Below, one piece after another: positions 1 to 64,000 of a stretch of DNA of 64,000 nucleotides (positions within the stretch are counted from its first letter, which is position 1; every line of letters begins with the position of its first letter). The notes under the pieces are model-generated. The model saw only the letters and a program-made list of their open reading frames with translations. It made no database searches and had not been told where the DNA came from. The translations under genes and the position numbers were made by a program. The stretch is from Fischerella sp. PCC 9605 (lineage in GTDB: Bacteria > Cyanobacteriota > Cyanobacteriia > Cyanobacteriales > Nostocaceae): contig NZ_KI912152.1 in assembly GCF_000517105.1 (NCBI RefSeq), forward strand, positions 62,001-126,000. Direction: 5' to 3'.

Positions 1-255
1 AGTCAGAGTAGATGTAGCGAGCAACCCGCTTGGAGACAGAAACTGAGTGCGTTCGCACCTTGCCTGATCGTTGCCGTGACACTTTTTTCGTTCATCTTTA
101 CTGTGCTGACATCTCACTGCACAACTGATGTAATCGCACAAGCAGTCAATTATGCTCGGCGACATGCCACCAAGCCTGCCTTTCAAGCCAAGATTGCTTC
201 AGAACAAGGCTCACAAAGAAATCTCACCTCTAATACCGTTTCACAAAAATCTTGA
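1..255 (+). CDS. possible 3' end of a membrane-anchored protein (partial)
   Basis: The first forward frame is open from base 1 to a TGA at 253-255, about 84 codons, with no start inside the window. It would encode a hydrophobic stretch (LIVAVTLFSFIFTVLT) followed by a polar tail, as in a protein with one membrane helix. I do not recognise the family. The length is short enough to be chance, and dispersed-repeat sequence follows at about 300-340. Treat it as tentative. Confidence 0.3.
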   Translation, partial: SQSRCSEQPAWRQKLSAFAPCLIVAVTLFSFIFTVLTSHCTTDVIAQAVNYARRHATKPAFQAKIASEQGSQRNLTSNTVSQKS

Positions 256-379
256 TACACGTTGGATTTAATGTAGGGGCGTACGACGGGCAACAGTGCT
301 CTAGCCCGCTCAAGCGTAGTGCGCTCCGCGTAGGGAGATAAATTTAAAATAAATATATCAATCATAAAAGGGGATAAAA

Positions 380-586
380 ATGACAAATGATTTCAAAAAA
401 GAAGCTTCAGGAAAACAACAAACCTCTGTTACCAAGCGCCAAACTTTTTGGGAGGAATATGGCGGCGCACCTTTTGCCTTTATTATGAGGAATCCCAGGA
501 TAACGCCCGTCGCCCTGCTTATTTTGGCCATAGCACCGTTGGTGATTACTGCTGTTGTTCTAGTGCTGCTTTGGCTTTGGCAGTAG
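380..586 (+). CDS. small membrane protein, unknown function
   Basis: This 68-residue protein has a polar, Lys/Gln-rich first half and a strongly hydrophobic C-terminal helix (about residues 43-66, rich in L, V, I and A, ending in W-L-W-Q), so it is probably a single-pass tail-anchored protein. The ATG follows AAAGGGGATAAAA, a good ribosome binding site, and this decides the start. A shifted overlapping frame at 448-636 has no such signal. The gene stands alone, with repeat-like sequence upstream (310-345). The family is not recognised. It is probably real because of the clean binding site and the protein-like composition. Confidence 0.5.
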   Translation: MTNDFKKEASGKQQTSVTKRQTFWEEYGGAPFAFIMRNPRITPVALLILAIAPLVITAVVLVLLWLWQ

Positions 587-593
587 GTAAAAA

Positions 594-956
594 ATATCCA
601 TTCAACATTTGTAGAACTTACGCATTGACAAATTAGACAAACAATGGAGTGAAGAAAATTAGGAAATATCACAAGTTTCATTGATGTTTTCACATCGAAA
701 TTGCTTCTTCAACCAATCAGGTGTAGTGGTGTGCTCGCGCTCCCCTATAACTGGGAGATAGCCAACGCCAAGAGCTTTCACTGTCGGTTCAAGAGCGCTC
801 GCGCCCCCCAACACCCCACAACAAAGCCAGCAGCAGCCGGCTCAGATCCCAAGGGTGCGATCGCCCACAGCGATCGCTCAATACGGTTCACCAGCCGCTT
901 AAAGAAACCTTTGGAAACAGTGGTAGTAGTTTGAGAAGGCGATTAGCACATTAGTC
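594..956. other. intergenic, no gene seen
   Basis: No convincing coding frame is present. The stretch contains HIP1-type GCGATCGC sites near 855-880 and a C/A-rich low-complexity patch around 800-835. Short frames here lack ribosome binding sites. Confidence 0.5.
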
Positions 957-1250
957 TCAAGGCAGATTTTGGTTTGATTGGCTCCACACGCCAACCTTTG
1001 ATGCGAGTGCTATCTTCTGCGCCTCCTCAAAAGCCAGGTGATTTGGGCAGTCCACCCCTGATTTTTGATAGTAAGCCAAGCCAGTTTTGAGCATTTCCTC
1101 TTGAAAGCTGATCTCAGGCTCTCCCTTACCATAGGCCATCACCTCTGCAACGGTGTGTTCGTCGTTGTCTTTTTCCACTGGAATGATCATCACTTGATTA
1201 CTGGCAGCCGCAATCAGCGATCGCAGTTTTTCTCTGGCTGCATTGCTCAA
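957..1250 (-). pseudogene. C-terminal fragment of a staphylococcal-type nuclease (SNase domain)
   Basis: The 97 residues match the second half of an SNase/TNase-like fold: an A-R-E-K-L-R-S-L-I helix, a strand with a basic-acidic turn, then the M-L-K-T-G-L-A-Y-Y helix and a final A-x-K-x-G-V-W-S motif, which is the usual end of the domain. The first half of the domain, carrying the catalytic Arg/Asp/Glu cluster, is absent, and nothing upstream at 1250-1370 supplies it. An intact member has about 150 residues or more. I infer a 5'-truncated, inactive remnant. A programmed short form is possible but unlikely. Confidence 0.55.
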
Positions 1251-1371
1251 TGCTTATCCTAGCCACAATAGAAAACAGACACAGAATTTAGTCAAACCAA
1301 AAAACGCAAATATGAAAGGGGATGCCATACATCATAGCTGGCACCTCCAGTGTATTCTATTCGCGCTTACT

Positions 1372-1527
1372 CTACTCATCGATTCCAACTTCTGATGCTG
1401 CTCGATGCAGCATAGATTTTTGGCGATTTTGCTGTTTTTGGCGGCTTTGGCTCATTAATAAACGAGCTTGTGCATTTACCGACCGAGATTTTTGATTGTA
1501 TTGAATGCCAACAGTATTGAATTTCAT
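1372..1527 (-). CDS. small basic Gln/Arg/Ser-rich protein, 51 residues
   Basis: A short frame starts at an ATG (1527) preceded by AAAGAGGCGAAC, a plausible ribosome binding site, and ends with TAG at 1372. The product is hydrophilic and basic, with a central R/Q/K/S-rich segment (SRQKQQNRQKS) and no hydrophobic helix. No family is recognised. The good binding site and absence of repeats inside support a real small gene. It could be a nucleic-acid-binding peptide, but that is only a guess from charge. Confidence 0.4.
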   Translation of the reverse strand: MKFNTVGIQYNQKSRSVNAQARLLMSQSRQKQQNRQKSMLHRAASEVGIDE

Positions 1528-1953
1528 GTTCGCCTCTTTTTTGTTTATCGGTGTTAAATGAGGCGCGTTCCTTCGAGAAGTTTGTCTCTACTTCCGTCTG
1601 TTTTTATTCACAGATGAACGATTTATCCTTACATCTATACTTATATCCTACAGAATAATTTTTGTCACTACCCAAACATCCGTACTTTGACTGTAGAGAT
1701 TTCTTCAAAGCTTGTACAATTACTTCTTACGCTGATGCGATTGCTCTCTATAAAACACTTTGCCTACAAACTCACAGATTTGTTGTGCTTTTACCCTCTA
1801 GGAGCACATGAGGGGCGATCGCTCTCCATTCTTAAAGTTGGCTTACTCGCAAGGGCGATCGCGTACCGAAAATACTGTTCGCGCTCAGAAAATATCCTAC
1901 ATAATGGGCATTGCCAGTGCTGAGCCAGTGCTGAGCGCGTATTGTCGTCAACT
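1528..1953. other. intergenic, no gene seen
   Basis: Nothing convincing is coded here. Two HIP1 octamers occur at about 1817 and 1856, and a short direct repeat (GCCAGTGCTGAG) lies near 1914-1935. The stretch is AT-rich toward 1620-1700. Confidence 0.5.
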
Positions 1954-2391
1954 TTAGAAATCAAACTGATATTCACAATTAGGATATGGAACTTCTAAAC
2001 CTGGAATAAATGGCAATAGTGCTTTATACCTGTTTTGTGTCATTCTCAGATCGTAGAAATTAGCTGTATATTCAATAAGTTCATTGATTCCATGAGTGTG
2101 GTGGCACAGCGCAAAGCTTTGCGCTGTGCTAGGCTTCGCCCCTTTTTGTAAACACTGACGCAGTGCTGCTTCATTCGCTTTTCTCAAGTCAACAAATTTA
2201 CCAAATTCTTCACGTACCAACTTAACCAGATTCTTGAGTTGGGCTTTGGATGCATTGCCTAAATCTGTGGTGCGGATGACATCTGCATCAAGACCAACCC
2301 AACCGATTAGACGGCAGTAAAAGGGAACGGGCACAGCGCTTAACTCACGGACAGTGACAGCGGGCAGGTGGGGGCACCCATCCCCCACCAA
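1954..2391 (-). CDS. hypothetical protein with a palindromic repeat embedded in the reading frame
   Basis: A 145-residue frame of unrecognised family. The middle (about residues 50-80) is helical and charged, and the C-terminus is aromatic-rich. Around 2105-2145 the DNA contains a perfect-looking palindrome (GCACAGCGCAAAGCTTTGCG and onward) that is translated as low-complexity residues (KPSTAQSFALCHH), typical of a dispersed repeat inserted in frame. The first ~15 residues are encoded by repeat-like G-rich DNA (2350-2400), so the annotated start is doubtful and the original N-terminus may have been replaced. Confidence 0.45.
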   Translation of the reverse strand: MVGDGCPHLPAVTVRELSAVPVPFYCRLIGWVGLDADVIRTTDLGNASKAQLKNLVKLVREEFGKFVDLRKANEAALRQCLQKGAKPSTAQSFALCHHTHGINELIEYTANFYDLRMTQNRYKALLPFIPGLEVPYPNCEYQFDF

Positions 2392-2394
2392 CGC

Positions 2395-2580
2395 CTACCC
2401 TTCGGGTTCGCCACTTCCCCCTATAGGCAGAAGCCCTTACGGGTTCACCAGTCGCTCATGGGGGAAACCACGGCAGGTGCTTTATGCCGGGGAACCCGTC
2501 CACCGCACTGCCTCCCCAAGACCGCGTTCCTCACCAAGACGGGGAGTGGTCTCACCACCAATTGGTGGGGGTAAAAGATA
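2395..2580. repeat. cluster of small dispersed repeats
   Basis: This stretch is built from the motifs CCTTCGGGTTCGCC, AGTCGCTCATGGGGGAAACC, CCCAAGACCGCG and CACCAAGACGGGG. Closely related motifs recur at 51090-51230 and in the insertion at 53382-53436. They are typical cyanobacterial short repeats that fold into hairpins. Frames running through it are not genes. Confidence 0.6.
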
Positions 2581-2601
2581 AAGAACGTAGTTTGTAAATT
2601 A

Positions 2602-3030
2602 TTATATAATTCTTAAGTAAATGCCTATCATTTCACTTAATATTTTAAATTCCTGGCAATCGCCTTTAGAGGCATAAATTTTAATCATTCCTATTACAGC
2701 ATCTCGAAAGTTAAATTCATTAATTGGGTAGAAGGCTTTTTCTAATTGCTCCCAACTTACACCTTTTAAATATTCATCATCTGTTGGTGGTTCCGGGCGA
2801 TCGCTTTGACTATATTTTTCCTCTAAGAACTGCAATACTACTTTTTCAATTGCAGATTCTATTATTTCTTGCTCCCCTTCACAAAGCCAATGTCCCCAGT
2901 GTTCAAAAGTTGTGATAGCAGATTTTGCAGCAGCTTTCGCCGCCATTTTTCTTTGTTCTTCAGGTGGCACGTTCATACTCAATTTTTCGCTAGCAAATTT
3001 GTCACTCCAAGGAAATTTTTTACTACTCAT
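2602..3030 (-). CDS. hypothetical protein, 142 residues
   Basis: A helical, acidic protein with an Ala-rich segment (AAKAAAKSA, about residues 30-39), a Trp/His patch (HWGHWLCEGEQE) and no membrane segment. No family is recognised. It begins 5 bases downstream of the ASCH-like frame (3035-3283) on the same strand, so the two were probably an operon; that neighbour is now damaged. Codon use looks like that of other cyanobacterial genes here, and I take it as a real gene of unknown role. Confidence 0.55.
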   Translation of the reverse strand: MSSKKFPWSDKFASEKLSMNVPPEEQRKMAAKAAAKSAITTFEHWGHWLCEGEQEIIESAIEKVVLQFLEEKYSQSDRPEPPTDDEYLKGVSWEQLEKAFYPINEFNFRDAVIGMIKIYASKGDCQEFKILSEMIGIYLRII

Positions 3031-3034
3031 AATT

Positions 3035-3283
3035 TCATTTTCTTTCTGGAATAGACAGAGACATCACAGCACGGCGCTTTCTCTCCTCCCCTCGGCTCTC
3101 AAGGTGCGATCGGGAGGAACGACCTGTTTTCTCAACAGACTGGTACTCGCCAAGAGTGTAATCTCTTGAAACATGAATTAGCAATGAACCTCGATACTCA
3201 GTTTTCCAGGAACGATTTTCAACATCCTTCCCGGCATGAAATATCGCCCAAGCCCACGGAGCTTTAAGTGAAATTGCCTTCAT
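3035..3283 (-). pseudogene. ASCH-domain protein, truncated
   Basis: The first ~45 residues carry the hallmarks of an ASCH domain: M-K-A-I-S-L-K-A-P-W-A-W-A-I, then the G-K-D-V-E-N-R-S-W glycine/lysine signature and Y-R-G-S-L-L-I-H-V-S. ASCH proteins have a PUA-like beta barrel that binds RNA or nucleotides and usually run 110-150 residues. Here the sequence after residue ~50 becomes Arg/Ser/Glu-rich and is encoded by repeat-like DNA (3060-3130), so the second half of the barrel is missing. I infer disruption by a dispersed repeat. Confidence 0.6.
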
Positions 3284-3438
3284 ATTTTAATTTGAGTTAA
3301 TATGCAGTCTAAAAGTGAGATTTATAGGAACGCCGCAATCTTTTGACTTAGGCAATTGATGCCTCCAATTCTCGTAAAAGGGAACATCGCTCAAATTCCG
3401 GGAGCATCTAAATGGTGTTGCCCGTTCTTCCTGACTCC

Positions 3439-3468
3439 CGCAGGGAGTTCATTGATGAACTCCCTGCG
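3439..3468. repeat. perfect hairpin, 14-bp arms
   Basis: CGCAGGGAGTTCAT and ATGAACTCCCTGCG are perfect inverted arms separated by two bases. It lies in the 3284-3650 gene-free gap and has the form of the short palindromic repeats seen elsewhere in the window. Confidence 0.65.
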
Positions 3469-3575
3469 TGAGCTACTGCGAGTGAATCGTAAATCCGATC
3501 AAGCTCCTCACCAGACAAATCACTTGATAAAATCGTGCGAAAGATTACATTCAAAATCAATCAGGCGCGCGATCA

Positions 3576-3606
3576 ATAAATTAGGGGTTCGATGCCCCTA
3601 ATTTAT
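3576..3606. repeat. perfect hairpin, 12-bp arms
   Basis: ATAAATTAGGGG and CCCCTAATTTAT flank a 7-base loop TTCGATG. The GGGG-TTCGATG-CCCC core looks like a tRNA T-arm, but the rest of a tRNA is absent. It could be a terminator or a remnant of a tRNA-derived attachment site. The remainder of 3284-3650 holds no gene. Confidence 0.55.
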
Positions 3607-3650
3607 CCCGGTTATCCATCTCCACCGGATGGGGAATTCCGCCGAACCAG

Positions 3651-3836
3651 TTAAAACTGAGTCTGAACTTTTTTCCACTCGTTTACTTTTTCTTCATATT
3701 CTTTCCATGCTGCGGATCTTTCCTCCTTCTTGCTTTCATCATATATGGCCCGTTCATACGCTTGTTCATACCTCCCATAAGCTTGGGAGACTTCTTTCTC
3801 AGTATTCATTTCTTCTTTGCTTCTGGTTCTGTTCAT
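3651..3836 (-). CDS. small charged protein, 61 residues
   Basis: A highly charged, helix-forming product (many E, K and R, with regular Y and W residues) without hydrophobic segments. The start is well supported: the ATG is preceded by CAAGGAGCAAAAT, a strong ribosome binding site. The family is not recognised. Upstream (3860-3945) the DNA has several TATAGAC/GTCTATA words in both orientations, which may form its promoter and operator region. Possible roles include a small regulator or toxin-antitoxin component, but nothing in the sequence proves this. Confidence 0.55.
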   Translation of the reverse strand: MNRTRSKEEMNTEKEVSQAYGRYEQAYERAIYDESKKEERSAAWKEYEEKVNEWKKVQTQF

Positions 3837-3869
3837 TATTTTGCTCCTTGGTTGACGCCCTTCATATTT

Positions 3870-3945
3870 ACCAATATATACCCAGTCTATATACTTTGTC
3901 TAGACCAAAACCATAGATATATATACCAAATATAGACTAGATGAT
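3870..3945. promoter_or_regulatory. AT-rich region with repeated TATAGAC/GTCTATA words
   Basis: AGTCTATATA, TCTAGACC, CATAGATATATA and AATATAGACTAG occur within about 60 bases, giving partial dyads. Related words appear again near 4080-4100 and before the gene at 4283 (GGTATAGAT). I infer an operator or promoter for the flanking genes at 3651-3836 and possibly 4283-4528. Confidence 0.3.
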
Positions 3946-4140
3946 AGGGGATCTCCAAAAAATAAAAGCAAGCGCCGTATTAAATATATTTTGGCGACTC
4001 CCAAGGATGAACGGCGCTTTCGCAAAGCGGGCGCGCTTCGACGGCTGGGCATTTTATTACTTGGAAAGGCCTAGAGAGAACTATATAGACGCATATATAT
4101 ACCTCATGCTAGATTGTGAACAGTACAGTCTCCTCCTTTT

Positions 4141-4247
4141 CTAAAAAAAGGCGGAGCCTAGCACAGCACCTTTAGGGTGCTGTGCTACCACAGTTAGAAA
4201 TTTGTTGGCAAGGCGCAATAATCCATAAAGGCTCCGCCTTTTTTTAG
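4141..4247. mobile_element. 107-bp inverted-repeat element (MITE-like or long hairpin)
   Basis: Perfect 19-bp terminal inverted repeats, CTAAAAAAAGGCGGAGCCT at 4141-4159 and its complement at 4229-4247, enclose a second hairpin (AGCACAGCACC/GGTGCTGTGCT, about 4160-4186). No coding capacity and no clear target duplication was found. It could be a tiny non-autonomous transposable element. The T-run at the right end also makes it usable as a bidirectional terminator. Confidence 0.5.
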
Positions 4248-4282
4248 AACACGTTTATCGAAGGTACAGATTAGGTATAGAT

Positions 4283-4528
4283 ATGCCTCAAACACTAGCC
4301 ACTTTCAAAATTGAAGACCAACAGTGGAACGCATTTAAGCAAGCTACAAAAGCAGATAATTCTAACGCTTCCGAGACAATCAAGGCCTTTATCCAATGGT
4401 ATTTGTCTGGAAACAGATTAAATGCTGAGGTGAATGTATCTGAGATTGATATAGACCAGCGTATAGAATCGCGCCTCATACCATTAATCAATCGCATCGC
4501 AGAACTTGAGGGAAAGTTGCCAGCCTGA
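4283..4528 (+). CDS. small DNA-binding-like protein (possible ribbon-helix-helix)
   Basis: An 81-residue protein. The N-terminus (T-L-A-T-F-K-I-E-D-Q-Q-W-N-A-F-K-Q-A-T) has the strand-then-helix pattern of ribbon-helix-helix repressors, followed by a second helix (S-N-A-S-E-T-I-K-A-F-I-Q-W-Y) and a C-terminal coiled coil with R-I-E-x-R-L-x-P-L-x-x-R-I-A-E-L-E. The family assignment is from pattern only. It may be a plasmid copy-number, partition or antitoxin regulator. A second gene follows closely (4555). The preceding GGTATAGAT resembles the words upstream of 3836 and could be its own operator. Confidence 0.55.
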   Translation: MPQTLATFKIEDQQWNAFKQATKADNSNASETIKAFIQWYLSGNRLNAEVNVSEIDIDQRIESRLIPLINRIAELEGKLPA

Positions 4529-4554
4529 CAGCCCCAACTGTCGGGCAACAGGAC

Positions 4555-4938
4555 TTGGAAGCTATCAAAAATCGCATTCTCACCAACTGGCGTGTGGCGA
4601 AACGAGCAGAAACTAAGGAGCGCATCGCCCTAGCACTTGACACTTTCATTGATGAACTAGCGAACTTTCCCCTAAGCCCCCAAGCTTCTGATGTAGGCAT
4701 AAGAGCCATAAGATTGCTTGTGGATTTAGCTTGTGCTGATTTCGAGCAACACAAAACCGAAAACCGCTTTTTTGAAGATTTAAACCGGATTCTGCGATTA
4801 TGTGGCTACCGATTGCTTAGGGCTGAGAATGACAGATACCAAGTGGTCGATGCCGAAAAATGGGATTTGACCATCCACAAAACCAGCAGCATTTGGGGCA
4901 TTGCTGAATTCCTTCGGTCGCAATCCCCCAAGCTTTGA
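4555..4938 (+). CDS. hypothetical protein, probably co-transcribed with the upstream regulator
   Basis: About 127 residues, all-helical in appearance and rich in Arg/Glu, with no membrane segment and no recognised family. The frame is open back to 4510, overlapping the end of the previous gene, but has no ATG. The TTG at 4555 is the first usual start codon, so the N-terminus is uncertain. The close spacing suggests translational coupling to 4283-4528. No catalytic motif is visible. Confidence 0.5.
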   Translation: MEAIKNRILTNWRVAKRAETKERIALALDTFIDELANFPLSPQASDVGIRAIRLLVDLACADFEQHKTENRFFEDLNRILRLCGYRLLRAENDRYQVVDAEKWDLTIHKTSSIWGIAEFLRSQSPKL

Positions 4939-5034
4939 CAGGTGCGATCGCTCTTTTGGCATATCCGGTTGCTCTACTTGTTCTGAAGCGATCGCCGTTT
5001 ATCATATTTCAAAAGCCCAAAACAGCGAACCAAA

Positions 5035-5301
5035 ATGATTGAAAAACCAAAACTCCAGAAAAGGCAAGAATCACAACAACAAGAGTTGCCACTACAACCA
5101 ACTCAGCATATAAGGATTGTTGACTGCAACAAACCAATCAGGCAGATTTTCTACGAGTGCTACAAGTGCCAGCAAGGCTTGCTTACCGAATGTGATAACG
5201 CTGATGACGCTGGTAAAGTAGAAGACATCGACGGCAGCGACGCAATACGCTCCAAACCAACATCTGCATCAAATCCTGCATCAAAGCCTGAGCTTTTATG
5301 A
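5035..5301 (+). CDS. hypothetical Gln-rich protein with one CxxC
   Basis: An 88-residue frame with a Gln/Lys-rich start, a Y-E-C-Y-K-C-Q-Q-G element that could be half of a zinc site, and an acidic, Ser/Pro-rich tail. The start has no convincing ribosome binding site. Its 3' end overlaps the degenerate end of the Cas1 fragment on the other strand (5183-5629), and the tail is encoded by a near-tandem repeat (TTGATGCAGGATTTGATGCAG on the opposite strand). It may be real or spurious. Confidence 0.3.
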   Translation: MIEKPKLQKRQESQQQELPLQPTQHIRIVDCNKPIRQIFYECYKCQQGLLTECDNADDAGKVEDIDGSDAIRSKPTSASNPASKPELL

Positions 5302-5629
5302 GGTCGGGTCTTGTAGTATAGGTTGGCTCGATTCTGCCCAAGTACTCTCCCGACTGCGAAAATAAAATCAACGGGATCTGCGATCGCAATAAAGCACTGA
5401 GCGCTCTTGGCTTAATTTCAACTGGCTCGAATGCCAGAATCGCCCTAGCAGCATTGAGCGGAAAGATACTTTGGCTGTAGGAATGTTCGGGATTTTCAAG
5501 ATAAAGGTAGCTTGGATCTTCGGCTAAATTTATAGTTGTGTCGCTTTCAAGGTAGAGTGTCGGCAGTAGCGGTTCATGCTCTAAAAGTTTGGGAGGTTTA
5601 GGGATTTTATAATTTGATCTGAATTCCAT
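5183..5629 (-). pseudogene. cas1: N-terminal half of CRISPR integrase Cas1
   Basis: Residues ~27-118 follow the Cas1 N-terminal beta domain: L-P-T-L-Y-L at the domain start, a region ending F-E-P-V-E-I-K-P-R-A-L-S-A-L-L, then I-P-L-I-L-F-S-Q-S-G-E-Y-L-G-R-I and R-P-D-L-I-K-A-Q, matching the family's gI-P-v-x-f-l-s-x-x-G-x-Y-L-G and l-R-x-A-Q. After that point the sequence becomes an unrelated Met/Leu/Arg-rich tail. The catalytic C-terminal domain (Glu/His/Asp metal site) is missing; intact Cas1 has about 330 residues. There is also a ~26-residue N-terminal extension. It lies in the same orientation as the Cas3' gene, with a methyltransferase gene between. It cannot be an active integrase. Confidence 0.6.
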
Positions 5630-5695
5630 ATCTAGTTTGTGAAATATTTTTCAATTGATAAAATTGATAAAAAGGAATCAATAGTTAACATAGAG

Positions 5696-6322
5696 TCAAA
5701 ATTCCTCTACTGATAAACCCATTTTTTTCATGCGGTTAATAATTAGCTGGCAGCGTTCAGGTTGAATTTCTACTGCATAACAAGTTTTACCTAGTTGCTC
5801 ACAGGCTGCCATTGTTGTCCCAGTTCCAGCAAATGGTTCAGCAACGGTTTGGGCATGGCAGGCTTTAAGAATATCCAAGGCATAGCCAATGGGTTTACCG
5901 TAGTTACCAATAATTGGGTTTTTGTAGGGGCCAAGGATGGAAGGGAAATAGCCCCCAACTAAATCTTTATCAAAACAATGGTCTACGCCTCCATGAGTTA
6001 AAAAAGCATTGTTCCAATGCAAAATATTTGGCCCGTGCCAACTAGAAAGGGATTGAGGCTTAGAGCGAAGACAAACTACCTCATAGTAGAATTGGAGATG
6101 AGGATAGTTGCAAAGACGAATGTAATTATTACCACAGCCAGCAACTATGTAGATTACGCCTGTTTTAATTAAAGTCTCAAATTGTTGACAAGCATCCATG
6201 TCAAATGGAGGGTCTGTGAAAGTAAGATCACAGCCATGAGCAGGATAAAAATCTTCAATTTTTGTGGAGTCGGTACAAGCTAAGTAGTGCCGTCCAATTT
6301 TCCATCTGAGTTCAGTGTTCAT
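5696..6322 (-). CDS. DNA methyltransferase, beta-type (N6-adenine or N4-cytosine)
   Basis: A 208-residue protein with the two core motifs in the order typical of beta-class amino-methyltransferases: the catalytic D-P-P-F (residues 37-40, in TFTDPPFD) comes first, and the S-adenosylmethionine site A-E-P-F-A-G-T-G-T-T (162-170) comes near the end, followed by C-Y-A-V-E-I. The C-terminal half resembles stand-alone phage and plasmid methylases. The ATG at 6322 is preferred because GGGGAAAGCC precedes it; an upstream start at 6358 would overlap cas3 by 11 bases. It lacks a restriction partner here and may be a solitary methylase. Its position between Cas3' and the Cas1 remnant is unusual. Confidence 0.75.
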   Translation of the reverse strand: MNTELRWKIGRHYLACTDSTKIEDFYPAHGCDLTFTDPPFDMDACQQFETLIKTGVIYIVAGCGNNYIRLCNYPHLQFYYEVVCLRSKPQSLSSWHGPNILHWNNAFLTHGGVDHCFDKDLVGGYFPSILGPYKNPIIGNYGKPIGYALDILKACHAQTVAEPFAGTGTTMAACEQLGKTCYAVEIQPERCQLIINRMKKMGLSVEEF

Positions 6323-6347
6323 CGGCTTTCCCCATCTGAGCCTCTTT

Positions 6348-8729
6348 TCACTTTTCATTCAATTGCCTCCGAATTGCCCGATCAAACCGTTCCTTAACTC
6401 GCTCATACGCTGCTTGCGACTTCACGGGTCTGGAATTTAAAACTTGCTCATAATTGCTATAGTTGTGACGCAAATAAGCAATCACACCACCAGTTTTAAT
6501 AGCTTCACCATAATGCTGTGCGGCTAGTTCCTCTGGGTATTTGGGGAATTCATCTAAAACAATATCCACAACCAACGCCCAAGCTAAATCTTCCTCCTCA
6601 GCTTGTGCGATCGCTGCCATAAAAGCATCATCTTCAGCAATTTCTGATTCAAATACTTGTTTAGAATGGTGGGCAATCATGTCCCGCTTGATAACTTCAC
6701 CTTGCCCCAGGTAGGCATCCAGCATTAAAGCTGCTTGATCAAAAGCGACACTGTAATAGTAGTAGCGGTCGTGTAGATTTTCTTTGAGTCCGTATAAGGG
6801 AAAATGCAGAGGTAGCCGCAGCCGCCGTCGTAGCGTGTCTGGATCTTCATTGGCGATAAAGACAACTATGCCAATCCGAGACAGCTGGCGGTTGAGTTTA
6901 CTTAACTCATAGTTGTACGTATTGATTTGCAACCCCCACCTGACAGTAATTTTCCCGGCACTGCGTTCAATGCGATCGCCATCTAAAATAAATGACCAAG
7001 GTTCATATTTTTCGTTGATTTCCCACACTTCAAAGTACAGACTGCAATAGTCCACAAATGAAGGCAGTTTAATTTTCTGCCTTCCGGACTTTTCAATAAA
7101 TTCTTCCTTGGTCAGCGGTCGCCATCTGAAACTACCCAAGAGACTAGGGAGGTTATAAGTTTTAATGGTCGGGGTTTCTTTACCTCCTGTAAAATCTAAC
7201 ACCGCCGTTTGTAAGCTGCTTGTCCCGCGAAAGGAACGGGCTTCAGCCACAATTAAATTACTGAGTCTGAATTGGGCTGCTTCTTCACTCCATTGTCTGC
7301 ACTGGTCATACACTGCCCTTAAGTTTGCCCCGTAGAGTTGTTCACATTTGCTCTTGTATTCGTTAAAAGCTTCTAGATATCGCCCATTCAAATCTGGGTG
7401 ACGTAATTGTTGCCCAATTACGAGTGCCTGCACTGGACTCCAGCGTTTGTAGTATTGCCCAAAGGTGTTGACCTCGGTGTGTTGTTCTCGTACTATGCGG
7501 TTGAGAGTGAGGCGGTCACAATTTACGTGTTCCACCCAGAAATCTCCGGCTAAAGCTTCACCCATCCTGGCAATGAAGTACTTAGGTACTAGAGCGTATC
7601 CCCGGTAAACTGAAAAACCGGGATGACGCCCTAGTCGTCCAAACCTTTGAACAAAGGTATTTGCGTCGTGACCTTCAAAGATTAAGAAATTAATCCTAAA
7701 ATCAACTCCAACGTCAATTGTGGATGTACCAACGACAATATCTGCCGCGATCGCATCCTCTACTTGGTCTTTATCTGTAAAGCCTGTGTTTTCGCTTACA
7801 GTTAAGCCTAGTTCGCGCATCTGGGTACTCAGATATCTGCGTACTCGCTTCACGGCTGGGATAGAGTTGAGGATGATAGCGCCGCAAGAACCAGGATACT
7901 GAGTAAAAAAGTTCACAATCGAATTTATATTTTCATAAATCCACTGCTCCCCCCGCACCACGCCACTACCATTACTGTCACCTTGGGCAAGATAAAGTTG
8001 AATCGGCTGCGAAATTTGACGGTAGCCAGTTTGAGCCTCAGAGGAATAACCCACGGTGGTGGCTGGATTGATTAGTCGGTAGTTGAGTCCAGCGAGTTCT
8101 AGGCACTTAATTAAATGTCTGTTGGGGGTGGCGGAGAGGAAGATATATTTGTGCTTAATACCAACAGAGCGCATTAACAGGATGGTATTCAGTACCCCTG
8201 AAACCTGAGATGGTTGGTACAGGTGGAATTCATCAAAGATAATTGCTTGGAATCTTTGGTCGATTTGCTGCCACAAGTCTAGCCTGTCTTTACCACCGTC
8301 CTTGAGAAACTCCTTAATGTAGTTTCCCTGGTGCAAGTAGTAAAACAGGTCAGGATTGGTGAGGAGAATATCAGCATCACTCAAGTTCAAAAGTGTTTGC
8401 GCTTTACTATCCTTCGCTGCCCTGGCCCATATCTCCAAGTCCCATCCTGTCACTCTTTGAATGCGGAGTTTTTGGTTGGGGTAGCTTTGTAGCTGTCTGT
8501 GCTGATCCCGCACCAATTCATTAGTTGGGTAAAGAGCAATCACACCACCATTGGGGTATGCCCCAAATGCAGCATAACTTTTACCATCGCCCGTGACAGC
8601 AATATTGATAACAGCATCAACACTTGGGTCAGCGATCGCATCCCAGGTCGCTTGTTGGTGATAAGAATCCCCCGCCGTCGCCTCGCTGTCGGCTAGGCGG
8701 GAGTATAAAGGAAGAACGTGAATTAGCAT
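6348..8729 (-). CDS. cas3: type I-D CRISPR-associated helicase Cas3'
   Basis: A superfamily 2 helicase of about 794 residues with all core motifs: V-T-G-D-G-K-S (motif I, ~45-51), D-E-F-H-L-Y (motif II, 166-171), L-S-A-T-P (III, ~198-202), G-T-S-T-I-D-V-G-V-D-F (V, ~334-344) and Q-R-F-G-R-L-G-R (VI, 361-368). The D-E-F-H-L-Y box, the M-L-I-H-V-L-P-L-Y-S-R-L-A start and the absence of an HD nuclease domain fit the cyanobacterial I-D Cas3' family, in which the HD nuclease sits on Cas10d. Cas3' unwinds target DNA after Cascade binding. The start at 8729 is chosen because family members begin with a similar M-x-I-x-L-x-P-L-Y-S. No cas10d, csc1, csc2, cas6 or cas2 was seen, so the system is incomplete here. 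Confidence 0.75.
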   Translation of the reverse strand: MLIHVLPLYSRLADSEATAGDSYHQQATWDAIADPSVDAVINIAVTGDGKSYAAFGAYPNGGVIALYPTNELVRDQHRQLQSYPNQKLRIQRVTGWDLEIWARAAKDSKAQTLLNLSDADILLTNPDLFYYLHQGNYIKEFLKDGGKDRLDLWQQIDQRFQAIIFDEFHLYQPSQVSGVLNTILLMRSVGIKHKYIFLSATPNRHLIKCLELAGLNYRLINPATTVGYSSEAQTGYRQISQPIQLYLAQGDSNGSGVVRGEQWIYENINSIVNFFTQYPGSCGAIILNSIPAVKRVRRYLSTQMRELGLTVSENTGFTDKDQVEDAIAADIVVGTSTIDVGVDFRINFLIFEGHDANTFVQRFGRLGRHPGFSVYRGYALVPKYFIARMGEALAGDFWVEHVNCDRLTLNRIVREQHTEVNTFGQYYKRWSPVQALVIGQQLRHPDLNGRYLEAFNEYKSKCEQLYGANLRAVYDQCRQWSEEAAQFRLSNLIVAEARSFRGTSSLQTAVLDFTGGKETPTIKTYNLPSLLGSFRWRPLTKEEFIEKSGRQKIKLPSFVDYCSLYFEVWEINEKYEPWSFILDGDRIERSAGKITVRWGLQINTYNYELSKLNRQLSRIGIVVFIANEDPDTLRRRLRLPLHFPLYGLKENLHDRYYYYSVAFDQAALMLDAYLGQGEVIKRDMIAHHSKQVFESEIAEDDAFMAAIAQAEEEDLAWALVVDIVLDEFPKYPEELAAQHYGEAIKTGGVIAYLRHNYSNYEQVLNSRPVKSQAAYERVKERFDRAIRRQLNEK

Positions 8730-8841
8730 GATCAAGCCACTACCGTACATAATGCTCCCGCTAACTGCTTGCACGGTATAACGGTGAGTAAATTTTTGAA
8801 TTTAGTTCCTTAATCGAAGGTAAAGTTAAGGATACAGTAGT

Positions 8842-9234
8842 TCAGATGTCAGCCAATGAGGTTTTTTGTTCAGGCGTGAGACTTTGCCAATACTTTTCAG
8901 CTTCACTGTTTTCAGTTAGCTGCTGCAAGTTAATTTTGGCTTTCATCAACTGTGAATCGACATCGACATAGCATGAGCCAACTTTAAAAGTGTCGGAGGT
9001 GACAATAAAACCCCAGGATTCAAGCATTTTGGTAAGCTCTGCTTTAGTCTTTTCTCTATCCTCTTCGCTATTAGAGCAACCCATACCAAACTCATACTCA
9101 GTGGCGGCAGGACGTAAACCCGCATAGAGACGCAATTTATAGACGAAATACTCGAATTTCTCACGATGTTCATCCCTGATTTTGAGTTTTTGACTATTGT
9201 TGACTTTGTGAGAAATTAGCCCAAAATTACTCAT
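8842..9234 (-). CDS. hypothetical protein, 130 residues
   Basis: A soluble, charged, mostly helical protein (F-E-Y-F-V-Y-K-L-R-L-Y near residue 28, then a G-M-G-C-S-N-S-E-E-D-R-E-K-T-K helix region, and a Q-S-L-T-P-E-Q-K-T-S-L tail). I do not recognise it. It precedes cas3 on the same strand by about 110 bases and could share its transcript, but it does not resemble a Cas subunit. A short frame at 8946-9173 on the same strand is its shadow. Confidence 0.5.
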   Translation of the reverse strand: MSNFGLISHKVNNSQKLKIRDEHREKFEYFVYKLRLYAGLRPAATEYEFGMGCSNSEEDREKTKAELTKMLESWGFIVTSDTFKVGSCYVDVDSQLMKAKINLQQLTENSEAEKYWQSLTPEQKTSLADI

Positions 9235-9239
9235 GCAGT

Positions 9240-9545
9240 TTATGTGTCGTCAACCAACTCAGAAAAGAAGATTTTTCTTTTCGAAAGCATAGATTGACCG
9301 AAGAATTTAGTTAACCAAGTTTCAACATCCGAAAACCTGACTGTTTCAAGGGCATTTTTAATAACAGTTGTTGTTAGGTTCATAGTAGATAAAGAAATAG
9401 TCAGCAACATCTGACCCATCTGTTTGAGCGGGTAGCGTGCGGAGAATTGCTTATATTTACCAAAAAGTGATTCAATCACATTAGAAGTGGCTAAAAACGT
9501 TTTTTCGACACTAATTTGATAACTTTGATTGACTATCCTGCCATT
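9240..9545 (-). pseudogene. C-terminal transposase remnant
   Basis: Reading the minus strand from about 9545 gives a continuous frame containing F-L-A-T-S-N-V-I-E-S-L-F-G-K-Y-K and, further on, L-L-T-I-S-L-S-T-M-N-L-T and F-F-G-Q-S-M-L-S-K-R-K. The I-E-S-L-F-G-K-Y-K helix has the form of the conserved E-containing end of a DDE transposase, in which the last catalytic Glu would be in V-I-E-S-L-F. Only about 100 residues remain and no terminal inverted repeats are visible. It is immediately downstream of the exporter operon. Confidence 0.5.
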
Positions 9546-9558
9546 TATGGCAATCTTG

Positions 9559-10713
9559 CTAACTTAATTGCCGTCGGAACTGGCGAATACTCAAGGTCAT
9601 CAGGACTGTAGCGAAAATCAGCAGCACCAGCACTTGGGGCCATAGCGTCTCGAAACCTATTCCCTTAAGCAATACCCCGCGACAAACTTCTACAAAGTAG
9701 CGCATAGGATTTAGGTAGCTTAGCCATTGCATGAAACTAGGCATACTAGAAATTGGGCTGAGGGCTCCCGATAGCAGAACTAAAGGTGGGTTAGTAAAAA
9801 AAGCAGTTAACTGTGCTTGCTGCTCACTTTTGGCATAGCAGGCTAGTAATATGCCAATACTTATACCTACCCAGAAGTAGAGTACTCCAATGGAAAGGAA
9901 CACCAGTAAACTACCTCTGATCGGCAGACCAAATACTAGCCTACCCACAAGCAGAGCAATTAAGGAATCGAAGGTCAATAGAATTATGAGTGGGCAGACT
10001 TTAGCAAGGATCACCTCTGTATTAGAGGCAGGAGTCATCATCAGCTGCTCAATAGTACCTGCGGTTTTTTCCCGCACTACTAAAGATGAGGCGACCTGGG
10101 AACCAATGACCGTAAGTACCACCCCAAACATCCCTGGCACAATGAACCAAGAACTTTCTAGTCCTGGATTGTAGAATACAGAAATTTGAATCTGAACTTG
10201 ATTTTGCTGTAAAGCGATGCTGTCTGGAGCGAGGCGGTTACTAAGTTGACGCAAGTTGTAGTCACTAATTAGTTGGTTGATGTAATTAGAGGCAATATTG
10301 GCTGTGTTGGCATCCACTGCATCGTAGAGTATCTGTATTTGGACAGTGCGCTTCCGAGCAATGTCATCAGTAAATTCTGGAGGAATGGTAATGCCAACTG
10401 TAAGTCTACCGTTTGCCAAATCGTCAATCATCGCTTGTTCGGAAGTGTAGTACTGACTAACTACAAAAACATCAGTGTGGTCAAACACTTCAATGAATTC
10501 GCGCGAGGCACTACTATGACTATAATCAGTGATGCCAACTTTCAGGTTCTCAAACTCCGGATTAAGAGCTAAGCCGTACAAAACTATTAGGACAGTAGGT
10601 GGTACTAGAATAATTCTCAACAGCTCGCGGTTACGAAGAAGCTGCGCGACTTCTTTGCCAAATAAAGCCCAAAAGCGGTTGCCCAGAATATTGTTTAGTA
10701 AGTGTGCCAGCAT
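9559..10713 (-). CDS. ybhR: ABC-2 type exporter permease, YbhR-like
   Basis: A 384-residue ABC-2 membrane protein. One helix lies near the N-terminus (about residues 34-52), then a large external domain (about 55-180, with G-I-T-D-Y-S-H-S-S and I-P-P-E-F signatures), then five C-terminal helices (about 190-375), including the N-P-M-R-Y-F-V-E-V-x-R-G motif before the last helix. This matches YbhR/YhhJ permeases, which pair with a second permease and a tandem-ATPase to export drugs or lipids. It is last in an operon that runs MFP, ATPase, (ferredoxin), permease, permease. Length is normal and no damage is visible. The true substrate cannot be told from sequence. Confidence 0.85.
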   Translation of the reverse strand: MLAHLLNNILGNRFWALFGKEVAQLLRNRELLRIILVPPTVLIVLYGLALNPEFENLKVGITDYSHSSASREFIEVFDHTDVFVVSQYYTSEQAMIDDLANGRLTVGITIPPEFTDDIARKRTVQIQILYDAVDANTANIASNYINQLISDYNLRQLSNRLAPDSIALQQNQVQIQISVFYNPGLESSWFIVPGMFGVVLTVIGSQVASSLVVREKTAGTIEQLMMTPASNTEVILAKVCPLIILLTFDSLIALLVGRLVFGLPIRGSLLVFLSIGVLYFWVGISIGILLACYAKSEQQAQLTAFFTNPPLVLLSGALSPISSMPSFMQWLSYLNPMRYFVEVCRGVLLKGIGFETLWPQVLVLLIFATVLMTLSIRQFRRQLS

Positions 10714-10839
10714 TTTTTTCGTTGAATTTGCCTAGAAAATTAGATGTAGAGTATGGGTTTTGGGTATGGGTAAGTCAAATTTCATTCCAGGTACAGACCA
10801 TCTATGTGAATTATGTGAATAATTCTTCCCCTGCTCAAA

Positions 10840-11961
10840 TCATGCTTCCAATTGCATACGCTGCAGTTTGCGCCAACCCAGAAAGAAAAAGAAACTTGCT
10901 AGCAATGCCAAAGCTAATATCGGAAACCATACTACAGACCAACCTACACCTCGGGCAAAGGCATCACGAGTAAGCAGAATGTAGAACCGAGCGGGGATCA
11001 AGTTTGAAACGAAACGTGGTGGGGTAGGGATATTAGCTACAGGATAGATAAAACCGGACATCAGTAGTGACAACAGGAAGGCAGTGAAAGTGACAATCTG
11101 GATAACTGCACTCTGCGACTTCACATTGCTGCCGATAAATATGCCCCAGAATACACCACAAGCGATATAGAAGACTGTACCAAGCATTAGGGGTGTAGGG
11201 TTGCCAGCAAACCGAAGACCAAAAAAAGCCCAGGCTTCCAGGTTCACCAAGAATACCTCTGCCATGCCTACTAACCAATAAGCTGCTGCTTTACCGAGTA
11301 GATATTCGCTACCAGAGAGGCTGGAGGCATAAACCTGCACAATGGTACCCTGTTCCTGCTCTTTAGCTGTGGCTAGACCTGCTAGTAATGGGGGAAACAG
11401 TGTCAGAGCGATCGCCATTGCGCCTGGAGCTATATACTTCAAAGTTTCTAATCCAGGATTATACCAAAAGCGAGACTGAGCGCTTACAGCAATTGGAGAA
11501 CCAGTTGAGCGCAGATTCTCCACAAAGGCATTTGTAGTTGCCTCGGCATAACCCCGTACCAAATTAGCAGTGTTAGCATCAGTACCATCTACTAAAATTT
11601 GCACAGAAGCTTCCCGTCCTCGCCGTTGCAGATCACGGGAAAACTCTGGGGGGATAATTAACCCTGCTGAAATCTTGCTTTGATCCAGTAGTCGAGGCAC
11701 ATTCACTGCTGGTTCTTCAGCAATAATTTTGAACTGGGTAGTCCGCTCAAATGTGGCGATGTATTCACGGCTAGTAGGAGTACGGTCAAGGTCTTGGATA
11801 GCAAAGTTAATGCTATCCACTTCTAGTGATACGGCAAAGCCAAATAGCAATAGCAGTACCATCGGCATACCCAAAGCCAGTGTTAAAGTCAGGCGATCGC
11901 GTCCAAGTTGTATGAGTTCTTTAAGGGCCTGGGCAATGATAAGTTTTGATCGAACCATCAT
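10840..11961 (-). CDS. ybhS: ABC-2 type exporter permease, YbhS-like
   Basis: A 373-residue partner of the downstream permease with the same plan: an N-terminal helix (about 24-45), an external domain with D-L-D-R-T-P-T-S-R-E-Y and I-P-P-E-F-S-R-D-L, and a C-terminal block of about six helices, including M-S-G-F-I-Y-P-V-A-N-I-P and I-P-A-R-F-Y-I-L-L-T-R-D-A-F-A-R-G. The order ATPase, YbhS, YbhR is that of E. coli ybhFSR. Unlike the bacterial prototype, the ATPase gene does not directly abut this one: a ferredoxin gene and an ATPase relic (11976-12220) lie between. Confidence 0.85.
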   Translation of the reverse strand: MMVRSKLIIAQALKELIQLGRDRLTLTLALGMPMVLLLLFGFAVSLEVDSINFAIQDLDRTPTSREYIATFERTTQFKIIAEEPAVNVPRLLDQSKISAGLIIPPEFSRDLQRRGREASVQILVDGTDANTANLVRGYAEATTNAFVENLRSTGSPIAVSAQSRFWYNPGLETLKYIAPGAMAIALTLFPPLLAGLATAKEQEQGTIVQVYASSLSGSEYLLGKAAAYWLVGMAEVFLVNLEAWAFFGLRFAGNPTPLMLGTVFYIACGVFWGIFIGSNVKSQSAVIQIVTFTAFLLSLLMSGFIYPVANIPTPPRFVSNLIPARFYILLTRDAFARGVGWSVVWFPILALALLASFFFFLGWRKLQRMQLEA

Positions 11962-11975
11962 AACAAGCCATCCTC

Positions 11976-12220
11976 CTAATCAACAGGCACGTGCAGGCTC
12001 CGCTGCCGCGCCTGATCTACTATGCTAATGAACACATTTTCTAAACAGTACTCAATTTCCTAGTCAAAAGACTTCAGATTGACTGAAGGAAAGGTTTGAC
12101 TGCTGGCAGATGTTGATTTTTGGTTCTCCTCTGCATACCATTTTGTACAATCCTGTCACTGAGATTCCGCAAGTGAAATCTTGGCTGTCGGAGGCAGGAG
12201 TTACAGTTCACAGCCACTTA
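11976..12220. pseudogene. scrambled relic of a second ABC ATPase C-terminus
   Basis: On the minus strand at 12060-11976 the frame reads E-I-E-Y-C-L-E-N-V-F-I-S-I-V-D-Q-A-R-Q-R and on to V-P-V-D-stop, nearly the same as the last 27 residues of the ATPase at 12804-14783. On the plus strand at about 12113-12217 the frame reads I-F-G-S-P-L-H-T-I-L, then V-T-E-I-P-Q-V-K-S-W-L and A-G-V-T-V-H-S, matching the ATPase segment just before that end (I-F-G-S-R-L-H-T-V-L, T-Q-I-P-Q-V-E-N-W-L). So two adjacent parts of one old gene survive in opposite orientations: a relic with an internal inversion. Confidence 0.65.
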
Positions 12221-12273
12221 ACCTACTCCGCCTGGAAAATTACTTACCTGTTGTCTGTAAGTTTTTGCTAATG

Positions 12274-12570
12274 CTAAGGTTTTGTTTTTACACCAACAGA
12301 TCCATTGACCAAGGTCTGACATGCCAAACGGTATGTTTCAGGTTTTTTCTTCAGCATGTAGTTTTCTACTTCCGTCCGGTGTGAAAGATTTTCCATCCCC
12401 TCGACAATTTCTACAATACAGGTGCCACACTGACCAAGACCCCCACAGTTCATTAGTTTTCCCCTTAGCTTATAGAGATCGATGTGATTTTCTAGGGCTT
12501 TTAGCCTCAAATTAGCTCCGGGAGCTGTCACTACTTCCTGATTTTCTTTCACAAATTTTATAGTACCCAT
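12274..12570 (-). CDS. 2Fe-2S ferredoxin
   Basis: A 98-residue ferredoxin fold with cluster ligands Cys42, Cys48, Cys51 and Cys84 ([13 protein letters not shown] and R-L-A-C-Q-T), the CX5CX2C...C spacing of adrenodoxin/Isc-like and some cyanobacterial ferredoxins rather than the CX4CX2C of photosynthetic PetF. It starts M-G-T-I-K-F-V. It transfers single electrons to a partner reductase or oxygenase, none of which is encoded nearby. It lies inside the exporter operon between ATPase and permease genes, beside the ATPase relic, which suggests it arrived with a duplication or rearrangement. A link to export is not established. Confidence 0.8.
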
Positions 12571-12803
12571 TTGCTATTCCTCGTTTGATCGATCACCTGT
12601 TGCTTAGCTGTGGTCACATCTGCTCACAGGTGTAGTCATAAAAGAGAAAGAGTGAGCCAAAAGTCTCATTTGAACGTAATGAATTAGCTTTTTCTCCCTT
12701 GTCCTCCTTATCTTCCTTGTCTTTACTTATCGCTTTTCGGGCATTTTTGTAAAAACCTACACTTGTCAACCCTCTCTCCCACTCCCTACCCCCTACTCCC
12801 TTT

Positions 12804-14783
12804 CTAATCAACTGGTACATCTAAACCGCGTTGTCGCGCTTGCTCTACAACGTTGATAAATACATCCTCCAGAGAAAATTCAATCTCTCGATAACTTTGC
12901 ACTTTTATTCCCGCTTTTTTCAACCAATTTTCTACTTGGGGTATTTGAGTAAGCGGTTCGTCTAAAACAGTGTGCAGGCGTGAACCAAAAATTGATACCC
13001 GTCGGCGTTCTAACTTCTCTTTGAGCAAATTCGAAGCTTTTTGCAAGAGGTCACATTCCCATTCCACTAACTGCCCTGGCTGTTCTTCCTTGACTTGGCG
13101 CGGGGTTCCCTGAGCTACCAATTCTCCTGCTACCATGAACCCCAAGCGGTGGCACTGTTCGGCTTCTTCTAAGTAATGAGTAGTTACCAATATTGCCATA
13201 CCTTCACGAGCAAACTCGTTAATCCAGCGCCAAAATTGTCTTCTTGCCAAGGGGTCTACACCAGATGTCGGCTCGTCAAGAAACACTACTTTGGGTTCGT
13301 GCATCACTGCTGCACCAAAAGCTACCCGTTGCTTCCAACCCCCCGGTAAGTCTCCAGTCAGTCTATCTTCTTGACCTACTAAGCCACTCATTTGCAGTAC
13401 CCAATTTTTCTTAGCGCGGCGATCGCGATAGGGTATGCCATAAACACCGCAGTAAAATTCTAGGTTTTGTCCTATCGTCAGGTCATCGTAGAGAGTAAAT
13501 TTTTGCGACATATAACCGATTTTTTGTCGAACTTTGGTGCTACGCAATTGACCTGTTTCTCCTGCTAGCATTACTTGTCCGGAACTAGCTGTTAACAATC
13601 CACACAGCATTTTAATGGTGGTTGTTTTTCCAGCACCGTTCGCCCCTAACAAACCAAAAACTTCACCGTATTTAATGTCTAAATTGATACTTTTAACTGC
13701 GTGAAAATTGCCAAAAACTTTAGTTAAATTTTCAGCACCAATTGCTGTTCCTGAAGTTTGTTCTGGGCGGTAAATTCGTGGGTAATTAGTTGCCGAATTT
13801 TCGCATTTAAGCTCTCGCAATCGGGCAACAAAAGTATTCTCTAAAGTTGGGATATCGGTGGCAAATTTTTCTAGTTGAATTTGTTGCTGTTCTAAAATGC
13901 GGCGAATTCTATTACTACTTTCTTTGGGTTGATCTGTGAGTACATCTAAGCGATCGCCAAAGCGCTGCACATCTTCCACTAAATCCTGTACATCGGGGTT
14001 ATTCTTCAAAATTTCCTCGGCTTTGTCTAGCTGGGTAACAGGTAGGTAAACTTCTAACCGTTGCACACCCAAACTCGCCTTCACCTTGGCGGGTGTGTCA
14101 CACTGTTGGATTTTCCCCTCATACATCAAAGCTATGCGGGAACAGCGTTCGGCTTCATCCAAGTAGGGAGTGGCGACTACTGTTGTCATCCCTTCTGTTA
14201 CGGCAAGTTCAGCTAAAATATCCCAAAATTCGCGGCGTGATACTGGATCTACTCCTGTAGTCGGTTCATCCAACAGCAAAATTTGCGGTTGATGAATAAA
14301 CGCACAGCACAAGGCTAGTTTCTGCTTCATTCCCCCGGAAAGTTTCCCGGCTAGACGTTCTTTGAATTGTGCCAAGCCGAGCATTTGTAGGCAATGTTCG
14401 CTACGGGTTTTAAATGCTGCTTCACTTACTTCGCCCAAACCTGCAGCATAGCGTAGATTTTCCCAAATGCTCATGTCCTCATAGAGGCTGAAGCGTTGGG
14501 TAAGGTAGCCCATTTTCAGGCGCACATTTCTGGGGTTGGAGTTGAGTACTTCTACGATACCGCTTGTTTGTGGCATCACTCCTGAGAGAATTTGAAATGT
14601 GGTGGTTTTTCCCGCTCCGTCAGGACCGATTAAACCAAAAATCTCACCAGGATAAATATCCAAGTTGATACCTGCTACTGCTTCATAGATTTGCTTGCCG
14701 TAGCGGTGTCGGAGATCGCGGATTGAGATGATTGGGGCATGAGTATGCTTTTGGGATGCGAACGCCAAAGCAGTTGCTGTCAT
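12804..14783 (-). CDS. ybhF: tandem ABC ATPase of an ABC-2 exporter, YbhF-like
   Basis: A 659-residue protein with two nucleotide-binding domains. The first (about 15-310) has Walker A G-P-D-G-A-G-K-T-T, signature L-S-G-G-M-K-Q-K and L-L-L-D-E-P-T-T-G-V-D. The second (about 345-640) has G-A-N-G-A-G-K-T-T, a degenerate signature L-P-G-G-W-K-Q-R and V-F-L-D-E-P-T-S-G-V-D. The double-length arrangement is that of YbhF, which powers the YbhS/YbhR permease pair. Its start overlaps the stop of the membrane fusion protein gene by four bases (ATGA), so the two are translationally coupled. The altered signature in the second half suggests asymmetric ATP hydrolysis, common among heteromeric ABC proteins. 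Confidence 0.9.
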   Translation of the reverse strand: MTATALAFASQKHTHAPIISIRDLRHRYGKQIYEAVAGINLDIYPGEIFGLIGPDGAGKTTTFQILSGVMPQTSGIVEVLNSNPRNVRLKMGYLTQRFSLYEDMSIWENLRYAAGLGEVSEAAFKTRSEHCLQMLGLAQFKERLAGKLSGGMKQKLALCCAFIHQPQILLLDEPTTGVDPVSRREFWDILAELAVTEGMTTVVATPYLDEAERCSRIALMYEGKIQQCDTPAKVKASLGVQRLEVYLPVTQLDKAEEILKNNPDVQDLVEDVQRFGDRLDVLTDQPKESSNRIRRILEQQQIQLEKFATDIPTLENTFVARLRELKCENSATNYPRIYRPEQTSGTAIGAENLTKVFGNFHAVKSINLDIKYGEVFGLLGANGAGKTTTIKMLCGLLTASSGQVMLAGETGQLRSTKVRQKIGYMSQKFTLYDDLTIGQNLEFYCGVYGIPYRDRRAKKNWVLQMSGLVGQEDRLTGDLPGGWKQRVAFGAAVMHEPKVVFLDEPTSGVDPLARRQFWRWINEFAREGMAILVTTHYLEEAEQCHRLGFMVAGELVAQGTPRQVKEEQPGQLVEWECDLLQKASNLLKEKLERRRVSIFGSRLHTVLDEPLTQIPQVENWLKKAGIKVQSYREIEFSLEDVFINVVEQARQRGLDVPVD

Positions 14784-16078
14784 AAGCCAAACACCCCTAG
14801 TATAGATGACGACTTAGCTGCGGGTTTTGGTTTCTTCTGAGAGACAAGAATCCTGCCGTCAGCAGGCATTCCTGGCTTAGCCAGACCTTGGGGGTTTTTC
14901 AGCTTCAGTTCCACCCCAAACACTTGGGTGACTCGGTCTTTTTGGAAATAAATGTTTTCTGGCGTAAAGCTAGCTTTAGGATCTACCCGCGTCACCGTTG
15001 CTTCTAGCGGTTGGTTGGGGAACGAATCGAGATACACCTGTGCTGGCCGACCTAATTTGACTTGACCAATTTGACCTTCTGGAATGAAGCCGCGTAGGTA
15101 CAGACTATTCAGATCTAGCAATGTCAACAGTGGCGTACCGGCTGCCAAGACCTCGCCCGGTTCTACAGAGCGCGTAATCACGTCCCCATTCATCGGACTC
15201 TTAACCACCAGGTAATTCAATTTTGCCTGAATCTCTGCTTGTGCTGCTTGAGCATTACGGACTTCTTGCTGTGCTACCCCAACATCAGTTTTGGCTTGGG
15301 CAATTTGTTTCTGAATTTGTAACGCTGCTGCCGCACGAATGGGTGTATTGCGAAGAGTCGCTTGGGCTTGAGTCAGTCTTCCCTGTGCCGATTGTACGAG
15401 TTGCCGGGCCGCAGCCACGCGAGCAGCAGCAGTTTCTGCTTTAGCATCATCCCGATCTCGTTGCTGCATTGCGATTACCCCTTGAGCATATAAGTCTGTG
15501 CTCCGCTGTTGTTCGATTTGAGCTAGCTTGAGATCTGCTTGAGCTTCAACTAACTCGGCACGGGCAGCTGCGAGTGCGTTTTTTGCCTCTGTAACTCGAC
15601 CCTGGCTCTTTTGCTTTGCTTGCTGTGTGGTAAGATTGGCTTGTTCTAGCTGAGCCTGTAGAATAGGCAACTGTTGACGAGCGCGTACCAACCGTTCTTG
15701 GGCCGCACTAACTCGCGCTTTGGCTCCTCGCAGTTGAGCCTGCAAGTCGGCATCATCTATCCGTACTAAAATCTGACCAGGCTTAACAATATCTCCTTCC
15801 CTGACCGTGACTTGAGCAATTTGCCCACCAATCTTGGCGGATACATCGGTTTCATAACCTTCTATGCGCCCGCTTAAGAATAATCCTTTCGGTTCAGGCT
15901 GATAAAAAAATATCCGGTTGATTCCGTATCCTACCCCTGCTAAAAGCACAATCACTCCCAGAATAAACACTGGCTTAGGAATGCGTTGTCGAGGCTTTTG
16001 CGGTTGGGGCAGCGGGGTGGAAGGCTGCTTTTCCTGTTGCACCGCACTGCTGGAAAGTTCGCTTTGCGTTTGTGTCAT
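14780..16078 (-). CDS. ybhG: HlyD-family membrane fusion protein, YbhG-like
   Basis: A 432-residue periplasmic adaptor. It has a polar N-terminus with Pro/Gln repeats, one membrane anchor (about residues 35-52), a lipoyl half-motif (I-A-Q-V-T-V-R-E-G-D-I-V-K-P-G-Q-I-L), a long Ala/Gln-rich coiled-coil hairpin (about 105-260), the second lipoyl half (V-K-S-P-M-N-G-D-V-I-T-R) and a beta barrel. It would bridge the inner-membrane exporter to an outer-membrane channel. The ATG at 16078 is preferred: a TTG start at 16132 would lie inside the operator palindrome. It is coupled to the ATPase gene. The regulator gene lies 50 bases or so upstream on the same strand. Confidence 0.85.
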   Translation of the reverse strand: MTQTQSELSSSAVQQEKQPSTPLPQPQKPRQRIPKPVFILGVIVLLAGVGYGINRIFFYQPEPKGLFLSGRIEGYETDVSAKIGGQIAQVTVREGDIVKPGQILVRIDDADLQAQLRGAKARVSAAQERLVRARQQLPILQAQLEQANLTTQQAKQKSQGRVTEAKNALAAARAELVEAQADLKLAQIEQQRSTDLYAQGVIAMQQRDRDDAKAETAAARVAAARQLVQSAQGRLTQAQATLRNTPIRAAAALQIQKQIAQAKTDVGVAQQEVRNAQAAQAEIQAKLNYLVVKSPMNGDVITRSVEPGEVLAAGTPLLTLLDLNSLYLRGFIPEGQIGQVKLGRPAQVYLDSFPNQPLEATVTRVDPKASFTPENIYFQKDRVTQVFGVELKLKNPQGLAKPGMPADGRILVSQKKPKPAAKSSSILGVFGL

Positions 16079-16119
16079 GACAACTCCGCGTTGATACACC
16101 TTATAAAACCTGATAGCTG

Positions 16120-16137
16120 ATTGATTAATCAATCAAT
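16120..16137. promoter_or_regulatory. operator for the TetR-type regulator, in front of the exporter genes
   Basis: ATTGATT-AATC-AATCAAT is a dyad with 7-bp arms and a 4-base spacer, between the regulator gene and the ATG of the membrane fusion protein gene. The same ATTGATT-N4-AATCAAT pattern occurs once more, directly upstream of the regulator gene itself. I infer that the regulator represses both transcripts. Confidence 0.6.
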
Positions 16138-16184
16138 ATTTCAGCAAAAAAATATTACCTTTCAGCTTGGATATAGGCGTTTGC

Positions 16185-16805
16185 TCAAGAAAGCTCTAGA
16201 CCTCGCAAAAAAACCTCGACAGCAGTTGCTACCATAATATCTGGACTAATTTTTTGAGCATCTGGTTGTAGAAAAACTTCACGTGTGAGAATATAAGCAA
16301 CAAGTGAACCAACAAAACAGCGTGCTGCTGCTTCTGGGTTCACAGGCTTGAGTACTCCCTCTGACATTTGCTTTGTCAGGTAGTGAGTTAAGAAGGCTAT
16401 TGAACGACTAGGCCCAATAGTATTAAACATCTCGGCTACTTGGGGTTGTCGGAATGCTTCCCCCAAGAGCAGTTTGATCGTGGGGAGCAATGTAGGGTTC
16501 TCTGAGACTTCCAGAAAGGCTTTACCAAAAATAGTCAGTGCATCCTGCGGAGGCTTGCTCATCAATTCCTCTTGGCTGTGGAAGAGCAATTGCAACACTG
16601 GTAAGCGTTGTTCGACCACTTGCTTAAATAAATCGCTTTTATCCTTAAAATAGTGGTAAATCAGACCAGGTGAGCCAATTCCCGCAGCCGCAGCAATATC
16701 CTTGTTGGTTGCTCCCTCAAACCCTTTACTGGCAAAGACCTGCAAAGCACCATCAATGATTTGCTGTCGCCGACCCTCAAAGTCTTGCTCGTCGCGTCGA
16801 GGCAT
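16185..16805 (-). CDS. TetR/AcrR-family repressor, CecR (YbiH)-like
   Basis: A 206-residue regulator. The N-terminal DNA-binding domain has the TetR pattern: R-Q-Q-I-I-D-G-A-L-Q-V-F-A-S-K-G-F-E-G-A-T-N-K-D-I-A-A-A-A-G, then G-L-I-Y-H-Y-F-K-D-K at residues ~48-58. The remaining helices form the ligand-binding domain with a DUF1956-like layout. In E. coli the related CecR gene leads the ybhGFSR operon, the same order as here. Operator dyads lie on both sides of this gene (16120 and 16814), implying autorepression and control of the exporter. The ligand is unknown. Confidence 0.85.
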   Translation of the reverse strand: MPRRDEQDFEGRRQQIIDGALQVFASKGFEGATNKDIAAAAGIGSPGLIYHYFKDKSDLFKQVVEQRLPVLQLLFHSQEELMSKPPQDALTIFGKAFLEVSENPTLLPTIKLLLGEAFRQPQVAEMFNTIGPSRSIAFLTHYLTKQMSEGVLKPVNPEAAARCFVGSLVAYILTREVFLQPDAQKISPDIMVATAVEVFLRGLELS

Positions 16806-16813
16806 AATTAATA

Positions 16814-16831
16814 ATTGATTGACTAATCAAT
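16814..16831. promoter_or_regulatory. operator upstream of the TetR-type regulator gene
   Basis: ATTGATT-GACT-AATCAAT, extendable to 9-bp arms (TAATTGATT/AATCAATTA, 16812-16833), sits about 10-25 bases before the regulator's ATG. It shares arm sequence and spacer length with the site at 16120-16137. Confidence 0.6.
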
Positions 16832-16896
16832 TAACAATTTAGCACAAGTAAAGGTTGTGTTGCAAAAACTCGTTGAAAAAATGGGTGGTGTTCTAG

Positions 16897-18385
16897 TACT
16901 ACAACGAGACTTGAGACGGGTCTTTGAGCTTTTGTAATCGTCGTTTTCGGTGGGAGCGATAAGCGGCCCAATTGCGCTGTTGTCGATACTCCAACAGAGC
17001 TAGTAACTGCTCAACACTCAAAGGTGGAAGTGTAAGTACCCAGCAGAGCAGAACTTGAGTTTGAGGCAGAGTTAACAATAGAGTTTTTTTAAGACGGCAT
17101 TGCATACGTACCAGAAAATGATGAGCTAGCATCACCAAGGTCATATGATGATGCCACCCCCGCCAGGAACGCACCTCATAATCGCCCATCCCCAACAATT
17201 GCTTACCTTGTTCAAAGCAAGTTTCAATTGGCCAACGCATTCCACTGATGCGAACTAGGATTTCAATTGCAGTATCTGCAGGTGCATTAGAGAGGTATAG
17301 TTTCAAAACTCCAGTTTCTACGTGGCGCCGCACCAATAACCAGACTTCACAATCCGGTAGTTTGTTACGACGATTGATGACTCGTAATGCTGCAAAAGTA
17401 GCCATCATTGGTCCGTTTGCCCCTTCTTTAATGATATGAGTACTCCAATGGAATGGTTGTAGTTGCTCAACGATTTCCTGAATTGTTTGGGCTTTGGGAT
17501 CTGCCTGTGCCAGTTTTTTGCGTTTGGGTGGCTGTCCACGTCCTCCATATTCTGGAACTTCCACAAGGGGGCGCTCCAACCAAACTTGAGTTTGCGGCAG
17601 AACATCGGCTAAGTAATACAAATTCAACTCATCAATGGCATCGAGGAAAGCAGGGTCTTTGCCATAGTCTTCATCACACCTCACCCACTGCCCTTGAATC
17701 TGACCGGAATTCACAATTGTTCGCAGCATTTCACGGGCTAAGTCAAGTTTTGTGGCAAATTTCAAGTCCTGTGGCACCCCACACCGCTTGCGTCTCGTGG
17801 CGTAGGCTTCGTCTTCTAGCCATTCAATAGGCATATACAATCGACTATCGAGCAAAGTGTACCCCAAACGACTGGCATAACCTAAAAATACTCCAGCTTG
17901 ACAGTTCGCCCGTTTTCCCAATTCTCCACAATACTGTCGTTTCACTCCCACTGAATTTTGCCCCTGCTTGGGAAAATCAGAACCATCGAAGATAAAAACA
18001 CCATCAGCTTCTCCCAAGGTAATATTTACCTCATGCCAATGCTGTTTACGAATCGCAGTGTCCTCCCATTTACCTTCTCCCAAAAATTGCTGCATGGCTC
18101 GCACGGCATTGGCAGGAGCGCCATACAATTGCAGCATAATTGGTTCAATCGATTTGCGTGGAATGTCCAGTAATAATCCCTGCAAGTATTGCTCTGCCCA
18201 ATGTCGCTGTTCAAAACGTCGAAAAAACGGATAGTAGATTGCAACATACTCTTGCAATTGAACGGCTAATTTTTTGATGTCTTTCGTTGTGAGATTTACT
18301 TCCGGTGCTGTTTCTAACAGTTGCACAGTAGACTTCCCTAGCTTCATCTAGAGAAATACTAGCTCATGTAAGTCTCGTTGTAGTA
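16897..18385 (-). mobile_element. complete IS701-family insertion sequence, 1489 bp
   Basis: The 16-bp terminal inverted repeats are perfect (TACTACAACGAGACTT at 16897-16912, complement at 18370-18385). They are flanked on both sides by CTAG (16893-16896 and 18386-18389), matching the four-base Y-T-A-R target duplication known for IS701. One transposase gene fills the element. Nothing is broken, so it is probably a recent and active copy. Confidence 0.85.
16899..18347 (-). CDS. tnpA: IS701-family DDE transposase
   Basis: A 482-residue intact transposase. The RNase-H-like core includes I-F-D-G-S-D-F-P-K-Q-G (first Asp), V-R-C-D-E-D-Y-G-K-D (second Asp) and W-P-I-E-T-C-F-E-Q-G-K (Glu in the beta-rich insertion end), the arrangement typical of IS701/IS4-group enzymes. 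It would cut and rejoin the 16-bp ends described for the element. The stop lies about 15 bases before the inner edge of the terminal repeat's neighbourhood, so almost the whole element is coding. The antisense frames in this interval are shadows. Confidence 0.9.
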   Translation of the reverse strand: MKLGKSTVQLLETAPEVNLTTKDIKKLAVQLQEYVAIYYPFFRRFEQRHWAEQYLQGLLLDIPRKSIEPIMLQLYGAPANAVRAMQQFLGEGKWEDTAIRKQHWHEVNITLGEADGVFIFDGSDFPKQGQNSVGVKRQYCGELGKRANCQAGVFLGYASRLGYTLLDSRLYMPIEWLEDEAYATRRKRCGVPQDLKFATKLDLAREMLRTIVNSGQIQGQWVRCDEDYGKDPAFLDAIDELNLYYLADVLPQTQVWLERPLVEVPEYGGRGQPPKRKKLAQADPKAQTIQEIVEQLQPFHWSTHIIKEGANGPMMATFAALRVINRRNKLPDCEVWLLVRRHVETGVLKLYLSNAPADTAIEILVRISGMRWPIETCFEQGKQLLGMGDYEVRSWRGWHHHMTLVMLAHHFLVRMQCRLKKTLLLTLPQTQVLLCWVLTLPPLSVEQLLALLEYRQQRNWAAYRSHRKRRLQKLKDPSQVSL

Positions 18386-18403
18386 CTAGGGCGTGTTTTA
18401 AAA

Positions 18404-18715
18404 CTATAGCCATAGAAGGGGAGAAGCTAGAGTCAGCATTGCATGGTAGTTTTGAACATTTTTCTCATAACGTGTAGCAATTCGGTGGAACTGCTTTAAG
18501 CGGTTGAAACATCGCTCAACTGGGTTTGTTTGGTGGTAAACCGATTTGTCAAACTTACCCCATCGCCGTTGATTTGATTTACGGGAAATGGTAAGCCGAA
18601 TGCCTCTTCGCCGCAGATAAAGACGAATTTTCCGGTTGTGTTGCAAAAATATTTGAGGTAATAAAATCCCTCTTATTCGGTTTGATTTATGCAACAATCC
18701 CGAAGATGTCTGCAA
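18404..18715 (-). pseudogene. IS5-family transposase remnant
   Basis: The C-terminal half reads R-G-I-R-L-T-I-S-R-K-S-N, F-D-K-S-V-Y-H-Q-T-N-P-V-E-R-C-F-N-R-L-K-Q-F and R-I-A-T-R-Y-E-K, which is the conserved end of IS5/IS427-type transposases (V-E-R-x-F-x-x-L-K-x-x-R-x-I-x-T-R-Y). The N-terminal half is garbled and the catalytic Asp residues are missing. The IS701 copy landed next to its 3' end (18389). Confidence 0.65.
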
Positions 18716-18725
18716 TAAATTTTAC

Positions 18726-19115
18726 TTGACTTACAATATCCCCTTTTTCCACTTTTTGAAACTGATCCTTCCAAATCATGTTCATTGTTTCATAATTATG
18801 ATAACGGCAAAGAGTCAATTTGGTGTCTCATTTGAGACAATAGCTTACTTTTTCGGCCGTAATCCCATGTATTGGTATCGCATTTACTTGTCTTTGGGTC
18901 GAGCCTCCATCGTTGGCACAACGATCAAAGACCCCGCGAAACTCCCTCAACACCTGGTCGGGGATGAAAAGCATACCTGGCTCCACAAAAAGCGAGTCTT
19001 TGTCCCCACTACGGCAGCTAATGGCTGTTTTTTAGGAGCAGCCCCACTGGCGGCACTGCCACCCGCTATGAATAAAAGAAACTATTTTGTAGAGAGTAAT
19101 CAACGAGTACATTGA
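18726..19115 (+). pseudogene. transposase fragment, family uncertain
   Basis: The central part reads F-F-G-R-N-P-M-Y-W-Y-R-I-Y-L-S-L-G-R-A-S-I-V-G and L-P-Q-H-L-V-G-D-E-K-H-T-W, followed by V-P-T-T-A-A-N-G-C-F-L-G-A. The D-E-K-H-T plus downstream hydrophobic strand resembles the first catalytic region of some cyanobacterial DDE transposases. Both ends drift into unrelated sequence. It may belong with the remnant at 9240-9545, but I cannot prove this. Confidence 0.4.
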
Positions 19116-19301
19116 TAATTATCCTGACAGTTAAAACCGAACCCACAATAGTGTGTTGAGCCTGAGCGCGGAGCATGGGGACAGGGGCTTTATGGCGATG
19201 ACATTGGTGAAGGAAAAATTTCCTATCCCGTTTGAAAGATTATCTATGAATACATCCCCAGGTCAGGACATATCCATAATAACTATATCCGAGTTTCAGC
19301 C

Positions 19302-20742
19302 ATGAAATTACTACCAAATCAAGATCATAACCAGCCTGTATCGGTGGAAAAAGTATCATCCACTTTAGATGAAATTAACCACAATGCAGCAGGAATAGAC
19401 CTTGGTAGTGGAGAACATTGGGTTTGTGTGCCCGCAGATAGAACTGACAAAAATGTTCGTCGATTTGGGTGCTTTACCCCTGATTTAATTGCAATGGCAG
19501 ATTGGTTAAAGGAATGCCGCATAGATACCGTGGCCATGGAAGCCACAGGAGTTTATTGGATTGGAGTGTTTCAAATTTTAGAGGCCAAAGGTTTTGAGGT
19601 CAAATTAGTCAATGCCCATCACGTTAAAACAGTACCTGGGCGCAAAACAGATGTGTTAGATTGCCAGTGGTTACAAAAGTTACATACTTATGGACTACTG
19701 TCTGGTTCTTTTCGCCACGCCACATGCTTCAAGTCGGCATAGCCGCCCAACGCAGTGGCTCCGGAAGACCAAATTTGTGTGCTACGTAGTTATATCCGTC
19801 AGCGAGACAGCTTAATCAAGAGTGCTAGTACTCATGTACAAAGAATGCAAAAAGCACTCATACAGATGAATTTACATCTCCACAAAGTCATCAGTGATGT
19901 AACTGGTTTGACCGGGATAAAAATTATAAAAGCAATCGTTGCTGGCGAACAAGACCCAGAAATTTTAGCATCTCTCAAAGACCCACGCATTAAAAGCAGC
20001 ACAGCAGATATTGCTAAGGCATTAACTGGTGATTACCGTCGTGAACATTTATTTGTCCTCCAGCAAGAATTGATTTTGTATGAAATTTATCAACAACAGA
20101 TTGCTGCTGTTGACGCTGAAATCGAAAAATGTTTAGTATCTTTTGAACCTAAGACTTTAGATGAACCGCCGCCAACGGGGAGAAAACGCAGAAAAAAACC
20201 AACTGCAAATCATCCCAATTTTGATTTGCATAAGTATCTTTATCGGATGACAGGAGTAGATTTTACACTGATTGATGGCCTTGATGCTTTAACTGTTCAG
20301 ACCATTTTATCTGAGGTCGGATTAAACCCAGAACGTTTTCCTACAGTTAAGCATTTCACCTCTTGGTTAGGTTTATGTCCTGGTCAAAAACTGACTGGCG
20401 GTAAGCTCAAAAGTTCTCAAACTCGTACTGTTGTCAATCGAGCAGCCAATGCTTTCCGTATGGCGGCTCAAACTATGCAGCCGTAGTAACTCTGCTTTAG
20501 GTGCTTATTACCGTCGGATGCAAGCTCGTCTGGGCGCTCCCAAAGCTATTACTGCTGCTGCTCATAAATTAGCGCGTATTTTTTATCACCTTTGGACGAA
20601 TGGTGATACTTTCATTGACCCTGGCATTGATGCTTATGAGCAACGGTATCGAGAGCAGGTAGTTAATCACCTTAAGAAAAAAGCTTTGGCTTTTGGTTTA
20701 GAACTCACCCCCATTTTTGACTCAACGCAATGTGTTTCTTGA
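19302..20742 (+). pseudogene. IS110-family transposase gene, interrupted twice
   Basis: The N-terminal DEDD domain is present (A-G-I-D-L-G, A-M-E-A-T-G-V-Y-W, G-R-K-T-D-V-L-D), as is the C-terminal transposase_20 region (L-L-S... F-T-S-W-L-G-L-C-P-G and R-A-N... L-G-A-Y-Y-R-R-M-Q-A-R-L-G). A 45-bp repeat insertion at 19716-19760 adds an in-frame TAG (19740-19742). A single extra C near 20481 shifts the frame (Q-R-S-N-S-A-L-G is recovered if it is removed). Without these two changes the gene would be about 465 codons. IS110 elements use a guide (bridge) RNA from their flanks; the flank at 19130-19300 is present but the copy is dead as read. Confidence 0.75.
19716..19760. repeat. 45-bp dispersed repeat inserted in the IS110 gene
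   Basis: The sequence from CACGCCACATGC to CAACGCAGTGGCT interrupts the expected S-F-R-P-E-D-Q stretch of the transposase. It contains GGCATAGCCGCC and GCAGTGGC words common in cyanobacterial small repeats. The length keeps the frame but brings a TAG codon. Confidence 0.6.
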
Positions 20743-20749
20743 GAGTTAA

Positions 20750-21220
20750 GCAACTTTGATGAGATGACTCGCCGACTCTTTTGATTAATTCGCTATACCC
20801 CTGATAACCTCGTAGATACTGCTCCGGGATTGAACTACTTTGAAGAACTGACTCAAAATTGTCTAAAATTAACAGACAGCGCGAATCTTGCAGATATTTG
20901 ATCAAATGCTCTATTTTTTCATCGACATTATCTGACAATTCCTCTCGCTGTTGGCTAGAAATAGATTTAATTAAGTCTGCCAATGTATCTGTGATTGGAG
21001 GACAATTACAAAGGCTATACCAAATAACATACTGAAATTGGTCTTTAAGCTGTTGTGCTAGTTTCTTGGCTAAGGTTGTTTTACCTATGCCTCCCAAACC
21101 TAAAATTGCTACCAATCGATAGTACTTATCCTGGATGTAATTCTTCAAGACATCCATGTTGAGTGAGAGACGGGACATAAAAGCTGCTATTGCATTCTTT
21201 AAAGATGCGGATGATTGCAT
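20750..21220 (-). pseudogene. NB-ARC/STAND ATPase fragment
   Basis: The fragment carries a P-loop (I-L-G-L-G-G-I-G-K-T-T, residues ~39-49) and a Walker B (L-L-I-L-D-N-F-E-S, ~116-124) typical of NB-ARC ATPases of the bacterial STAND class, often fused to WD40 or TPR repeats. It ends abruptly after S-S-H-Q-S-C-L, where the family continues to T-S-R, exactly at the right edge of the IS110 copy. The region before residue 25 abuts the next IS. So both the sensor repeats and probably the effector part have been lost. Confidence 0.7.
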
Positions 21221-21236
21221 ACTTGGTATTGATTAC

Positions 21237-22814
21237 GACAAAAAGTTAAGAAAAGAGAGAATTTAAGTATAAAATTGTTTAAGCACTGCTAGGCTTAAGG
21301 AAAGAATTGAAAATAGAGTCGCAAAAATTGTCCCAACTTCCAGCTATCCACTTACATCGCAGATGTAACATTATCTCTGCGTTATTTTGAAGCCAAAACT
21401 TACTGTTTCCCTTCATACGTAGGTTAACAGCTTGACGAATTAAACTTTCAACTGCACCACTACCAAGTGGTAGCTGATGAGCTGCAACTAAAGGATAGTT
21501 TAATAGCCGCCTACGATAAGCTTTGAGAATATAATTTCGCTCTCGAATTAAAATTTTACAACGCTCTCCAGTAGCTCTTGCAATAAATTCACCCATATCT
21601 CTCATTAAATTTAGAGCTTGACCTTTTTTTAAAGCTTTACGAGCTTTTTTAAACCATGATTGACGCTCATTCTCTGTGTTAAAAGCAGCATCGGCGAAAT
21701 CTTGCAAATGTGATGCAGCGTGATAAAAATCTAATAGTTGATAAGTTGCAGGAGGACATTTTAGTTTCTCCAATAAAGGCGGAATATGTTTCCAAATCCA
21801 TTCAGCGCCATCAGCAATAAATAATACCTGTTTAGCTTGATTTATCCCGAAATCAACTAGATACATTTCCAAAATATTTAGAAAATCTTCATAACCCGAA
21901 TATGTGCCGTCATTGGTAATAGGAATTGATGATGTTCTAATTTTTTTACCATGTTCATTCACTGCATAAATAGTTAACAATTTTGGCTCAACCCATTCTC
22001 CCGTGAAGCCTAGCCGATTGGTTTTCAGCTTACGTTTACCTTTTTTATTAATCCTAATTCTTGTTCTGCCACCATCTACGGCAATTACAACGCGCTGGTC
22101 TTTAAGAACATTACCTGTAGGTAAACAGGCTTGCTCTAATCTTGATAATTTAGATTGACGTAAATTTATTCCAATTTTACCAAAGTAATATGTTAGCCGT
22201 TCTATTCGTTTTAGACTAATGTTTATACCCCAATCTGTTAAGATTTTACGTGCAGCTTCAAATGAACCAGCAATTGCTCCATACTTAGCAATTGTTGCCC
22301 AAACACAGGGTGTTAATCCTTCTTCTATCCCTAACCATCTTAAGGGACAAAATCCTACTTTTGAAGATTTTCCTTTTTGTTCTGATTGATTGTTACTTTC
22401 AACTACATATGGTAGTGACAGAGTGATTTTCACATTCCCAACTGTTAATATCTGTCGTTGATAATTACCATGTTTTCTTGTTTTTTGATTCCACCAACTT
22501 TTTGTTTGAGTGATTGCTGTATCTAGAGCATCTTTAGAGTGAGAAAGTTTATTTAGTAAAAGTGCTACACATTCTCCAGAAGACAGTTAATGCGGTATTT
22601 CTAATTTCTTCTTCCCTTTCTTTAAAAGTCTGCCCAGACCATTCACTAATATTTGTTATTTCTAAAAGTTTCGTAACTTTTTCTTTAAAATCTGACACTG
22701 ATTTGCTTAAATCTAAACTTGAATGTATATTTTTGTTCATGAAGTGTAGGCATTCCCTATTTTGACATTAAATCTCAAAATCATTACTCAAAGGGAATCC
22801 TACACCTTTTTGTC
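21237..22814 (-). mobile_element. insertion sequence, ISKra4-like (family tentative)
   Basis: The transposase frames at 21279-22740 are enclosed by a short inverted repeat: GACAAAAAG at 21237-21245 and its complement at 22806-22814. Near the right end, GTGTAGGCATTCCCTATTTTG and CAAAGGGAATCCTACAC (22744-22805) form a second dyad that may be a transposase binding site. The transposase gene is frameshifted, so the copy looks inactive. Confidence 0.5.
21279..22740 (-). pseudogene. transposase of the ISKra4-like element, frameshifted
   Basis: The main frame (384 codons) has A-V-D-G-G-R-T-R-I-R (first Asp), L-F-I-A-D-G-A-E-W-I-W (second Asp), D-F-Y-H-A-A-S-H-L and L-G-S-G-A-V-E-S-L-I-R-Q-A-V-N-L-R-M-K-G (Glu), a full DDE set. 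The first ~55 residues lie in another frame (22740-22549). Shifting frame near 22583 joins R-N-T-A-L-T-V to L-S-G-E-C-V-A-L-L-L-N-K-L and runs on to the main frame. No slippery run is visible there, so a mutation is likelier than programmed frameshifting. Confidence 0.65.
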
Positions 22815-23129
22815 ACCAGAAGATAAGTAAACATCCATCAAGATAGACCACTTTCGGATACTCTAAGTAATAATCCTAGTTAATAAAGTATATATTTTAT
22901 CAGATTACAGGGTTTAGTCGTTAGCGATCGCTCGTTTTTGAGCCGATTTCAGAAAATCGCGTTGCTCCCGAGGGGCGATCGCACTGCAAGATAGGGGCGT
23001 ATTTCGAGTATTGGGATGACCACACCTTGGGCTTTCATGGCACGCTGTTGGCTAAAACCACAATCATCCTTATCCCCTTTAAGCGATAATAGATAGGGGG
23101 TTTGAAAAGTATTTTTTGGGATACGGAGT
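22815..23129. other. intergenic, no gene seen
   Basis: AT-rich sequence with HIP1 octamers near 22925 and 22975. No coding frame with a ribosome binding site was found. Confidence 0.5.
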
Positions 23130-23315
23130 GTGAAAAGATTAACTGAACAAGAAAAACAAAATATTCTGCAACTTTATCGTCAAACAAACGAAACCACCAC
23201 AACTTTGGCCTCAAAATACAATGTCACTGAATCAACGATTAGCCGTCTGTTAAAAAATTCTTTACCGATGCAAGAGTATGAACACCTTATTCGTTTAAAA
23301 CGAGCTGCTCGTTGA
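23130..23315 (+). pseudogene. helix-turn-helix N-terminal fragment
   Basis: A GTG-started frame encodes 61 residues with an HTH of the form L-A-S-K-Y-N-V-T-E-S-T-I-S-R-L-L-K-N, preceded by T-E-Q-E-K-Q-N-I-L-Q-L-Y-R-Q-T. This is the start of a small DNA-binding or transposase-like family in cyanobacteria. The family continues past the R-A-A-R where this frame ends, so the copy is truncated or frameshifted. Sequence to 24127 shows no continuation. Confidence 0.4.
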
Positions 23316-24127
23316 ACGTGGTACATCTTTATCTAATCGCAAAGCTGTAACTAGTATTTTTGGCTCAGCACAGTCAATCAGACCAAACAGTTGCGATCGC
23401 TCATACCAAACGCACTGCTGGCACACTAGGCGTGATTTTATAACCAGCACAGATACAGCAAATTGTGATGACTCAGGCATACCTGCAATGCCGCTACGAG
23501 TGTCATGCGTAATCTCTTACCCTGCTTGAATGGGTGCGGGCGTGGAATTTTGAATTCAAAAAATGGCTTCGACAACAGACTTCAAGCCTTGCGATCGCAA
23601 AACACCTAACGCACTACTGCCCAACAAGAGGCGCAGGGGCAGAGGGCAAGGGGGCAAGGGGGAAAATTCGGAGTTGGAATCCATATCTGTGAACTCAGCT
23701 ACAAACCCTCTCCCTGCAAAGTGCTCCCCGCCCCCTGCCCCCTGCACCCCGCTCCCTGCCTCTTCAACTGTCCTGCTTCAGAAAATCCACTGTCAGTATG
23801 AAAGCGATCGCTTTTGGGATAGCAGCACCCGCAAGGGGCGAAGGTAAACAAATCGCCGTCAACAATTATCGGATGATTTCTCGGGCTGGGCTGTTGGTGT
23901 TCATCTGAGCACAAACGGGCTACTGTACTCAACTGAGGGCGTTGCTTGCGGCTATCCCTACCATGCAATAGGCGATCGCTCATAGTAGGTGCAACAGTTC
24001 GTAAACTGGCGTTTGTCACGCTCATAGCTCGCAGCTTTGCCTCGTTGTCCGAGACGCGAACTAAATCCTCTTCCCCCTACTCCCTGCTCCCTGCTCCCAT
24101 GCCGCTTCTCTGTGCAGCAGAGAGCTT
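23316..24127. other. intergenic, repeat-rich, no gene seen
   Basis: The stretch contains at least four HIP1 octamers and purine/pyrimidine-biased runs (GGGGGCAAGGGGGAAAA near 23650, CCCCCTGCCCCCTGCACCCC near 23727 and CTCCCTGCTCCCTGCTCCC near 24080), a familiar cyanobacterial low-complexity repeat. Open frames through it are shadows of these repeats. Confidence 0.55.
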
Positions 24128-24336
24128 GGGGTCAGCGTACCCGTGGGGGGTAAACTGTACGCTAGGGGAGCAATCCCTTCCTCGCAAGACTTATAGAGAT
24201 CGCCCTTCAATCTGTAGCATCGTCCAAACTTCTTTTAATCGACCGTTTAATCAAGCCTTGAGAACGAATTTCTTGGGCTTGCTGGCGATCAAGATTGTCT
24301 TAACGTACACTAATCCCCCACGGGTACGCTGACCCC
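24128..24336 (+). mobile_element. 209-bp MITE, copy A
   Basis: Terminal inverted repeats begin GGGGTCAGCGTACCCGTGGG and end with the complement (about 22 bp perfect, then imperfect to ~38 bp). The sequence appears identical to copies at 30651-30859 and 46970-47178. No target duplication is obvious (flanks GCTT and AACC). It has no transposase gene and must be moved in trans. Confidence 0.8.
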
Positions 24337-24461
24337 AACCACATTGGTGCGATTTGGAATTTCATCCATTACTACAATGCCTCTCTGCCAGTCAAACTAT
24401 CCTTACCTGTTTAGCACTACCTGATTTTTTTCTTTCCCATTTTTCTAAAAGGGCTAAATCC

Positions 24462-24998
24462 TTAAATAATTTGGCAAGTAGTTGTTTTTGCGGCACAAAA
24501 ACTATTAAAACGGTGGCGATCGCCCAATGGTTTTTGACCCTTGCGGCTAACAAACACGGCAGCATTGGGGCTGTGGTCATTACTGAGGAATTGCAACTCC
24601 TCATACAAATCCTTGGGGATAATGACTGTCCTGGTTTCGTCACCCTTGCCGAACAGCGTCACTTGTCCTTGTCCGTCGCCTCATATCTTGCACCTCTAAG
24701 TACAAAACCGTACAAAGCAAATATATGCGCGATAAAGGTACATTATTTTTATGGGCTTTTATCCCTAAATCAAGGACTTTGGAATTAATACTGAGTGACT
24801 AAATACCATCAATTTTTCTTGGTGCAAGATGTGAGTCGCGGTTGGGACGAAATCCCGCCAAGTTAACCGAGCGACTTCACCGACTCGCGCCCCAGTGTAG
24901 TAGATGAACTTAATAAGTGAGCGATCGCGTCCTGGTGGAGTCAGCGCAATCATAGTCATAACTTCCACTTCGCTGAGAATCCTTTTTTATAAGGCTTC
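24462..24998 (-). pseudogene. tyrosine recombinase (XerC/D-like), broken
   Basis: Reading from about 24998 the minus strand gives I-L-S-E-V-E-V-M-T-M-I-A-L-T-P and S-L-I-K-F-I-Y-Y-T-G-A-R-V-G-E-V-A-R-L-T-W-R, the first catalytic Arg region of tyrosine recombinases. After a degenerate gap, a second frame (24662-24462) gives L-F-G-K-G-D-E-T-R-T-V-I-I-P, the beta-strand with the catalytic Lys (G-K-G-x-x-x-R). The C-terminal H-x-x-R and Tyr are not found. At least two frame breaks make it inactive. It may be the old integrase of the island. Confidence 0.6.
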
Positions 24999-25322
24999 TC
25001 CAATTGTGATGAGAAATCCGGGTTTTGCATCTGCGATCGCCACCTTGCAAAATTGTTCTAGGGCTGGTGAATTACGTCAAATAGATGTTTAGCTATATGA
25101 ATTACCCTAGAAAAAAATATATCTAGAAAATGTAGTAATAAGCTATTTGATGGTTTTGGTTGAACAGATGCGATCGCTGTGAGTACATTGAGGGTGGGGG
25201 CTTCCACGATGCCGTTAAAGTTAGAAATCCTGCCATGTTAAAATTCTCCTTGTAATCTTCATTTAGCGGTGGAGATAAGTACCTGGTAAATAATTTCTAC
25301 GTTAATAGTAAATATTATTAAC
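24999..25322. other. intergenic, no gene seen
   Basis: Contains the degenerate upstream end of the recombinase relic, an AT-rich tract (25090-25140) and one HIP1 site. It serves as the upstream region of the gene at 25323. Confidence 0.4.
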
Positions 25323-26345
25323 ATGACGGAAAGTAATTTTGAACCTATCACTGCTGTCATTAAAGTGAGCGCAGGTGCAGCAACTTCTCCAATAAAAAAT
25401 AAGCTGGAGCGCAGTGAGATTATTATCAAAGCGCTAAAAAAATTGGGTTTTGAGCCGGAACATCCACCTGCCGATTTCACTGGTGTATATCAGTACGCAT
25501 TGGTGGAGTATGGTGTTGACAAACCAGAACCAATCCTACAACTATTTCGGCAAAAAGAAATCGTCCAAGCTTTCCGCCAAGCATTTGAGCAGAATGAGCG
25601 ATCAAGTCTTCCGAAACCAGTGGAAGACTTTCTTGATTGGAACATATTGGGAGATCAGATCCGAGAACTAAAAAAAATTAATATTCGGCAGGAGTTTGCC
25701 AACTTTAAAGCAGTCTTTATCAATGTTGCTAACCGCACACGGAACCCTGCAGAGGTGATTCGAGATCAGAAGATAGACGATTTACAAAAGAAATTAGATA
25801 AAATTCAACAACAGTTAGACCATTATCTTGCACACCCACCACTGACTCTTAATGAACTCTGGCAAGAACTCAAAGCATTTGGTTTCCGTACTGACAAAAT
25901 GGGAGTTGTGTTAGTACAAGAGGAAACTTTGGGAATGTGGACACCACAGAGTACTTACCCAAAACTGGTGAGCCTAGGTAGTCGTATTCGCTTTGAGCTG
26001 AATATTGAGAGTACAGGATATTTACTACTTTTAGAGAAAAACACATCAGGGGAAGTGTGGTGCTTGTGTCCGTCATTTTTAGCACCGCAACCGTACTTGA
26101 GTGCGGGCAAGAACAGCTTGCCTCAGCAGGACGCGCCAATAACATCTTTTCAACTTGAAGGTGCCCCGGGTTTAGAGCAAATTTTGGCAGTGATGTCTAA
26201 GGAAGCCCCTTCCATAAAGTGGTTGCCTCAAGGGAGTGATGAACCCCTGCAATTGAATGAAGGCTACTTAATTGAATTGCTAAAGTACGTGAACCAAAGC
26301 GAAGACTGTAAGGTTCTTTATACCGAATATACAGTAACAGCGTAA
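25323..26345 (+). CDS. linker-domain plus DUF4384 protein (conflict-system satellite)
   Basis: A 340-residue protein. Residues ~20-140 are closely related to residues ~330-460 of the large protein at 32059-35874: both share P-E-H-P-P-A-D-F-(T/S)-G-V-Y, L-V-E-Y-G-(V/I) and K-P-x-P-x-L-x-L-F-R-Q. A short coiled coil follows (about 142-165), then a DUF4384-type domain (about 180-310), with the G-x-x-x-x-F-x-x-x-I-E-S-T-G-Y-L-L-L-L-E pattern and a P-x-x-x-A-P-G-L-E-Q-I-L-A-V end. DUF4384 is often attached to caspase-like or kinase proteins. I infer a partner or regulator of the operon at 32-44 kb. The start ATG is the first in frame. Confidence 0.6.
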   Translation: MTESNFEPITAVIKVSAGAATSPIKNKLERSEIIIKALKKLGFEPEHPPADFTGVYQYALVEYGVDKPEPILQLFRQKEIVQAFRQAFEQNERSSLPKPVEDFLDWNILGDQIRELKKINIRQEFANFKAVFINVANRTRNPAEVIRDQKIDDLQKKLDKIQQQLDHYLAHPPLTLNELWQELKAFGFRTDKMGVVLVQEETLGMWTPQSTYPKLVSLGSRIRFELNIESTGYLLLLEKNTSGEVWCLCPSFLAPQPYLSAGKNSLPQQDAPITSFQLEGAPGLEQILAVMSKEAPSIKWLPQGSDEPLQLNEGYLIELLKYVNQSEDCKVLYTEYTVTA

Positions 26346-26910
26346 GTAGCACCTGAAACTAAGAAGAGAAATAGTATGGATGAACAGCTTTTCCAAGACT
26401 ATCTTCATCTCAGCTAATGGTTATTCAACGAAACAACAAACCACTTGACAGATGGCTATGGTATCTTCGCTACTTTCTCTACATGTTGGTATTTTTCTAA
26501 TCAAAAATCTCTCCTCATAGTACTTTTAGGTTTGTAAACTTGCTATGGTTTATTGATTTCATTCACGTGTATTGTGGTTAATTTTGAGAGCGATCGCTCC
26601 CAAAAGTACCTAACCAAAACCTGATTATCTTGTCAGCCATTGTCATTACATATTATGGCAGTTTCAGAATAAACCCAGCAGTCTTAACTCGATTTTTTGA
26701 TTAAAAATATTAATTCGTACTCCTACACCATCGTCAATATTTAATCACTAATTATTCACTTCATTTAGCTATTTCCTAATAGAAAAACCGTTCGTACAGG
26801 ATTCTTCAGTTTGTAAACTTGTTATTGGTTATCGATTTCATTCACGGGTATTGCACTTAGTGCGGTTATTCAGGAACACTGCTATTCCTCTCTAATAGAA
26901 AAATCTCAAG
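26346..26910. other. intergenic with a ~45-bp direct repeat
   Basis: No gene was seen. TTTGTAAACTTGCTATGGTT at 26531 and a closely similar stretch at 26810 (TTTGTAAACTTGTTATTGGTT, both followed by ATTTCATTCACG) form a diverged direct repeat about 280 bp apart. A HIP1 octamer lies at about 26592. Confidence 0.5.
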
Positions 26911-29900
26911 TTAGGGAGTCTCGTCACACCACTCAACATTCGTTAGAGGAGTTGTGTCTCCCTGACAAATCCAGGCTCCCCAGTAAAACGGATGTTGAAG
27001 TGGCTGCTCATCTTCAGAGCAAGCAACTGCTACCTGAGAATTGAATTCCTGAACATTAAACAACTCTTTGAGAACTTCAAGTCCTAGCGGAGACTGACGT
27101 AGCTCTCGAATTGTAATTGTTCGTACATAATTTTGGGCTTCCCGTAATGCTTCAGCACGCCCTAGACCACTCTTCAGATTGTCGAAGAAGTAATCCATCA
27201 GCAGCGCCGTTGCTCTACCTGGTACTTCCCACAAGCTCATAACAAGAGTTTTAGTCCCTGCTACAGCAAAGGCGCGACGTAGCCCAAAAACTCCTTCCCC
27301 AATCCTAATGTCTCCCCTAGCAGTATTACAGGCAGACAATACAGTGAGTTCATTAGCCCAAAGATCCAAACCTGCTATTTCTTGAGCAAAGACAAAGCCC
27401 TTTCCAGCACCTGAAGGAGGAGTTCCGCCCAAAAGCCAAGAATTAGCACCTGCTAGCGCTAATCCTGTCCTTAACATTGGATCTTCTAGTTTCATCTTAA
27501 AGAAACGTTTATCGCTCAATATCCCAGATACTAAGGAAGATGATTTATATTGAGGATCTGGAAGGAAAAGACCATGAGTAGCAATAAGCATAATTTTAGG
27601 ACATCGATCACTCATAAGCCGACTTTCTAAAGCCTCATTTCCAAGGTATAGTTCTACTCCTTTCAATTTATTAGCAACGCTTTTACCTAAGAAATAAGTG
27701 CTAGGAACACGAGAGAGCCGATTTTCCTTCAGTGAATTAAGTAATTCTGATACTGGTTCTAGAATTTCGGAGGATGGCTCATTTATGACTTCTTCTCCTA
27801 AGTCAAAATTAGGATCAGCTATGACCAAGGGAGAAAAGGCAGGACGATTAGATTGAACTTGATAGCGAAGAATCTCTCGTCCCACATCTAAGTATGAGAT
27901 ACAAAACTCATCTGTCAGCAAGCGACATCCTGTTTCATCAAAGGGTAGTATTTGAAAAGGAACTAGGTTCAAATCTCCATCAGGTGCAATTATTAAGTGC
28001 TTGTATCCACTTACGGCTTCCCGTAGTGGATAAAAAAGTACCTGAGTTAATTGGATGGCAGCTGTTTTGTTATAATATCTCTGGTTCAATTTAAGTGTGG
28101 AGTCAGACTGCCACATTCCTAATGATTCTTCAGAACTATCTGCTGCTGAAGATCGAAGCTCTTGAATTTTCCTACCGATAAATTCTGCGTCTTCAGGCAA
28201 AGGAATCATTCTTACAGCATCTGGTTGTTGAGCAGGCAAGACAAACGCTAAATATCGTACAGCTTCAATCCCACTTTCTTTATAAGTGGGAGCAACTTGA
28301 AAATTGTATACATTAGAACGGACAAACTCCACCAAAACTGAGTCTTTGGGTAATGCTGTGGCTATCTTGCGGTAGTCAATAAGGTGCTTCTGAAGTTGAA
28401 TCTCTGGTACTTGAGCTGCCAGCTCTTTTTGTAAGATATTGTATTTAGTTTGAAGATTAGCTAATTCTTCTTGATAAGAAACACTACTGTCTATTCCTGT
28501 AAAGGAGAAGGTCTTATCAATTATTTGTTCGCTTAAGTCACGAAGCTTTTGAACATCTCCCATTAAATGTGAATAACGTCCGCTGAATAATGCTTGATTT
28601 TGAGACGCTAGAGCGGACATAGTAATGGCTTTACGCTTTAACACAAGTTCCAGTCCCGAATATATTGCTTGAGGAGATTCGGGAAAATATTTATGAATCA
28701 GAGATAAAAAACCATTCATATTGCCTCTAATCGTTTGAAGATATGCAAGGCGATCGCTCTCCGAACTAAAGGCAAATATACGATCGATTGTCTCATCCTC
28801 AATCTGGAGCGCTTCCAACAATCTGGAAAATGCATCTTCATAACGATCTGTGGCAGCAAGAAAATTAGCTAGGTTGCTTAAATTCAAACCTACATGAGGA
28901 TGATTCTCTCCAAAAGCATGTTTTGTTTTCTGTAGTGCTTTTGTATATATTTGCTCAGCTTCTGGATAGCGACCTTCTGCATGGAATAGTGTCGCTAGAT
29001 TATTTAAGATAACTGCTACAATTGGATGTTCTTCTCTATGTAACCGCTGGTTTATACTCAATGCTTCATCATATAGCGATTTTGCCTCTGAGAAGCGCCC
29101 TAGGGTGCAATAAATTTCTCCTAAATTATTCAGAAAAAGTGTTATTTCAGGATGATCTTCTCCAAGTAAACGTTTGTATATTTCTAGAGCTTCTTGAAGT
29201 AGTAACTCAGCTTCTGAATAACGCTCTTGCAGATAGTTAAGTAAGCCTAGATTATTTAAACCAGTTGGTATCATTGGATGTTCTATTCCAAGTATCCTTC
29301 TATTTATGTCTAAGGCTTTTACACACAGTGACTCAGCCTCTGAATAACGGCCTTGTTCACGATAGATTTCTGCTAGGTTATTTAGATTAGCAGCCACTTC
29401 AATATGTTCTTCTCCAAGTATCCTTCTATTTATATCCAATATCTTCAAAAATATTGTCTCAGCCTCTGAATATCGACCTTGTACTAGATAAATAAGACCC
29501 AAACTATTCTGAATTTTGGTTACTACGTTTGTGTATTGGTTTCCGTAGATATTCCTATTCACCTCCAGGGCATTCAAACATAATTGCTCGGCTTCTGAGT
29601 AACGCCCCTGCGAGCGATAAATTTCCGTCAAGTTAAGCAAAGTAAATGCTGTTTCAGGATGTCCCTCTCCAAACGAACGATTGCTGATTTCTAAGGCTTC
29701 CAAATACAATGACTCGGCTTCTGAATACTCCCCTTGAACGTGATGAACTATCGCCAAATTTTGTAGATATGCACCAATATCAGAATCATCTTCACCCAGT
29801 AAACGCTTGCCCATCTCTAAAACATCTTGACGGAATTTTTTAGCTTCTTCGTACCGTCCCTGTTCAAAGTAAACATTAGATAAATCACTTAGGGTCATAA

Positions 29901-30327
29901 TTGCATCACGGCATATTCTAGAATCCCACTGATCTACCAACCGTACATATATGTCTAAGGCTTTCGCATGTAATGATTCTGCCTCTAAGTATTGCCCACG
30001 GTATTGATGGAGCTTAGCTAAGCTATTTAAGATATCTGCTACATTAGGATGCTCTTCTCCTCCTAGTAGACGCTTGCTTATCTCTAAGGCTTCCTGATAT
30101 AGTAATTCAGCATCTGAATATCGCCTCTGATTACTGTAAAGAATAGCTAAGTTAGTTAAGCTGGTTAGTATAATGTCGCTTTCAGAACTTAAATGCTGTC
30201 TTGCTAAGTCTAACGCTTGTTCAGCAACAATTGTTGCTTGATTATATATGCCTTGTTGCTCAAGTTGAACTGTCTTTTGATTAAGCTGTCTCCAAGCACT
30301 TAGATATTCTGTCATTTCTCGCCCCAT
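26911..30327 (-). CDS. TPR-CHAT caspase-like protein
   Basis: A 1138-residue protein. About twelve kinesin-light-chain-type TPR repeats of ~42 residues (residues ~20-510) carry the recurring L-N-N-L-A-x-(L/I)-Y-x-x-Q-G-R-Y-S-E-A-E pattern. After a helical linker (~510-770), a CHAT peptidase domain follows, with the catalytic His918 in A-T-H-G-L-F and Cys1000 in L-S-A-C-N-T-A, then V-M-S-L-W-E-V-P. CHAT is a caspase/separase-clan cysteine peptidase, and TPR repeats usually bind the activating partner or substrate. It stands alone on the strand opposite the CHAT operon. The protein looks intact and active. The target is unknown. Confidence 0.85.
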   Translation of the reverse strand: MGREMTEYLSAWRQLNQKTVQLEQQGIYNQATIVAEQALDLARQHLSSESDIILTSLTNLAILYSNQRRYSDAELLYQEALEISKRLLGGEEHPNVADILNSLAKLHQYRGQYLEAESLHAKALDIYVRLVDQWDSRICRDAIMTLSDLSNVYFEQGRYEEAKKFRQDVLEMGKRLLGEDDSDIGAYLQNLAIVHHVQGEYSEAESLYLEALEISNRSFGEGHPETAFTLLNLTEIYRSQGRYSEAEQLCLNALEVNRNIYGNQYTNVVTKIQNSLGLIYLVQGRYSEAETIFLKILDINRRILGEEHIEVAANLNNLAEIYREQGRYSEAESLCVKALDINRRILGIEHPMIPTGLNNLGLLNYLQERYSEAELLLQEALEIYKRLLGEDHPEITLFLNNLGEIYCTLGRFSEAKSLYDEALSINQRLHREEHPIVAVILNNLATLFHAEGRYPEAEQIYTKALQKTKHAFGENHPHVGLNLSNLANFLAATDRYEDAFSRLLEALQIEDETIDRIFAFSSESDRLAYLQTIRGNMNGFLSLIHKYFPESPQAIYSGLELVLKRKAITMSALASQNQALFSGRYSHLMGDVQKLRDLSEQIIDKTFSFTGIDSSVSYQEELANLQTKYNILQKELAAQVPEIQLQKHLIDYRKIATALPKDSVLVEFVRSNVYNFQVAPTYKESGIEAVRYLAFVLPAQQPDAVRMIPLPEDAEFIGRKIQELRSSAADSSEESLGMWQSDSTLKLNQRYYNKTAAIQLTQVLFYPLREAVSGYKHLIIAPDGDLNLVPFQILPFDETGCRLLTDEFCISYLDVGREILRYQVQSNRPAFSPLVIADPNFDLGEEVINEPSSEILEPVSELLNSLKENRLSRVPSTYFLGKSVANKLKGVELYLGNEALESRLMSDRCPKIMLIATHGLFLPDPQYKSSSLVSGILSDKRFFKMKLEDPMLRTGLALAGANSWLLGGTPPSGAGKGFVFAQEIAGLDLWANELTVLSACNTARGDIRIGEGVFGLRRAFAVAGTKTLVMSLWEVPGRATALLMDYFFDNLKSGLGRAEALREAQNYVRTITIRELRQSPLGLEVLKELFNVQEFNSQVAVACSEDEQPLQHPFYWGAWICQGDTTPLTNVEWCDETP

Positions 30328-30650
30328 TTACCTCTCTACCACCTATACTGCAATAATATAGTCTTCAAAATCTACCGATTCTCCAATAACGTAAAAAGAT
30401 GCGCGAAGTCGCTACCTGATTTTTATTGGTTTTTATCGTCAAATTAATAATTCTAGTTTAATGCTGAGTAATTAAATTACATCAAATTTTATTGGTGCAA
30501 GATGTGAATTGCTGTTAATCGAGATGGATCTCAGGAGAAAGAAAGCGCAATCGCACCCAGCTTTAGAATGCGATCGCACTTTAACGAATGGTATCCAAAA
30601 GCCAAACAGAAAAAATTAATCCAAGCTAGTCAAACTACTAAAGAGGGTAT

Positions 30651-30859
30651 GGGGTCAGCGTACCCGTGGGGGGTAAACTGTACGCTAGGGGAGCAATCCC
30701 TTCCTCGCAAGACTTATAGAGATCGCCCTTCAATCTGTAGCATCGTCCAAACTTCTTTTAATCGACCGTTTAATCAAGCCTTGAGAACGAATTTCTTGGG
30801 CTTGCTGGCGATCAAGATTGTCTTAACGTACACTAATCCCCCACGGGTACGCTGACCCC
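30651..30859 (+). mobile_element. 209-bp MITE, copy B
   Basis: Same length, ends and orientation as copy A, and apparently identical. Its right edge touches the truncated HNH-type frame that follows. Flanks are GTAT and TCAT, so no clear duplication. Confidence 0.8.
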
Positions 30860-31146
30860 TCATATCACGTATTGATGCAGAGGGTAACTTTGCTCCAGGT
30901 AATTGTTTGTGGATACCCAGAAAAGAGCGTTATCGTCAAATACACTTATTAAAAAGGAAAGAATTGCTGATTTCTCAAACTTTACCCAAAGCATTAGTTA
31001 CAACTGGTGAGGTTAAGATTTCACCAAATATTATTCAGGCAATTATCAAAGCTCATGCAGCTGGTGAAGCCAATATAAATAAACTTGCTACACAATATAA
31101 AATTAGCACCCAAGATGCAATAAATATTATCCTTCACTACATTTAA
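30855..31146 (+). pseudogene. HNH-type endonuclease remnant, 5'-truncated
   Basis: From the MITE edge the frame reads S-R-I-D-A-E-G-N-F-A-P-G-N-C-L-W-I-P-R-K-E, matching the end of phage-type HNH domains (R-I-D-x-x-G-x-Y-x-P-x-N-C-x-W-x-x-x-x-E-Q). The rest (to 31146) is a helical tail ending in an HTH-like segment (I-N-K-L-A-T-Q-Y-K-I-S-T-Q-D-A-I). The front of the domain, with the metal-binding His, is missing. A short frame just beyond (31155-31304) ending G-V-I-F-Q-I-Q-T may be another remnant. Confidence 0.5.
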
Positions 31147-31401
31147 ATCATATAATTTCTGGCACTAGCAACTTTACCTATGGCAGTGGCGAAATCACAC
31201 ACCAACAATTAGCACTGATGCGTGTTCTTTCCGAACTGTGCGAAGGATGGTGGTTTTGGAATGAAGATAGCGACACTGGCGTAATTTTTCAAATTCAAAC
31301 CTAAAATTCAGACTAAAAATCTACACACCATATATCTCACCACTACTTATCCTAAGTAGCTGGTTTTTTCTTTAAAAATAAATATTTAGTAGGGAGTATA
31401 A

Positions 31402-31812
31402 TTACAACTCGATATCGCTATCTCGACTCGGAAAGAACTGATATTGCCTTTGTCGCGCAGCCGCAATCTCTGAGGGAGTATCATATTCAGTAGCCTTTGT
31501 ACCAAGTTGTAATTCTTGATATAAAGGCACACCATCACCGTCATTATCACTCAGAAGAATCTTAGTCATGATATGAGCAGGGGCAACTTGTGCAAGGCGG
31601 TTAACTACGTTAGCAACAAACTCGTTAGATGCTTCGCAACTGTCAAGATATTTAATAAAAGCATCAGCACAAGCCTCAGTCATCTTCGCTGGGTTTTTAA
31701 CCCCTGCCTCGACTATGAAATCATCATAAATCGCTTTCTCATTATCAGTAAAATTTTCCTTACAAGCTTGCTGGATGATTAACTCAGCCTGCTGTTTTTG
31801 TATAGATTCCAT
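31402..31812 (-). CDS. hypothetical protein with an EF-hand-like loop
   Basis: A 136-residue soluble protein, helical in the first half (rich in E, K and A). Near residue ~90 is D-N-D-G-D-G-V-P-L-Y-Q-E-L, which matches the calcium-binding loop spacing of an EF-hand or dockerin (D-x-D-x-D-G...E). No signal peptide or membrane segment. It is divergent to the CHAT operon, and the 250-base gap between them must hold both promoters. The role is unknown. Calcium binding is an inference from one loop. Confidence 0.5.
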   Translation of the reverse strand: MESIQKQQAELIIQQACKENFTDNEKAIYDDFIVEAGVKNPAKMTEACADAFIKYLDSCEASNEFVANVVNRLAQVAPAHIMTKILLSDNDGDGVPLYQELQLGTKATEYDTPSEIAAARQRQYQFFPSRDSDIEL

Positions 31813-32058
31813 ACTACAAATTTTTAGCTATAACGATTAACAGTATCTTCTGAAAATATTAAGTATGGGCATAGCGATCGCAGAAAAATGCATCCATGAT
31901 TTATATTATGGGTAATTGGCCGTAATCATACATATGATGCAAACAACCTATTAATATGTCTCATTGCTCGCTAGTCAATTCAATCCCGATACCAGAGATT
32001 CGTTCCCGCATATCTGCGTTACCCTACAGAAATTATTTTTCCGGATTTCCAGCTCTTT

Positions 32059-35000
32059 TTGCGGTTAGGTGTACTAAAGTTGAAATTATCTAGTAGGCAG
32101 TATCAAAAACTAGGAGAAGCTTTAATTGATGCTTTTTGTGATAAATCATCACTAGAGCAGATGTTGTTGTTTGAATTAGATAAAAATCTAGATACAATTG
32201 CAAGGAGTAGTAGTTTACAAGCAATTGTCTTTAATTTAATACAGACGGCAGAAGCTCAGGGATGGTTTGAAGACCTAATTCGTGCTGCATATAAGTCAAA
32301 TCCTGGAAACCCACGCTTAAGAGCTATTGCTGAAGAATTGTTACCAAATTTTTATTCGGAAACACTATCTCCTCCTTCATCTAACACTTCAACGGGACAA
32401 AGTACTCAGCAACAAGAAATTTTGATTTTGACAGCAATTCCTCACGGACTGTATTTGGATAAAGAGATTAGAGAAATTGAGGATGCTACCCGCAGAGCTA
32501 CAAGACGGGATTTGTTTGAAATTAGGACAAGAACTGCTGTGCGTCCTCAAGATATTCGCCGCGTGATTGCGGAAGAACGCCCCCAAGTTGTCCATTTTTG
32601 TGGACATGGCTTGGAGGATGGCAGTTTGGTGTTGGAAGATGAGGGGGGAAATAGTAAACCAGTATCACCGGAGGCAATGGCGACACTATTTAAATTGCAC
32701 AGTGATTATGTTAACTGCGTGCTACTCAATGCCTGTTATTCAGCAAAAACTGCTGAGGCAATTAGCCAATACATTAATTATGCGATTGGGATCAATCCGC
32801 TGATTGGAAACAAAGCTGCGATCGCCTTTGCTGTAGGTTTTTACGACGCATTGGCGGCAAATCGATCGATTGAGGAGGCTTTTAAGTTTGGTTGTGTGGC
32901 GATTCAACTCGAAGGCGTACCGGAAGAGTTAACCCCTGTCCTCCTTAAAAAAGTAAACAAACCTCCTACAGTCGATATTGTTGAGGGACAGAATATTCAA
33001 ATTGGCGATCGCATCTATCAAGATGCTGTTAAAGTAATCCTTAATCTTGACTCTCTAATCAGCGCAATTACTGGCATTGCCAATCCTTTGATTAAAGACA
33101 AGCCTCAGCGCAATGAGATAGTCATCAAATTATTAAAACAATTTAACCTTGACCCTGAACATCCACCTGCTGATTTTAGTGGTGTTTATGCCTATACCCT
33201 AGTAGAATACGGCATTGGTAAACCCAAGCCATTCCTTGAACTTTTTCGCCAAGAAGAGATAAAACAAGCTTTTTGCAAAGCATTCGACCATAATAACCCC
33301 TCAATTCTTCTCTCTGAAGTTGATACTTTTCTCAATACCTATGCATTAGGGGATGAGATTAAAACCTTGGGAATTGACATCAGACGAGAAATCGCTACCT
33401 TTGCCACGGTTTTTATCGAACTTGCTAAGCGCAGCAGCCAACAGCAACCTACCAGTCGCGCTCAGGCACTTGCGCGTATTGAGTTGATTAGGGCAAATAT
33501 TCTTGATTTAGAAGTAGATGTCATTGTTAGACCCACCAATATAAATCTCTCTTTTGGGGGAGAGATGAGTCAGCAGATTCTAGAAAGAATTGGTTACGAT
33601 TTGTACCAACAATTGCAGAACCAACCTCAAATACCTGTTGGTGAGGTACTTGTAACAGATGCCAGTTCTTTGCCTGCTCGCTACTTATTTCATGCACCAA
33701 TCGACAAACACATCAACGCTACGGTCACAACTGTTGCAAAGGCAATTACTGCCACTTTAACAAAAGCTGAGAGCGTAGATCGTGTCCGGACAATAGCATT
33801 TCCTTCAATGGGTACTGGTGTTGCGGGTTTAAACCCTACTAAGCTGGCTCCAAAAATCTTAAGAATTGTTGCAAGTCACTTAGAGCGTGGAAGTAAATTA
33901 GAAAAGGTTATTTTTGCTTTTATAGACGAAGTTACATATCAGGCTTATATCAGTGCTTACCAAGCATTGCTTCAAGAAAACTTTGTTACTTACGAAGTTT
34001 TATTAAATACTTCTGCCGAATCAGTGACTATTGGTGGAGAACTTGAAGTTTCAATACGTCTGGGACAACCTGGAAGTAGCGGGAAGGAAGCTTATGTGTT
34101 CCAACTGCCACAGAGTGAAGCTGTAGGATCTGAACTTAATATATTCTTGACTGCCCCTAGTTTTAAGTTCAATGGCGATAACACAACAAGTTTGCTGCTA
34201 GACTCTGATACTTCTCAAATAGCACAAACTGCTCATTTCCACCTCACTGCCCTTCGACCGGGTGCAAATAAAATCAAAGCAGAACTATACTGCGGGGATA
34301 GTTTTAAGGACAGCATAGAAATTGAGGTACAAGTTGATTCGTTTAATGAAAGCGAACTACACCCACTTATCGCCGCCCGATCGCGTCCCGTTGCCCAACC
34401 AGATATAATTCTCCAAGTGCGAACTACTTGGAACGCAGATATCTTTGCGTGTACTTTCAATTATCACATTGATAGCTACCAATCACGCTTGTTATTTGCT
34501 GACGATGTTGACTACACATCACAGTCTTTATCTGCTACTTGGATTGAGCGATACTCCGAAGGAGTCGCTACCTGCGGAAGCCGCTCCGCGTCTACGCGAT
34601 CGCACTCGTTATTAAAATCCACCCTTGAGGAAGCCGCTACTAGCCAACCGGAAGATTTCCGTTCTCGTCTTGCTTCTCTTGGTCAATACCTGTTTAAATC
34701 CTTACTCCCAGAGGAAATGCAAAATACTTTCCGTACGATAGCAGGTTTTAACCGCCCTTTCACCTTACTGATTTTGGCTGACCAAGATGCTTGCTTTCCT
34801 TGGGAATTATTGCATGATGGGCAAAAGTTTTTAGGAGAATACTTTATTATTGGACGGTGGCTATGGGAGTTAGAAAAGACACGTCCCTATGAGTTTCCCG
34901 TAGGTGCGGTGAATGTTGCCCATTATGCCAATGTGGAACAGCCGGAAATCTGGACTGAGCTTTTGCAGCCAACGGGCGCACCACCGCCTATTCCCTTGGT

Positions 35001-35874
35001 GGGTGGTGTACTGGCAGACATTAACTCTACGGAATCCATGCGGGGTTTGCATTTAGTGCGCTTTGGTCAGTCATCGGATGCAGCCGACAGAGAAAATGCC
35101 CCTGTGCAGGTTGATGGCAGTAATACTTACGACATTGAAAGTGAGGTACAACCCGCTAAGTTAAGCTTGCGTCGCAACCGTCCCCTTGTTACTTTGGGCT
35201 ACCTGAGTGCGGGTCAACCGGAATTGACAGTGCTAGAACAAACCTGGGCTTCTACATTTGTACGAGCAGGTTGCAGCGTCTTTGTTGGTTCCCTTTGGGC
35301 AGTGCAACCAAATGTGGAAGCAGCTTTTGTTAGTGCTTTTTATAACAGCATTTGGTCTGGTCAATCTTTGGGTATGGCGTTCCAGACGGCTCGCAGATTG
35401 GCTAAGACAGTTGTACCTGACTCCTTGGACTGGCTGGCTTATGTGCTTTTTGGCGACCCAATGGCGCGTCCTTACCGACCTGTGCAAGGAAAAGGCTATG
35501 CTGTGGTTGAACCCATTGGTCAAGAAATTGATGACCCTGTATCCCCAGGAACAACAATCCGCTTTCGCGTCAGCCTGCGCCGCACACCTCCTGTATGGTA
35601 CGAGAATCGGTTGATGGAGGTGGCTGAAGATTTAACTTTTGAGGATTTACGTGTTTTTATCGTTACGTCCGGATTGCAGGTAACTCCTGATGATTCCATA
35701 CTTATCAGACGCACAGCAACCGGAGATTATCTGGGTTGGTTTACGCTAATTGTCCCTGCTGAGATGGAAAGTCGGTCAGTGTTAGTTCAAGTTTACTTTG
35801 AGGACGGAGTGGAACCCGTTCACAATTTGCGTTTTGCGCTGAATGTTGTGAATCGGGATGGTGAGGGGCAATGA
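32059..35874 (+). CDS. EAD1-CHAT-macro-beta-pseudoCHAT protein (operon gene 1)
   Basis: About 1271 residues in five parts. (1) Residues ~8-97: effector-associated domain 1, with L-S-S-R-Q-Y-Q-K-L-G-E-A-L and G-W-F-E-D-L-I-R-A-A, a death-fold-like adaptor known from bacterial conflict systems. (2) ~120-300: a CHAT peptidase with His183 (F-C-G-H-G) and Cys226 (L-L-N-A-C-Y-S). (3) ~305-460: the linker domain shared with the gene at 25323. (4) ~470-650: a macro domain (I-x-L-I-R-A-N-I-L and F-P-S-M-G-T-G-V-A-G-L). (5) A beta-sandwich (~655-765), then a CHAT-like domain (~885-1145) with F-P-W-E-L-L and V-G-S-L-W-A-V but no His/Cys dyad. A 48-bp repeat insertion sits in frame near 34560-34608. The start is uncertain: TTG at 32059 or 32080, no ATG. 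The end overlaps the next gene (ATGA). Confidence 0.8.
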   Translation: MRLGVLKLKLSSRQYQKLGEALIDAFCDKSSLEQMLLFELDKNLDTIARSSSLQAIVFNLIQTAEAQGWFEDLIRAAYKSNPGNPRLRAIAEELLPNFYSETLSPPSSNTSTGQSTQQQEILILTAIPHGLYLDKEIREIEDATRRATRRDLFEIRTRTAVRPQDIRRVIAEERPQVVHFCGHGLEDGSLVLEDEGGNSKPVSPEAMATLFKLHSDYVNCVLLNACYSAKTAEAISQYINYAIGINPLIGNKAAIAFAVGFYDALAANRSIEEAFKFGCVAIQLEGVPEELTPVLLKKVNKPPTVDIVEGQNIQIGDRIYQDAVKVILNLDSLISAITGIANPLIKDKPQRNEIVIKLLKQFNLDPEHPPADFSGVYAYTLVEYGIGKPKPFLELFRQEEIKQAFCKAFDHNNPSILLSEVDTFLNTYALGDEIKTLGIDIRREIATFATVFIELAKRSSQQQPTSRAQALARIELIRANILDLEVDVIVRPTNINLSFGGEMSQQILERIGYDLYQQLQNQPQIPVGEVLVTDASSLPARYLFHAPIDKHINATVTTVAKAITATLTKAESVDRVRTIAFPSMGTGVAGLNPTKLAPKILRIVASHLERGSKLEKVIFAFIDEVTYQAYISAYQALLQENFVTYEVLLNTSAESVTIGGELEVSIRLGQPGSSGKEAYVFQLPQSEAVGSELNIFLTAPSFKFNGDNTTSLLLDSDTSQIAQTAHFHLTALRPGANKIKAELYCGDSFKDSIEIEVQVDSFNESELHPLIAARSRPVAQPDIILQVRTTWNADIFACTFNYHIDSYQSRLLFADDVDYTSQSLSATWIERYSEGVATCGSRSASTRSHSLLKSTLEEAATSQPEDFRSRLASLGQYLFKSLLPEEMQNTFRTIAGFNRPFTLLILADQDACFPWELLHDGQKFLGEYFIIGRWLWELEKTRPYEFPVGAVNVAHYANVEQPEIWTELLQPTGAPPPIPLVGGVLADINSTESMRGLHLVRFGQSSDAADRENAPVQVDGSNTYDIESEVQPAKLSLRRNRPLVTLGYLSAGQPELTVLEQTWASTFVRAGCSVFVGSLWAVQPNVEAAFVSAFYNSIWSGQSLGMAFQTARRLAKTVVPDSLDWLAYVLFGDPMARPYRPVQGKGYAVVEPIGQEIDDPVSPGTTIRFRVSLRRTPPVWYENRLMEVAEDLTFEDLRVFIVTSGLQVTPDDSILIRRTATGDYLGWFTLIVPAEMESRSVLVQVYFEDGVEPVHNLRFALNVVNRDGEGQ

Positions 35875-37082
35875 GAGGAGTTGGCAGTCCAGTAGGTGTA
35901 CAATTGGCTAGTTCTTGCTTGGAAATATTAATTGAGAAAGATTACTACTCAATTGGACGTTGGAGGTTTTCCAAGCCGGATGATAAAGTCTTGGAAGTGC
36001 TGAGTGAAGAAATTTTAGACTGCTTTGATGCTTTGAGAATAACTATTAATAAAGAAAAAAGCCTCAAGCTAGACGCGGATTTGTGCCATCAGTATTTGGT
36101 AAAGTTAGCTGAGTGGGGACGGACAGCTTACCAAGCGTTTTTTGGTGAAGACAGACCAAATAAAATCCTCACCAGTCGCCTGAATGAAAATGTAGCTCCT
36201 ACCTTTGTTTCTGAAGTTACGCTCTTTCCTTGGGAAGTTTTGTTTGAGGGGAGTGAGGAGGACTACGAACAGGGAAATCCTGAGATGTTTTGGGGACTAC
36301 GCTACACCCCGGCTCGGATTCTCAACCCAGAAAAAGATATCGCAGATTATGTTTTAGAGCAAGCGCAACCTTCAGATATGTTGTTTTGCTTACATCACAG
36401 ATTGCTTCATGCTCACAAAAAGGAAAGACCAGAAATTGAAAGGTTGGTAAGGGTGACAGCAAAAGACCGCTTTACGTTGTTGGGGACAACTTGCAACTTG
36501 ACAAATGGTAAATCTTGCGATCCGTTGGGGGATGATTTACTCAAATATCTTTACAAAGCCAGCCACAATATGTTGCATTTTGCTTGTCATTGTAAGGAAA
36601 GTAAGCTGGGAGATAAATTGCTGATTTCTTTTATTAAAGATGACGAGATAGCAGAAAATGCCTTAGTGTTGGAGTTGGAAACTTACAAATTTTTGTTGCG
36701 CCAGGGGAAATTTCTCTGTCAGCCATTGGTGTTTCTTAATGCTTGTCAGTCGGCTGGGGGTGCGGATGAATTACGGAGGACTTTCAATTTACCCAAGGTG
36801 TTTATTCAGCATGGTGCGGCGGCGGTGATTGCTACGGCTTGTCCGGTTCCGGATATGTTTGCGGCGGCGTTTGCAAAGGTGTTTTATGAGTTTTTTCTAA
36901 GGGGGATGGTGGTGATGGATGAGACTGGGGAGAAAGTCGTTAAATTTATGACAATTGGGGAAGCTTTACGGGCGACGAGGTGGTATTTTTTGAAGGAGTT
37001 TAATAATCCGTTGGGGTTGGCTTATGGGGTTTATAGTCCGGCGAGTTATCGGGTGGGAGAGCAACCTGTTTTGGCAAAATAA
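35871..37082 (+). CDS. CHAT-domain protease (operon gene 2)
   Basis: A 403-residue stand-alone CHAT protein. The N-terminal ~160 residues form an alpha/beta region ending in F-P-W-E-V-L-F-E-G, then the catalytic core with His240 (L-H-F-A-C-H-C) and Cys292 (F-L-N-A-C-Q-S-A-G-G), followed by H-G-A-A-A-V-I-A-T-A-C-P-V-P. The His is followed by Cys rather than Gly, an uncommon variant. Predicted cytosolic cysteine peptidase. Its ATG overlaps the stop of gene 1 by four bases, so the two are coupled, probably at a fixed ratio. It is paralogous to gene 4 (40778-41926), sharing the active-site blocks and the P-L-G-L-A-Y-G end. Confidence 0.85.
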   Translation: MRGVGSPVGVQLASSCLEILIEKDYYSIGRWRFSKPDDKVLEVLSEEILDCFDALRITINKEKSLKLDADLCHQYLVKLAEWGRTAYQAFFGEDRPNKILTSRLNENVAPTFVSEVTLFPWEVLFEGSEEDYEQGNPEMFWGLRYTPARILNPEKDIADYVLEQAQPSDMLFCLHHRLLHAHKKERPEIERLVRVTAKDRFTLLGTTCNLTNGKSCDPLGDDLLKYLYKASHNMLHFACHCKESKLGDKLLISFIKDDEIAENALVLELETYKFLLRQGKFLCQPLVFLNACQSAGGADELRRTFNLPKVFIQHGAAAVIATACPVPDMFAAAFAKVFYEFFLRGMVVMDETGEKVVKFMTIGEALRATRWYFLKEFNNPLGLAYGVYSPASYRVGEQPVLAK

Positions 37083-37130
37083 ACTGATCACATAGATGGG
37101 AATTTATACATTGTGGGACGGATGTAATTA

Positions 37131-40100
37131 ATGTTGGGAACAATACGGGGAGGGCGTTATCGAATTAAACAACTTCTCAGTCGAAGTGGGTTTGATCAAA
37201 CCTATCTTGCTGAAGATATCAATCTTCCAGGTAATCCTAGATGCGTAGTCAAACAATTGATGCCATTAAGTACGGACGTTAACACGTTACAAGTGGTCAG
37301 ACGTTTGTTTGTATCTGAAGCGGAATTATTGGTGCGGCTAGGCAACCATGACCAAATTCCTAAAATTTTAGCTTATTTTGAAGAAAATCAAGAATTATTC
37401 TTAGTTCAAGAATTTATTGATGGACATGACTTAAGTAAGGAAATTATTCCAGGTAAGCAATTAAGCGAAACTTATGTCATAACTTTATTGCAAGATATAT
37501 TGCAGTTACTAAAATTTGTTCATGAAAATAATATAATACATCGTGATATAAAACCTTCCAATCTAGTCAGACGTAGATCAGACAAAAAGATAATTATAAT
37601 TGACTTTCTGGCAAGTAAAGAATTAATTATTCGCACTAAAAGAACTGAATTTCAAAAACAGGAAGAATACTCAACATCAACGATTGCAATTGGTACTCCA
37701 GGCTATATGCCTCCAGAACAAGCTAAGGGTCATCCTGTATTATGCAGTGATATATATGCTGTAGGTATAATTGGAATTCAGGCATTAACAGGAATACAAC
37801 CGCTAGCCTTTCAAGAGGATATTAATACAGGTGAAATTGTTTGGCACAATCAGGCTCAGGTTAGCAAAAAGTTAGCAAACATCTTAGATAAGATGGTGCA
37901 ACCTGATTATAGAAAACGCTACCAGTCTGTAGATGAAGTATTGAAAGCTCTCCACAGTTTGGGAACTCCTACAACCTACATTCCCAAAGGAGACAATATT
38001 TCTGAAAACCCTGTTCAATATATTGGGCGATGGGTACAAAGATTTTTTGCACAAAAGCAGGAAAACTCAAATGAAGCAAAAGAAATAGCAGAAACAGCAA
38101 AATTACCGCCTGTAAAACAGCCAACACTATCACCTGAAACTATTCTACAAACACCGGAGAAAATACTTGAGATAGTTCAGATTTATATTCAGGAAGAACA
38201 CTTTGACCGAGCGTTAGCCACAGCGCAGCAAATTCCAGATGAACAAAAGCATTTAGAAGCACTGACAAAAGTTGTCCAAGCAGTAAGCAAATTGGAAAGT
38301 AATCGTGTTCTTGAATTACTAGCACCACTTCAAAATGACCCTAATGAAAGAGTACGTCAATTAGTAAGAGAACTCCAGTTTACTAGTTTCCCTCAACCCG
38401 AAGCGATCTCCAGTGATGAAGCACTTGCACGCATCGAATTTGTTCAAGGTGATCTACTAGCTCTTGATGTAGATGCTTTGGTAAATCCCACAGGCTTAGA
38501 CGTAAGTAATGGTGGGGCTATTAGTTTGCAACTTTTTGAAAGGCTAGGCTCCCAGCTATACGAAACATTGCAGAATCAACCACTTCTAAGGTCGGGCGAA
38601 GTATTTGTTACTGATGCTGGCTCTCTGCCAGCCCACTACATAATACATACACCTACAGAAGAGAGGGAAGGTCGGCATACAACTGCGAGTATAGTACGGG
38701 GAGTCTCTGCTGCTTTAGCCAAGGCAGATAGCCTAAGCGATGTTCGGACAATAGCTTTTCCCTCAGTGGGAACTGGTGCTGCGGGATTTGATCCAGCTGA
38801 TTTAGCCCCAAAGGTCTTGAGAGCCGTTACAAATCACTTAAAACAAGGCAGTCAGCTAGAGAAAGTTATTTTCACATTTATAGAAGAATTTGCATATCAG
38901 GTTTATGTTAGCGTTTATCAGACATTACTTTCGGAAACGAGTTTAGCTTATGATATCTCATTGACCATATCAAAAGAAGCAACTGGGGTTGGTGGAGAAA
39001 TAGAAGTTTCCATCTATCTGATGCAAATAGGAGCAGATAACCAGAATGATTATTTGCTTCGAGTTCCACAAACTCAAGCTGTTGGAAGTGAACTGAATAT
39101 AATTTTAACTGCCCCCGGTTTTCAGTTCGACAGCGACAACACCGCCAGCTTACCCCTTGACCCCGATACTGCTCAAGAAACCCAAACCGCCCGCTTCCGC
39201 CTAACCGCCCTCCGTCCAGGTAACGCAACCATCACCACCGAACTCTACCAAGGCGACACCTTCGAGACAAAATTAGAAACCAACATCGAAGTATCAGGGT
39301 TTGACGAAACCAGCTTCACCAAAAACCGCATCACAACTCAACCCCGTCCTGTCCCTCAACCAGACTTTATCCTCCGCGTACAACCAGTATGGAATGAAAC
39401 TAACTCTGACGGTATATTCAATTATCAACTTAGAAGCTTCCGTTTTCCTACGGTATTTTCCGGAGAAACCAATTATCAAACGGTATCATTTTCTAATAGT
39501 TGGCTTGAACAAATGCGGGGTATGTTAGCAAATATCCTGAAAAACATATCTGAGGCTACCCGTGAAGACGGTAAATCATCTTTGGTGTCTCTCGGTCAAT
39601 ACCTATTTCAGCATTTTTTCCCCACAGAATTACAAAGCGACTTCCGTAATTTGATACCCCAAAATTACACTTTTACACTTTTAATTCTCGCAGACCAAGA
39701 AGCCTGGATACCTTGGGAACTGTTGCACGACAGTCAAAGATTTCTGGGCGATCGCTTCATCATCGGACGCTGGCTACAAGAATTAAACGACACCAGACCA
39801 TACGAGTTTCCCGTAGGTGCAGTTAACGTCGCCCACTACGCCAATGTCGAACAACCCCAACTGTGGACAACTTTACTAGAAACCCCCGGCGCACCTCCAC
39901 CCCAGCCTTTACCAGCAGGTGTATTACATGACTCCACTGAAGCAATAAGGGGTCTGCACTTAATTCGCTACAGCCAGTCAGCAGACACAGTCAACCGTCG
40001 CAACGCCCCTGTAACCTTAGATAACGCCAATGACACAGAAGACATCGAACACCAAATCCGTCCCGCCAAGCTTAACTTACGTCGCAATCGACCATTAGTT

Positions 40101-40781
40101 ACCTTGGGGTACGTGAAAACCGAAGCACCAGAATTAACAACATTAGAACAAACTTGGGCATCAGCCTTTATCCGGGCTGGATGTAGCGGCTTTATTGGCT
40201 CCCTCTGGGCTGTAGAACCAGCAGTGGAAGCTGCCTTTATTAGTAACTTTTACAACCGTCTGTGGACTGGTGCTTCTTTAGGCGAAGCTTTTTCTACCAG
40301 TCGCCAGCTAGCGCGTGCTGCTGCACCTGACTCCCTCGACTACTTAGCTTACGTTCTCTTTGGCGACCCAATGGCGCGTCCTTACCGTCCTGTGGAAGGT
40401 AAAGGATATGCTGTTGTCGAACCCATTGGTCGAGATATCGATGAACCTCTCCCATCTGGTGTTCCTGTCCGTTTCCGTCTCACCTTGCGTCGCACTCCAC
40501 CAGTATGGCATGAGGAGCGAGTCATCGAAGTTGCCGAAAACTTGACTTTTGAAAATTTACAAGTTCATGTCAAAACTATTGGTTTACAGGTGACTCCAGA
40601 TTCACCAATTGCTATGAGTTTAGCTCCTACAGGCAACTATTTAGGTTGGTTTACCCTGGTTGCACCACCAGAAATGGCAGGTAATTCTGCTTTGGTGCAG
40701 GTTTATTTTATGGATGGAGTGCTACCAATTCATAGCCTCATGTTCTCACTAAATATCGCTGAAGGAGGTGAGACAGCGTGA
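37131..40781 (+). CDS. Ser/Thr kinase-macro-beta-pseudoCHAT protein (operon gene 3)
   Basis: A 1216-residue protein. Residues ~10-285: Hanks-type kinase with the glycine strand altered (L-S-R-S-G-F-D-Q), Lys41 (V-V-K-Q-L), catalytic H-R-D-I-K-P-S-N (Asp139), D-F-L in place of D-F-G (Asp158) and G-T-P-G-Y-M-P-P-E-Q. A helical linker (~345-400) follows, then a macro domain (~425-600; I-E-F-V-Q-G-D-L-L, F-P-S-V-G-T-G-A-A-G-F), a beta-sandwich (~605-740) and a CHAT-like domain (~850-1080) lacking the His/Cys dyad. From the macro domain on it parallels gene 1 closely, so the two differ chiefly in their front ends. Gap to gene 2 is 48 bases; overlap with gene 4 is GTGA. Confidence 0.85.
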   Translation: MLGTIRGGRYRIKQLLSRSGFDQTYLAEDINLPGNPRCVVKQLMPLSTDVNTLQVVRRLFVSEAELLVRLGNHDQIPKILAYFEENQELFLVQEFIDGHDLSKEIIPGKQLSETYVITLLQDILQLLKFVHENNIIHRDIKPSNLVRRRSDKKIIIIDFLASKELIIRTKRTEFQKQEEYSTSTIAIGTPGYMPPEQAKGHPVLCSDIYAVGIIGIQALTGIQPLAFQEDINTGEIVWHNQAQVSKKLANILDKMVQPDYRKRYQSVDEVLKALHSLGTPTTYIPKGDNISENPVQYIGRWVQRFFAQKQENSNEAKEIAETAKLPPVKQPTLSPETILQTPEKILEIVQIYIQEEHFDRALATAQQIPDEQKHLEALTKVVQAVSKLESNRVLELLAPLQNDPNERVRQLVRELQFTSFPQPEAISSDEALARIEFVQGDLLALDVDALVNPTGLDVSNGGAISLQLFERLGSQLYETLQNQPLLRSGEVFVTDAGSLPAHYIIHTPTEEREGRHTTASIVRGVSAALAKADSLSDVRTIAFPSVGTGAAGFDPADLAPKVLRAVTNHLKQGSQLEKVIFTFIEEFAYQVYVSVYQTLLSETSLAYDISLTISKEATGVGGEIEVSIYLMQIGADNQNDYLLRVPQTQAVGSELNIILTAPGFQFDSDNTASLPLDPDTAQETQTARFRLTALRPGNATITTELYQGDTFETKLETNIEVSGFDETSFTKNRITTQPRPVPQPDFILRVQPVWNETNSDGIFNYQLRSFRFPTVFSGETNYQTVSFSNSWLEQMRGMLANILKNISEATREDGKSSLVSLGQYLFQHFFPTELQSDFRNLIPQNYTFTLLILADQEAWIPWELLHDSQRFLGDRFIIGRWLQELNDTRPYEFPVGAVNVAHYANVEQPQLWTTLLETPGAPPPQPLPAGVLHDSTEAIRGLHLIRYSQSADTVNRRNAPVTLDNANDTEDIEHQIRPAKLNLRRNRPLVTLGYVKTEAPELTTLEQTWASAFIRAGCSGFIGSLWAVEPAVEAAFISNFYNRLWTGASLGEAFSTSRQLARAAAPDSLDYLAYVLFGDPMARPYRPVEGKGYAVVEPIGRDIDEPLPSGVPVRFRLTLRRTPPVWHEERVIEVAENLTFENLQVHVKTIGLQVTPDSPIAMSLAPTGNYLGWFTLVAPPEMAGNSALVQVYFMDGVLPIHSLMFSLNIAEGGETA

Positions 40782-41926
40782 GGGGTATTAGCAGTTCGAT
40801 TCCGATACAAAATGAATTTTTTCCTTTAGATATCTTAATTACAGAAACTTCCTACCGCATTAGTATTAACGATTTTTCTAGAAGTGCTACTGACTCTGTA
40901 TTACTAAATTTTACTAAAAATGTCTTGCAGTGTTTTCAGGAAATTGAAAAGACTATAAACAAAAAGAAAGAATTACAACTAACTATAGAAGAACGTAACT
41001 ATTATTTAAAATCTTTAGCGAAATGGGGACGACGCGCTTATCAAGAATTTTTCAACGAAGATGCCCAAAAAGCTACATTCCAATATTCTCAATTAATGAA
41101 ATTCGCTCCCATCTTTGTCTCTAAGCTGCTTCCCTTCCCCTGGGAGGTACTCTATGAGGGAGAATACCAACAAGCCGACCCAGAAAAGTTCTGGGGATTC
41201 TGCCACCCAATTGCTCGTAACATAACTCCTGGTAAAACTGCTCCTTTAGAGCAAATCTTACCATTAAATATGCTGTTTTGTTTACATCATAAACTTCTTC
41301 ACGCTCATCACCAGGAACGACCAGAAATCGAAAAATTAGTTAGAACTCTTGGTAAGTTTTATTTACTGCAACTTTCCAAAGAACTAAAAAAATTAGCAGA
41401 TGGAGAATCTCTAGTCACTCACCTTTATCAAACTCAGCACAACATTCTTCATTTTGCTTGTCACTGTCGCCCCTGTAGACAGTACGAAGATGAAATTGAT
41501 GCTTTAGTTATCTCTTTTATTGAAGATGAAAGCAATGCCCAAGAAATTGAACTAGAAACTTACAATTTTAGTGATGTCAGTGGTAGCTTCCAGTGTCAAC
41601 CCCTGATTTTTCTCAATGCTTGTCAGTCAGCAGGTGGTGTCGATGAATTGCGGAAAACCTTCAACCTACCTGAGAAATTTATTCAGCATGGTGCTGCTGC
41701 TGTCATTGCTACTGCTTGTCCCGTACCGGACTTATTTGCTGCTGCTTTTGCGTCTGTTTTTTATAACTTCTTCATCGGTGAAAAGATGATGATTGGCAAG
41801 GCATTGTGTGAGACTCGGCGGTATTTTTTAGAGAAGTATAATAACCCCTTGGGACTTGCCTACGGTCTTTACAGTTCTCCTTATTATCGAATTGCTCAAG
41901 TTCCTGCTGTGCTGGGGGTTAACTGA
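40778..41926 (+). CDS. CHAT-domain protease (operon gene 4)
   Basis: A 382-residue paralogue of gene 2. It has F-P-W-E-V-L-Y-E-G, His229 in L-H-F-A-C-H-C-R and Cys282 in F-L-N-A-C-Q-S-A-G-G, then the same H-G-A-A-A-V-I-A-T-A-C-P-V-P block. It starts with GTG, overlapping the stop of the kinase-macro gene, and its own stop shares a base with the next ATG (TGATG). The pairing gene 1/gene 2 and gene 3/gene 4 is a duplicated two-gene module; I infer that each big protein controls its neighbouring protease. Confidence 0.85.
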   Translation: MRGISSSIPIQNEFFPLDILITETSYRISINDFSRSATDSVLLNFTKNVLQCFQEIEKTINKKKELQLTIEERNYYLKSLAKWGRRAYQEFFNEDAQKATFQYSQLMKFAPIFVSKLLPFPWEVLYEGEYQQADPEKFWGFCHPIARNITPGKTAPLEQILPLNMLFCLHHKLLHAHHQERPEIEKLVRTLGKFYLLQLSKELKKLADGESLVTHLYQTQHNILHFACHCRPCRQYEDEIDALVISFIEDESNAQEIELETYNFSDVSGSFQCQPLIFLNACQSAGGVDELRKTFNLPEKFIQHGAAAVIATACPVPDLFAAAFASVFYNFFIGEKMMIGKALCETRRYFLEKYNNPLGLAYGLYSSPYYRIAQVPAVLGVN

Positions 41927-42708
41927 TGAATAATTCTGCATATACCTCAGAAATTACCCAGGCAAATGTTGATGCAATTTTGACGCAACTGCAACAACTG
42001 CGTCAGCAGATAACAGCTGCACGAGAAGCAATTGTGCCATTGTCGGCGAATTTAGCAGAGACTTATAACGAATTTCAAGCAGTCGTCGGCGAACTACGCC
42101 GTCAGTCAATGCGCCTGCAAGCGGAAATTGCTACACTGCGTATACAGATTGACCGCTTCCTTAATGATGAGGACGACACCTTCAACCAGGATGAGAGGAA
42201 TGACAACTTGCTCTATGCGACGCAGGAAGAAACAACAGATTCAACTTTACAAGACCCAGAAGCTGTTGAGAAGGATATGCTGCTAGAGCATATTTTTCGC
42301 GTATTAGACCCCGACATTAATTATGAAGATGCCGAATTATTGGCGCATCTACAGGGAGTATGCAGCGATCGCACCACCAGTCTAGCTGATGTTTTAGAAG
42401 AATTACCTTGGGGACTGGTTTGGACAACACGCAGTTTGCAGGAGAACTTAGCACAACAGTACCGTCGTCTCGCCATTTGGGAACAAGCGTTAAAGCGACA
42501 GTCGGAGAACTTAAACCAAGCCACCGAACGTTTGCATAAAGACCAGCGCTACGGACTTTGGCAGCAGCGTCAAAAAGGTGCAGATTACTGGCACAATTTT
42601 CTCAATCAATGTGTTGAGCAGCAGCAAGACCAAAATTACGAATTAGAAGCTGAGTTAAACAGGTTACGGGAGGAGTGGGCGCGGATAACCAGCGCGAATA
42701 AACTATGA
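41926..42708 (+). CDS. coiled-coil adaptor protein (operon gene 5)
   Basis: A 260-residue soluble protein with two long coiled coils: about residues 15-85 (L-x-Q-L-Q-Q-L-R-Q-Q-I heptads) and about 170-255 (Q-R-x-R-R-L-A-I-W-E-Q-A-L and the Trp/Gln-rich end). An acidic, disordered middle (about 85-115) and a helical segment (about 115-165) lie between. I recognise no enzymatic domain. Such proteins often join sensor and effector subunits. Coupled on both sides (TGATG upstream, ATGA downstream), it is clearly part of the operon. Confidence 0.7.
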   Translation: MNNSAYTSEITQANVDAILTQLQQLRQQITAAREAIVPLSANLAETYNEFQAVVGELRRQSMRLQAEIATLRIQIDRFLNDEDDTFNQDERNDNLLYATQEETTDSTLQDPEAVEKDMLLEHIFRVLDPDINYEDAELLAHLQGVCSDRTTSLADVLEELPWGLVWTTRSLQENLAQQYRRLAIWEQALKRQSENLNQATERLHKDQRYGLWQQRQKGADYWHNFLNQCVEQQQDQNYELEAELNRLREEWARITSANKL

Positions 42709-44606
42709 GTAACCAAGACTACCGACTTGACTTACCTGTACCAGTAGGCGGCGAGGACTTACCCATTCCCGTCACTGATAACGCACCACAGCAAGAACCA
42801 GCAAAGGATAAAGCTTTTTTAGAGTGGCATAACTACGCCAGCCAAAGGCATATTCGAGATTTAGCTTTCGACCCAGTTCGAGGGGATTTGTGGTTGGCGA
42901 CGGGGGGAGGAGTGCTGCACTGGTTGCCAGGATTTGACCGATTTACCCGCTACACTAGTGAACATGGATTACCAGGTAACTCAGTAATGGCAGTAGCGGT
43001 GGATGGGTCGGGTCAAGTTTGGGCGGCTCATGAGCATTTCGGACTATACTACCTCAAAAATGACATTTGGCGGCCTTATACCATCTTGGGGGAAGTAAAA
43101 GTTAGCTGTTTAACCACAGACTCCACAGGTTGGCTTTGGGTGGGAACTACTAACGGCATCTATGCTATCAACAGTACAGACCGCAAACCCGTTATCGAAT
43201 TACCCCCTGCTGGTTTTCCTCCCAGGGCGATCGCTTCGCTATTGCACTCTCGGCAGAATGCAGTAGCCAAGGAAAATGATATTTGGCTGTGTAACGCTCA
43301 AGGTGTCTATCATTACCATAACTCTAGCTGGGTACGCTCTACCGATAGCGTGCAACCGGATATTCTGACGCTAGCTCTGCAAGGCAAAAACCTTTGGTTA
43401 GGAACGTTTCGAGGACTGGTGCGAATTGACTTAACGACCAACCAGCCGCATAAAATTGATACTATGCCTAGTCGCGAAATCACTACCCTTGCCCCCTATT
43501 CTCAAGGAGTTTGGGCAGCTTGTGGGGAACAAGTGGGTTTAGCAACGGAGACTGGTTGGACACCTTTGGGAGACAAACAACTCAACAGCACCATCACCAG
43601 TTTGGCAGCAAGTGATGAGCAAGTATGGATTGGCACCCACGATGGACTATGGCGGGGTGGAAAAGAAGGGATGCACCTGCACTTAACGGATACACCACCC
43701 GATGTCATTGGTTTACCTTCTCCTGAACACTCTCCCGCCACCTTCAGCAACCTGGTGCAGGCGCTGTCAGTACAGCAATTGCAAGGGCGTTCTATTTTAT
43801 GGATTGGTACAGTTCGCGGTCTTTATCGTTTAGACCTATTTTCTGAGACTTGGCGGCGCTACGGTCAATTGGGAACACAAGATAACCGTGCAATTACCAC
43901 CAGTACAGAGCAAAAGACTGTTTGGGTTGCTAGCTGGAGTAGCGGTTTACATGGCTTAACACAAAAGAATGAACTGCAAACCGCGCCTGATATTTCTGAA
44001 CCGATTTTAGCCCTAGCTACCAAAAACGCTCAGTACTGGGCTGTCGGTTTAGATGGTCTTTATCATTACAAAGATTCTGTCTGGGTACAAGTAATTTCCT
44101 CTAAAGAACTGCCTGTAAGAGGGTGGCTGCAAGCTGTTGCCCAAGGTGTCACAGACCATGTTTGCTTGGGTACTTCAGCCGGATTGTTGGTCTACAAACT
44201 TGATACAAAACAACTAACGCCAGTCAGTGGCACTTTAGGTAGTGCTGATGTGCGTTCTCTCTTAGCAATTGGACGGGGTGAGTCGGAACTGCTTTGGGTG
44301 GGAACCAGTCAGGGACTGTATGTGGGTAATTTCAGCAATTGGGAGTCTGTATCCGAACTTGAGAAGCGAACAATTACAGCTTTAGTTTGGGATAGTAATG
44401 CTAGTAGTTTGTGGGTTGGGACAGATAGAGGGTTATTTCGTTTGCTTGCTGTGGGCAATAGCTGGAAGATAGCAAACGAATTTCACATCCATAATAGCGG
44501 CTTGGGGGCAAATCGGGTAACAGCGCTTGCTATTAGCACGGGTGAGGATGGTGAAACTAAATTATGGGTAGGTACACCATGCGGTTTGAGTTGCTACACC
44601 TACTAA
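42705..44606 (+). CDS. beta-propeller protein with two-component-regulator-type repeats (operon gene 6)
   Basis: A 633-residue protein made of about twelve or more ~40-residue blades with the repeating W-(V/L)-G-T-x-x-G-(L/I)-(Y/F/W) and V-(W)-A motifs, like the ligand-binding propellers in hybrid sensor kinases (Reg_prop). There is no signal peptide, so it is probably cytosolic. Two propellers of about six to seven blades could be formed. It may serve as the binding platform or sensor of the operon. It is the last gene; the next frame starts 138 bases later. Its start overlaps gene 5 (ATGA). Confidence 0.8.
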   Translation: MSNQDYRLDLPVPVGGEDLPIPVTDNAPQQEPAKDKAFLEWHNYASQRHIRDLAFDPVRGDLWLATGGGVLHWLPGFDRFTRYTSEHGLPGNSVMAVAVDGSGQVWAAHEHFGLYYLKNDIWRPYTILGEVKVSCLTTDSTGWLWVGTTNGIYAINSTDRKPVIELPPAGFPPRAIASLLHSRQNAVAKENDIWLCNAQGVYHYHNSSWVRSTDSVQPDILTLALQGKNLWLGTFRGLVRIDLTTNQPHKIDTMPSREITTLAPYSQGVWAACGEQVGLATETGWTPLGDKQLNSTITSLAASDEQVWIGTHDGLWRGGKEGMHLHLTDTPPDVIGLPSPEHSPATFSNLVQALSVQQLQGRSILWIGTVRGLYRLDLFSETWRRYGQLGTQDNRAITTSTEQKTVWVASWSSGLHGLTQKNELQTAPDISEPILALATKNAQYWAVGLDGLYHYKDSVWVQVISSKELPVRGWLQAVAQGVTDHVCLGTSAGLLVYKLDTKQLTPVSGTLGSADVRSLLAIGRGESELLWVGTSQGLYVGNFSNWESVSELEKRTITALVWDSNASSLWVGTDRGLFRLLAVGNSWKIANEFHIHNSGLGANRVTALAISTGEDGETKLWVGTPCGLSCYTY

Positions 44607-44743
44607 CCAATCCAAAATCTAAAATAAAAATGCCTCACGCCCTCTGTCGAAATATTTTGATATTAAATGTATCCTGTAAAATTATTAGGGAACTGAGCTT
44701 CAATTTGGAGCAGGAGTGTTAATTTTATCTGTAATTTCAAAAA

Positions 44744-45046
44744 ATGAGTGAACATCAAATGAAAATTAAAGGTATCAAACGCGGTCAAACGATTGAACTA
44801 TTAGAACAAATTAATGATATCCCTGATGGTACAGAAATTATCGTTGAATTTGTGATTTCTTCAAATCAAATAACAAAAACTCCACAAACTTTAAGTGATG
44901 AAGAAAGGCTCTCCAAACTCAACCAATTATTTGGTGTTTGGCAAGACCAACCTGAACTAGTAGAAATATTTGCAGAAATTGACCAACAACGCCACGCTTA
45001 TCGAGGTAGAGTTATCGATTCTATTGAAAATCAAGATAAGCAATAA
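44744..45046 (+). CDS. vapB: antitoxin of a VapBC-type pair
   Basis: A ~100-residue protein directly before a PIN-domain toxin with TAATG overlap at 45046. The N-terminus (K-I-K-G-I-K-R-G-Q-T-I-E-L-L) is a beta-strand type DNA-binding start, with an A-b-r-B-like flavour. The C-terminal half is acidic and likely disordered, typical of an antitoxin arm that covers the toxin's active site. The start may be the first Met or the Met six residues in (M-K-I-K). Antitoxin-toxin order and the overlap are characteristic. Confidence 0.7.
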   Translation: MSEHQMKIKGIKRGQTIELLEQINDIPDGTEIIVEFVISSNQITKTPQTLSDEERLSKLNQLFGVWQDQPELVEIFAEIDQQRHAYRGRVIDSIENQDKQ

Positions 45047-45438
45047 TGTACTTGTTAGATACTAATATTTGCATTGCACTACTTAATAATAACCCCAAGG
45101 CAGTTGCAAAATTTAATTTTTTATTTGCTCAATGTTATATTTCTACAATAGTTGTTTCAGAACTTTATAAAGGTGTTTACTGTTCCCAGCAAGTTGAAAA
45201 GAATTTAGAAATATTAGCACAGTTAACTCAACTGCTAACAGTTGAACCATTTGACTTAAATGCGGCTGTTGAATTTGGTAAGATTCAAAGCGAACTCAGA
45301 CAAATTGGTAAACCAACAGGGGAAATTGATGCGTTGATTGGTGCTGTTGCGCGATCGCGTAATGATATTCTTGTTACTAATAACATCAAAGATTTTGAAA
45401 ATATCCTCAATTTGCAGTTAGAGAACTGGCTGGAGTGA
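45046..45438 (+). CDS. vapC: PIN-domain ribonuclease toxin, VapC
   Basis: A 130-residue PIN protein with the four acidic positions: Asp5 (L-L-D-T-N), Glu39 (V-V-S-E-L), Asp95 (G-E-I-D-A-L-I-G) and Asp116 (N-I-K-D-F-E-N). VapC toxins cut tRNA or rRNA with Mg or Mn. The gene is complete and coupled to the antitoxin gene. It follows the CHAT operon and may stabilise the plasmid. Confidence 0.85.
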   Translation: MYLLDTNICIALLNNNPKAVAKFNFLFAQCYISTIVVSELYKGVYCSQQVEKNLEILAQLTQLLTVEPFDLNAAVEFGKIQSELRQIGKPTGEIDALIGAVARSRNDILVTNNIKDFENILNLQLENWLE

Positions 45439-45538
45439 TAAAAATTCAGAATGAAAAGTGACGAATTTTTGCAAAAACCGGAATATTACACAGCAAAGTT
45501 GTATTAAATTTTAGTAAAAACCTCTTCCTTGCCCAGCT

Positions 45539-46996
45539 ATGCTGCCAGACTACTCCGGTCAAAATCTCCGAGGACGTTCTTTTAAAGGTCAAAACCTGAC
45601 AGGAGCAAACTTTAGCGGTGCAGATATTAGAGGCGCAAACTTTACCAATGCCATACTCAAAGATGGTGATTTCAGAGGTGCTAAGGCTGGATTACAGAGG
45701 CATTGGGTAATTGGGTTAGTCATAGTCTCATGGGTGCTGTCAGCACTATCAGGGTTTTTTTCAATCGTCGTTGGTGCATTAATAGCATATATTTTTGACA
45801 CCAAAAACATTGAAAACGTCATAACAGGGATGGTCTCTCTAATTGTGGTGACAGTCTTTTTTATCGTTACTATCCGCAAGGGTTTAATAGCAAGTTTAGC
45901 AACCGTCGTTATAGCCTTAGCCGGAACCGGAGCATTAGCCGGAGCCTTAGCCGTAGCTGGAGCCTTTGCTGTAGTTGTAGCCGGAGCTTTCGCAGGAGCG
46001 GGAGCCTTAGCGGGAGCATTAGCCGTAGCTGGATATGGAGTTTTAGCTTTTGCTGTAGCTTTCGCTGTAGTCGTAGCCGGAGCTTTCGCAAGAGATAGAG
46101 CCTTAGCGGGAGCCGTCGGCTTTGTACTATTTAGCGCTTACATTGGCTGGCGTAGTTTAACTGGAGATGAAAAATACGCTTCGGTTCGCTCAGTTGCCAT
46201 TGCCTTTGCTGCTACAGGCGGAACTAGCTTTTACAATGCCGATTTAACCGACGCTGACTTCACAGGTGCAACACTTAAAAACACAGATTTCCGAAATGCA
46301 AACATAACCCACACCCGTTTTTACGAAACCAAAAAACTTGACTTTGCCAGAGTCGGCGACACCATATTAGCTAAACGAAATATCTTGAATTTACTCGTCA
46401 CTGGTAATGGTCGAGGAAAAAGCTATTTTGCTGCTAACCTCAAAGGCGCTAACCTCATCGGCGCTGACTTTAAAGAGGCAAATCTTAAACACGCTGATAT
46501 CAGTGAAGCCACTTTTCAAGGAGCTTGTTTAGAGTGGGCAAATCTAAATCGCACTCAGGCAATTGAAACTGATTTTACCAGCGCCCAAATGACGGGCGCT
46601 TGTGTGGAAGCGTGGAATATCGAAAGTACAACCAAGTTAAATAATGTCGATTGTCGCTTTATTTATCTGCTAGAAAATCCCAAGCCTGGAACCGATGACA
46701 GAGAACGCCGTCCCAGTAGTGGAGAATTTCAACCAGGAGAATTTACCAAGCTGTTTGAAGAGGTTTTAAATACAGTTGATTTAATTTTCCGTGACGGTAT
46801 TGACTGGAAAGCTTTTGTTGCAGCATTCAAAAAAGTGCAAGTCGAAAATGAAGACACGGAATTAGCTATTCAAAGTATTGAAAACAAAGGTGATGGCGTA
46901 GTCGTCGTTAAAGTTGCTGTCCCTATTGATGCTGATAAAGAAAAGATTCATAGTGATTTTACGCAAAATGGGGTCAGCGTACCCGTGGGGGATTAG
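45539..46996 (+). pseudogene. pentapeptide-repeat membrane protein, 3' end lost to a MITE
   Basis: The frame has an N-terminal block of A-(D/N)-L-x-x repeats (residues ~8-45), then membrane helices (~55-120) and a low-complexity hydrophobic section of G-A-L-A-V-A-G-A-F-A type repeats (~130-200), further pentapeptide repeats (~235-260 and ~300-345), and a C-terminal domain (E-F-T-K-L-F-E-E-V-L... D-W-K-A-F-V-A-A-F). The last ~9 residues come from MITE copy C, so the true C-terminus is missing. The repeated GTAGCTGGAGCC-like DNA in the middle could expand or shrink. Confidence 0.65.
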
Positions 46997-47178
46997 TGTA
47001 CGTTAAGACAATCTTGATCGCCAGCAAGCCCAAGAAATTCGTTCTCAAGGCTTGATTAAACGGTCGATTAAAAGAAGTTTGGACGATGCTACAGATTGAA
47101 GGGCGATCTCTATAAGTCTTGCGAGGAAGGGATTGCTCCCCTAGCGTACAGTTTACCCCCCACGGGTACGCTGACCCC
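46970..47178 (-). mobile_element. 209-bp MITE, copy C (inverted relative to A and B)
   Basis: The complement of this stretch appears identical to copies A and B over the full 209 bases. It joins the truncated pentapeptide gene on its left and the headless SNF2 fragment on its right, with no sign that the two were ever one gene. I infer recombination between MITE copies rather than a simple insertion. Confidence 0.8.
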
Positions 47179-47179
47179 A

Positions 47180-47655
47180 TCTTTAGTCAGTTTACGGAAG
47201 TCTGCGAACAAATCGAAAAATATCTCAAACACAATCTGCATTGCAATACTTACTATCTACATGGAGGTACTAGTCGCCAACTTCGAGAACAAATGATTAG
47301 TGATTTCCAAAACCCAGAAACAGAACCATCTGTGTTTGTGCTTTCCCTAAAAGCAGGTGGTGTTGGTATTACTCTCACTAAAGCTAATCATGTCTTTCAC
47401 TTTGACCGTTGGTGGAACCCAGCAGTTGAAGACCAAGCCACTGACCGTGCTTTTCGGATTGGTCAAAACAAGAATGTCTTTGTGCATAAATTTGTGGCAA
47501 TTGGTACTTTAGAAGAGAGAATCGACTCCTTGATTGAAGATAAGAAAAAACTCTCTTCAATGGTAGTTGTCAGTGATGAATCTTGGTTAACTCAATTAGA
47601 TAATGAAGCCTTTAAACAATTAATAGCCTTGAATAAGAGTACTATTTTGGAGTGA
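47180..47655 (+). pseudogene. C-terminal fragment of a SNF2-family helicase
   Basis: The frame starts at the MITE edge with I-F-S-Q-F-T-E-V and continues through Y-L-H-G-G-T, V-F-V-L-S-L-K-A-G-G-V-G-I-T-L-T, H-F-D-R-W-W-N-P-A-V-E-D-Q-A-T-D-R-A-F-R-I-G-Q, which are motifs IV-VI of the Snf2 C-terminal lobe, then the L-I-E-D-K-K-K-L end. The first lobe and most of the ~1000-residue protein are missing. A SWIM-domain gene follows (47661), the usual partner of this bacterial helicase. Confidence 0.8.
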
Positions 47656-47660
47656 GTATT

Positions 47661-48500
47661 ATGACTAAATTTAGTCGGACTTGGTGGGGCGATCGCTTTA
47701 TTAAAGCTTTAGAAGCTTTTACTGATGATCACCGACTCCAACGCGGACGTTCTTATGCTCGTGGTGGCAAAGTTAAAAGTTTTGAGATTAAACTGAATCA
47801 AATCACTGCTAAAGTTAGAGGCTCAATTAATCCTTACTTTGGAGTTTATAAAGAACCTACATATAACATAGTCATTGAAATTACACCTATTGCCAAAGCG
47901 CGCTGGAATGAAGCCATACAAAAACTATCTGCTAAGGCTAGTATTGTTTCTCGATTGCTCCTCAATGAAGTTCCCGAAAATATTGAATCAACTTTCTCTC
48001 AAATCGGATTACATTTATTACCTCATAGTAGTAAAGATTTTAAAACTAAATGCTCTTGTCCAGATGAAGCTAATCCCTGCAAGCATATTGCAGGAGTTTA
48101 TTATTTAGTTGCTTCTCAACTGGATACCAATCCATTTTTATTATTTGAATTGCGGGGATTATCGAAAACAGAGCTTCAAGCGAAATTAGCTGCTTCTGGG
48201 TTGGGTCAAGCGTTATCAGTAGCACTTGACGAACAAAAATTAAACATAGAACCTTGTCAATCTTTTTATACGAAACTAGAGAAACAATCTGTTCATCAAA
48301 AGCCAAATCTTCGGGAGTTTTGGTTAGGTAGCAAGCGGTTGCCATCCACTATTGAAGCGTCAAACGATCGCCCAATTTCAGCTATTTTGATTAAGAAGGA
48401 GGGAGATTTCCCTGCTTTCTGGCAAAAAGATAATTCTTTCATTGAGACGATGTCAGAACTTTATCAACGAGTCAAAACTAAAAATCAAAACTCGATTTAA
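47661..48500 (+). CDS. SWIM zinc-finger protein
   Basis: About 279 residues with the SWIM signature C-S-C-P-D-E-A-N-P-C-K-H (C-x-C-x(n)-C-x-H) in the middle, and T-W-W-G at the N-terminus typical of the family that accompanies bacterial SNF2 helicases. The ATG at 47661 is preferred over the GTG at 47652, since GGAG lies before it. Predicted nucleic-acid or protein binding. Its partner helicase gene is truncated just upstream. Confidence 0.75.
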   Translation: MTKFSRTWWGDRFIKALEAFTDDHRLQRGRSYARGGKVKSFEIKLNQITAKVRGSINPYFGVYKEPTYNIVIEITPIAKARWNEAIQKLSAKASIVSRLLLNEVPENIESTFSQIGLHLLPHSSKDFKTKCSCPDEANPCKHIAGVYYLVASQLDTNPFLLFELRGLSKTELQAKLAASGLGQALSVALDEQKLNIEPCQSFYTKLEKQSVHQKPNLREFWLGSKRLPSTIEASNDRPISAILIKKEGDFPAFWQKDNSFIETMSELYQRVKTKNQNSI

Positions 48501-48628
48501 AATTCAAGCCTGGTTGTTGCGCTCACCTACATTGCGGCGTAGCCGATTGCTGTCTCAAGATATCATAAATCTAGGGTAAATCGTTCACGCTACCCTAATT
48601 CCTACGTAATTTATTTAGAATCGCCACA

Positions 48629-48967
48629 TTAGATCTCAATTAACTTGAAGCCCCAAGGTTTGAGAGCAGCTACAGCTATTTCTATATCTACACCTTCATA
48701 AGCCTCCCATTCCGAAGGGTGATCTTTAGGATGTCCATCGCCGACATTACCTGCAACTTTAATGATTGGACAGTTTGCCAAGCAATCGCGCTCTATGCCT
48801 TTTGGGAGTGCTAGTTGGATTTTGTGACCAACAAATTTCGTTGTACTTGAATTAGCTACAGATTCACGGATTAAACAGATATCACCAGCACTCCCCCAAG
48901 TAGTTTGATAGATGTGGAGGAACGATATATAGGTTTCTGGTTTGATGGATCTTTTAAGAACTTGCAT
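48629..48967 (-). CDS. hypothetical protein, 112 residues
   Basis: A small soluble frame of unrecognised family. The ATG at 48967 is supported by AGAAAGGTTACA just upstream; a longer form from 49033 is possible. It has a D-I-C-L-I-R-E-S segment and an acidic, Trp-containing C-terminal half. No partner gene and no known motif. Confidence 0.45.
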   Translation of the reverse strand: MQVLKRSIKPETYISFLHIYQTTWGSAGDICLIRESVANSSTTKFVGHKIQLALPKGIERDCLANCPIIKVAGNVGDGHPKDHPSEWEAYEGVDIEIAVAALKPWGFKLIEI

Positions 48968-49375
48968 TGTAACCTTTCTACCTATTAGCATCCTACCTAG
49001 ATCATCTGTGATTGTAATCGGTAGCCAGCACAAGCGCTCATGTATTTCCCAACCTGCTGAAAACCTGTTGTTTAACTAGCTTTAACCTTTTGGTAGTGTT
49101 GTAGATGCGTTGCTCATTGATTTGAAACATTGGCTGCTTCTTGAATTTGGAATCTATCTCAACTGGGGGAACAACACTACCACACGAAAACGCAGAAGGC
49201 AGACTTAATAGCTCCTGCCACAAACTAAATTATCCACTAGACTATACAACACAACAAAGCCTGCCTCTCTCCCAAGCCAATATGCATCTGATTAAAAAAC
49301 TGATACTATTGCAGCTATTGAGAAGTGAAAGTTAATCGTGACAGATACAAACGCAGGGTGTATGCGTAAAAAATT

Positions 49376-50017
49376 ATGATTATCGGGCTGACGAACCAAA
49401 AGGGGGGAGCGGGGAAAACCACTGTATCTGGTCATCTAGCATACTGGTTAAGCCAGCATGGGACAGTAATTGTTGTCGATGCAGATGCACAACACAGCAG
49501 TACAAACTGGATGAAAGACCTGCAACTGCCATGTCAAACAATGATAGACCCAGATGATTTATTTGATGAACTTCCAGCGCTAGCAGAACAATATAATGCT
49601 GTAGTTGTAGACGGCCCAGGTAGCCTGAGTGAAACAACCAAAGCAATTTTATCCAGATGTGACCTAGCTCTAGTACCCTGTAAACCAGCAGGGTTAGATA
49701 TGCACAGTACATCCAAGATGTTACGTATCCTGCGACAAGCAAGAGAATTGCGCTCTGGGATGCCTCAGGTAGGATTGTTTTTAAATCAAGCCAAAAAAGG
49801 GACAGTCCTGCTCAAAGATGCCCAAAGAGCTTTATCACAAAAAAATACGGGCTTTCCTTTGCTAAAAACGATAGTGTATGACCTCCAGGTAATTGCCGAT
49901 GCACCAGGACAAGGCACGACGGTTTGGGGATTAGGAGGAACAACAGCCAAACGTGCAGCCAAGGACTTTGAGGAACTTTTTACCGAAGCCTTGGGGGTAG
50001 CCAATGGCAAGAGATAG
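49376..50017 (+). CDS. parA: ParA-type partition ATPase
   Basis: A 213-residue small ParA with the deviant Walker A K-G-G-A-G-K-T-T (9-16), the A' box V-V-D-A-D-A-Q and the Walker B V-V-V-D-G-P-G. The absence of an N-terminal helix-turn-helix places it in the short, plasmid-type (type Ib-like) group. It drives plasmid segregation with ParB. It overlaps the parB start by 14 bases. Confidence 0.9.
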   Translation: MIIGLTNQKGGAGKTTVSGHLAYWLSQHGTVIVVDADAQHSSTNWMKDLQLPCQTMIDPDDLFDELPALAEQYNAVVVDGPGSLSETTKAILSRCDLALVPCKPAGLDMHSTSKMLRILRQARELRSGMPQVGLFLNQAKKGTVLLKDAQRALSQKNTGFPLLKTIVYDLQVIADAPGQGTTVWGLGGTTAKRAAKDFEELFTEALGVANGKR

Positions 50018-50933
50018 ACGACTGGTAGAGGATTTTATCTTCAGGGATGAACAGACAAACCAGAATCCGGCTACTATGCCCCTAAGTTTGATTGTGCTGC
50101 CCAAGGAGGAACTGCGATACTACATCGATCCAGAAGAAGTAGAAAAAATTGTTGCTAGTGCTAGAAAAAACGGCATACTGGAACCGCTTTTAGTTCGTCC
50201 TATCCTCGGTAGCGATCAACATGAAGTAGTAGCAGGAGCAAAACGCTACAGAGCAGCCCAGATTCTCCAGCTAGTTGAAGTCCCTGTTGTTATCCGCGAA
50301 CTTAATGACGAAGATGCCCTAGAAATTGCCCTGATTGAAAACTTTGCTCGTTCGGCGCTCACTGACCTTGAAGAAACAGATGGAGTCTTGCGGCTTTTGG
50401 CTGTCAAGCTCAAAATTTCACTCCAAGAAGTACCACCACTGCTACATCACATACAAAACCAACTGCGGGGTAGACTTTCCACCAATAACGTTATTGGTGA
50501 AGATCAAATTCAGATAGTACAATCTTGTTTGACTTCTTTAGGTAACATCAAACTGGATTCATTTATCAGTAATCGCTTGCCCTTACTGAACCTACCCAGT
50601 GACATCTTACAGGTATTGCGCTCTGGCAAATTGGAGACAAGTAAAGCCAAAGCAATCGCACGAGTTAGTGATGAGGAAACAAGAAAGCAGCTTCTAGAGG
50701 ATGCTATCGCCTACAATTTCTCGTTGAGCGAGATCAAGCGCAAGATTAAAGAAATTGAGACTCTGTCTGACTCAAACAACAAAACAGAGTCAGCAGCCTT
50801 AAAAGAACGTGTTGATGATGTCTTTCAACGCTTTAAGAAAGCTAAAGCGTGGGATGACCCCAAGAAAAAAATGCAAATAGAGAAGCTGTTGGCTCAGTTA
50901 GAAGCATTGATGAAAACTGAAAACACAAATTGA
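50004..50933 (+). CDS. parB: ParB-type partition protein
   Basis: A 309-residue protein with the ParB/Srx nuclease-like CTPase domain (I-D-P-E-E-V-E-K-I-V-A-S-A-R, G-I-L-E-P-L-L-V-R-P, V-A-G-A-K-R-Y-R-A-A, L-I-E-N-F-A-R), a central helical DNA-binding section and a basic C-terminal end. It overlaps parA, making one operon. The gene contains the 18-bp palindrome at 50481-50498, which may be its own parS. Confidence 0.9.
   Translation: MARDRRLVEDFIFRDEQTNQNPATMPLSLIVLPKEELRYYIDPEEVEKIVASARKNGILEPLLVRPILGSDQHEVVAGAKRYRAAQILQLVEVPVVIRELNDEDALEIALIENFARSALTDLEETDGVLRLLAVKLKISLQEVPPLLHHIQNQLRGRLSTNNVIGEDQIQIVQSCLTSLGNIKLDSFISNRLPLLNLPSDILQVLRSGKLETSKAKAIARVSDEETRKQLLEDAIAYNFSLSEIKRKIKEIETLSDSNNKTESAALKERVDDVFQRFKKAKAWDDPKKKMQIEKLLAQLEALMKTENTN
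50481..50498. promoter_or_regulatory. 18-bp palindrome inside parB, candidate parS
   Basis: ACCAATAACGTTATTGGT is perfectly palindromic. An identical copy lies at 51656-51673, in what seems to be a parB relic. Since both copies share coding context, shared ancestry explains the match as well as function does. Confidence 0.4.
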
Positions 50934-51089
50934 TGAGAGCAGCCACGGATAGCATCATTTGCATATTGACGCTCAGAAAAGGGGGGGGTTCTCACTTTGC
51001 GGTACATCGCTGCCAAGCCGTAGCAATTAGAGCGGGGAATATTCTCGAATAAAACCATGATTTTTGCTTCGGACACCCGCTCTAATTGC

Positions 51090-51230
51090 TTGCCCTACTC
51101 TACGAGAAGCCGCTGCGCGTCTACGGGTTCGCCACGTTGCCCTTCGGGTTCGCAGCCACTCCTGGGGGAGACCCCCAAGACCGTGCTGACTCACCATCTA
51201 GGCAGAAGCCAAGACGGCAAGTGGACTCAC
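51090..51230. repeat. dispersed-repeat cluster downstream of parB
   Basis: Contains the CTACGGGTTCGCC, CCCTTCGGGTTCGC, GGGGGAGACCCCCAAGACCG and TAGGCAGAAGCC words found in the cluster at 2395-2580. Frames across it are spurious. The rest of 50934-51390 contains no gene, except a G-run near 50980. Confidence 0.55.
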
Positions 51231-51390
51231 CTCCTCGAAAAATACGCTCGTTTTGACGAAGGATTTAACAAGGCGAGTCCGCTATGTCACGGTTTTGTCC
51301 AAGAGTTGGAAACCCTTTGATTTATTTATCTAGGCCACAAATATTTATCTAAACAACAACAACAAGGTAGATAATTTTGGGCGTTTAGAG

Positions 51391-51526
51391 ACGTTGTGGA
51401 AAGTATTTAACTTATTCGACAACGTTCACTCTTGACATAAGCCAACGAAAACGCCTGGATATTAGCAACGTTGTGGAAAATATACACATCGTCAAAGGCT
51501 TAATTTGTTGACTTTGTGGACATTAT
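51391..51526. repeat. iteron-like repeats
   Basis: ACGTTGTGGAAAGTAT (51391), ACGTTGTGGAAAATAT (51468) and ACTTTGTGGACATTAT (51511) form a family of 16-bp repeats with an inverted partial copy (GACAACGT) at 51419. They lie in the gene-free part between parB and the parR-like gene. This is the arrangement of a centromere or initiator-binding region. Confidence 0.5.
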
Positions 51527-51589
51527 GGTAGAGATAAATTAATCGATGGGTCGACGAGATATCAAGGTAGTTCCCTCCCACATTTGATG

Positions 51590-51720
51590 AGTTTCGTCCC
51601 TCATCAGCACCACTCCTGCATCTACTTCAAAACCAATTGCCCTTGCTTACTCGCTACCAATAACGTTATTGGTGAAGAGACAATCAGTGTAGTGCAGTTG
51701 CAAAGTCATCAATGCGCGAT
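51590..51720. pseudogene. parB relic carrying the second palindrome
   Basis: The sequence CACCACTCCTGCATC...AAAACCAATTGC...CACC/TACCAATAACG follows parB bases 50440-50510 with mismatches, and translates around the palindrome as T-N-N-V-I-G-E in both places. I infer a decayed second parB copy, or conserved parS context. Confidence 0.4.
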
Positions 51721-51836
51721 CACACCCGAATAGCTGGTTCTTCCCATTGGACATTTGACAGATTTTGTTTCCCAATCAATTGCGGAACTTACGGCGATTT
51801 TATTAACGTAAGTACCGACGGTCAGGTCTTTTCAGT

Positions 51837-52091
51837 TCACGCAAACATATCAAGGTCAACATCTATTGTTGTTTCCGATTGTGGCGTTGATGTCTGCTCA
51901 ACTGTTGCCACAGGTGTTTGAGGAGTGAAGGCGGTATGTGGTAATAACCCTCTTTTGTAATCCCAATAAAAATTTATGATGTGGTAGAGTGCATCTATAA
52001 ATTTCTCGCTTCTTTCTGCCGCTACTGCCCGAACTATTTCGGCTTCTCTGGTTCTAATCCGCGCTCTTTCCCACTTTGGTTCATCGCTCAT
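51837..52091 (-). CDS. small ParR-like partner of the actin-like protein
   Basis: An 84-residue protein with an N-terminal charged helix region (R-A-R-I-R-T-R-E-A-E-I-V-R-A-V-A) and an acidic, disordered C-terminal end (D-V-D-L-D-M-F), a layout like ParR/StbB adaptors that link a centromere to the ParM filament end. It begins 7 bases after the stop of the actin-like gene, and GGAG lies upstream. No sequence family is certain; the assignment rests on context. Confidence 0.6.
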   Translation of the reverse strand: MSDEPKWERARIRTREAEIVRAVAAERSEKFIDALYHIINFYWDYKRGLLPHTAFTPQTPVATVEQTSTPQSETTIDVDLDMFA

Positions 52092-52098
52092 TACTTAT

Positions 52099-53061
52099 CT
52101 ACACTCCTTTTTTCGCCGCTTGCTGCATCACCAGCTTGAACATACCCCGCACAGAAGCCATCTCCGGGCGCGAGCTTACGACTTCTAAGCCTTTAGAAGC
52201 CAGTACCTTTGCAAAACCTGGTAAGGCGACTCCACCACCTATACAGATGACCTTGTAACCAGATTTTGTTAGCCTGATCGCCTCATAACTGTATTCTTTG
52301 AGGTTCTCATTCCACCATTGCACAAGGCACTGTTGGTACACTTCTTTGATATTGCACCCCTCCACGCTTAAAGAACCTAGTTCTATTTGTTCGCGGATTT
52401 TTCGCACGTTGCCAGTGTAACCATAATTCTTTGCTTTCATTGCTGATTGGATCATTAAGTACAGTTCGTTGACTCCAACGTGCGACACTATACTCTCTTG
52501 CGGACGCTTGCGAATATAGGGAGTCAGTAGCGTAGTACCCGCTCCAAAATCGAGCGTTACTATTTTTTCATCCTTGTAGTCTACGATTGCACCAAATCCT
52601 TCTGGTACTACTAAAAGTACTTCTGTCGATAAGTCAACTTCTTTTCCTGCCAAGCATACATTTAGATTTTGCTCTAAATTTGCTTTGATTTCATCTTTAT
52701 GGGACTGCCAAGCGTGAGAGGACACAACTATGTAATTTTTCATCACACTTGCTAGTTGAGGCAAGTGTGCCAAAGCACCTAAATACAGTTTGTGAATATC
52801 TTTAATCTTGGTGCTTTTATCTGTAATCGTCGCTCGTCCGGTTGGAGATTTTGCTGCACCATACCCTACACAAAATACTTCTGTATTGTTGCCTGAACTA
52901 TCTTTGATTACGACATTGCCTAAGCTATCCGATGGGCTGCAATGAACATCAATGTAACTCTCTATCCGGTCTTCATAGTCTTCTGTTGCTATCTTGATGC
53001 AAGAGTTAGCTAAGTCTAAAGCTATTTTAAAATTTTGTTTTGGTCGTATCATATCTTCCAT
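52099..53061 (-). CDS. ParM/Alp-type actin-like ATPase
   Basis: About 320 residues with the actin fold phosphate loops: I-A-L-D-L-A-N-S-C-I-K-I (phosphate 1), V-T-L-D-F-G-A-G-T-T (phosphate 2) and V-I-C-I-G-G-G-V-A-L-P (adenosine). It is the filament-forming motor of a plasmid segregation system. The frame extends upstream to 53139 through a His/Pro/Ser-rich repeat, but this is encoded by the tandem repeat DNA (53066-53117), so I take the start as 53061 or 53052. Neither has a strong ribosome binding site; GGAAG precedes 53052. Confidence 0.8.
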   Translation of the reverse strand: MEDMIRPKQNFKIALDLANSCIKIATEDYEDRIESYIDVHCSPSDSLGNVVIKDSSGNNTEVFCVGYGAAKSPTGRATITDKSTKIKDIHKLYLGALAHLPQLASVMKNYIVVSSHAWQSHKDEIKANLEQNLNVCLAGKEVDLSTEVLLVVPEGFGAIVDYKDEKIVTLDFGAGTTLLTPYIRKRPQESIVSHVGVNELYLMIQSAMKAKNYGYTGNVRKIREQIELGSLSVEGCNIKEVYQQCLVQWWNENLKEYSYEAIRLTKSGYKVICIGGGVALPGFAKVLASKGLEVVSSRPEMASVRGMFKLVMQQAAKKGV

Positions 53062-53065
53062 AAAG

Positions 53066-53117
53066 AGGGGGGAGTGTGGGGAGTGTGGGAGGTGTGGGAA
53101 GTGTGGGAAGTGTGGGG
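53066..53117. repeat. tandem GTGTGGGGAG-type array
   Basis: Five or so near-copies of a 9-10 bp unit (GGGAGTGTGG, GGAAGTGTGG) lie directly before the actin-like gene. An array in opposite orientation lies at 53603-53646. Confidence 0.6.
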
Positions 53118-53119
53118 AA

Positions 53120-53573
53120 TTAGTCGAGTAACCAATCATCTGGATGGGTAATCATCTTGACTAACCCACTAAGGACTTGATTGTAACTACTGTAAAGTTC
53201 TCTTCCTTGTTCGACCGTAAGATACTGACACTTCACCGCAAACTTTAACCAAACTTGAGTTTCTGCTGCCTCTGCCTCACAATCATTCAGTTTAGCCACA
53301 AAAGCAGCTTTATATCTACGTTTTCTCCAAGCTTCTGCCAAATTAGCACAGACTGAGCGAGAAGAACGACGAATTTGGTGAAGCAGCGCGGTCTTGGGGG
53401 TTTCCCCCATGAGCGACTGCTGAACCCGGAGGGTCAGTTAATGAATATTTTTCTTCAACGGGGAACTTTTTAGAATGTTCAAAAATTTGCATCGCTGTCT
53501 CAAATGCCAATTGATAAACAGCTAAGTCCTCATGAGTTCTAAAATACTTTTTCCCTTTTTCTTTTTCTTCCAT
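53120..53573 (-). pseudogene. four-helix bundle protein (S23/TIGR02436 family), split by a 55-bp repeat
   Basis: The 5' frame reads F-R-T-H-E-D-L-A-V-Y-Q-L-A-F-E-T-A-M, then K-Y-S-L-T-D, and the next frame continues Q-I-R-R-S-S-R-S-V-C-A-N-L-A-E-A-W-R-K-R, together the four-helix bundle family often encoded in bacterial 23S rRNA intervening sequences and elsewhere. About 55 bases of dispersed repeat (53382-53436) lie between and shift the frame. Removing them restores one protein of about 130 residues. Confidence 0.65.
53382..53436. repeat. dispersed repeat inserted in the four-helix bundle gene
   Basis: The stretch contains GCGGTCTTGGGGGTTTCCCC, ATGAGCGACTGCTGAACCCG and related words seen at 2450-2550 and 51150-51185. 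Its ends fall between the codons of the disrupted gene, and its length (about 55) is not a multiple of three. Confidence 0.6.
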
Positions 53574-53602
53574 TTCCTTTCATTTCGACTGTTCTTCTTT
53601 CC

Positions 53603-53646
53603 ATCTTCCCACACCTCCCACACTCCCCACACTCCCCACACTCCCC
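53603..53646. repeat. second tandem array, inverted orientation
   Basis: CCCACACCTCCCACACTCCC and onward is the complement of the array at 53066-53117, so the two bracket the broken four-helix bundle gene as large inverted repeats. Confidence 0.6.
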
Positions 53647-53719
53647 TTCGGGCTTGCAAAAGCAGTGTACACCATACATGCATCATATGTATACCATTTG
53701 TCTACCATTCGGAAATTTG

Positions 53720-54260
53720 AATAAGCAAGCAAACCGCTGAAAGCCTATAGAGTTCGTTGTTACCCACTGACGGACGTATGATAGCCATTTGTACTACATA
53801 TGTTGTACACAGAGAAATGCCTTGAAAAATTATGTGAGTCTCAACTCAGATTTTATCTAATACTAGAATAAGAGTATTTCCATCATATCTCTATAGTGAA
53901 TTTCTCAAAATTGGTTTTTAGTATTAATCAATTTAATTTTGATTTTTTATTAACTCAATCTGAAATTACCTAATATTAACTCATCAGATATAGAAGTAAC
54001 TCCAAGAGTTATTTAATATTATAGTAATAAAAATTTACTCTAAAATTTGGTCTATTAGCCAATTTAACCGTAATAACTAGTAATTTTAAAAAGCTATTAA
54101 CAGTTAATTACTATTAATTAAAAGTTATATTTTCAATATTATTGTTTCATTATCGTAGTTTTTATAACTGTAAAATTATTGATATTCATGATTTTTACTT
54201 TTTTTTACAATCTTTGTATAATTGCAGTTATTAGCCTCTCTTTTCGGCTCTAAAACTTCA
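53720..54260. other. AT-rich gene-free tract
   Basis: Very AT-rich (53850-54220 has long runs of A and T with few C or G). No coding frame was found. Short words such as TTAATTTTGATT and TAATATTAACTC recur loosely. It lies next to the actin-like partition operon and could be a replication origin or centromere; this is inference from composition and position only. Confidence 0.4.
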
Positions 54261-55350
54261 TTTTGACTACAGTTATTACCGAGCGAGTTACTATTAAAAA
54301 ATTAGCACTATTTGAGTGTTTATACTTATTGATGGCTCTTGCTCGCTTTGATTACCAGCACTACCTTAGCGTGTTTGAACGATTTTGTAGTATTTTAGTA
54401 GCTCTATCGAAATACATAGCACCGATCGCTACTATCATCAACAGACAACAAGACGCTATCTCAACTCCCTTCGCAAGAGGGAACGAAGGGAGCAGGCAAC
54501 GGGCAACAGTAGTATCTTCCCAGTAAGGTGAGCAGCATAGAGTCTTCCACCAACCTGCTACCTGTGCTGGGAAGATGTGCGCTAACAGTTGAGAAACCTC
54601 CCTCAAAAATATCTGCATTAAACAAAAAGCAAACCAAAGCATCATCAACACAAATGCTTTTAGCATCTGCAACCTAGCAGCACAACACAAGGCCTTCTGC
54701 TAGCAATCGTGTTGAAACCAGAGCAGTTGGTAAACTTTGCCTCAAACAGAACCTAGCTACTACATAATGCGAAACGCTGCTTCCTAGTGAAGCGCTGCCT
54801 TATTCAATGGCTTGTCCTTTGTAGCATCCACGCAGGTCGGGAGTTGGTCAGGCGCAGTAAGCGCCCGGTAGGGCGTTGCCCCTTCCACGAGGGATTTTGA
54901 ATGAGTTGAACGGCTCTTTCTACAACGCTTGGTACACCCAAGGGCGCACTGCCTCATAAATATAAGCCGCAAAGCAACTTCGGAATTGCTCAACCCCATA
55001 GGAGTTTTGGGCGTGGAGATTTTGGATTGTGCCCAAGGGCGATCGCCAATTAACTCAACTGCTATTTTGTCAAAATCATCCTCTCACAATCAGCTGCGAT
55101 CGCCTACCTGTAATTCTCGCCTGTGTTCAATTTACTCACAGACACAGTAGAGATAGAGAACACAGCAGCTGACGATTGCAGCCTGGAGGGGACAAACCGA
55201 TCAGGCGTAGAGGTTGTTCGCTTCACGGCGGAATGTGCGATCGCTACCTGTGGCCAAATCACAAGTTTAGCCATTGAGGGCAAAATAAAATCTGTGGTGT
55301 AAGCTATTAATCAGCAAGTGCGGCTCGTTCTTCGCAGGAGCCTCTAGAAA
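54261..55350. other. gene-poor stretch, no supported gene
   Basis: Several short frames (such as 54361-54690, minus) have no ribosome binding site and no recognisable domain. The region holds HIP1 sites near 55040, 55095 and 55237, and repeat-like words (GCGCCCGGTAGGGCGTTGCC near 54862). It ends at the presumed upstream flank of the group II intron. Confidence 0.45.
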
Positions 55351-55908
55351 CTAGAGGGATATGGCTAAGGTACATTTTGAAAACCATTTTTAAATGTATA
55401 ACTGTTCTTCTGATGTAGGTGAGCTAAGTAACCTAGAACGGCAAGCCCTACCCTTGAACAGACAAGTGACTCTCTATCTGCCTACGCCGAACGGACTCGG
55501 AAAACCGAAAGGTCAGCCGCAGAGCGAAGCTGGGAACAGGGCGCAATCAGTTGAAAATAAGCAGGTAACAACACTGGCGCTAACGAGGAGATGGCATGGG
55601 TAAACAAGTCCTAGAAAAGTGTCTTATCAATAAGCTACAACCTGAATAACAAATGTAGACTTCATCCTCTACACTCTCACAGCAATTTTTGCTGGTTAGC
55701 TGTAATCTCCGAGAGGAGGATAGGCAAAATGGACTGCTCTAAACCATCAAAACAATCAAAAGAACGGAACGAGTAAAAACGGTGTAAGGGTCTGGGAAAA
55801 AAGGTCGAAAACCCCAGTAGGTACGACGAGATACAGAACTCCCTTACAACGGGTAAGATGCGGCGTAACTGCTGCAAGGTATTCAGAGAACGCAATTTGG
55901 AGTAGAGC

Positions 55909-56477
55909 ATGATTAGGCACAGCAAGAATGCTAGTGAATCTTGGAAATCATTACCCTGGAAGAAATTCCGAGGGAACCTTTTCCGCCTACAAAGAAGAGT
56001 GTTTAAAGCTGTTCGAGTTGGCAACACGCGTAAGGCTCGTCAATTACAAAAGCTTATCCTGAAATCTCGCGCAGCTAGGTTGCTGGCGATTCGTCAAGTA
56101 ACACAGCTAAATGCTGGTAAAAAGACCGCAGGAATAGATGGTAAAACCGCCTTAACTCACAAGGAGAGATTTCACCTTGAACTGTTATTAAGACAGTCGA
56201 ACTGGTATCACAATAAGCTCAGACTGATACCAATACCTAAGAAAGATGGTTCCATCAGATACCTGAAAGTCCCTACTATTGCGGACAGAGCTTGGCAATG
56301 CCTAGCAAAACTCGCCTTAGAACCAGCACACGAAGCAACTTTCCATGCAAATAGCTACGGATTCAGAACCGGGCGCTCTACCCATGATGCTCAAAGGCAA
56401 ATCTTTGAAAATCTCAAAAGTCAAGTCAGAGGCATCAACAAAAGAATCCTTGAGTTAGACATAGAACGCTGTTTTGA
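55909..56477 (+). pseudogene. ltrA: group II intron reverse transcriptase/maturase, 5' part
   Basis: The N-terminal RT region: W-K-S-L-P-W-K-K-F, V-T-Q-L-N-A-G-K-K-T-A-G-I-D-G-K, L-R-L-I-P-I-P-K-K-D-G-S-I-R-Y-L-K-V-P-T, A-N-S-Y-G-F-R-T-G-R-S and L-E-L-D-I-E-R-C-F-D (RT blocks 0-3). It stops being RT-like right after C-F-D, where D-R-I is expected, exactly at the insertion point (56477). The continuation is at 58956. Confidence 0.8.
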
Positions 56478-58957
56478 TTGGGCATCTTGATACTCCTTTC
56501 AAAAACGCAAGTTCTGGAGTTCTCCAGCTTTGAGCTTTTGGAATTGTAAGAGTGTATCGGGAAGGTTAGGAAACAGATAAAGCCCGGTTGATTCATCCTT
56601 GCTAATGGCGATCGTTCCGTTATGAATGCGATCGTAGATCCAGTGGGGTGAAAGTTCTAAAGACTGGGCAACTTGAGGAACCGTAAGATAACCCGAAATC
56701 TCGCGGGGATGAGACTGGCTACGGTTTTGAAAAATATGATGTTTAAGCCGGATAGTTTTGGACTGTACTGGGCAGGAGAGTTTTGCATAGTGGCGATCGA
56801 TAACCTTGTGCCGTCAGTTTGTTGAGCGATAACTTGGTCATCAATACTTTGTTGGCCTCAAACTAACAACCTGAGTTTCCAATTCCTGGGCATTGGTGAG
56901 TTCAGCCAATGAACCAACTGGGATTGGCAGGTCCAACATTAGTAGTGTCACCACCTTTCCAAATAATCCGAGTGCGAACTGTATCACGTGCAACACGATG
57001 AATGACGACCTTATCAATGAGGCAGCGTAGCAGAGATTTTTTTTGCACTTGTGTCAAGGTGCCACTGTGCCAAAGTTCAGGGAGCCTTTGTCCAATGTTA
57101 ATAAAAGCAGTTTTGAGTTCTTTTGGGTAGGTGATCTACTGTTTGAGGCTGCTGACGTTGAGCATAGTTTTCTTGGGCAAGTTTTAGTTCGCGTAAAGCG
57201 TTTTCCCAACGCTGTTCTAGTTCGGCCGCTACCAATCGGTTATCCGGGTCAACCCGGTTAAACTGTCTTTCTGCTAGTGCTACTTGATACTGTAAACGTT
57301 GTATTTTGTTGAGAGTGCGCTCGTTCCACTGTCTCTTGAGACTGCTGTTGGGTTTTGACAGCTTTGTGATAAGCATCTAGCTCTACAACTGACAAAGCTT
57401 CTAAAAAGGCATTGACTACGTACTCATCAATTGCATCAGCAGGAATATACTGACAAACAGGCACACGATACTGCTGCCGTAAGGAGTTACAAATATAGCG
57501 GGTTGCGCCTTTGTACTGGACAACCATCTTGTGACCACATTCACCACAGTAAACTATCCCATTGCAGTAATGCTGCACCAGGGCGAGGGATACCACGAGT
57601 TTTATTGCGGTCATACTCAGCATAATTATCCATAAGCTGTGCCTGATTACGCTCGGTAGGTTTGCCAACTGATGTAAGCTGGATATACGTCATTGACTCG
57701 GATTTTCCATTCGGCCATTGGCAATTGCTTTTTGTTGTGGCTGATTTGAAACCAAACCACGTTTGAGAGTACGTGTACGTCCATATACAAATGCACCAGC
57801 GTAGGCAGGATTTTTCAGAATTGAGATGATACTTGCCACGCTAGGCTTGCGCCAGAAAAAATCACCAAAGCGATTTCTCCGTGGAAGCAACAGCCCTTCA
57901 CTGTTGAACGTCTGCAACACTTTGGAAGCTGACTTACGTTGCCCAAAAATCTCAAACACTAAGTTAATTTCGGTTAATCACCTCACGATTTGGGTCTTTC
58001 TGCACCACTCCCAGTTCATCACGAACCAAACCCACAGGTAAGGTGAGTGCCAGTTCACCACGCCTGGCTTTGCTAAGAATCCCAGCACTTAAGCGGGAAC
58101 GAATCGTATGCAACTCTACTTCGGAAATTTTGTCCTTTGAGTCCCAACAATAATCGACCATTGGCACTACTTGGATCATAAACCCCATCTCTGTCAGCAA
58201 TCAAACAACCTCTGTAACCACACAAGTCCAAGCAAGGGGAACCAATCTGAGCAATTACGTGACAGGCGAGTAACATCATAAGAGAGGATAATCCCTACTA
58301 ATCCTAAAGTTACCTGGGCTAACAGTTCTTTAAAGCCTGGTCGCTGTTCTGCGGCTGCGCGCGGTGAATTACACCGTTTGATCAGTGTCAATTACCCTCA
58401 ATGTTTATTATCCGACCAGCCCAGTTCTATAGCTCGCTGACGCAGAGCGTATTGCAGACGCAAACTCTCCTGATTGCTGATTAATTGATGTGGGGTAGAC
58501 TGACGAATGTAGATTATCGCTTTGCGGTTCAGGTGTTGGAGTGTTACTAGCTCTGAGGTACTCATAAATTACCTCCTGGCAGACGGTTTGTAGTTCGTCT
58601 GTGATTACTTCTGGAGTGCTGGGTGAGGCGTTCCCAGATCTCACGGGGTGGGATTGACAATAAACCTCACAGTTGTTTTGGCTAAGGTGACTAACTCAGT
58701 CACACTCTCTCTAATGTGAGCTTAGTACGTAAATACACTGTTTGGGAGATGCTAATTGGGTTGCTGATAAAGGAATGCGTAAGCGCATATGACCTCGATA
58801 GGCTACTACCGCATGACCCTCACCACTTGGCGGGGTTGATATGGATATCACTGCAAACCTTCGCCCAAATAGTGGGTGCATCACATCAGTTACTTCTATG
58901 TCAGTTAAGTTTGCTGATGGGTTCTTGAGATGGGCATTAAGTAATGGTTTCGTTAGA
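56478..58957 (-). mobile_element. 2480-bp serine-recombinase element inserted in the maturase
   Basis: Taking out 56478-58957 restores T-G-T-T-T-T-G-A-C-C-G-T-A-T-A-A-A-C-C-A, reading C-F-D-R-I-N-H, the conserved RT sequence. Both edges share the dinucleotide GA (56476-56477 and 58956-58957), as expected for the 2-bp crossover of a serine recombinase. The only identifiable gene inside is the recombinase relic. About 390 bp upstream of it hold no gene. Confidence 0.7.
56499..58564 (-). pseudogene. large serine recombinase, several frameshifts
   Basis: The start is clear: ATG at 58564 after GGAGGTAATTT. The frames in turn give I-I-Y-I-R-Q-S-T-P-H-Q-L-I (catalytic Ser), I-L-S-Y-D-V-T-R-L-S-R-N-C-S-D-W (resolvase core), T-I-R-S-R-L-S-A-G-I-L-S-K-A-R-R-G-E (helix E), Y-A-G-A-F-V-Y-G-R (recombinase domain), C-G-E-C-G-H-K-M with Y-I-C-N (zinc ribbon), a coiled coil, and a C-terminal HTH (L-T-V-P-Q-V-A-Q-S-L-E-L-S-P-H-W-I-Y-D-R-I) ending at the TGA at 56499-56501. 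The order is that of large serine recombinases of transposons and phages. At least four frame breaks show decay. Confidence 0.75.
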
Positions 58958-59992
58958 CCGTATAAACCACAACACCATCATGGAAAACCTCATCGCCCCG
59001 CAATGGTTAAAACTAGGTATATTCCATGCCTTAAGGCTGGAATAAACCCTGAGTTCCCAGAACAAGGAACATGTCAAGGGGGTGTGGTTAGTCCAATATT
59101 AGCTAACATCGCACTCAATGGGATTGAAGCTATACATAGGTGTAAAAACCAAGACCCAAGAACATTAGACCCATCCGTGAGATACGCGGATGATATAGTG
59201 TTCTTTCTAAGACCAGAAGATGATGAGAAACAAATACTCGACACAATCAGCCAATTCTTAGCAGAAAGAGGATTAAAGGTAAGTGAGAAAAAGACAAAGC
59301 TAACCGCCTCGACAGATGGGTTTGACTTTCTAGGTTGGCACTTCAAAGTACAGCAAAACGGAAAGCTTAGATGTGTTCCCTCAGTGGATAACTACAAAGC
59401 TTTTCGCAAGAAGGTCAAGAAAATCGTCAATAGCTCGAAGTATGGTGCCAAGGTGAAGGCTGCAAAGTTAGCACCAATAGTAAGAGGCTGGAGGAATTAC
59501 CACAAGTTCTGTAAGATGGATGGCTCACGGTTCTCTCTGTGGCATCTTAATCACAGAACATTTAAGGTATTCAACAAGGAAACCAAACAGGATAGGCAAT
59601 CAACCGAAAAACTTGTCAAGCAAGCATTCCCATCGGTTCCTTACTCTGAAAACCGTCACGTCAAAGTCAAAGGAGATAAATCCCCCTACGATGGAGACTT
59701 AGTGTATTGGAGCGAACGTAACAGTAAACTATATGATGGCAGAACCTCAAAATTACTAAAGAAGCAAAACCATACGTGTGGTCACTGTGGACTGAAGTTA
59801 ACTTCTCAAGAGAAGGTACACCTACACCACATTGACGATAATCACAACAACTGGAAGGACAAAAACCTAATGGTAGTCCATGAAAGTTGCCATGATTACA
59901 TCCACATCAGCAAAAGGGAAAGGGAACTACGTTCTATAACGCTAGGGCGTCGGGAAGTAACCGAGGAGTATCTAGAAAATAATCCTTGGTGA
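58956..59992 (+). pseudogene. ltrA: group II intron reverse transcriptase/maturase, 3' part
   Basis: The frame resumes with D-R-I-N-H-N-T-I-M-E-N-L-I-A-P-Q-W-L-K-L-G-I-F-H, loses one base near 59022, and continues C-L-K-A-G-I-N-P-E-F-P-E-Q-G-T-C-Q-G-G-V-V-S-P, V-R-Y-A-D-D-I-V-F-F (catalytic Y-A-D-D), the maturase domain X (W-R-N-Y-H-K-F) and a C-terminal HNH endonuclease (C-G-H-C-G-L, H-L-H-H-I-D-D-N, N-L-M-V-V-H-E-S-C-H). All catalytic blocks survive, so only the insertion and one frameshift inactivate it. Confidence 0.8.
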
Positions 59993-60040
59993 AGAAAAGC
60001 CGACCGTTGCTACGGTACAAACCTTAACCCTAAGAACATC

Positions 60041-60118
60041 GGAAGCTGGATGCACCGAAAGGCGCACGTCCAGATTTAACAGAGAGGGGCGAGAGGTAAT
60101 ACTCTCCCTCGACTCTAC
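60041..60118 (+). ncRNA. domain V and VI of the group II intron RNA
   Basis: AGCTGGATGCACCGAAAGGC followed by GCACGTCCAG folds into the hairpin with a GAAA loop characteristic of domain V. The next stretch (GAGAGGGGCGAG to CTCCCTCGACTC) forms a domain VI-like hairpin with an unpaired A (in GGTAATACT) as branch candidate. The RNA end is placed at CTAC. Confidence 0.6.
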
Positions 60119-60147
60119 TTAGTCCTAGAAGCTACGTTTACAAGCAA

Positions 60148-60396
60148 GTGGAAAGTAAGGAAGTTTTCGTCAAAGCTCATGTTCGCCTGATTAAGCAAAA
60201 AATTTATCGCTTCGTTTGCAAGCAGTGCAACCAGGTAGTTGAACGCGCCTGTTATCCATCACGCCCTCTATACTGCCAACGTTGCCGACCTCCCAAAGCT
60301 ACACCGGAAAAAGAAACTTCACCTGTATCTGTTCAGTCGAAGAAAAAACACGCTTCCATACGACCGAGGCCTGTTGTATCAAAACGCAGACGCTAG
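60148..60396 (+). CDS. small zinc-ribbon-like protein, probably interrupted by the intron
   Basis: The frame contains F-V-C-K-Q-C and Y-C-Q-R-C (two C-x-x-C pairs, residues ~24-27 and 43-46), a possible zinc ribbon, then a basic tail (K-R-R-R end). A GTG at 60148 is only a nominal start: the frame is open upstream to the intron edge (R-S-Y-V-Y-K-Q-V-E-S-K-E). A short frame before the intron, starting at ATG 55361 behind GAGGG (M-A-K-V-H-F-E-N-H-F), might be the first exon; this is unproven. Confidence 0.5.
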   Translation: MESKEVFVKAHVRLIKQKIYRFVCKQCNQVVERACYPSRPLYCQRCRPPKATPEKETSPVSVQSKKKHASIRPRPVVSKRRR

Positions 60397-60555
60397 TAGG
60401 GGTAAGATCCTGCTTTGCTGACGTTTACCGCCACATCACGGCTAAACTCCGTCAGGGGCGTTTGTTCAGATTACAACTGTGACATCATCCCGACGCTCTA
60501 CCCGAAGCGGGTAAGCGTCGGGACTTATAGCTAACAGAACCCATCATTAGTTAAA

Positions 60556-60828
60556 TTAGAAAGGGCATTGATCCGCTGGAATCCAGAAATGATTAATTTG
60601 AAAGCCTTCTAGATTTCCTGTTGCTTTGAGTATTTCCCTGATCGCTTTGTAGCTAGGTTCAATCACCCGAACATCTACAATTTTCTTTATCACAGGAACT
60701 TCTTTTCCACGCTCGTCAAGCTCGACTTTAGAGGATACCAGTTCGACCAAAAAACGATAAACTGTGGCAGCAGTTAAAGTTTCGGGTGCAGAAAGTAGCT
60801 GTAGTTGTGGACTTAGTAAATAGGACAT
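60556..60828 (-). CDS. hypothetical protein, 90 residues
   Basis: An unrecognised soluble frame starting at ATG 60828 with GGAGATTATAG upstream; the longer start at 60861 lacks that support. It has a hydrophobic N-terminal helix region (L-L-S-P-Q-L-Q-L-L), a V-x-E-L-V-S-S-K-V-E-L-D-E segment and a Trp/Pro-containing end. No domain is recognised. Confidence 0.45.
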   Translation of the reverse strand: MSYLLSPQLQLLSAPETLTAATVYRFLVELVSSKVELDERGKEVPVIKKIVDVRVIEPSYKAIREILKATGNLEGFQINHFWIPADQCPF

Positions 60829-61055
60829 TGCTATAATCTCCTGGTGTACTTGAGAGGGCATTACTTGCTTTGGCCGGCTGTATGCCCTATGATTGTTATT
60901 ACTATCTTACCTATAACCACCTACAACCTCTTGTGGTTGTAGGCGATTTTGCATTTGCTTTTGTGATGGTGAAGTGAAAATCTCAAGTATTTCTTCTATA
61001 ACTGTTGCAGGTAGTTGTATGCAATATTGGTTGTAGATAGGTTACAGGTAGAGCT

Positions 61056-61493
61056 ATGGCAGTAAAGGTATTACCAGTATTGATGGAAAGCGGCGTTTTG
61101 AAGTTGGCTGACGGTGAACTGATTACTGTCGGTAGCAAAAGTTGGACAACCTGGCTCTCAAAAGATCAATCGTTTCGATACGAGGGGAAAATAGCCAATG
61201 TCACTGTCCGTCCTGGCAAAGGCGGATGGTATGCTTACAAAAAAATTCATGGCAGACTTTACAACGCTTTTGTCGCCCCCAAAACTGAGGTAAGTGTTGA
61301 GAAACTGGAGACAGTTGCAGCTGATTTCATCCGTAGAGCCGAGGAAAATAAACTAGACCCAACGCTTAAACAAACTGAAATTGACGAGTTGCGATCGCTT
61401 CTTTCCAGCTTACAGTCCCAACTAGAGGCTGTGAAGGAGGAATTAAAACAGCTCAGTGCGATCGTCGGAAAATCAAATGATTTTGAATCTTGA
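61056..61493 (+). CDS. hypothetical protein with C-terminal coiled coil
   Basis: A 145-residue protein. The first ~85 residues look beta-rich (G-V-L-K-L-A-D-G-E-L, V-T-V-R-P-G-K-G-G-W-Y-A-Y), with a short-element binding character. The second part is a heptad coiled coil (L-R-S-L-L-S-S-L-Q-S-Q-L-E-A-V-K-E-E-L). The GTAGAGCT before the ATG gives a weak ribosome binding site. Possibly a plasmid single-gene regulator; the family is unknown. Confidence 0.5.
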   Translation: MAVKVLPVLMESGVLKLADGELITVGSKSWTTWLSKDQSFRYEGKIANVTVRPGKGGWYAYKKIHGRLYNAFVAPKTEVSVEKLETVAADFIRRAEENKLDPTLKQTEIDELRSLLSSLQSQLEAVKEELKQLSAIVGKSNDFES

Positions 61494-61751
61494 GAGGAAT
61501 CTTCTAGCTTGCATTCTCAAGCTAATATCTCCCTATTCCAAGCGGAAGAAGCTTCCTTCCCCAGAACTACTAAACTTCGACGTTGCGGTGTTCACACATC
61601 GGTGTCTGTTAAAAAGGTTTTGTCAAGTTTTTAAACAGATAATGTCTAGACAACGAATAGGATATTTGCTTTCATTCTCTGCTCAAAACCTCAGAATAAA
61701 TGCGCTTACGCGCAACAGCAGCGATGAAAGTAATATCTTAACAAGTCAGCC

Positions 61752-62117
61752 ATGAAAGATGCTGAGCAAATAACTACTGAACTCAAGCAATTTGTTGGTT
61801 CGGAAACCTTTTACAGACACTGGTCAGGCATTCAATATACCGAAGGCGTGAAATATCTAGCCTCGGCAGCCCAAGCATATTGGCTAATAGATGGAATTAT
61901 CTCACATCAAGCCAATAATAGGTTTTTATCCGATCCAGGACTGCAAGATTTTCAGATTTGGCGTCTGGTTGTTAATAACAATTCAGGCACGTTAATTTGT
62001 GAATGGGATACAGATAAAGAAGTACTACGGCAAGAAATTGATTATACAGATTTTCCTTTCCCGGAAATCAGACTTTATCTAGTACAGAAGACTCTGATGC
62101 TTGAGAGTGAATATTAA
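61752..62117 (+). CDS. DUF6876-like plasmid protein
   Basis: A 121-residue protein with the layout of the DUF6876 family: L-K-Q-F-V-G-S-E-T-F-Y-R-H-W, Y-L-A-S-A-A-Q-A-Y-W-L-I-D-G-I and F-Q-I-W-R-L-V-V. Such proteins are common on cyanobacterial plasmids, and their biochemical role is not known. The ATG is the first in frame. Confidence 0.65.
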   Translation: MKDAEQITTELKQFVGSETFYRHWSGIQYTEGVKYLASAAQAYWLIDGIISHQANNRFLSDPGLQDFQIWRLVVNNNSGTLICEWDTDKEVLRQEIDYTDFPFPEIRLYLVQKTLMLESEY

Positions 62118-62256
62118 TTTCAAAATCAATTTAAAAACTCGCTCTAATGTTCAAGAATTAATAGCTATTGCACTGCCAAATGCAAAACCAAAGATGCTCA
62201 AAAGTGGTGTGGTAGTGTTGCACAAATAGCTTAACTTTAGCTTAACTTATTTATTC

Positions 62257-62307
62257 AAAAACTCGCTTTGATGTTCAGAAAAACTTCTGCATTCCAAGCG
62301 AGTTTTT
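62257..62307. terminator. hairpin, possible terminator
   Basis: AAAAACTCGCTT and AAGCGAGTTTTT are inverted arms with a T-run at the end. A partial copy of the left arm (AAAAACTCGCTCTAATGTTCA) occurs at about 62131. It lies between the DUF6876 gene and the next gene. Confidence 0.5.
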
Positions 62308-62364
62308 GTCGCGCTTACGCGCAGATGAAAAGTGACAAAAGTTAAAGTACATAGGAGTTTTAAA

Positions 62365-62775
62365 ATGCAATATCAAGACATTCTCACAATCGCAATTATC
62401 GCTTTGCCAACTGCATTCGCTGCATTGATGCTAATGGACTTCATTGCTGGACTATTACACCTCATACAGCCACCACGGCAAGCGATCGCCCTTCAAACAG
62501 CTACAAGCACTTGTATTACAAATCCAAAACAAGCAATCACTACACTACACCCAATACAAGAACCCATCACCCTACTCGATCCTTGGACGCTACAGATTGA
62601 AGAATTAACTAGCAGCGTTACCCACAACAGTTTTACCCAAGACCCACTTCCTAGCTTGTTACTGTTACCACCTGCAAAAGAACAGTCCAAGCGCTCAAAA
62701 AGATCCAAAAAGACTACCGCACCCATCAGTACAGATACTCCCAAGCGTCGCGGCAGACCACGTAAGGCAGCATAG
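62365..62775 (+). CDS. small membrane-anchored protein with an AT-hook-like tail
   Basis: About 136 residues starting at ATG 62365, supported by AGGAGTTTTAAA; an upstream start at 62332 has no such site. A hydrophobic helix covers residues ~5-35 (I-A-I-I-A-L-P-T-A-F-A-A-L-M-L-M). The rest is hydrophilic, and the C-terminus (K-R-R-G-R-P-R-K-A-A) matches an AT-hook core G-R-P, which binds the DNA minor groove. A membrane-to-DNA tether is an attractive guess, not shown. Confidence 0.5.
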   Translation: MQYQDILTIAIIALPTAFAALMLMDFIAGLLHLIQPPRQAIALQTATSTCITNPKQAITTLHPIQEPITLLDPWTLQIEELTSSVTHNSFTQDPLPSLLLLPPAKEQSKRSKRSKKTTAPISTDTPKRRGRPRKAA

Positions 62776-62848
62776 GGAGCCTATGACTCGACAGAGAAAT
62801 CCCCTACCCTTCCACCTCTTCAATCGGGCTAGGGTGGGAGAAATCGTA

Positions 62849-62989
62849 GACAAAACCGGGCAACCTTGGACAAACCGCCGCACAAGTTTATTGAGAGGCG
62901 TGTCCGGATTTGTCCGGGACGGCGGTTTGTCCTGCCCTCTCCCAAAATCTTAAACACCAAACCAGAGACAAAGGTTGCCCGGTTTTGTC
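62849..62989. repeat. nested long inverted repeat, possible origin or transfer site
   Basis: GACAAAACCGGGCAACCTT (62849-62867) pairs perfectly with 62971-62989, and GGACAAACCGCCG (62868-62880) pairs perfectly with 62920-62932, forming a two-part hairpin with GACAAA/TTTGTC repeated in every arm. TGTCCGG words lie in the loop. It fills the 62776-63058 gap between genes. Confidence 0.55.
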
Positions 62990-63058
62990 CGGATTAAATG
63001 TAGCGGGATGCTTACGCATCAAGAATTTTGAACAAGCGCAAAAAGCGAACGAACAGTT

Positions 63059-64000
63059 ATGGTACAAGTAGTTGTTTCAAATTCAACAGAAACATTTCTC
63101 CAAGATGCTGTAGTTGAACGATACAATTTCTCTAACCTAAACAAAACCAGAATCAGATTCAAAATTCAGTTAAAGAAAACCACTAAAAGTAATGCTCCTA
63201 AGTGGACTGATGTTTTGAAGTCTTCTGGTGAAGATGAATCAGACTTGATAAAAGTTAAATCTTCCGAAGTAGGGTTAAAGGGAATCAAAGTATTCAAAGC
63301 TCTTGATGAAGCAGCATCTAAGTTGAGGCAAGAAATCGCCTCAGTACAAGAATGGATGCATCCAGATAACGGGGATTGGATTTGTCCGATTGATTTAGCA
63401 CCCCTAGTGTGGAGTCAGTTGCTATCAATTCGAGATACGATTGCTCCAACCCTCCGTGAACAGTTGAAGGACGACTACGAGCAGGGATTAGCAGATTATA
63501 CCGAACGGATTGAAAATTTCCTGTCTCTGAATACTTGGGAACTACCCCAAGATAAGCAAGAACAGGTGAAAGCCAATCTCCTAAAAGCTTTCCCTACTCT
63601 CACCGATTTGGAAGACTATTTGCAAGTCGTTATCGGTCGTCCCGCGATCATCCCAGCACTGTCCGAACAACTCTCGCAGCAACAAGCTGAGTGCCTTCAA
63701 CAAATTACCGAGTTTATCCAGCAATATGACCAAAACCTGGAGCAACGATTAAGGGAAGCAGCGATCGCTGGTGGTGAACAACTAGCAGCTCAGTTACTTG
63801 AAGAATTAAGCGAGTGGGAACCGGGACGCAAACCAGTCCAGTTCAAGAAAAAGATGGAGAAGCACCTACAGAAAGTACGAGTGTTGTTGGCGAATGCTTC
63901 TGTTGAGGCAGGCAGTAGTTTGCAGCAGATGATGGAGCATCTTGATTCCATCGTTAATGACCCAGCAATTGCATCCAAGAATTTGGGGACACAGCAGCGA
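63059..64000 (+). CDS. hypothetical plasmid protein, runs off the window
   Basis: Open from ATG 63059 to the end of the window (about 314 codons), with no stop. The product is soluble, with Gln/Glu-rich helices in the second half (Q-Q-Y-D-Q-N-L-E-Q-R, L-L-E-E-L-S-E-W-E-P-G, V-Q-F-K-K-K-M-E-K-H) and no recognised motif. The antisense frame at 63790-63978 is its shadow. Codon use matches neighbouring genes, so it is surely coding. Confidence 0.6.
   Translation, partial: MVQVVVSNSTETFLQDAVVERYNFSNLNKTRIRFKIQLKKTTKSNAPKWTDVLKSSGEDESDLIKVKSSEVGLKGIKVFKALDEAASKLRQEIASVQEWMHPDNGDWICPIDLAPLVWSQLLSIRDTIAPTLREQLKDDYEQGLADYTERIENFLSLNTWELPQDKQEQVKANLLKAFPTLTDLEDYLQVVIGRPAIIPALSEQLSQQQAECLQQITEFIQQYDQNLEQRLREAAIAGGEQLAAQLLEELSEWEPGRKPVQFKKKMEKHLQKVRVLLANASVEAGSSLQQMMEHLDSIVNDPAIASKNLGTQQR

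Follow-up and report, generated by a model that had tools for sequence, protein, structure and literature searches.

We found in Fischerella sp. PCC 9605 a coupled set of six genes that joins a protease chassis to exchangeable N-terminal heads. By sequence comparison, the chassis order A-B-A'-B'-coil-propeller is constant and, in most relatives, is followed by genes for an Hsp70 and a clostripain (C11). Loci that hardly differ in their chassis have A-type proteins with heads that bear no relation to each other. Fixed tails with swapped front ends beside fixed caspase-like proteases resemble an interchangeable-head cell-death or immune machine, and we read the cluster, with a probability of roughly one half (0.52), as a polymorphic conflict or cell-death machine, in which a constant chassis of proteases bears exchangeable heads. 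An initial annotation of this DNA had likewise proposed a conflict system. Its core, recurrent and coupled genes for caspase-like proteases, stands, whereas the domain set that it named (EAD1, a kinase and two macro domains) is not the conserved part. A single fixed domain set was rejected, as EAD1, kinase, macro and N-terminal CHAT lie in the exchangeable heads.

Six co-oriented open reading frames, all open, occupy positions 32059-44606 of the plus strand of the window, that is, of the whole stretch of 64,000 nucleotides that was analysed (Table 1). Their spacings from g1 to g6 (-4, +48, -4, -1 and -4 nt) agree with the one- and four-base overlaps and the 48-base gap described initially, and suggest that the six genes form one transcript. 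The g1 start codon is TTG at 32059, an uncertain assignment. A promoter/terminator scan was uninformative: the promoter part gave 30 sites (shuffled mean 21.5, sd 4.7), of which 22 lie on the minus strand, and the plus strand has none from 31700 to 32059. The pairs g1-g2 and g3-g4 are a tandem duplication, which makes A and A' (g1, g3) as well as B and B' (g2, g4) paralogues and places each A-type gene directly 5' of a CHAT gene (A:B, A':B'). The domains named earlier are real, with EAD1, CHAT, Macro, Pkinase and Reg_prop all over the Pfam cut-off, His/Cys dyads in three CHAT domains (g1 head, g2 and g4) and a structure model of g5 that is helical. Features beyond that description are NNH5, the dyad-less C-module, the duplication and two more genes in relatives. 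The window copy lies on a plasmid-like replicon.

Table 1. Features of the six-gene cluster; positions are those of the window.
Feature	Position	Strand	Basis
g1, protein A: variable head (EAD1-CHAT-NNH5-Macro) + constant C-module	32059..35874	+	ORF, Pfam
EAD1 in head of A	32083..32340	+	Pfam 4.7e-28
CHAT with His/Cys dyad in head of A	32464..32880	+	Pfam 3.5e-13
NNH5 (NACHT N-terminal helical domain 5) in head of A	33046..33438	+	Pfam 1e-54
Macro domain in head of A	33526..33843	+	Pfam 6.4e-14
Constant C-module of A: beta-sandwich, dyad-less CHAT-like part, beta-sandwich	33976..35871	+	
g2, B: CHAT protease with His/Cys dyad	35871..37082	+	Pfam, motif
g3, A': head (Hanks-type kinase, linker, Macro) + constant C-module	37131..40781	+	Pfam
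Pkinase match in head of A'	37302..37943	+	Pfam 7.1e-30
Macro domain in head of A'	38481..38807	+	Pfam 6e-16
Constant C-module of A'	38928..40778	+	
g4, B': CHAT protease with His/Cys dyad	40778..41926	+	Pfam, motif
g5, helical coiled-coil protein	41926..42708	+	Structure model; no Pfam family over cut-off
g6, propeller (Reg_prop), 633 aa	42705..44606	+	Pfam
End of operon homology, ~20 nt past g6	44607..44743	.	DNA comparison with relatives

The chassis proteases B and B' match Pfam CHAT at 5.9e-13 (g2) and 2.2e-15 (g4) and carry the dyad motifs HFACHC236/NACQS290 and HFACHC225/NACQS280, respectively. This dyad is kept in 19 of 19 aligned B/B' sequences; here as elsewhere, the alignments comprise loci that were found by similarity and have mostly complete genes, and the conservation counts apply to those. 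B' falls into two deep types among the loci. A PDB sequence search with B/B' matched one CHAT chain (8rot, E 3.1e-5), and the PADLOC model of BovA (Borvo) weakly matched 54 residues of g2 (E 0.0014) and 70 of g4 (E 0.0005). The other chassis genes encode a coil with 51-95% identity to 13 aligned relatives and a propeller with a Reg_prop match of 1.3e-16.

The proteins A and A' both end in a constant CHAT-like module of about 620 residues, in which the His/Cys dyad is absent from all 23 aligned copies (the Cys position being judged by profile alignment and the His by motif only). Since His 359 of the module is invariant and Cys 433 nearly so, an unusual active site may exist. We assign a CHAT fold to the module with moderate confidence, on the basis of Pfam matches over the cut-off in g3 (E 3.1e-7) and under it in g1 (22.6 bits). 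A profile-profile comparison with B gave a probability of 12.5% (E 0.0023), and the structure model is poor at the CHAT-like part (block pLDDT 24-46, residues 291-470). Foldseek returned largely beta-sandwich proteins such as complement C3/C4, which we take at fold level only, with TM-scores of 0.11-0.15 to the query among the 50 matches listed; a PDB sequence search with the module found nothing below E 0.38.

The slot in front of this module is filled very differently among loci, by TPR, TIR-kinase, caspase (C14), CHAT, NACHT, NB-ARC, iSTAND, kinase, HTH, phosphoesterase and other domains, a mixture of sensor-like and enzyme-like types. In the window, the head CHAT of g1 carries the motifs HFCGHG179 and NACYS224, and g1 has PADLOC matches to chat, SAVED_CHAT and DarG. 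The g3 kinase matches PD-T4-6 models (up to 1.5e-99, residues 7-277 of 1216 only) and other kinases. The CHAT-NNH5 part of g1 shares 65% identity with a portion of an A' head from Nostoc linckia, which indicates that one head type can occupy both slots. In the model of the initial annotation, ADP-ribose (through the macro domains) and phosphorylation (through the kinase) would license the CHAT proteases; as considered here, the model also has these recruited through EAD1. These domains are truly present in the window copy, several heads of other loci also contain macro domains, and of the lysine, HRD and DFG motifs on which kinases depend, the window kinase has a candidate lysine, HRD and, in place of DFG, DFL. 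As a general scheme, however, such licensing does not fit, because all three domains sit in exchangeable heads and the operons of the CAIVAU MAG and Nostoc linckia contain none of them. Recruitment of partners through EAD1 gained no support either, as no second EAD1 was found in the genome (99.94% complete). We thus regard this model as highly improbable.

The operon recurs as a unit. All six genes stand in the same order in 7 of 25 related loci, among them those of Nodosilinea LEGE 07298 and CCT1 (module identity 42-45%); the remaining loci are cut by contig ends or broken, and a different order occurs in 0 of 25. Far from never being found together elsewhere, the genes are thus linked in other genomes. 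Many copies are degraded or partial. Two further candidates (G303, G271) were rejected as operons of this kind, being distant single-protein relatives only.

The exchange of heads is apparent from locus pairs, which were hand-chosen for the comparisons of C-module DNA identity, dN/dS and module residues 1-50. The window and Fischerella muscicola share 93.3% of their DNA over 38366-44606 and 95.9% over 36371-37054, and between these blocks TPR repeats in Fischerella muscicola replace the kinase of the A' head. The C-modules of G087 are 91-92% identical in DNA to those of Nostoc linckia and 89-91% to those of CAIVAU, and in either pair both heads are unrelated. A head moving alone is suggested by the A' head shared by the window and G018, with a dS of 0.23 as compared to 0.47-1.58 in five chassis parts. 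DNA similarity of the window to four loci with different A heads starts at 34113-34132, and the break often falls some 50 residues inside the constant module. A point against this reading is that three of six pairs with a common head also show poor conservation (42-52%) in residues 1-50 of the module. Given the strong divergence of these residues, no common junction cleavage site is apparent.

The last point bears on a reversed arrangement, in which the heads are effectors and the chassis is a constant sensor or activator, and proteolysis by B, B' or C11 frees or activates the fused enzyme (TIR, caspase, CHAT, kinase or phosphoesterase), as proposed for other variable-effector systems. Several heads are indeed enzyme kinds that passages of PMC7159879 class as effectors, and the constant propeller and Hsp70 could serve as sensor. 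TPR, HTH and iSTAND heads, however, have no recognised effector-type enzyme, and NB-ARC and NACHT heads are of sensor type; we consider this arrangement rather unlikely.

The chassis is under purifying selection, as demonstrated by dN/dS values of 0.08-0.30 in 27 of 28 comparisons, the remaining one being saturated. Its distribution is patchy: a near-full-length propeller was detected in 9 of 198 relatives (own genome counted), and congeners lack it. Among 21 pairs, the DNA similarity of g6, measured on the longest BLAST piece only, exceeds that of rpoB just twice (92 vs 89% for window-Fischerella, 89 vs 83% for CAIVAU-G087) and thus shows no recent horizontal transfer for most pairs. Exact-peptide patterns revealed no phage-borne copies among viral contigs. 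In a plasmid collection, the A' C-module retrieved one record, a partial 38% CHAT match in Hymenobacter, and the coil (g5) none. Defence-type genes lie upstream in five of six related loci, a count of neighbours chosen by eye with no background rate; the sixth (L034) has none.

CHAT proteins such as HetF, after which the domain is named, act in cell division and heterocyst control. By analogy, the operon could serve regulation or development in filamentous cyanobacteria instead of immunity: 15 related loci are all titled cyanobacteria, and most of them belong to filamentous genera. Head replacement, degraded copies, a plasmid-like replicon and defence neighbours would nevertheless be unusual for a developmental regulator, as would the patchy occurrence of the propeller, which makes this explanation improbable. 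Unrelated heads on a conserved chassis in related organisms might also be allotypes, in the manner of fungal incompatibility genes, by which filaments tell self from non-self or antagonise one another. Against this speaks the 19-aa hydropathy scan, in which the operon proteins have no clear membrane or export feature: their best means are 0.58-1.67 and exceed 1.6, the usual threshold, only in g4, within the CHAT domain. An allotype function therefore seems very doubtful to us.

Where g6 is complete and the sequence continues past it (11 loci), an Hsp70 gene follows at 11 nt to 5.4 kb in 10 loci; of the 8 that extend far enough, 7 have a clostripain (C11) gene downstream. The sole exception in both counts is the window. 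Three relatives whose sequence covers this whole stretch (L030, L031, L034) have eight genes, the Hsp70 frame is interrupted in three (L033, L035, L036), and in UBA11372 the propeller is broken and no Hsp70 lies within 2.4 kb beyond. As the Hsp70/C11 end is missing in the window, its general DnaK may stand in for the operon Hsp70, or the system may be impaired. The window copy could even be a decaying remnant that no longer works. The end of homology shortly behind g6 would fit this, as would a genome in which Hsp70s are only DnaK-like (42-43% identity) and no C11 match was found with a query that was positive in 13 other relatives; remnants are known from G021, G131, G180 and G001. We nonetheless judge it unlikely, given six intact reading frames and dN/dS values of 0.08-0.26 in the four parts compared between the window and Fischerella, which average over time before the loss of Hsp70 and C11.

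For the preferred machine of exchangeable heads, we propose that each A protein uses its dyad-less CHAT-like module to dock the CHAT protease of the adjoining gene (A:B, A':B'), by analogy with the pairing of pseudo-caspases and caspases. Coil and propeller could scaffold this complex, and the Hsp70 might hold it poised or report phage-induced misfolding. The head would either sense infection or itself be the enzyme, and would switch on, or work with, the B/B' (and C11) proteases, presumably resulting in cell death or growth arrest. Recombination would replace heads and could allow lineages to escape phage counter-measures or to gain new inputs. Tentatively, we go one step further and suggest an undescribed eight-gene immune or cell-death class. 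Its two dyad-less caspase-like docking tails would each be paired with a separate CHAT protease and would take up nearly every kind of immune head (NLR-type NTPase, TIR, caspase, kinase, TPR, phosphoesterase) through replaceable cassettes. Propeller, coil, Hsp70 and clostripain would be dedicated to running this machine, which would amount to a split apoptosome whose socket is universal. The natural domain swaps are near-isogenic, with a kinase or a TPR head on the same socket followed by 6.2 kb of 93% identical DNA. They make a long-standing question testable, namely whether the many immune domains of multicellular bacteria feed into a shared protease core as interchangeable inputs or are its outputs. 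Within a single cluster, Hsp70 and clostripain are furthermore linked with CHAT proteases of the caspase-like kind, and the socket sequence provides a search handle for new immune domains fused in front of it.

Compared with PADLOC, the whole set matched no system, with matches to single parts only, and the Hsp70 and C11 proteins of one relative had no match. Likewise, no description of the gene set was found in the titles and abstract openings listed from an open-licence literature collection or in passages of PMC7159879, PMC8195603, PMC10907252, PMC12691664 and PMC12169576, although a supplementary table may contain one. The MoxR-vWA ternary systems (VMAP, iSTAND, FtsH and propeller types), as portrayed in parts of PMC7159879, resemble the operon in their constant core with variable effector domains, caspase-superfamily peptidases, EADs, largely multicellular hosts and the idea of a chaperone-NTPase. 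A constant core with variable domains is found here too, but is insufficient for membership, and variability in the operon is N-terminal, on a dyad-less CHAT-like module. Membership was rejected by a search of five genomes, in which no bpMoxR lies near the operon (four have it at a distance of ~0.85 Mb or more or on a separate contig, and the fifth yielded none), and by scans of neighbours: the six genes and the chosen neighbours scanned contain no vWA domain, and no VMAP was seen among the genes scanned. A gene beside L036 has a weak Ig_VWA7 match (an Ig-like domain, under the cut-off).

GAP1-N2 GTPase-centric systems with Hsp70/GrpE, mainly from actinobacteria and firmicutes, share an Hsp70 as operon member and variable components (passages of PMC7159879), whereas our operon has C11 and two CHATs, occurs in cyanobacteria and has no GTPase/GAP1 core in its six genes. 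Weak dynamin/GTPase matches came from a single ORF next to L031. The NucA-peptidase system, in the same source passages, also combines several peptidases per operon, some with EAD1, but has trypsin/subtilisin and the NucA nuclease (PMC7159879), none of which was seen in our operon. The PD-T4-6 kinase is matched by the A' kinase of the window, which is here one head among many, fused to a macro domain and the C-module. CHAT proteases reportedly act in phage defence in Craspase (TPR-CHAT) and Borvo (BovA); unlike Craspase, the operon comes without CRISPR gRAMP. Polymorphic toxin systems, the subject of PMC3482391, similarly have a constant part and domains exchanged by recombination, whereas exchange in our operon is N-terminal, involves sensor- and effector-like domains and is accompanied by no clear export feature. 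In bNACHT25, an NLR-like NACHT defence, DnaJ matters for sensing according to passages of PMC12169576, and some of our heads are NACHT or NB-ARC, with an Hsp70 gene in relatives. There, one defence protein works with a host chaperone (PMC12169576); here, a multi-gene set brings its own Hsp70.

The reading best supported by the sequences is that of a constant protease machine with exchangeable heads. The six open reading frames of the operon, g1 to g6, follow one another at spacings of -4, +48, -4, -1 and -4 nt, and Pfam finds EAD1, CHAT, NNH5 and Macro in g1, CHAT in g2, Pkinase and Macro in g3, CHAT in g4 and a Reg_prop propeller in g6, which bears out the six-gene operon and the domains listed in the initial annotation. 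For g5, no Pfam family exceeded the cut-off; its AlphaFold model (mean pLDDT 74.6) is helical, a single long helix running from 12 to 80 and the C-terminal region being helical as well. PADLOC matched single parts of the operon only, most strongly g3 with PD-T4-6 kinase models (1.5e-99). Since g1 and g3 end in copies of one module, roughly 620 aa long (57% identical), and g2 is a paralogue of g4 (53% identical), the operon has a tandem arrangement, A-B-A'-B', with coil and propeller behind it. The trees of B and B' (fully supported, 100/99) and of A and A' (weakly supported, 66/36) both have two sides, and because Nodosilinea and CCT1 hold one copy per side in each tree, the A-B duplication is probably older than the split of these two from the remaining lineages.

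A and A' each join a variable N-terminal head to the constant C-module, or socket. The heads of the window are EAD1-CHAT-NNH5-Macro and kinase-Macro, the latter also present in G018 (G numbers denote relative genomes, L numbers single loci or contigs) and Rhizonema NSF051. Elsewhere the socket carries TPR-Macro (Fischerella muscicola, G358), TPR (Rhizonema PD38, cut; G021, remnant), HTH-phosphoesterase-TPR (the MAG CAIVAU, N. linckia), three CHAT domains (CAIVAU), iSTAND and kinase-NACHT (G087), kinase (G018; Nodosilinea, cut), two HTH domains (Calothrix CSU_2_0), CHAT-NNH5-iREase-NACHT (N. linckia), caspase C14 (UBA11372; Calothrix elsteri, broken), C14-Macro (G353), TIR-kinase (CCT1), NfeD-NB-ARC (Nodosilinea, CCT1) or a head without clear family (Symploca). 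These heads include domains of both the sensing and the executing kind. The initially proposed gating of the proteases by ADP-ribose and phosphorylation cannot be general, and EAD1 could not be upheld as a recruiting adaptor, as no EAD1 partner was found in the window's genome.

The heads have been replaced and have not simply diverged. Window and F. muscicola DNA agree at 93.3% over 38366-44606 and at 95.9% over 36371-37054, and the window's kinase part between these stretches has no DNA match in F. muscicola. In six of 12 chosen pairs the heads are unrelated (matches of at most 22 nt) and the C-modules behind them are 80-92% identical at the DNA level; one of these heads, that of Rhizonema PD38, is cut at its start. 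Three further pairs have just part of the head in common, and in the last three the relationship spans the greater part or the whole of the head. DNA similarity starts 46-52 residues into the C-module when the window's A is compared with four loci bearing other heads, and at module residues 9, 20 and 54 for A' against three loci. Across 17 chosen pairs with unrelated or partly common heads, mean identity is 36% in module residues 1-50 and 83% in 53-630, with one exception (window A' vs N. linckia A', 71% in residues 1-50). Six pairs with a common head or macro domain average 63% and 82%; three of them reach just 42-52% in residues 1-50, so this stretch is also fast-evolving. We infer that residues 1-50 travel with the head and that the conserved stretch behind them is the recombination anchor. 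The A' head of window and G018 (dS 0.23, against 0.47-1.58 in five neighbouring parts) has moved alone. B' falls into two deep types, and the window and G018 copies are 51% identical. dN/dS was 0.08-0.30 in 27 of 28 chassis comparisons, the other one being saturated, and 0.27 and 0.36 in two head comparisons.

We call the C-module a putative dyad-less CHAT-like module. Its model (mean pLDDT 59.1) has a fairly confident beta-sandwich at both ends. The middle is poorly modelled; in g3 it matches Pfam CHAT over cut-off (E 3.1e-7) and in g1 it falls slightly under it (22.6 vs 24 bits). None of 23 aligned C-modules has a Cys where the CHAT Cys aligns, or a His at the place that the motif assigns to the second His, whereas His and Cys of the dyad are invariant in 19/19 aligned B/B'. 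Elsewhere in the module His359 is invariant and Cys433 nearly so. Direct comparison of C-module and B gave a weak match (12.5% probability, E 0.0023). Two distant relatives of the module, each a single gene, are a possible source of the socket (Table).

A pattern search across 84,980 species genomes returned 15 loci, to which others were added from relative genomes. Among the 25 tabulated, with duplicates of one contig excluded, seven contain the complete six-gene series in this order (window, CAIVAU, G087, G018, Nostoc linckia FACHB-104, Nodosilinea LEGE 07298 and CCT1) and none has a different order, so the expected joint recurrence in other genomes was confirmed. The remaining 18 are truncated at contig ends or broken. 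In Calothrix CSU_2_0 one contig carries a broken A without B and a second a collapsed A'-B', both contigs continuing; UBA11372 lacks A and B within 8 kb before A' and retains 58 propeller residues on a continuing contig; Calothrix elsteri, Dulcicalothrix and F. muscicola have broken parts although the contig continues. Degraded remnants occur in G180, G131, G021 and G001 (L037, L038, L039, L101). The distribution is patchy: a near-full-length propeller is present in 9/198 relatives, own genome counted, and the C-module in at least 7/388 genomes drawn from the order (own counted; two merely distant, one remnant) and at least 2/386 of the phylum draw, both figures being lower bounds because up to three candidates were scored in each genome.

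In relatives, genes for an Hsp70 (Pfam HSP70, 8e-163 and 9e-167 in two tested) and a clostripain-family protease, C11 (Peptidase_C11, 4e-47 to 7e-45 in three tested), lie downstream of the propeller. Where the propeller is complete and the sequence continues past it (11 loci), Hsp70 follows after 11 nt to 5.4 kb in 10, and C11 is present in 7 of the 8 whose sequence reaches far enough; in both counts the one exception is the window. Three loci, L033, L035 and L036, have an interrupted Hsp70 frame, and UBA11372, with its broken propeller, has no Hsp70 in the 2.4 kb beyond. All six complete C11 copies retain NHGTGW and DACLM, which we take to be the active-site motifs. Among the 198 relatives (E<=1e-20), C11 occurs in 7 of 9 genomes with a near-full-length propeller (not in the window's own, nor in G084, where the contig stops before that point) and in 6 of the remaining 189: G001, G021 and G131 have operon remnants, G111 a 50-aa piece, and G059 and G090 distant matches (35-36%). 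The window's own genome gave no match to the C11 query; the Hsp70 query found four DnaK-like proteins at 42-43% and two weak partial matches. The PIN-domain pair beside the window's propeller looks toxin-antitoxin-like by layout, and TniQ beside C11 in F. muscicola hints at transport by a Tn7-like element.

The ParA/ParB pair, with its plasmid-like ParB, makes it probable that the window's 451-kb contig is a plasmid; in G087 and G018, by contrast, the operon is found on contigs of 9 and 11.6 Mb. PADLOC found defence-type genes upstream in 5 of 6 loci, among ORFs picked by eye and without a background rate: DrmD with a type IIG/DrmMI-like gene, DpdE, DndB, and AriA/PtuA-type ATPases in two loci; the chosen ORFs of L034 had none. 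The window's genome has 34 CHAT matches altogether.

Table. Coordinates of the operon, its neighbours and related loci
Feature	Location	Strand	Remarks
Cas1-like fragment	window 5183-5629		accompanies Cas3d-like helicase
Type I-D Cas3d-like helicase	window 6348-8774	-	
NNH5 + DUF4384 ORF	window 25323-26345	+	separate, ~6 kb upstream of operon; NNH5 49% identical to that of g1 head
TPR-CHAT protein	window 26911-30327	-	1138 aa; full CHAT domain; divergent from operon
Operon g1-g6	window 32059-44606		six ORFs, one orientation
PIN-domain gene preceded by small gene	window 44744-45438	+	close relatives have Hsp70 there
Helicase C-terminal piece + SWIM protein	window 47119-48500	+	looks like remains of SNF2 defence helicase
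ParA/ParB	window 49376-50933	+	ParB 81% identical to Nostoc sp. C057 plasmid ParB
Reverse transcriptase/group II intron maturase pieces	window 55909-56490, 58841-59992	+	
TniQ gene	L029 15667-16611	-	directly after C11, F. muscicola
C-module relative	L104 9741-13013		profile E 1e-30
C-module relative	L105 8536-9708		profile E 5e-21

The initial observation is right, and its interest holds on different grounds, namely an architecture with swappable heads and a gene set that grows to eight in relatives. No MoxR gene was found near the operon in five genomes; in four the gene sits on a different contig or about 0.85 Mb or more from the operon, and in the fifth none was found. PMC7159879 describes conflict systems with a constant core and variable domains, a likeness to the present operon. 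A further parallel is bNACHT25, whose sensing requires DnaJ according to PMC12169576.

Follow-up and report, generated by a model that had tools for sequence, protein, structure and literature searches.

Large serine recombinase elements at a conserved codon of group II intron reverse transcriptases

The window analysed here, a 64,000-nucleotide stretch of the 8.08-Mb genome of the cyanobacterium Fischerella sp. PCC 9605, carries on its plus strand a group II intron (55318..60118) whose reverse transcriptase (RT) gene is interrupted by a 2,480-bp large serine recombinase (LSR) element. The GTGCG-type 5' start of the intron is approximate, having been placed by eye from the sequence, and position 60118 marks the end of domain V, not the 3' end of the intron. 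One group II intron RT is divided between the open reading frames 55909-56490 and 58841-59992. The N-terminal part of the RT (55909..56474, plus strand) matches RVT_N (2.4e-30), positions 1-80 of RVT_1 and the first part of TIGR04416, its last letters being the TT core within the F codon of a C-F-D motif. The C-terminal part (58955..59992, plus strand) contains the remainder of RVT_1 (111-205), the maturase domain GIIM and an HNH-like end. Domain V follows on the same strand (60041..60118; RF00029, 46.6 bits, E 5.3e-06) and completes, together with RVT_1 and GIIM, the combination of RT, maturase domain and domain V that characterizes a group II intron. Elsewhere in the window, a glutamine riboswitch (RF01739) lies on the minus strand at 1562-1622.

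Between the RT halves, and antisense to them, lies an LSR gene (56499..58565, minus strand; Pfam Resolvase, Recombinase and Zn_ribbon_recom) that in the window copy is broken into several frames. A small ORF overlaps the start of this gene (58408..58644, minus strand), and upstream lies the region of a further ORF of about 110 aa (58600..58945, minus strand), interrupted in the window copy and weakly DUF5372-like at a level below the curated cut-off. The same order of ~110-aa ORF, small overlapping ORF and LSR is kept in relatives, and the upstream ORF is a candidate accessory or directionality factor, judged by its position only. Two other copies in the genome, L002 and L003, encode an intact LSR of 681 aa. 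The resolvase (PF00239, 8.6e-22), recombinase (PF07508, 3e-16) and zinc-ribbon (PF13408, 2.5e-10) domains of an LSR are all present, and the catalytic serine of the YxRQS motif is invariant in 11 LSRs. A PDB sequence search gave one weak resolvase-domain match, and phage records yielded no relative at 1e-30. An IS607-type small serine transposon was rejected on the size of the recombinase and on the lack of a TnpB-like ORF in the element.

The original prediction, made from the window alone, had described the recombinase as decayed, which now appears doubtful. Compared with the intact copy, the window gene shows 19 insertion events, 2 deletions and 23 substitutions, with most insertions repeating the neighbouring base, and L004, L005 and L007 show 1, 2 and 6 insertion events, respectively, and no substitutions except one N. 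Differences between copies thus consist mainly of single-base insertions, and because this pattern is the one expected of failed polishing in repeats, we do not take decay as established; the window copy may nevertheless be genuinely decayed.

The ends of the element were set independently by comparing the other full-length copies of the same genome and were fixed further by empty sites in relatives. They place the element, to which no strand is assigned, at 56475..58954, a length of 2,480 bp in which the right TT is counted. Copy comparison reads the left junction as host sequence ending in TT followed by TGATTGGGCATCTTGATACTCC, and the right junction as AATGGTTTCGTT followed by host sequence. 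Only the dinucleotide TT, found here at 56473..56474 and 58953..58954 (both plus strand), recurs at the two ends of every copy. The letters GA, earlier taken to be shared by the two ends, prove to be a coincidence of the window site: in-register GA is absent from the right junctions of L005, L006, L007 and L010, and GA was therefore rejected as a universal core.

Searching with the joined-flank DNA recovered intact relatives of the window intron. The joined flanks align to these relatives, for example G276, straight across the junction with no gap there, and the insertion was therefore clean. The empty site of G276 lies in an open RT of 545 aa (protein ...ELDIEKCFDRINH...; junction TGCTTCGACAGAATAAATCAC). 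Insertion was thus conservative, as is characteristic of an LSR: TT in all copies and colinear empty sites indicate a 2-bp shared core and no longer target duplication. The RT halves, the colinear empty sites and the copy-defined ends together confirm that a serine recombinase element lies precisely inside a group II intron RT. The accompanying claim that the host could be rebuilt perfectly stands insofar as the RT is continuous at the junction in alignment, and fails in two particulars. If TT is taken as the core, the codon restored at the junction is TTA (Leu), one base away from the TTC or TTT (Phe) of relatives; separately, one base is missing near 59025 relative to G276, which puts the right half out of frame, so that the rebuilt RT is colinear yet not a single open frame. 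At the right end of the element, the window (58939-58955), L009 and L071 carry ATG GTT TCG TT joined in frame to the RT, whose C-terminal part could thereby start with M-V-S-F-D in these three cases.

Read from search matches, the genome holds about 15 copies of the element, 10 of them full length (the query counted) and several partial; in a search of the insert against the genome, the other full-length copies are 96-98% identical to the query. Two of the 12 copies with both flanks readable lie clearly in RTs, namely the window copy and L009, which occupies the same codon of a second RT (joined flanks VLDADISNCFDSLDHSILLDTL) and whose precise removal leaves that RT in frame. Both group II RTs of the genome that match the C-F-D pattern are already occupied. 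The remaining copies sit at degenerate TT sites with little in common beyond TT: the secondary-site motif carries weak information beyond the core (9.8 bits; random sets average 7.6, and 2.5% of them attain the observed value), and against the RT motif the majority of these sites score much as any TT site does. The flanks of L010 and L012 resemble the two sides of an IS110-type transposase, and these copies are perhaps a recombined pair. At G000:C11:206353-207148 (L017, L177), a left element end beside a dehydrogenase-like gene is followed by Ns and then by an L009-like RT C-terminal part, an arrangement due either to assembly error or to recombination between copies. An RT gene beside a Cas1-like ORF at G000:C9:623903 (L170) contains neither the C-F-D motif nor an element.

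In all, 13 RT loci split at the same Phe codon (C-F-D) were found, distributed over Cyanobacteria, Proteobacteria and Chloroflexota, and the proposal that relatives of the recombinase be sought in RT genes at this codon was thus answered in the affirmative. In G386, an element with 89% DNA identity splits its RT there (ELDIEKC-F-DRINHSAI). Within the Nostocales the codon is also occupied in Anabaena azotica FACHB-119, Calothrix PCC 7103, Fischerella muscicola, Desmonostoc muscorum and Nostoc FACHB-973, and beyond this order in Nodosilinea nodulosa, two Proteobacteria MAGs, Ktedonospora formicarum (Chloroflexota) and a plasmid of Microvirga ossetica; at the Calothrix, Desmonostoc and Nodosilinea loci, a single junction is resolved to the base. 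Orientation is identical at 12 of the 13 loci, and opposite, at the same codon, in one Proteobacteria MAG (L095). The L095 junction lies in a TTCGA context that is also common to the Microvirga copies, and the core may differ from TT in these lineages. Another Microvirga copy, identical to the one in the RT, sits among TRAP-transporter genes, and a relative at 57% lies in a prophage-like region, adjoining a capsid-like gene. A phylum-wide sample under a strict cut-off added just one more genome. The suggestion of a nested parasite exploiting a site present in many intron copies is borne out by the 13 loci in a restricted form: because most genome copies and one Microvirga copy lie outside RTs, targeting is preferential and not exclusive.

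Could these insertions be those of a random, low-specificity LSR transposon, seen in RTs since it is harmless there and its copies survive? The prevalence of copies outside RTs in this genome and the poverty of the secondary sites beyond TT would agree with such behaviour, and it has precedent in the multi-targeting LSRs (the TndX-like clade, Cp36), which use many sites per genome and for one of which a TT core has been reported (Durrant et al. 2022, PMC10083194). Survival cannot explain, however, why insertions in 13 RT genes should share the codon and the base within it, and those in 12 of them the orientation as well, when the RT gene has many TT sites, and we consider this explanation very improbable. 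The present element shares with the multi-targeting LSRs (PMC10083194) the LSR as mobility enzyme, the many sites per genome and the TT core, and differs from them by its preferred conserved RT motif. DUF4368, present in 63% of the TndX-like clade (PMC10083194), is absent from the Pfam matches up to E = 1, a point on which the recombinase departs from the TndX-like multi-targeting enzymes.

Another possibility is that the common codon reflects common descent, a single old insertion into an intron having been followed by joint spread through intron mobility. Some pairs are indeed alike in both components, such as G386 and Nostoc FACHB-973 (LSR 94%, RT 86%). Joint spread is contradicted, however, by elements about 90% or more identical lying in RTs that are 28-47% identical: LSRs with approximately 89-92% identity are often found in RTs of only such similarity (window and Anabaena, L009 and Fischerella, window and Fischerella). 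Two unrelated RT subfamilies have been struck in this one genome, where the element DNA of the window and of L009 is about 98% identical (via their match to the same query) and the RTs are 41-47% identical. The same element also occurs outside introns. On the mismatch between LSR and RT identities we reject joint spread as very improbable; near-identical elements in divergent RTs must therefore have entered different introns separately, each at the same place. In the LSR tree, built with FastTree only and with the source genome represented by the intact L002, itself outside RTs, a single clade (support 99) gathers 11 of the 12 rows with the label RT-A, and with them the identical Microvirga copy at the non-RT site.

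A second LSR clade, about 34% identical to the window LSR, is inserted at another RT codon, (I/V)-P-T-x-x-D-R, with an apparent shared core CC. Its members occur in many Nostocales, and a related clade is found in Ktedonospora, Singulisphaera and a Methylococcaceae genome. Four RTs, those of G386, Calothrix, Fischerella and Ktedonospora, hold both elements; the loci L070 (G386:C1:651000-664000), L072, L073 and L097 present a single RT gene with two different LSR elements at two conserved codons. The G000:C10:287901 region (L178) contains a fragment of an RT close to a remnant that is similar to the C-terminal part of LSRs of the second clade. On a Methylococcaceae contig (L168), an RT fragment lies between two LSRs, the one on the F-D side falling outside the RT-A clade, and a third LSR lineage may thus use the F-D codon. 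A sister clade of the window LSR's own clade, mostly alphaproteobacterial, abuts or splits the tnpB gene of IS66 at 18 of the 43 loci examined, a count that reflects proximity and not base-level junctions; the LSRs adjoining or inside tnpB are L100, L102-L106, L108-L111, L113, L115, L126, L129 and L211-L214. Given the second RT-codon clade and the IS66 sister clade, the lineage therefore repeatedly enters other mobile elements.

Serine-recombinase interruption elements are known in cyanobacteria (PMC4874684), which raises the question of a developmentally excised element like the XisF-driven fdxN element of heterocyst-forming species. Both split a coding gene precisely, XisF is the best NCBIfam match of the LSR, and the restoration of the L009 frame by exact removal would suit such a role. 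The match scores 99.7 bits, however, against an equivalog cut-off of 375 (NF041201), and membership of XisF was rejected. The element is also much smaller than the XisF/fdxN elements, its 2.48 kb apparently holding no other recognizable genes such as xisH or xisI: among the Pfam and NCBIfam matches, none of the three ORFs seen is recognized as XisH or XisI. It is multi-copy, targets an intron RT and has relatives far outside cyanobacteria, in bacteria without heterocysts, and the cyanobacterial survey (PMC4874684) does not name RTs. Developmental excision is in our view very improbable. Other known systems offer partial likenesses. As in the site-specific LSRs sharing a prolyl isomerase site (PMC10083194), related recombinases converge on one conserved coding position; here, however, the gene that is hit is itself part of a mobile element, and use of secondary sites is frequent. 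Nesting of one mobile element in another, with limited harm to the cell, is also known from twintrons and from introns inside mobile elements (PMC4649490), with the difference that the present guest is a DNA recombinase element at a fixed site in the intron protein gene and not a ribozyme. The main texts of PMC10083194 and PMC4874684 name no group II intron or RT target, and searches of the open-access literature found no description of an LSR niche in group II intron RTs; since subscription papers and preprints lay outside this scope, we regard the novelty of the niche as provisional.

What mechanism could bring an element repeatedly to one codon of its host? It is very probably a minimal integrative element whose LSR prefers DNA that encodes (C)F-D-R-I-N-H, a conserved motif of group II intron RTs, and integrates at a TT within the Phe codon. 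At the level of sequence, the record is one of exact junctions, of many unrelated RT genes hit at a common codon, of independent insertion time and again, and of spread to secondary TT sites, with related recombinase lineages at another RT codon. Judging from the junctions, the LSR would catalyse attP x attB integration, with attP about GGTTTCGTT.TGATTGGGCATC, and its conservation and the many copies in which it occurs would make the RT motif the favoured attB. A site inside the intron ORF would be harmless to the bacterium, as it would leave the RNA with the intron. The intron would lose the function of its own RT upon insertion and regain it upon exact excision. On a broader interpretation we are evenly divided: an LSR lineage specialized on mobile elements, with the F-D codon clade spread across phyla, others at the P-T codon and a sister clade at IS66 tnpB, for which the intron would be a multi-copy safe harbour and insertion and excision would switch mobility off and on.

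The arrangement would represent natural site-specific hyperparasitism, in which a conserved motif of one element's enzyme serves as the attachment site of another, at two codons and through different recombinase lineages. LSRs whose attachment sites are set by a conserved protein motif may find use in DNA integration, and the question of whether DNA parasites restrain group II introns becomes testable.
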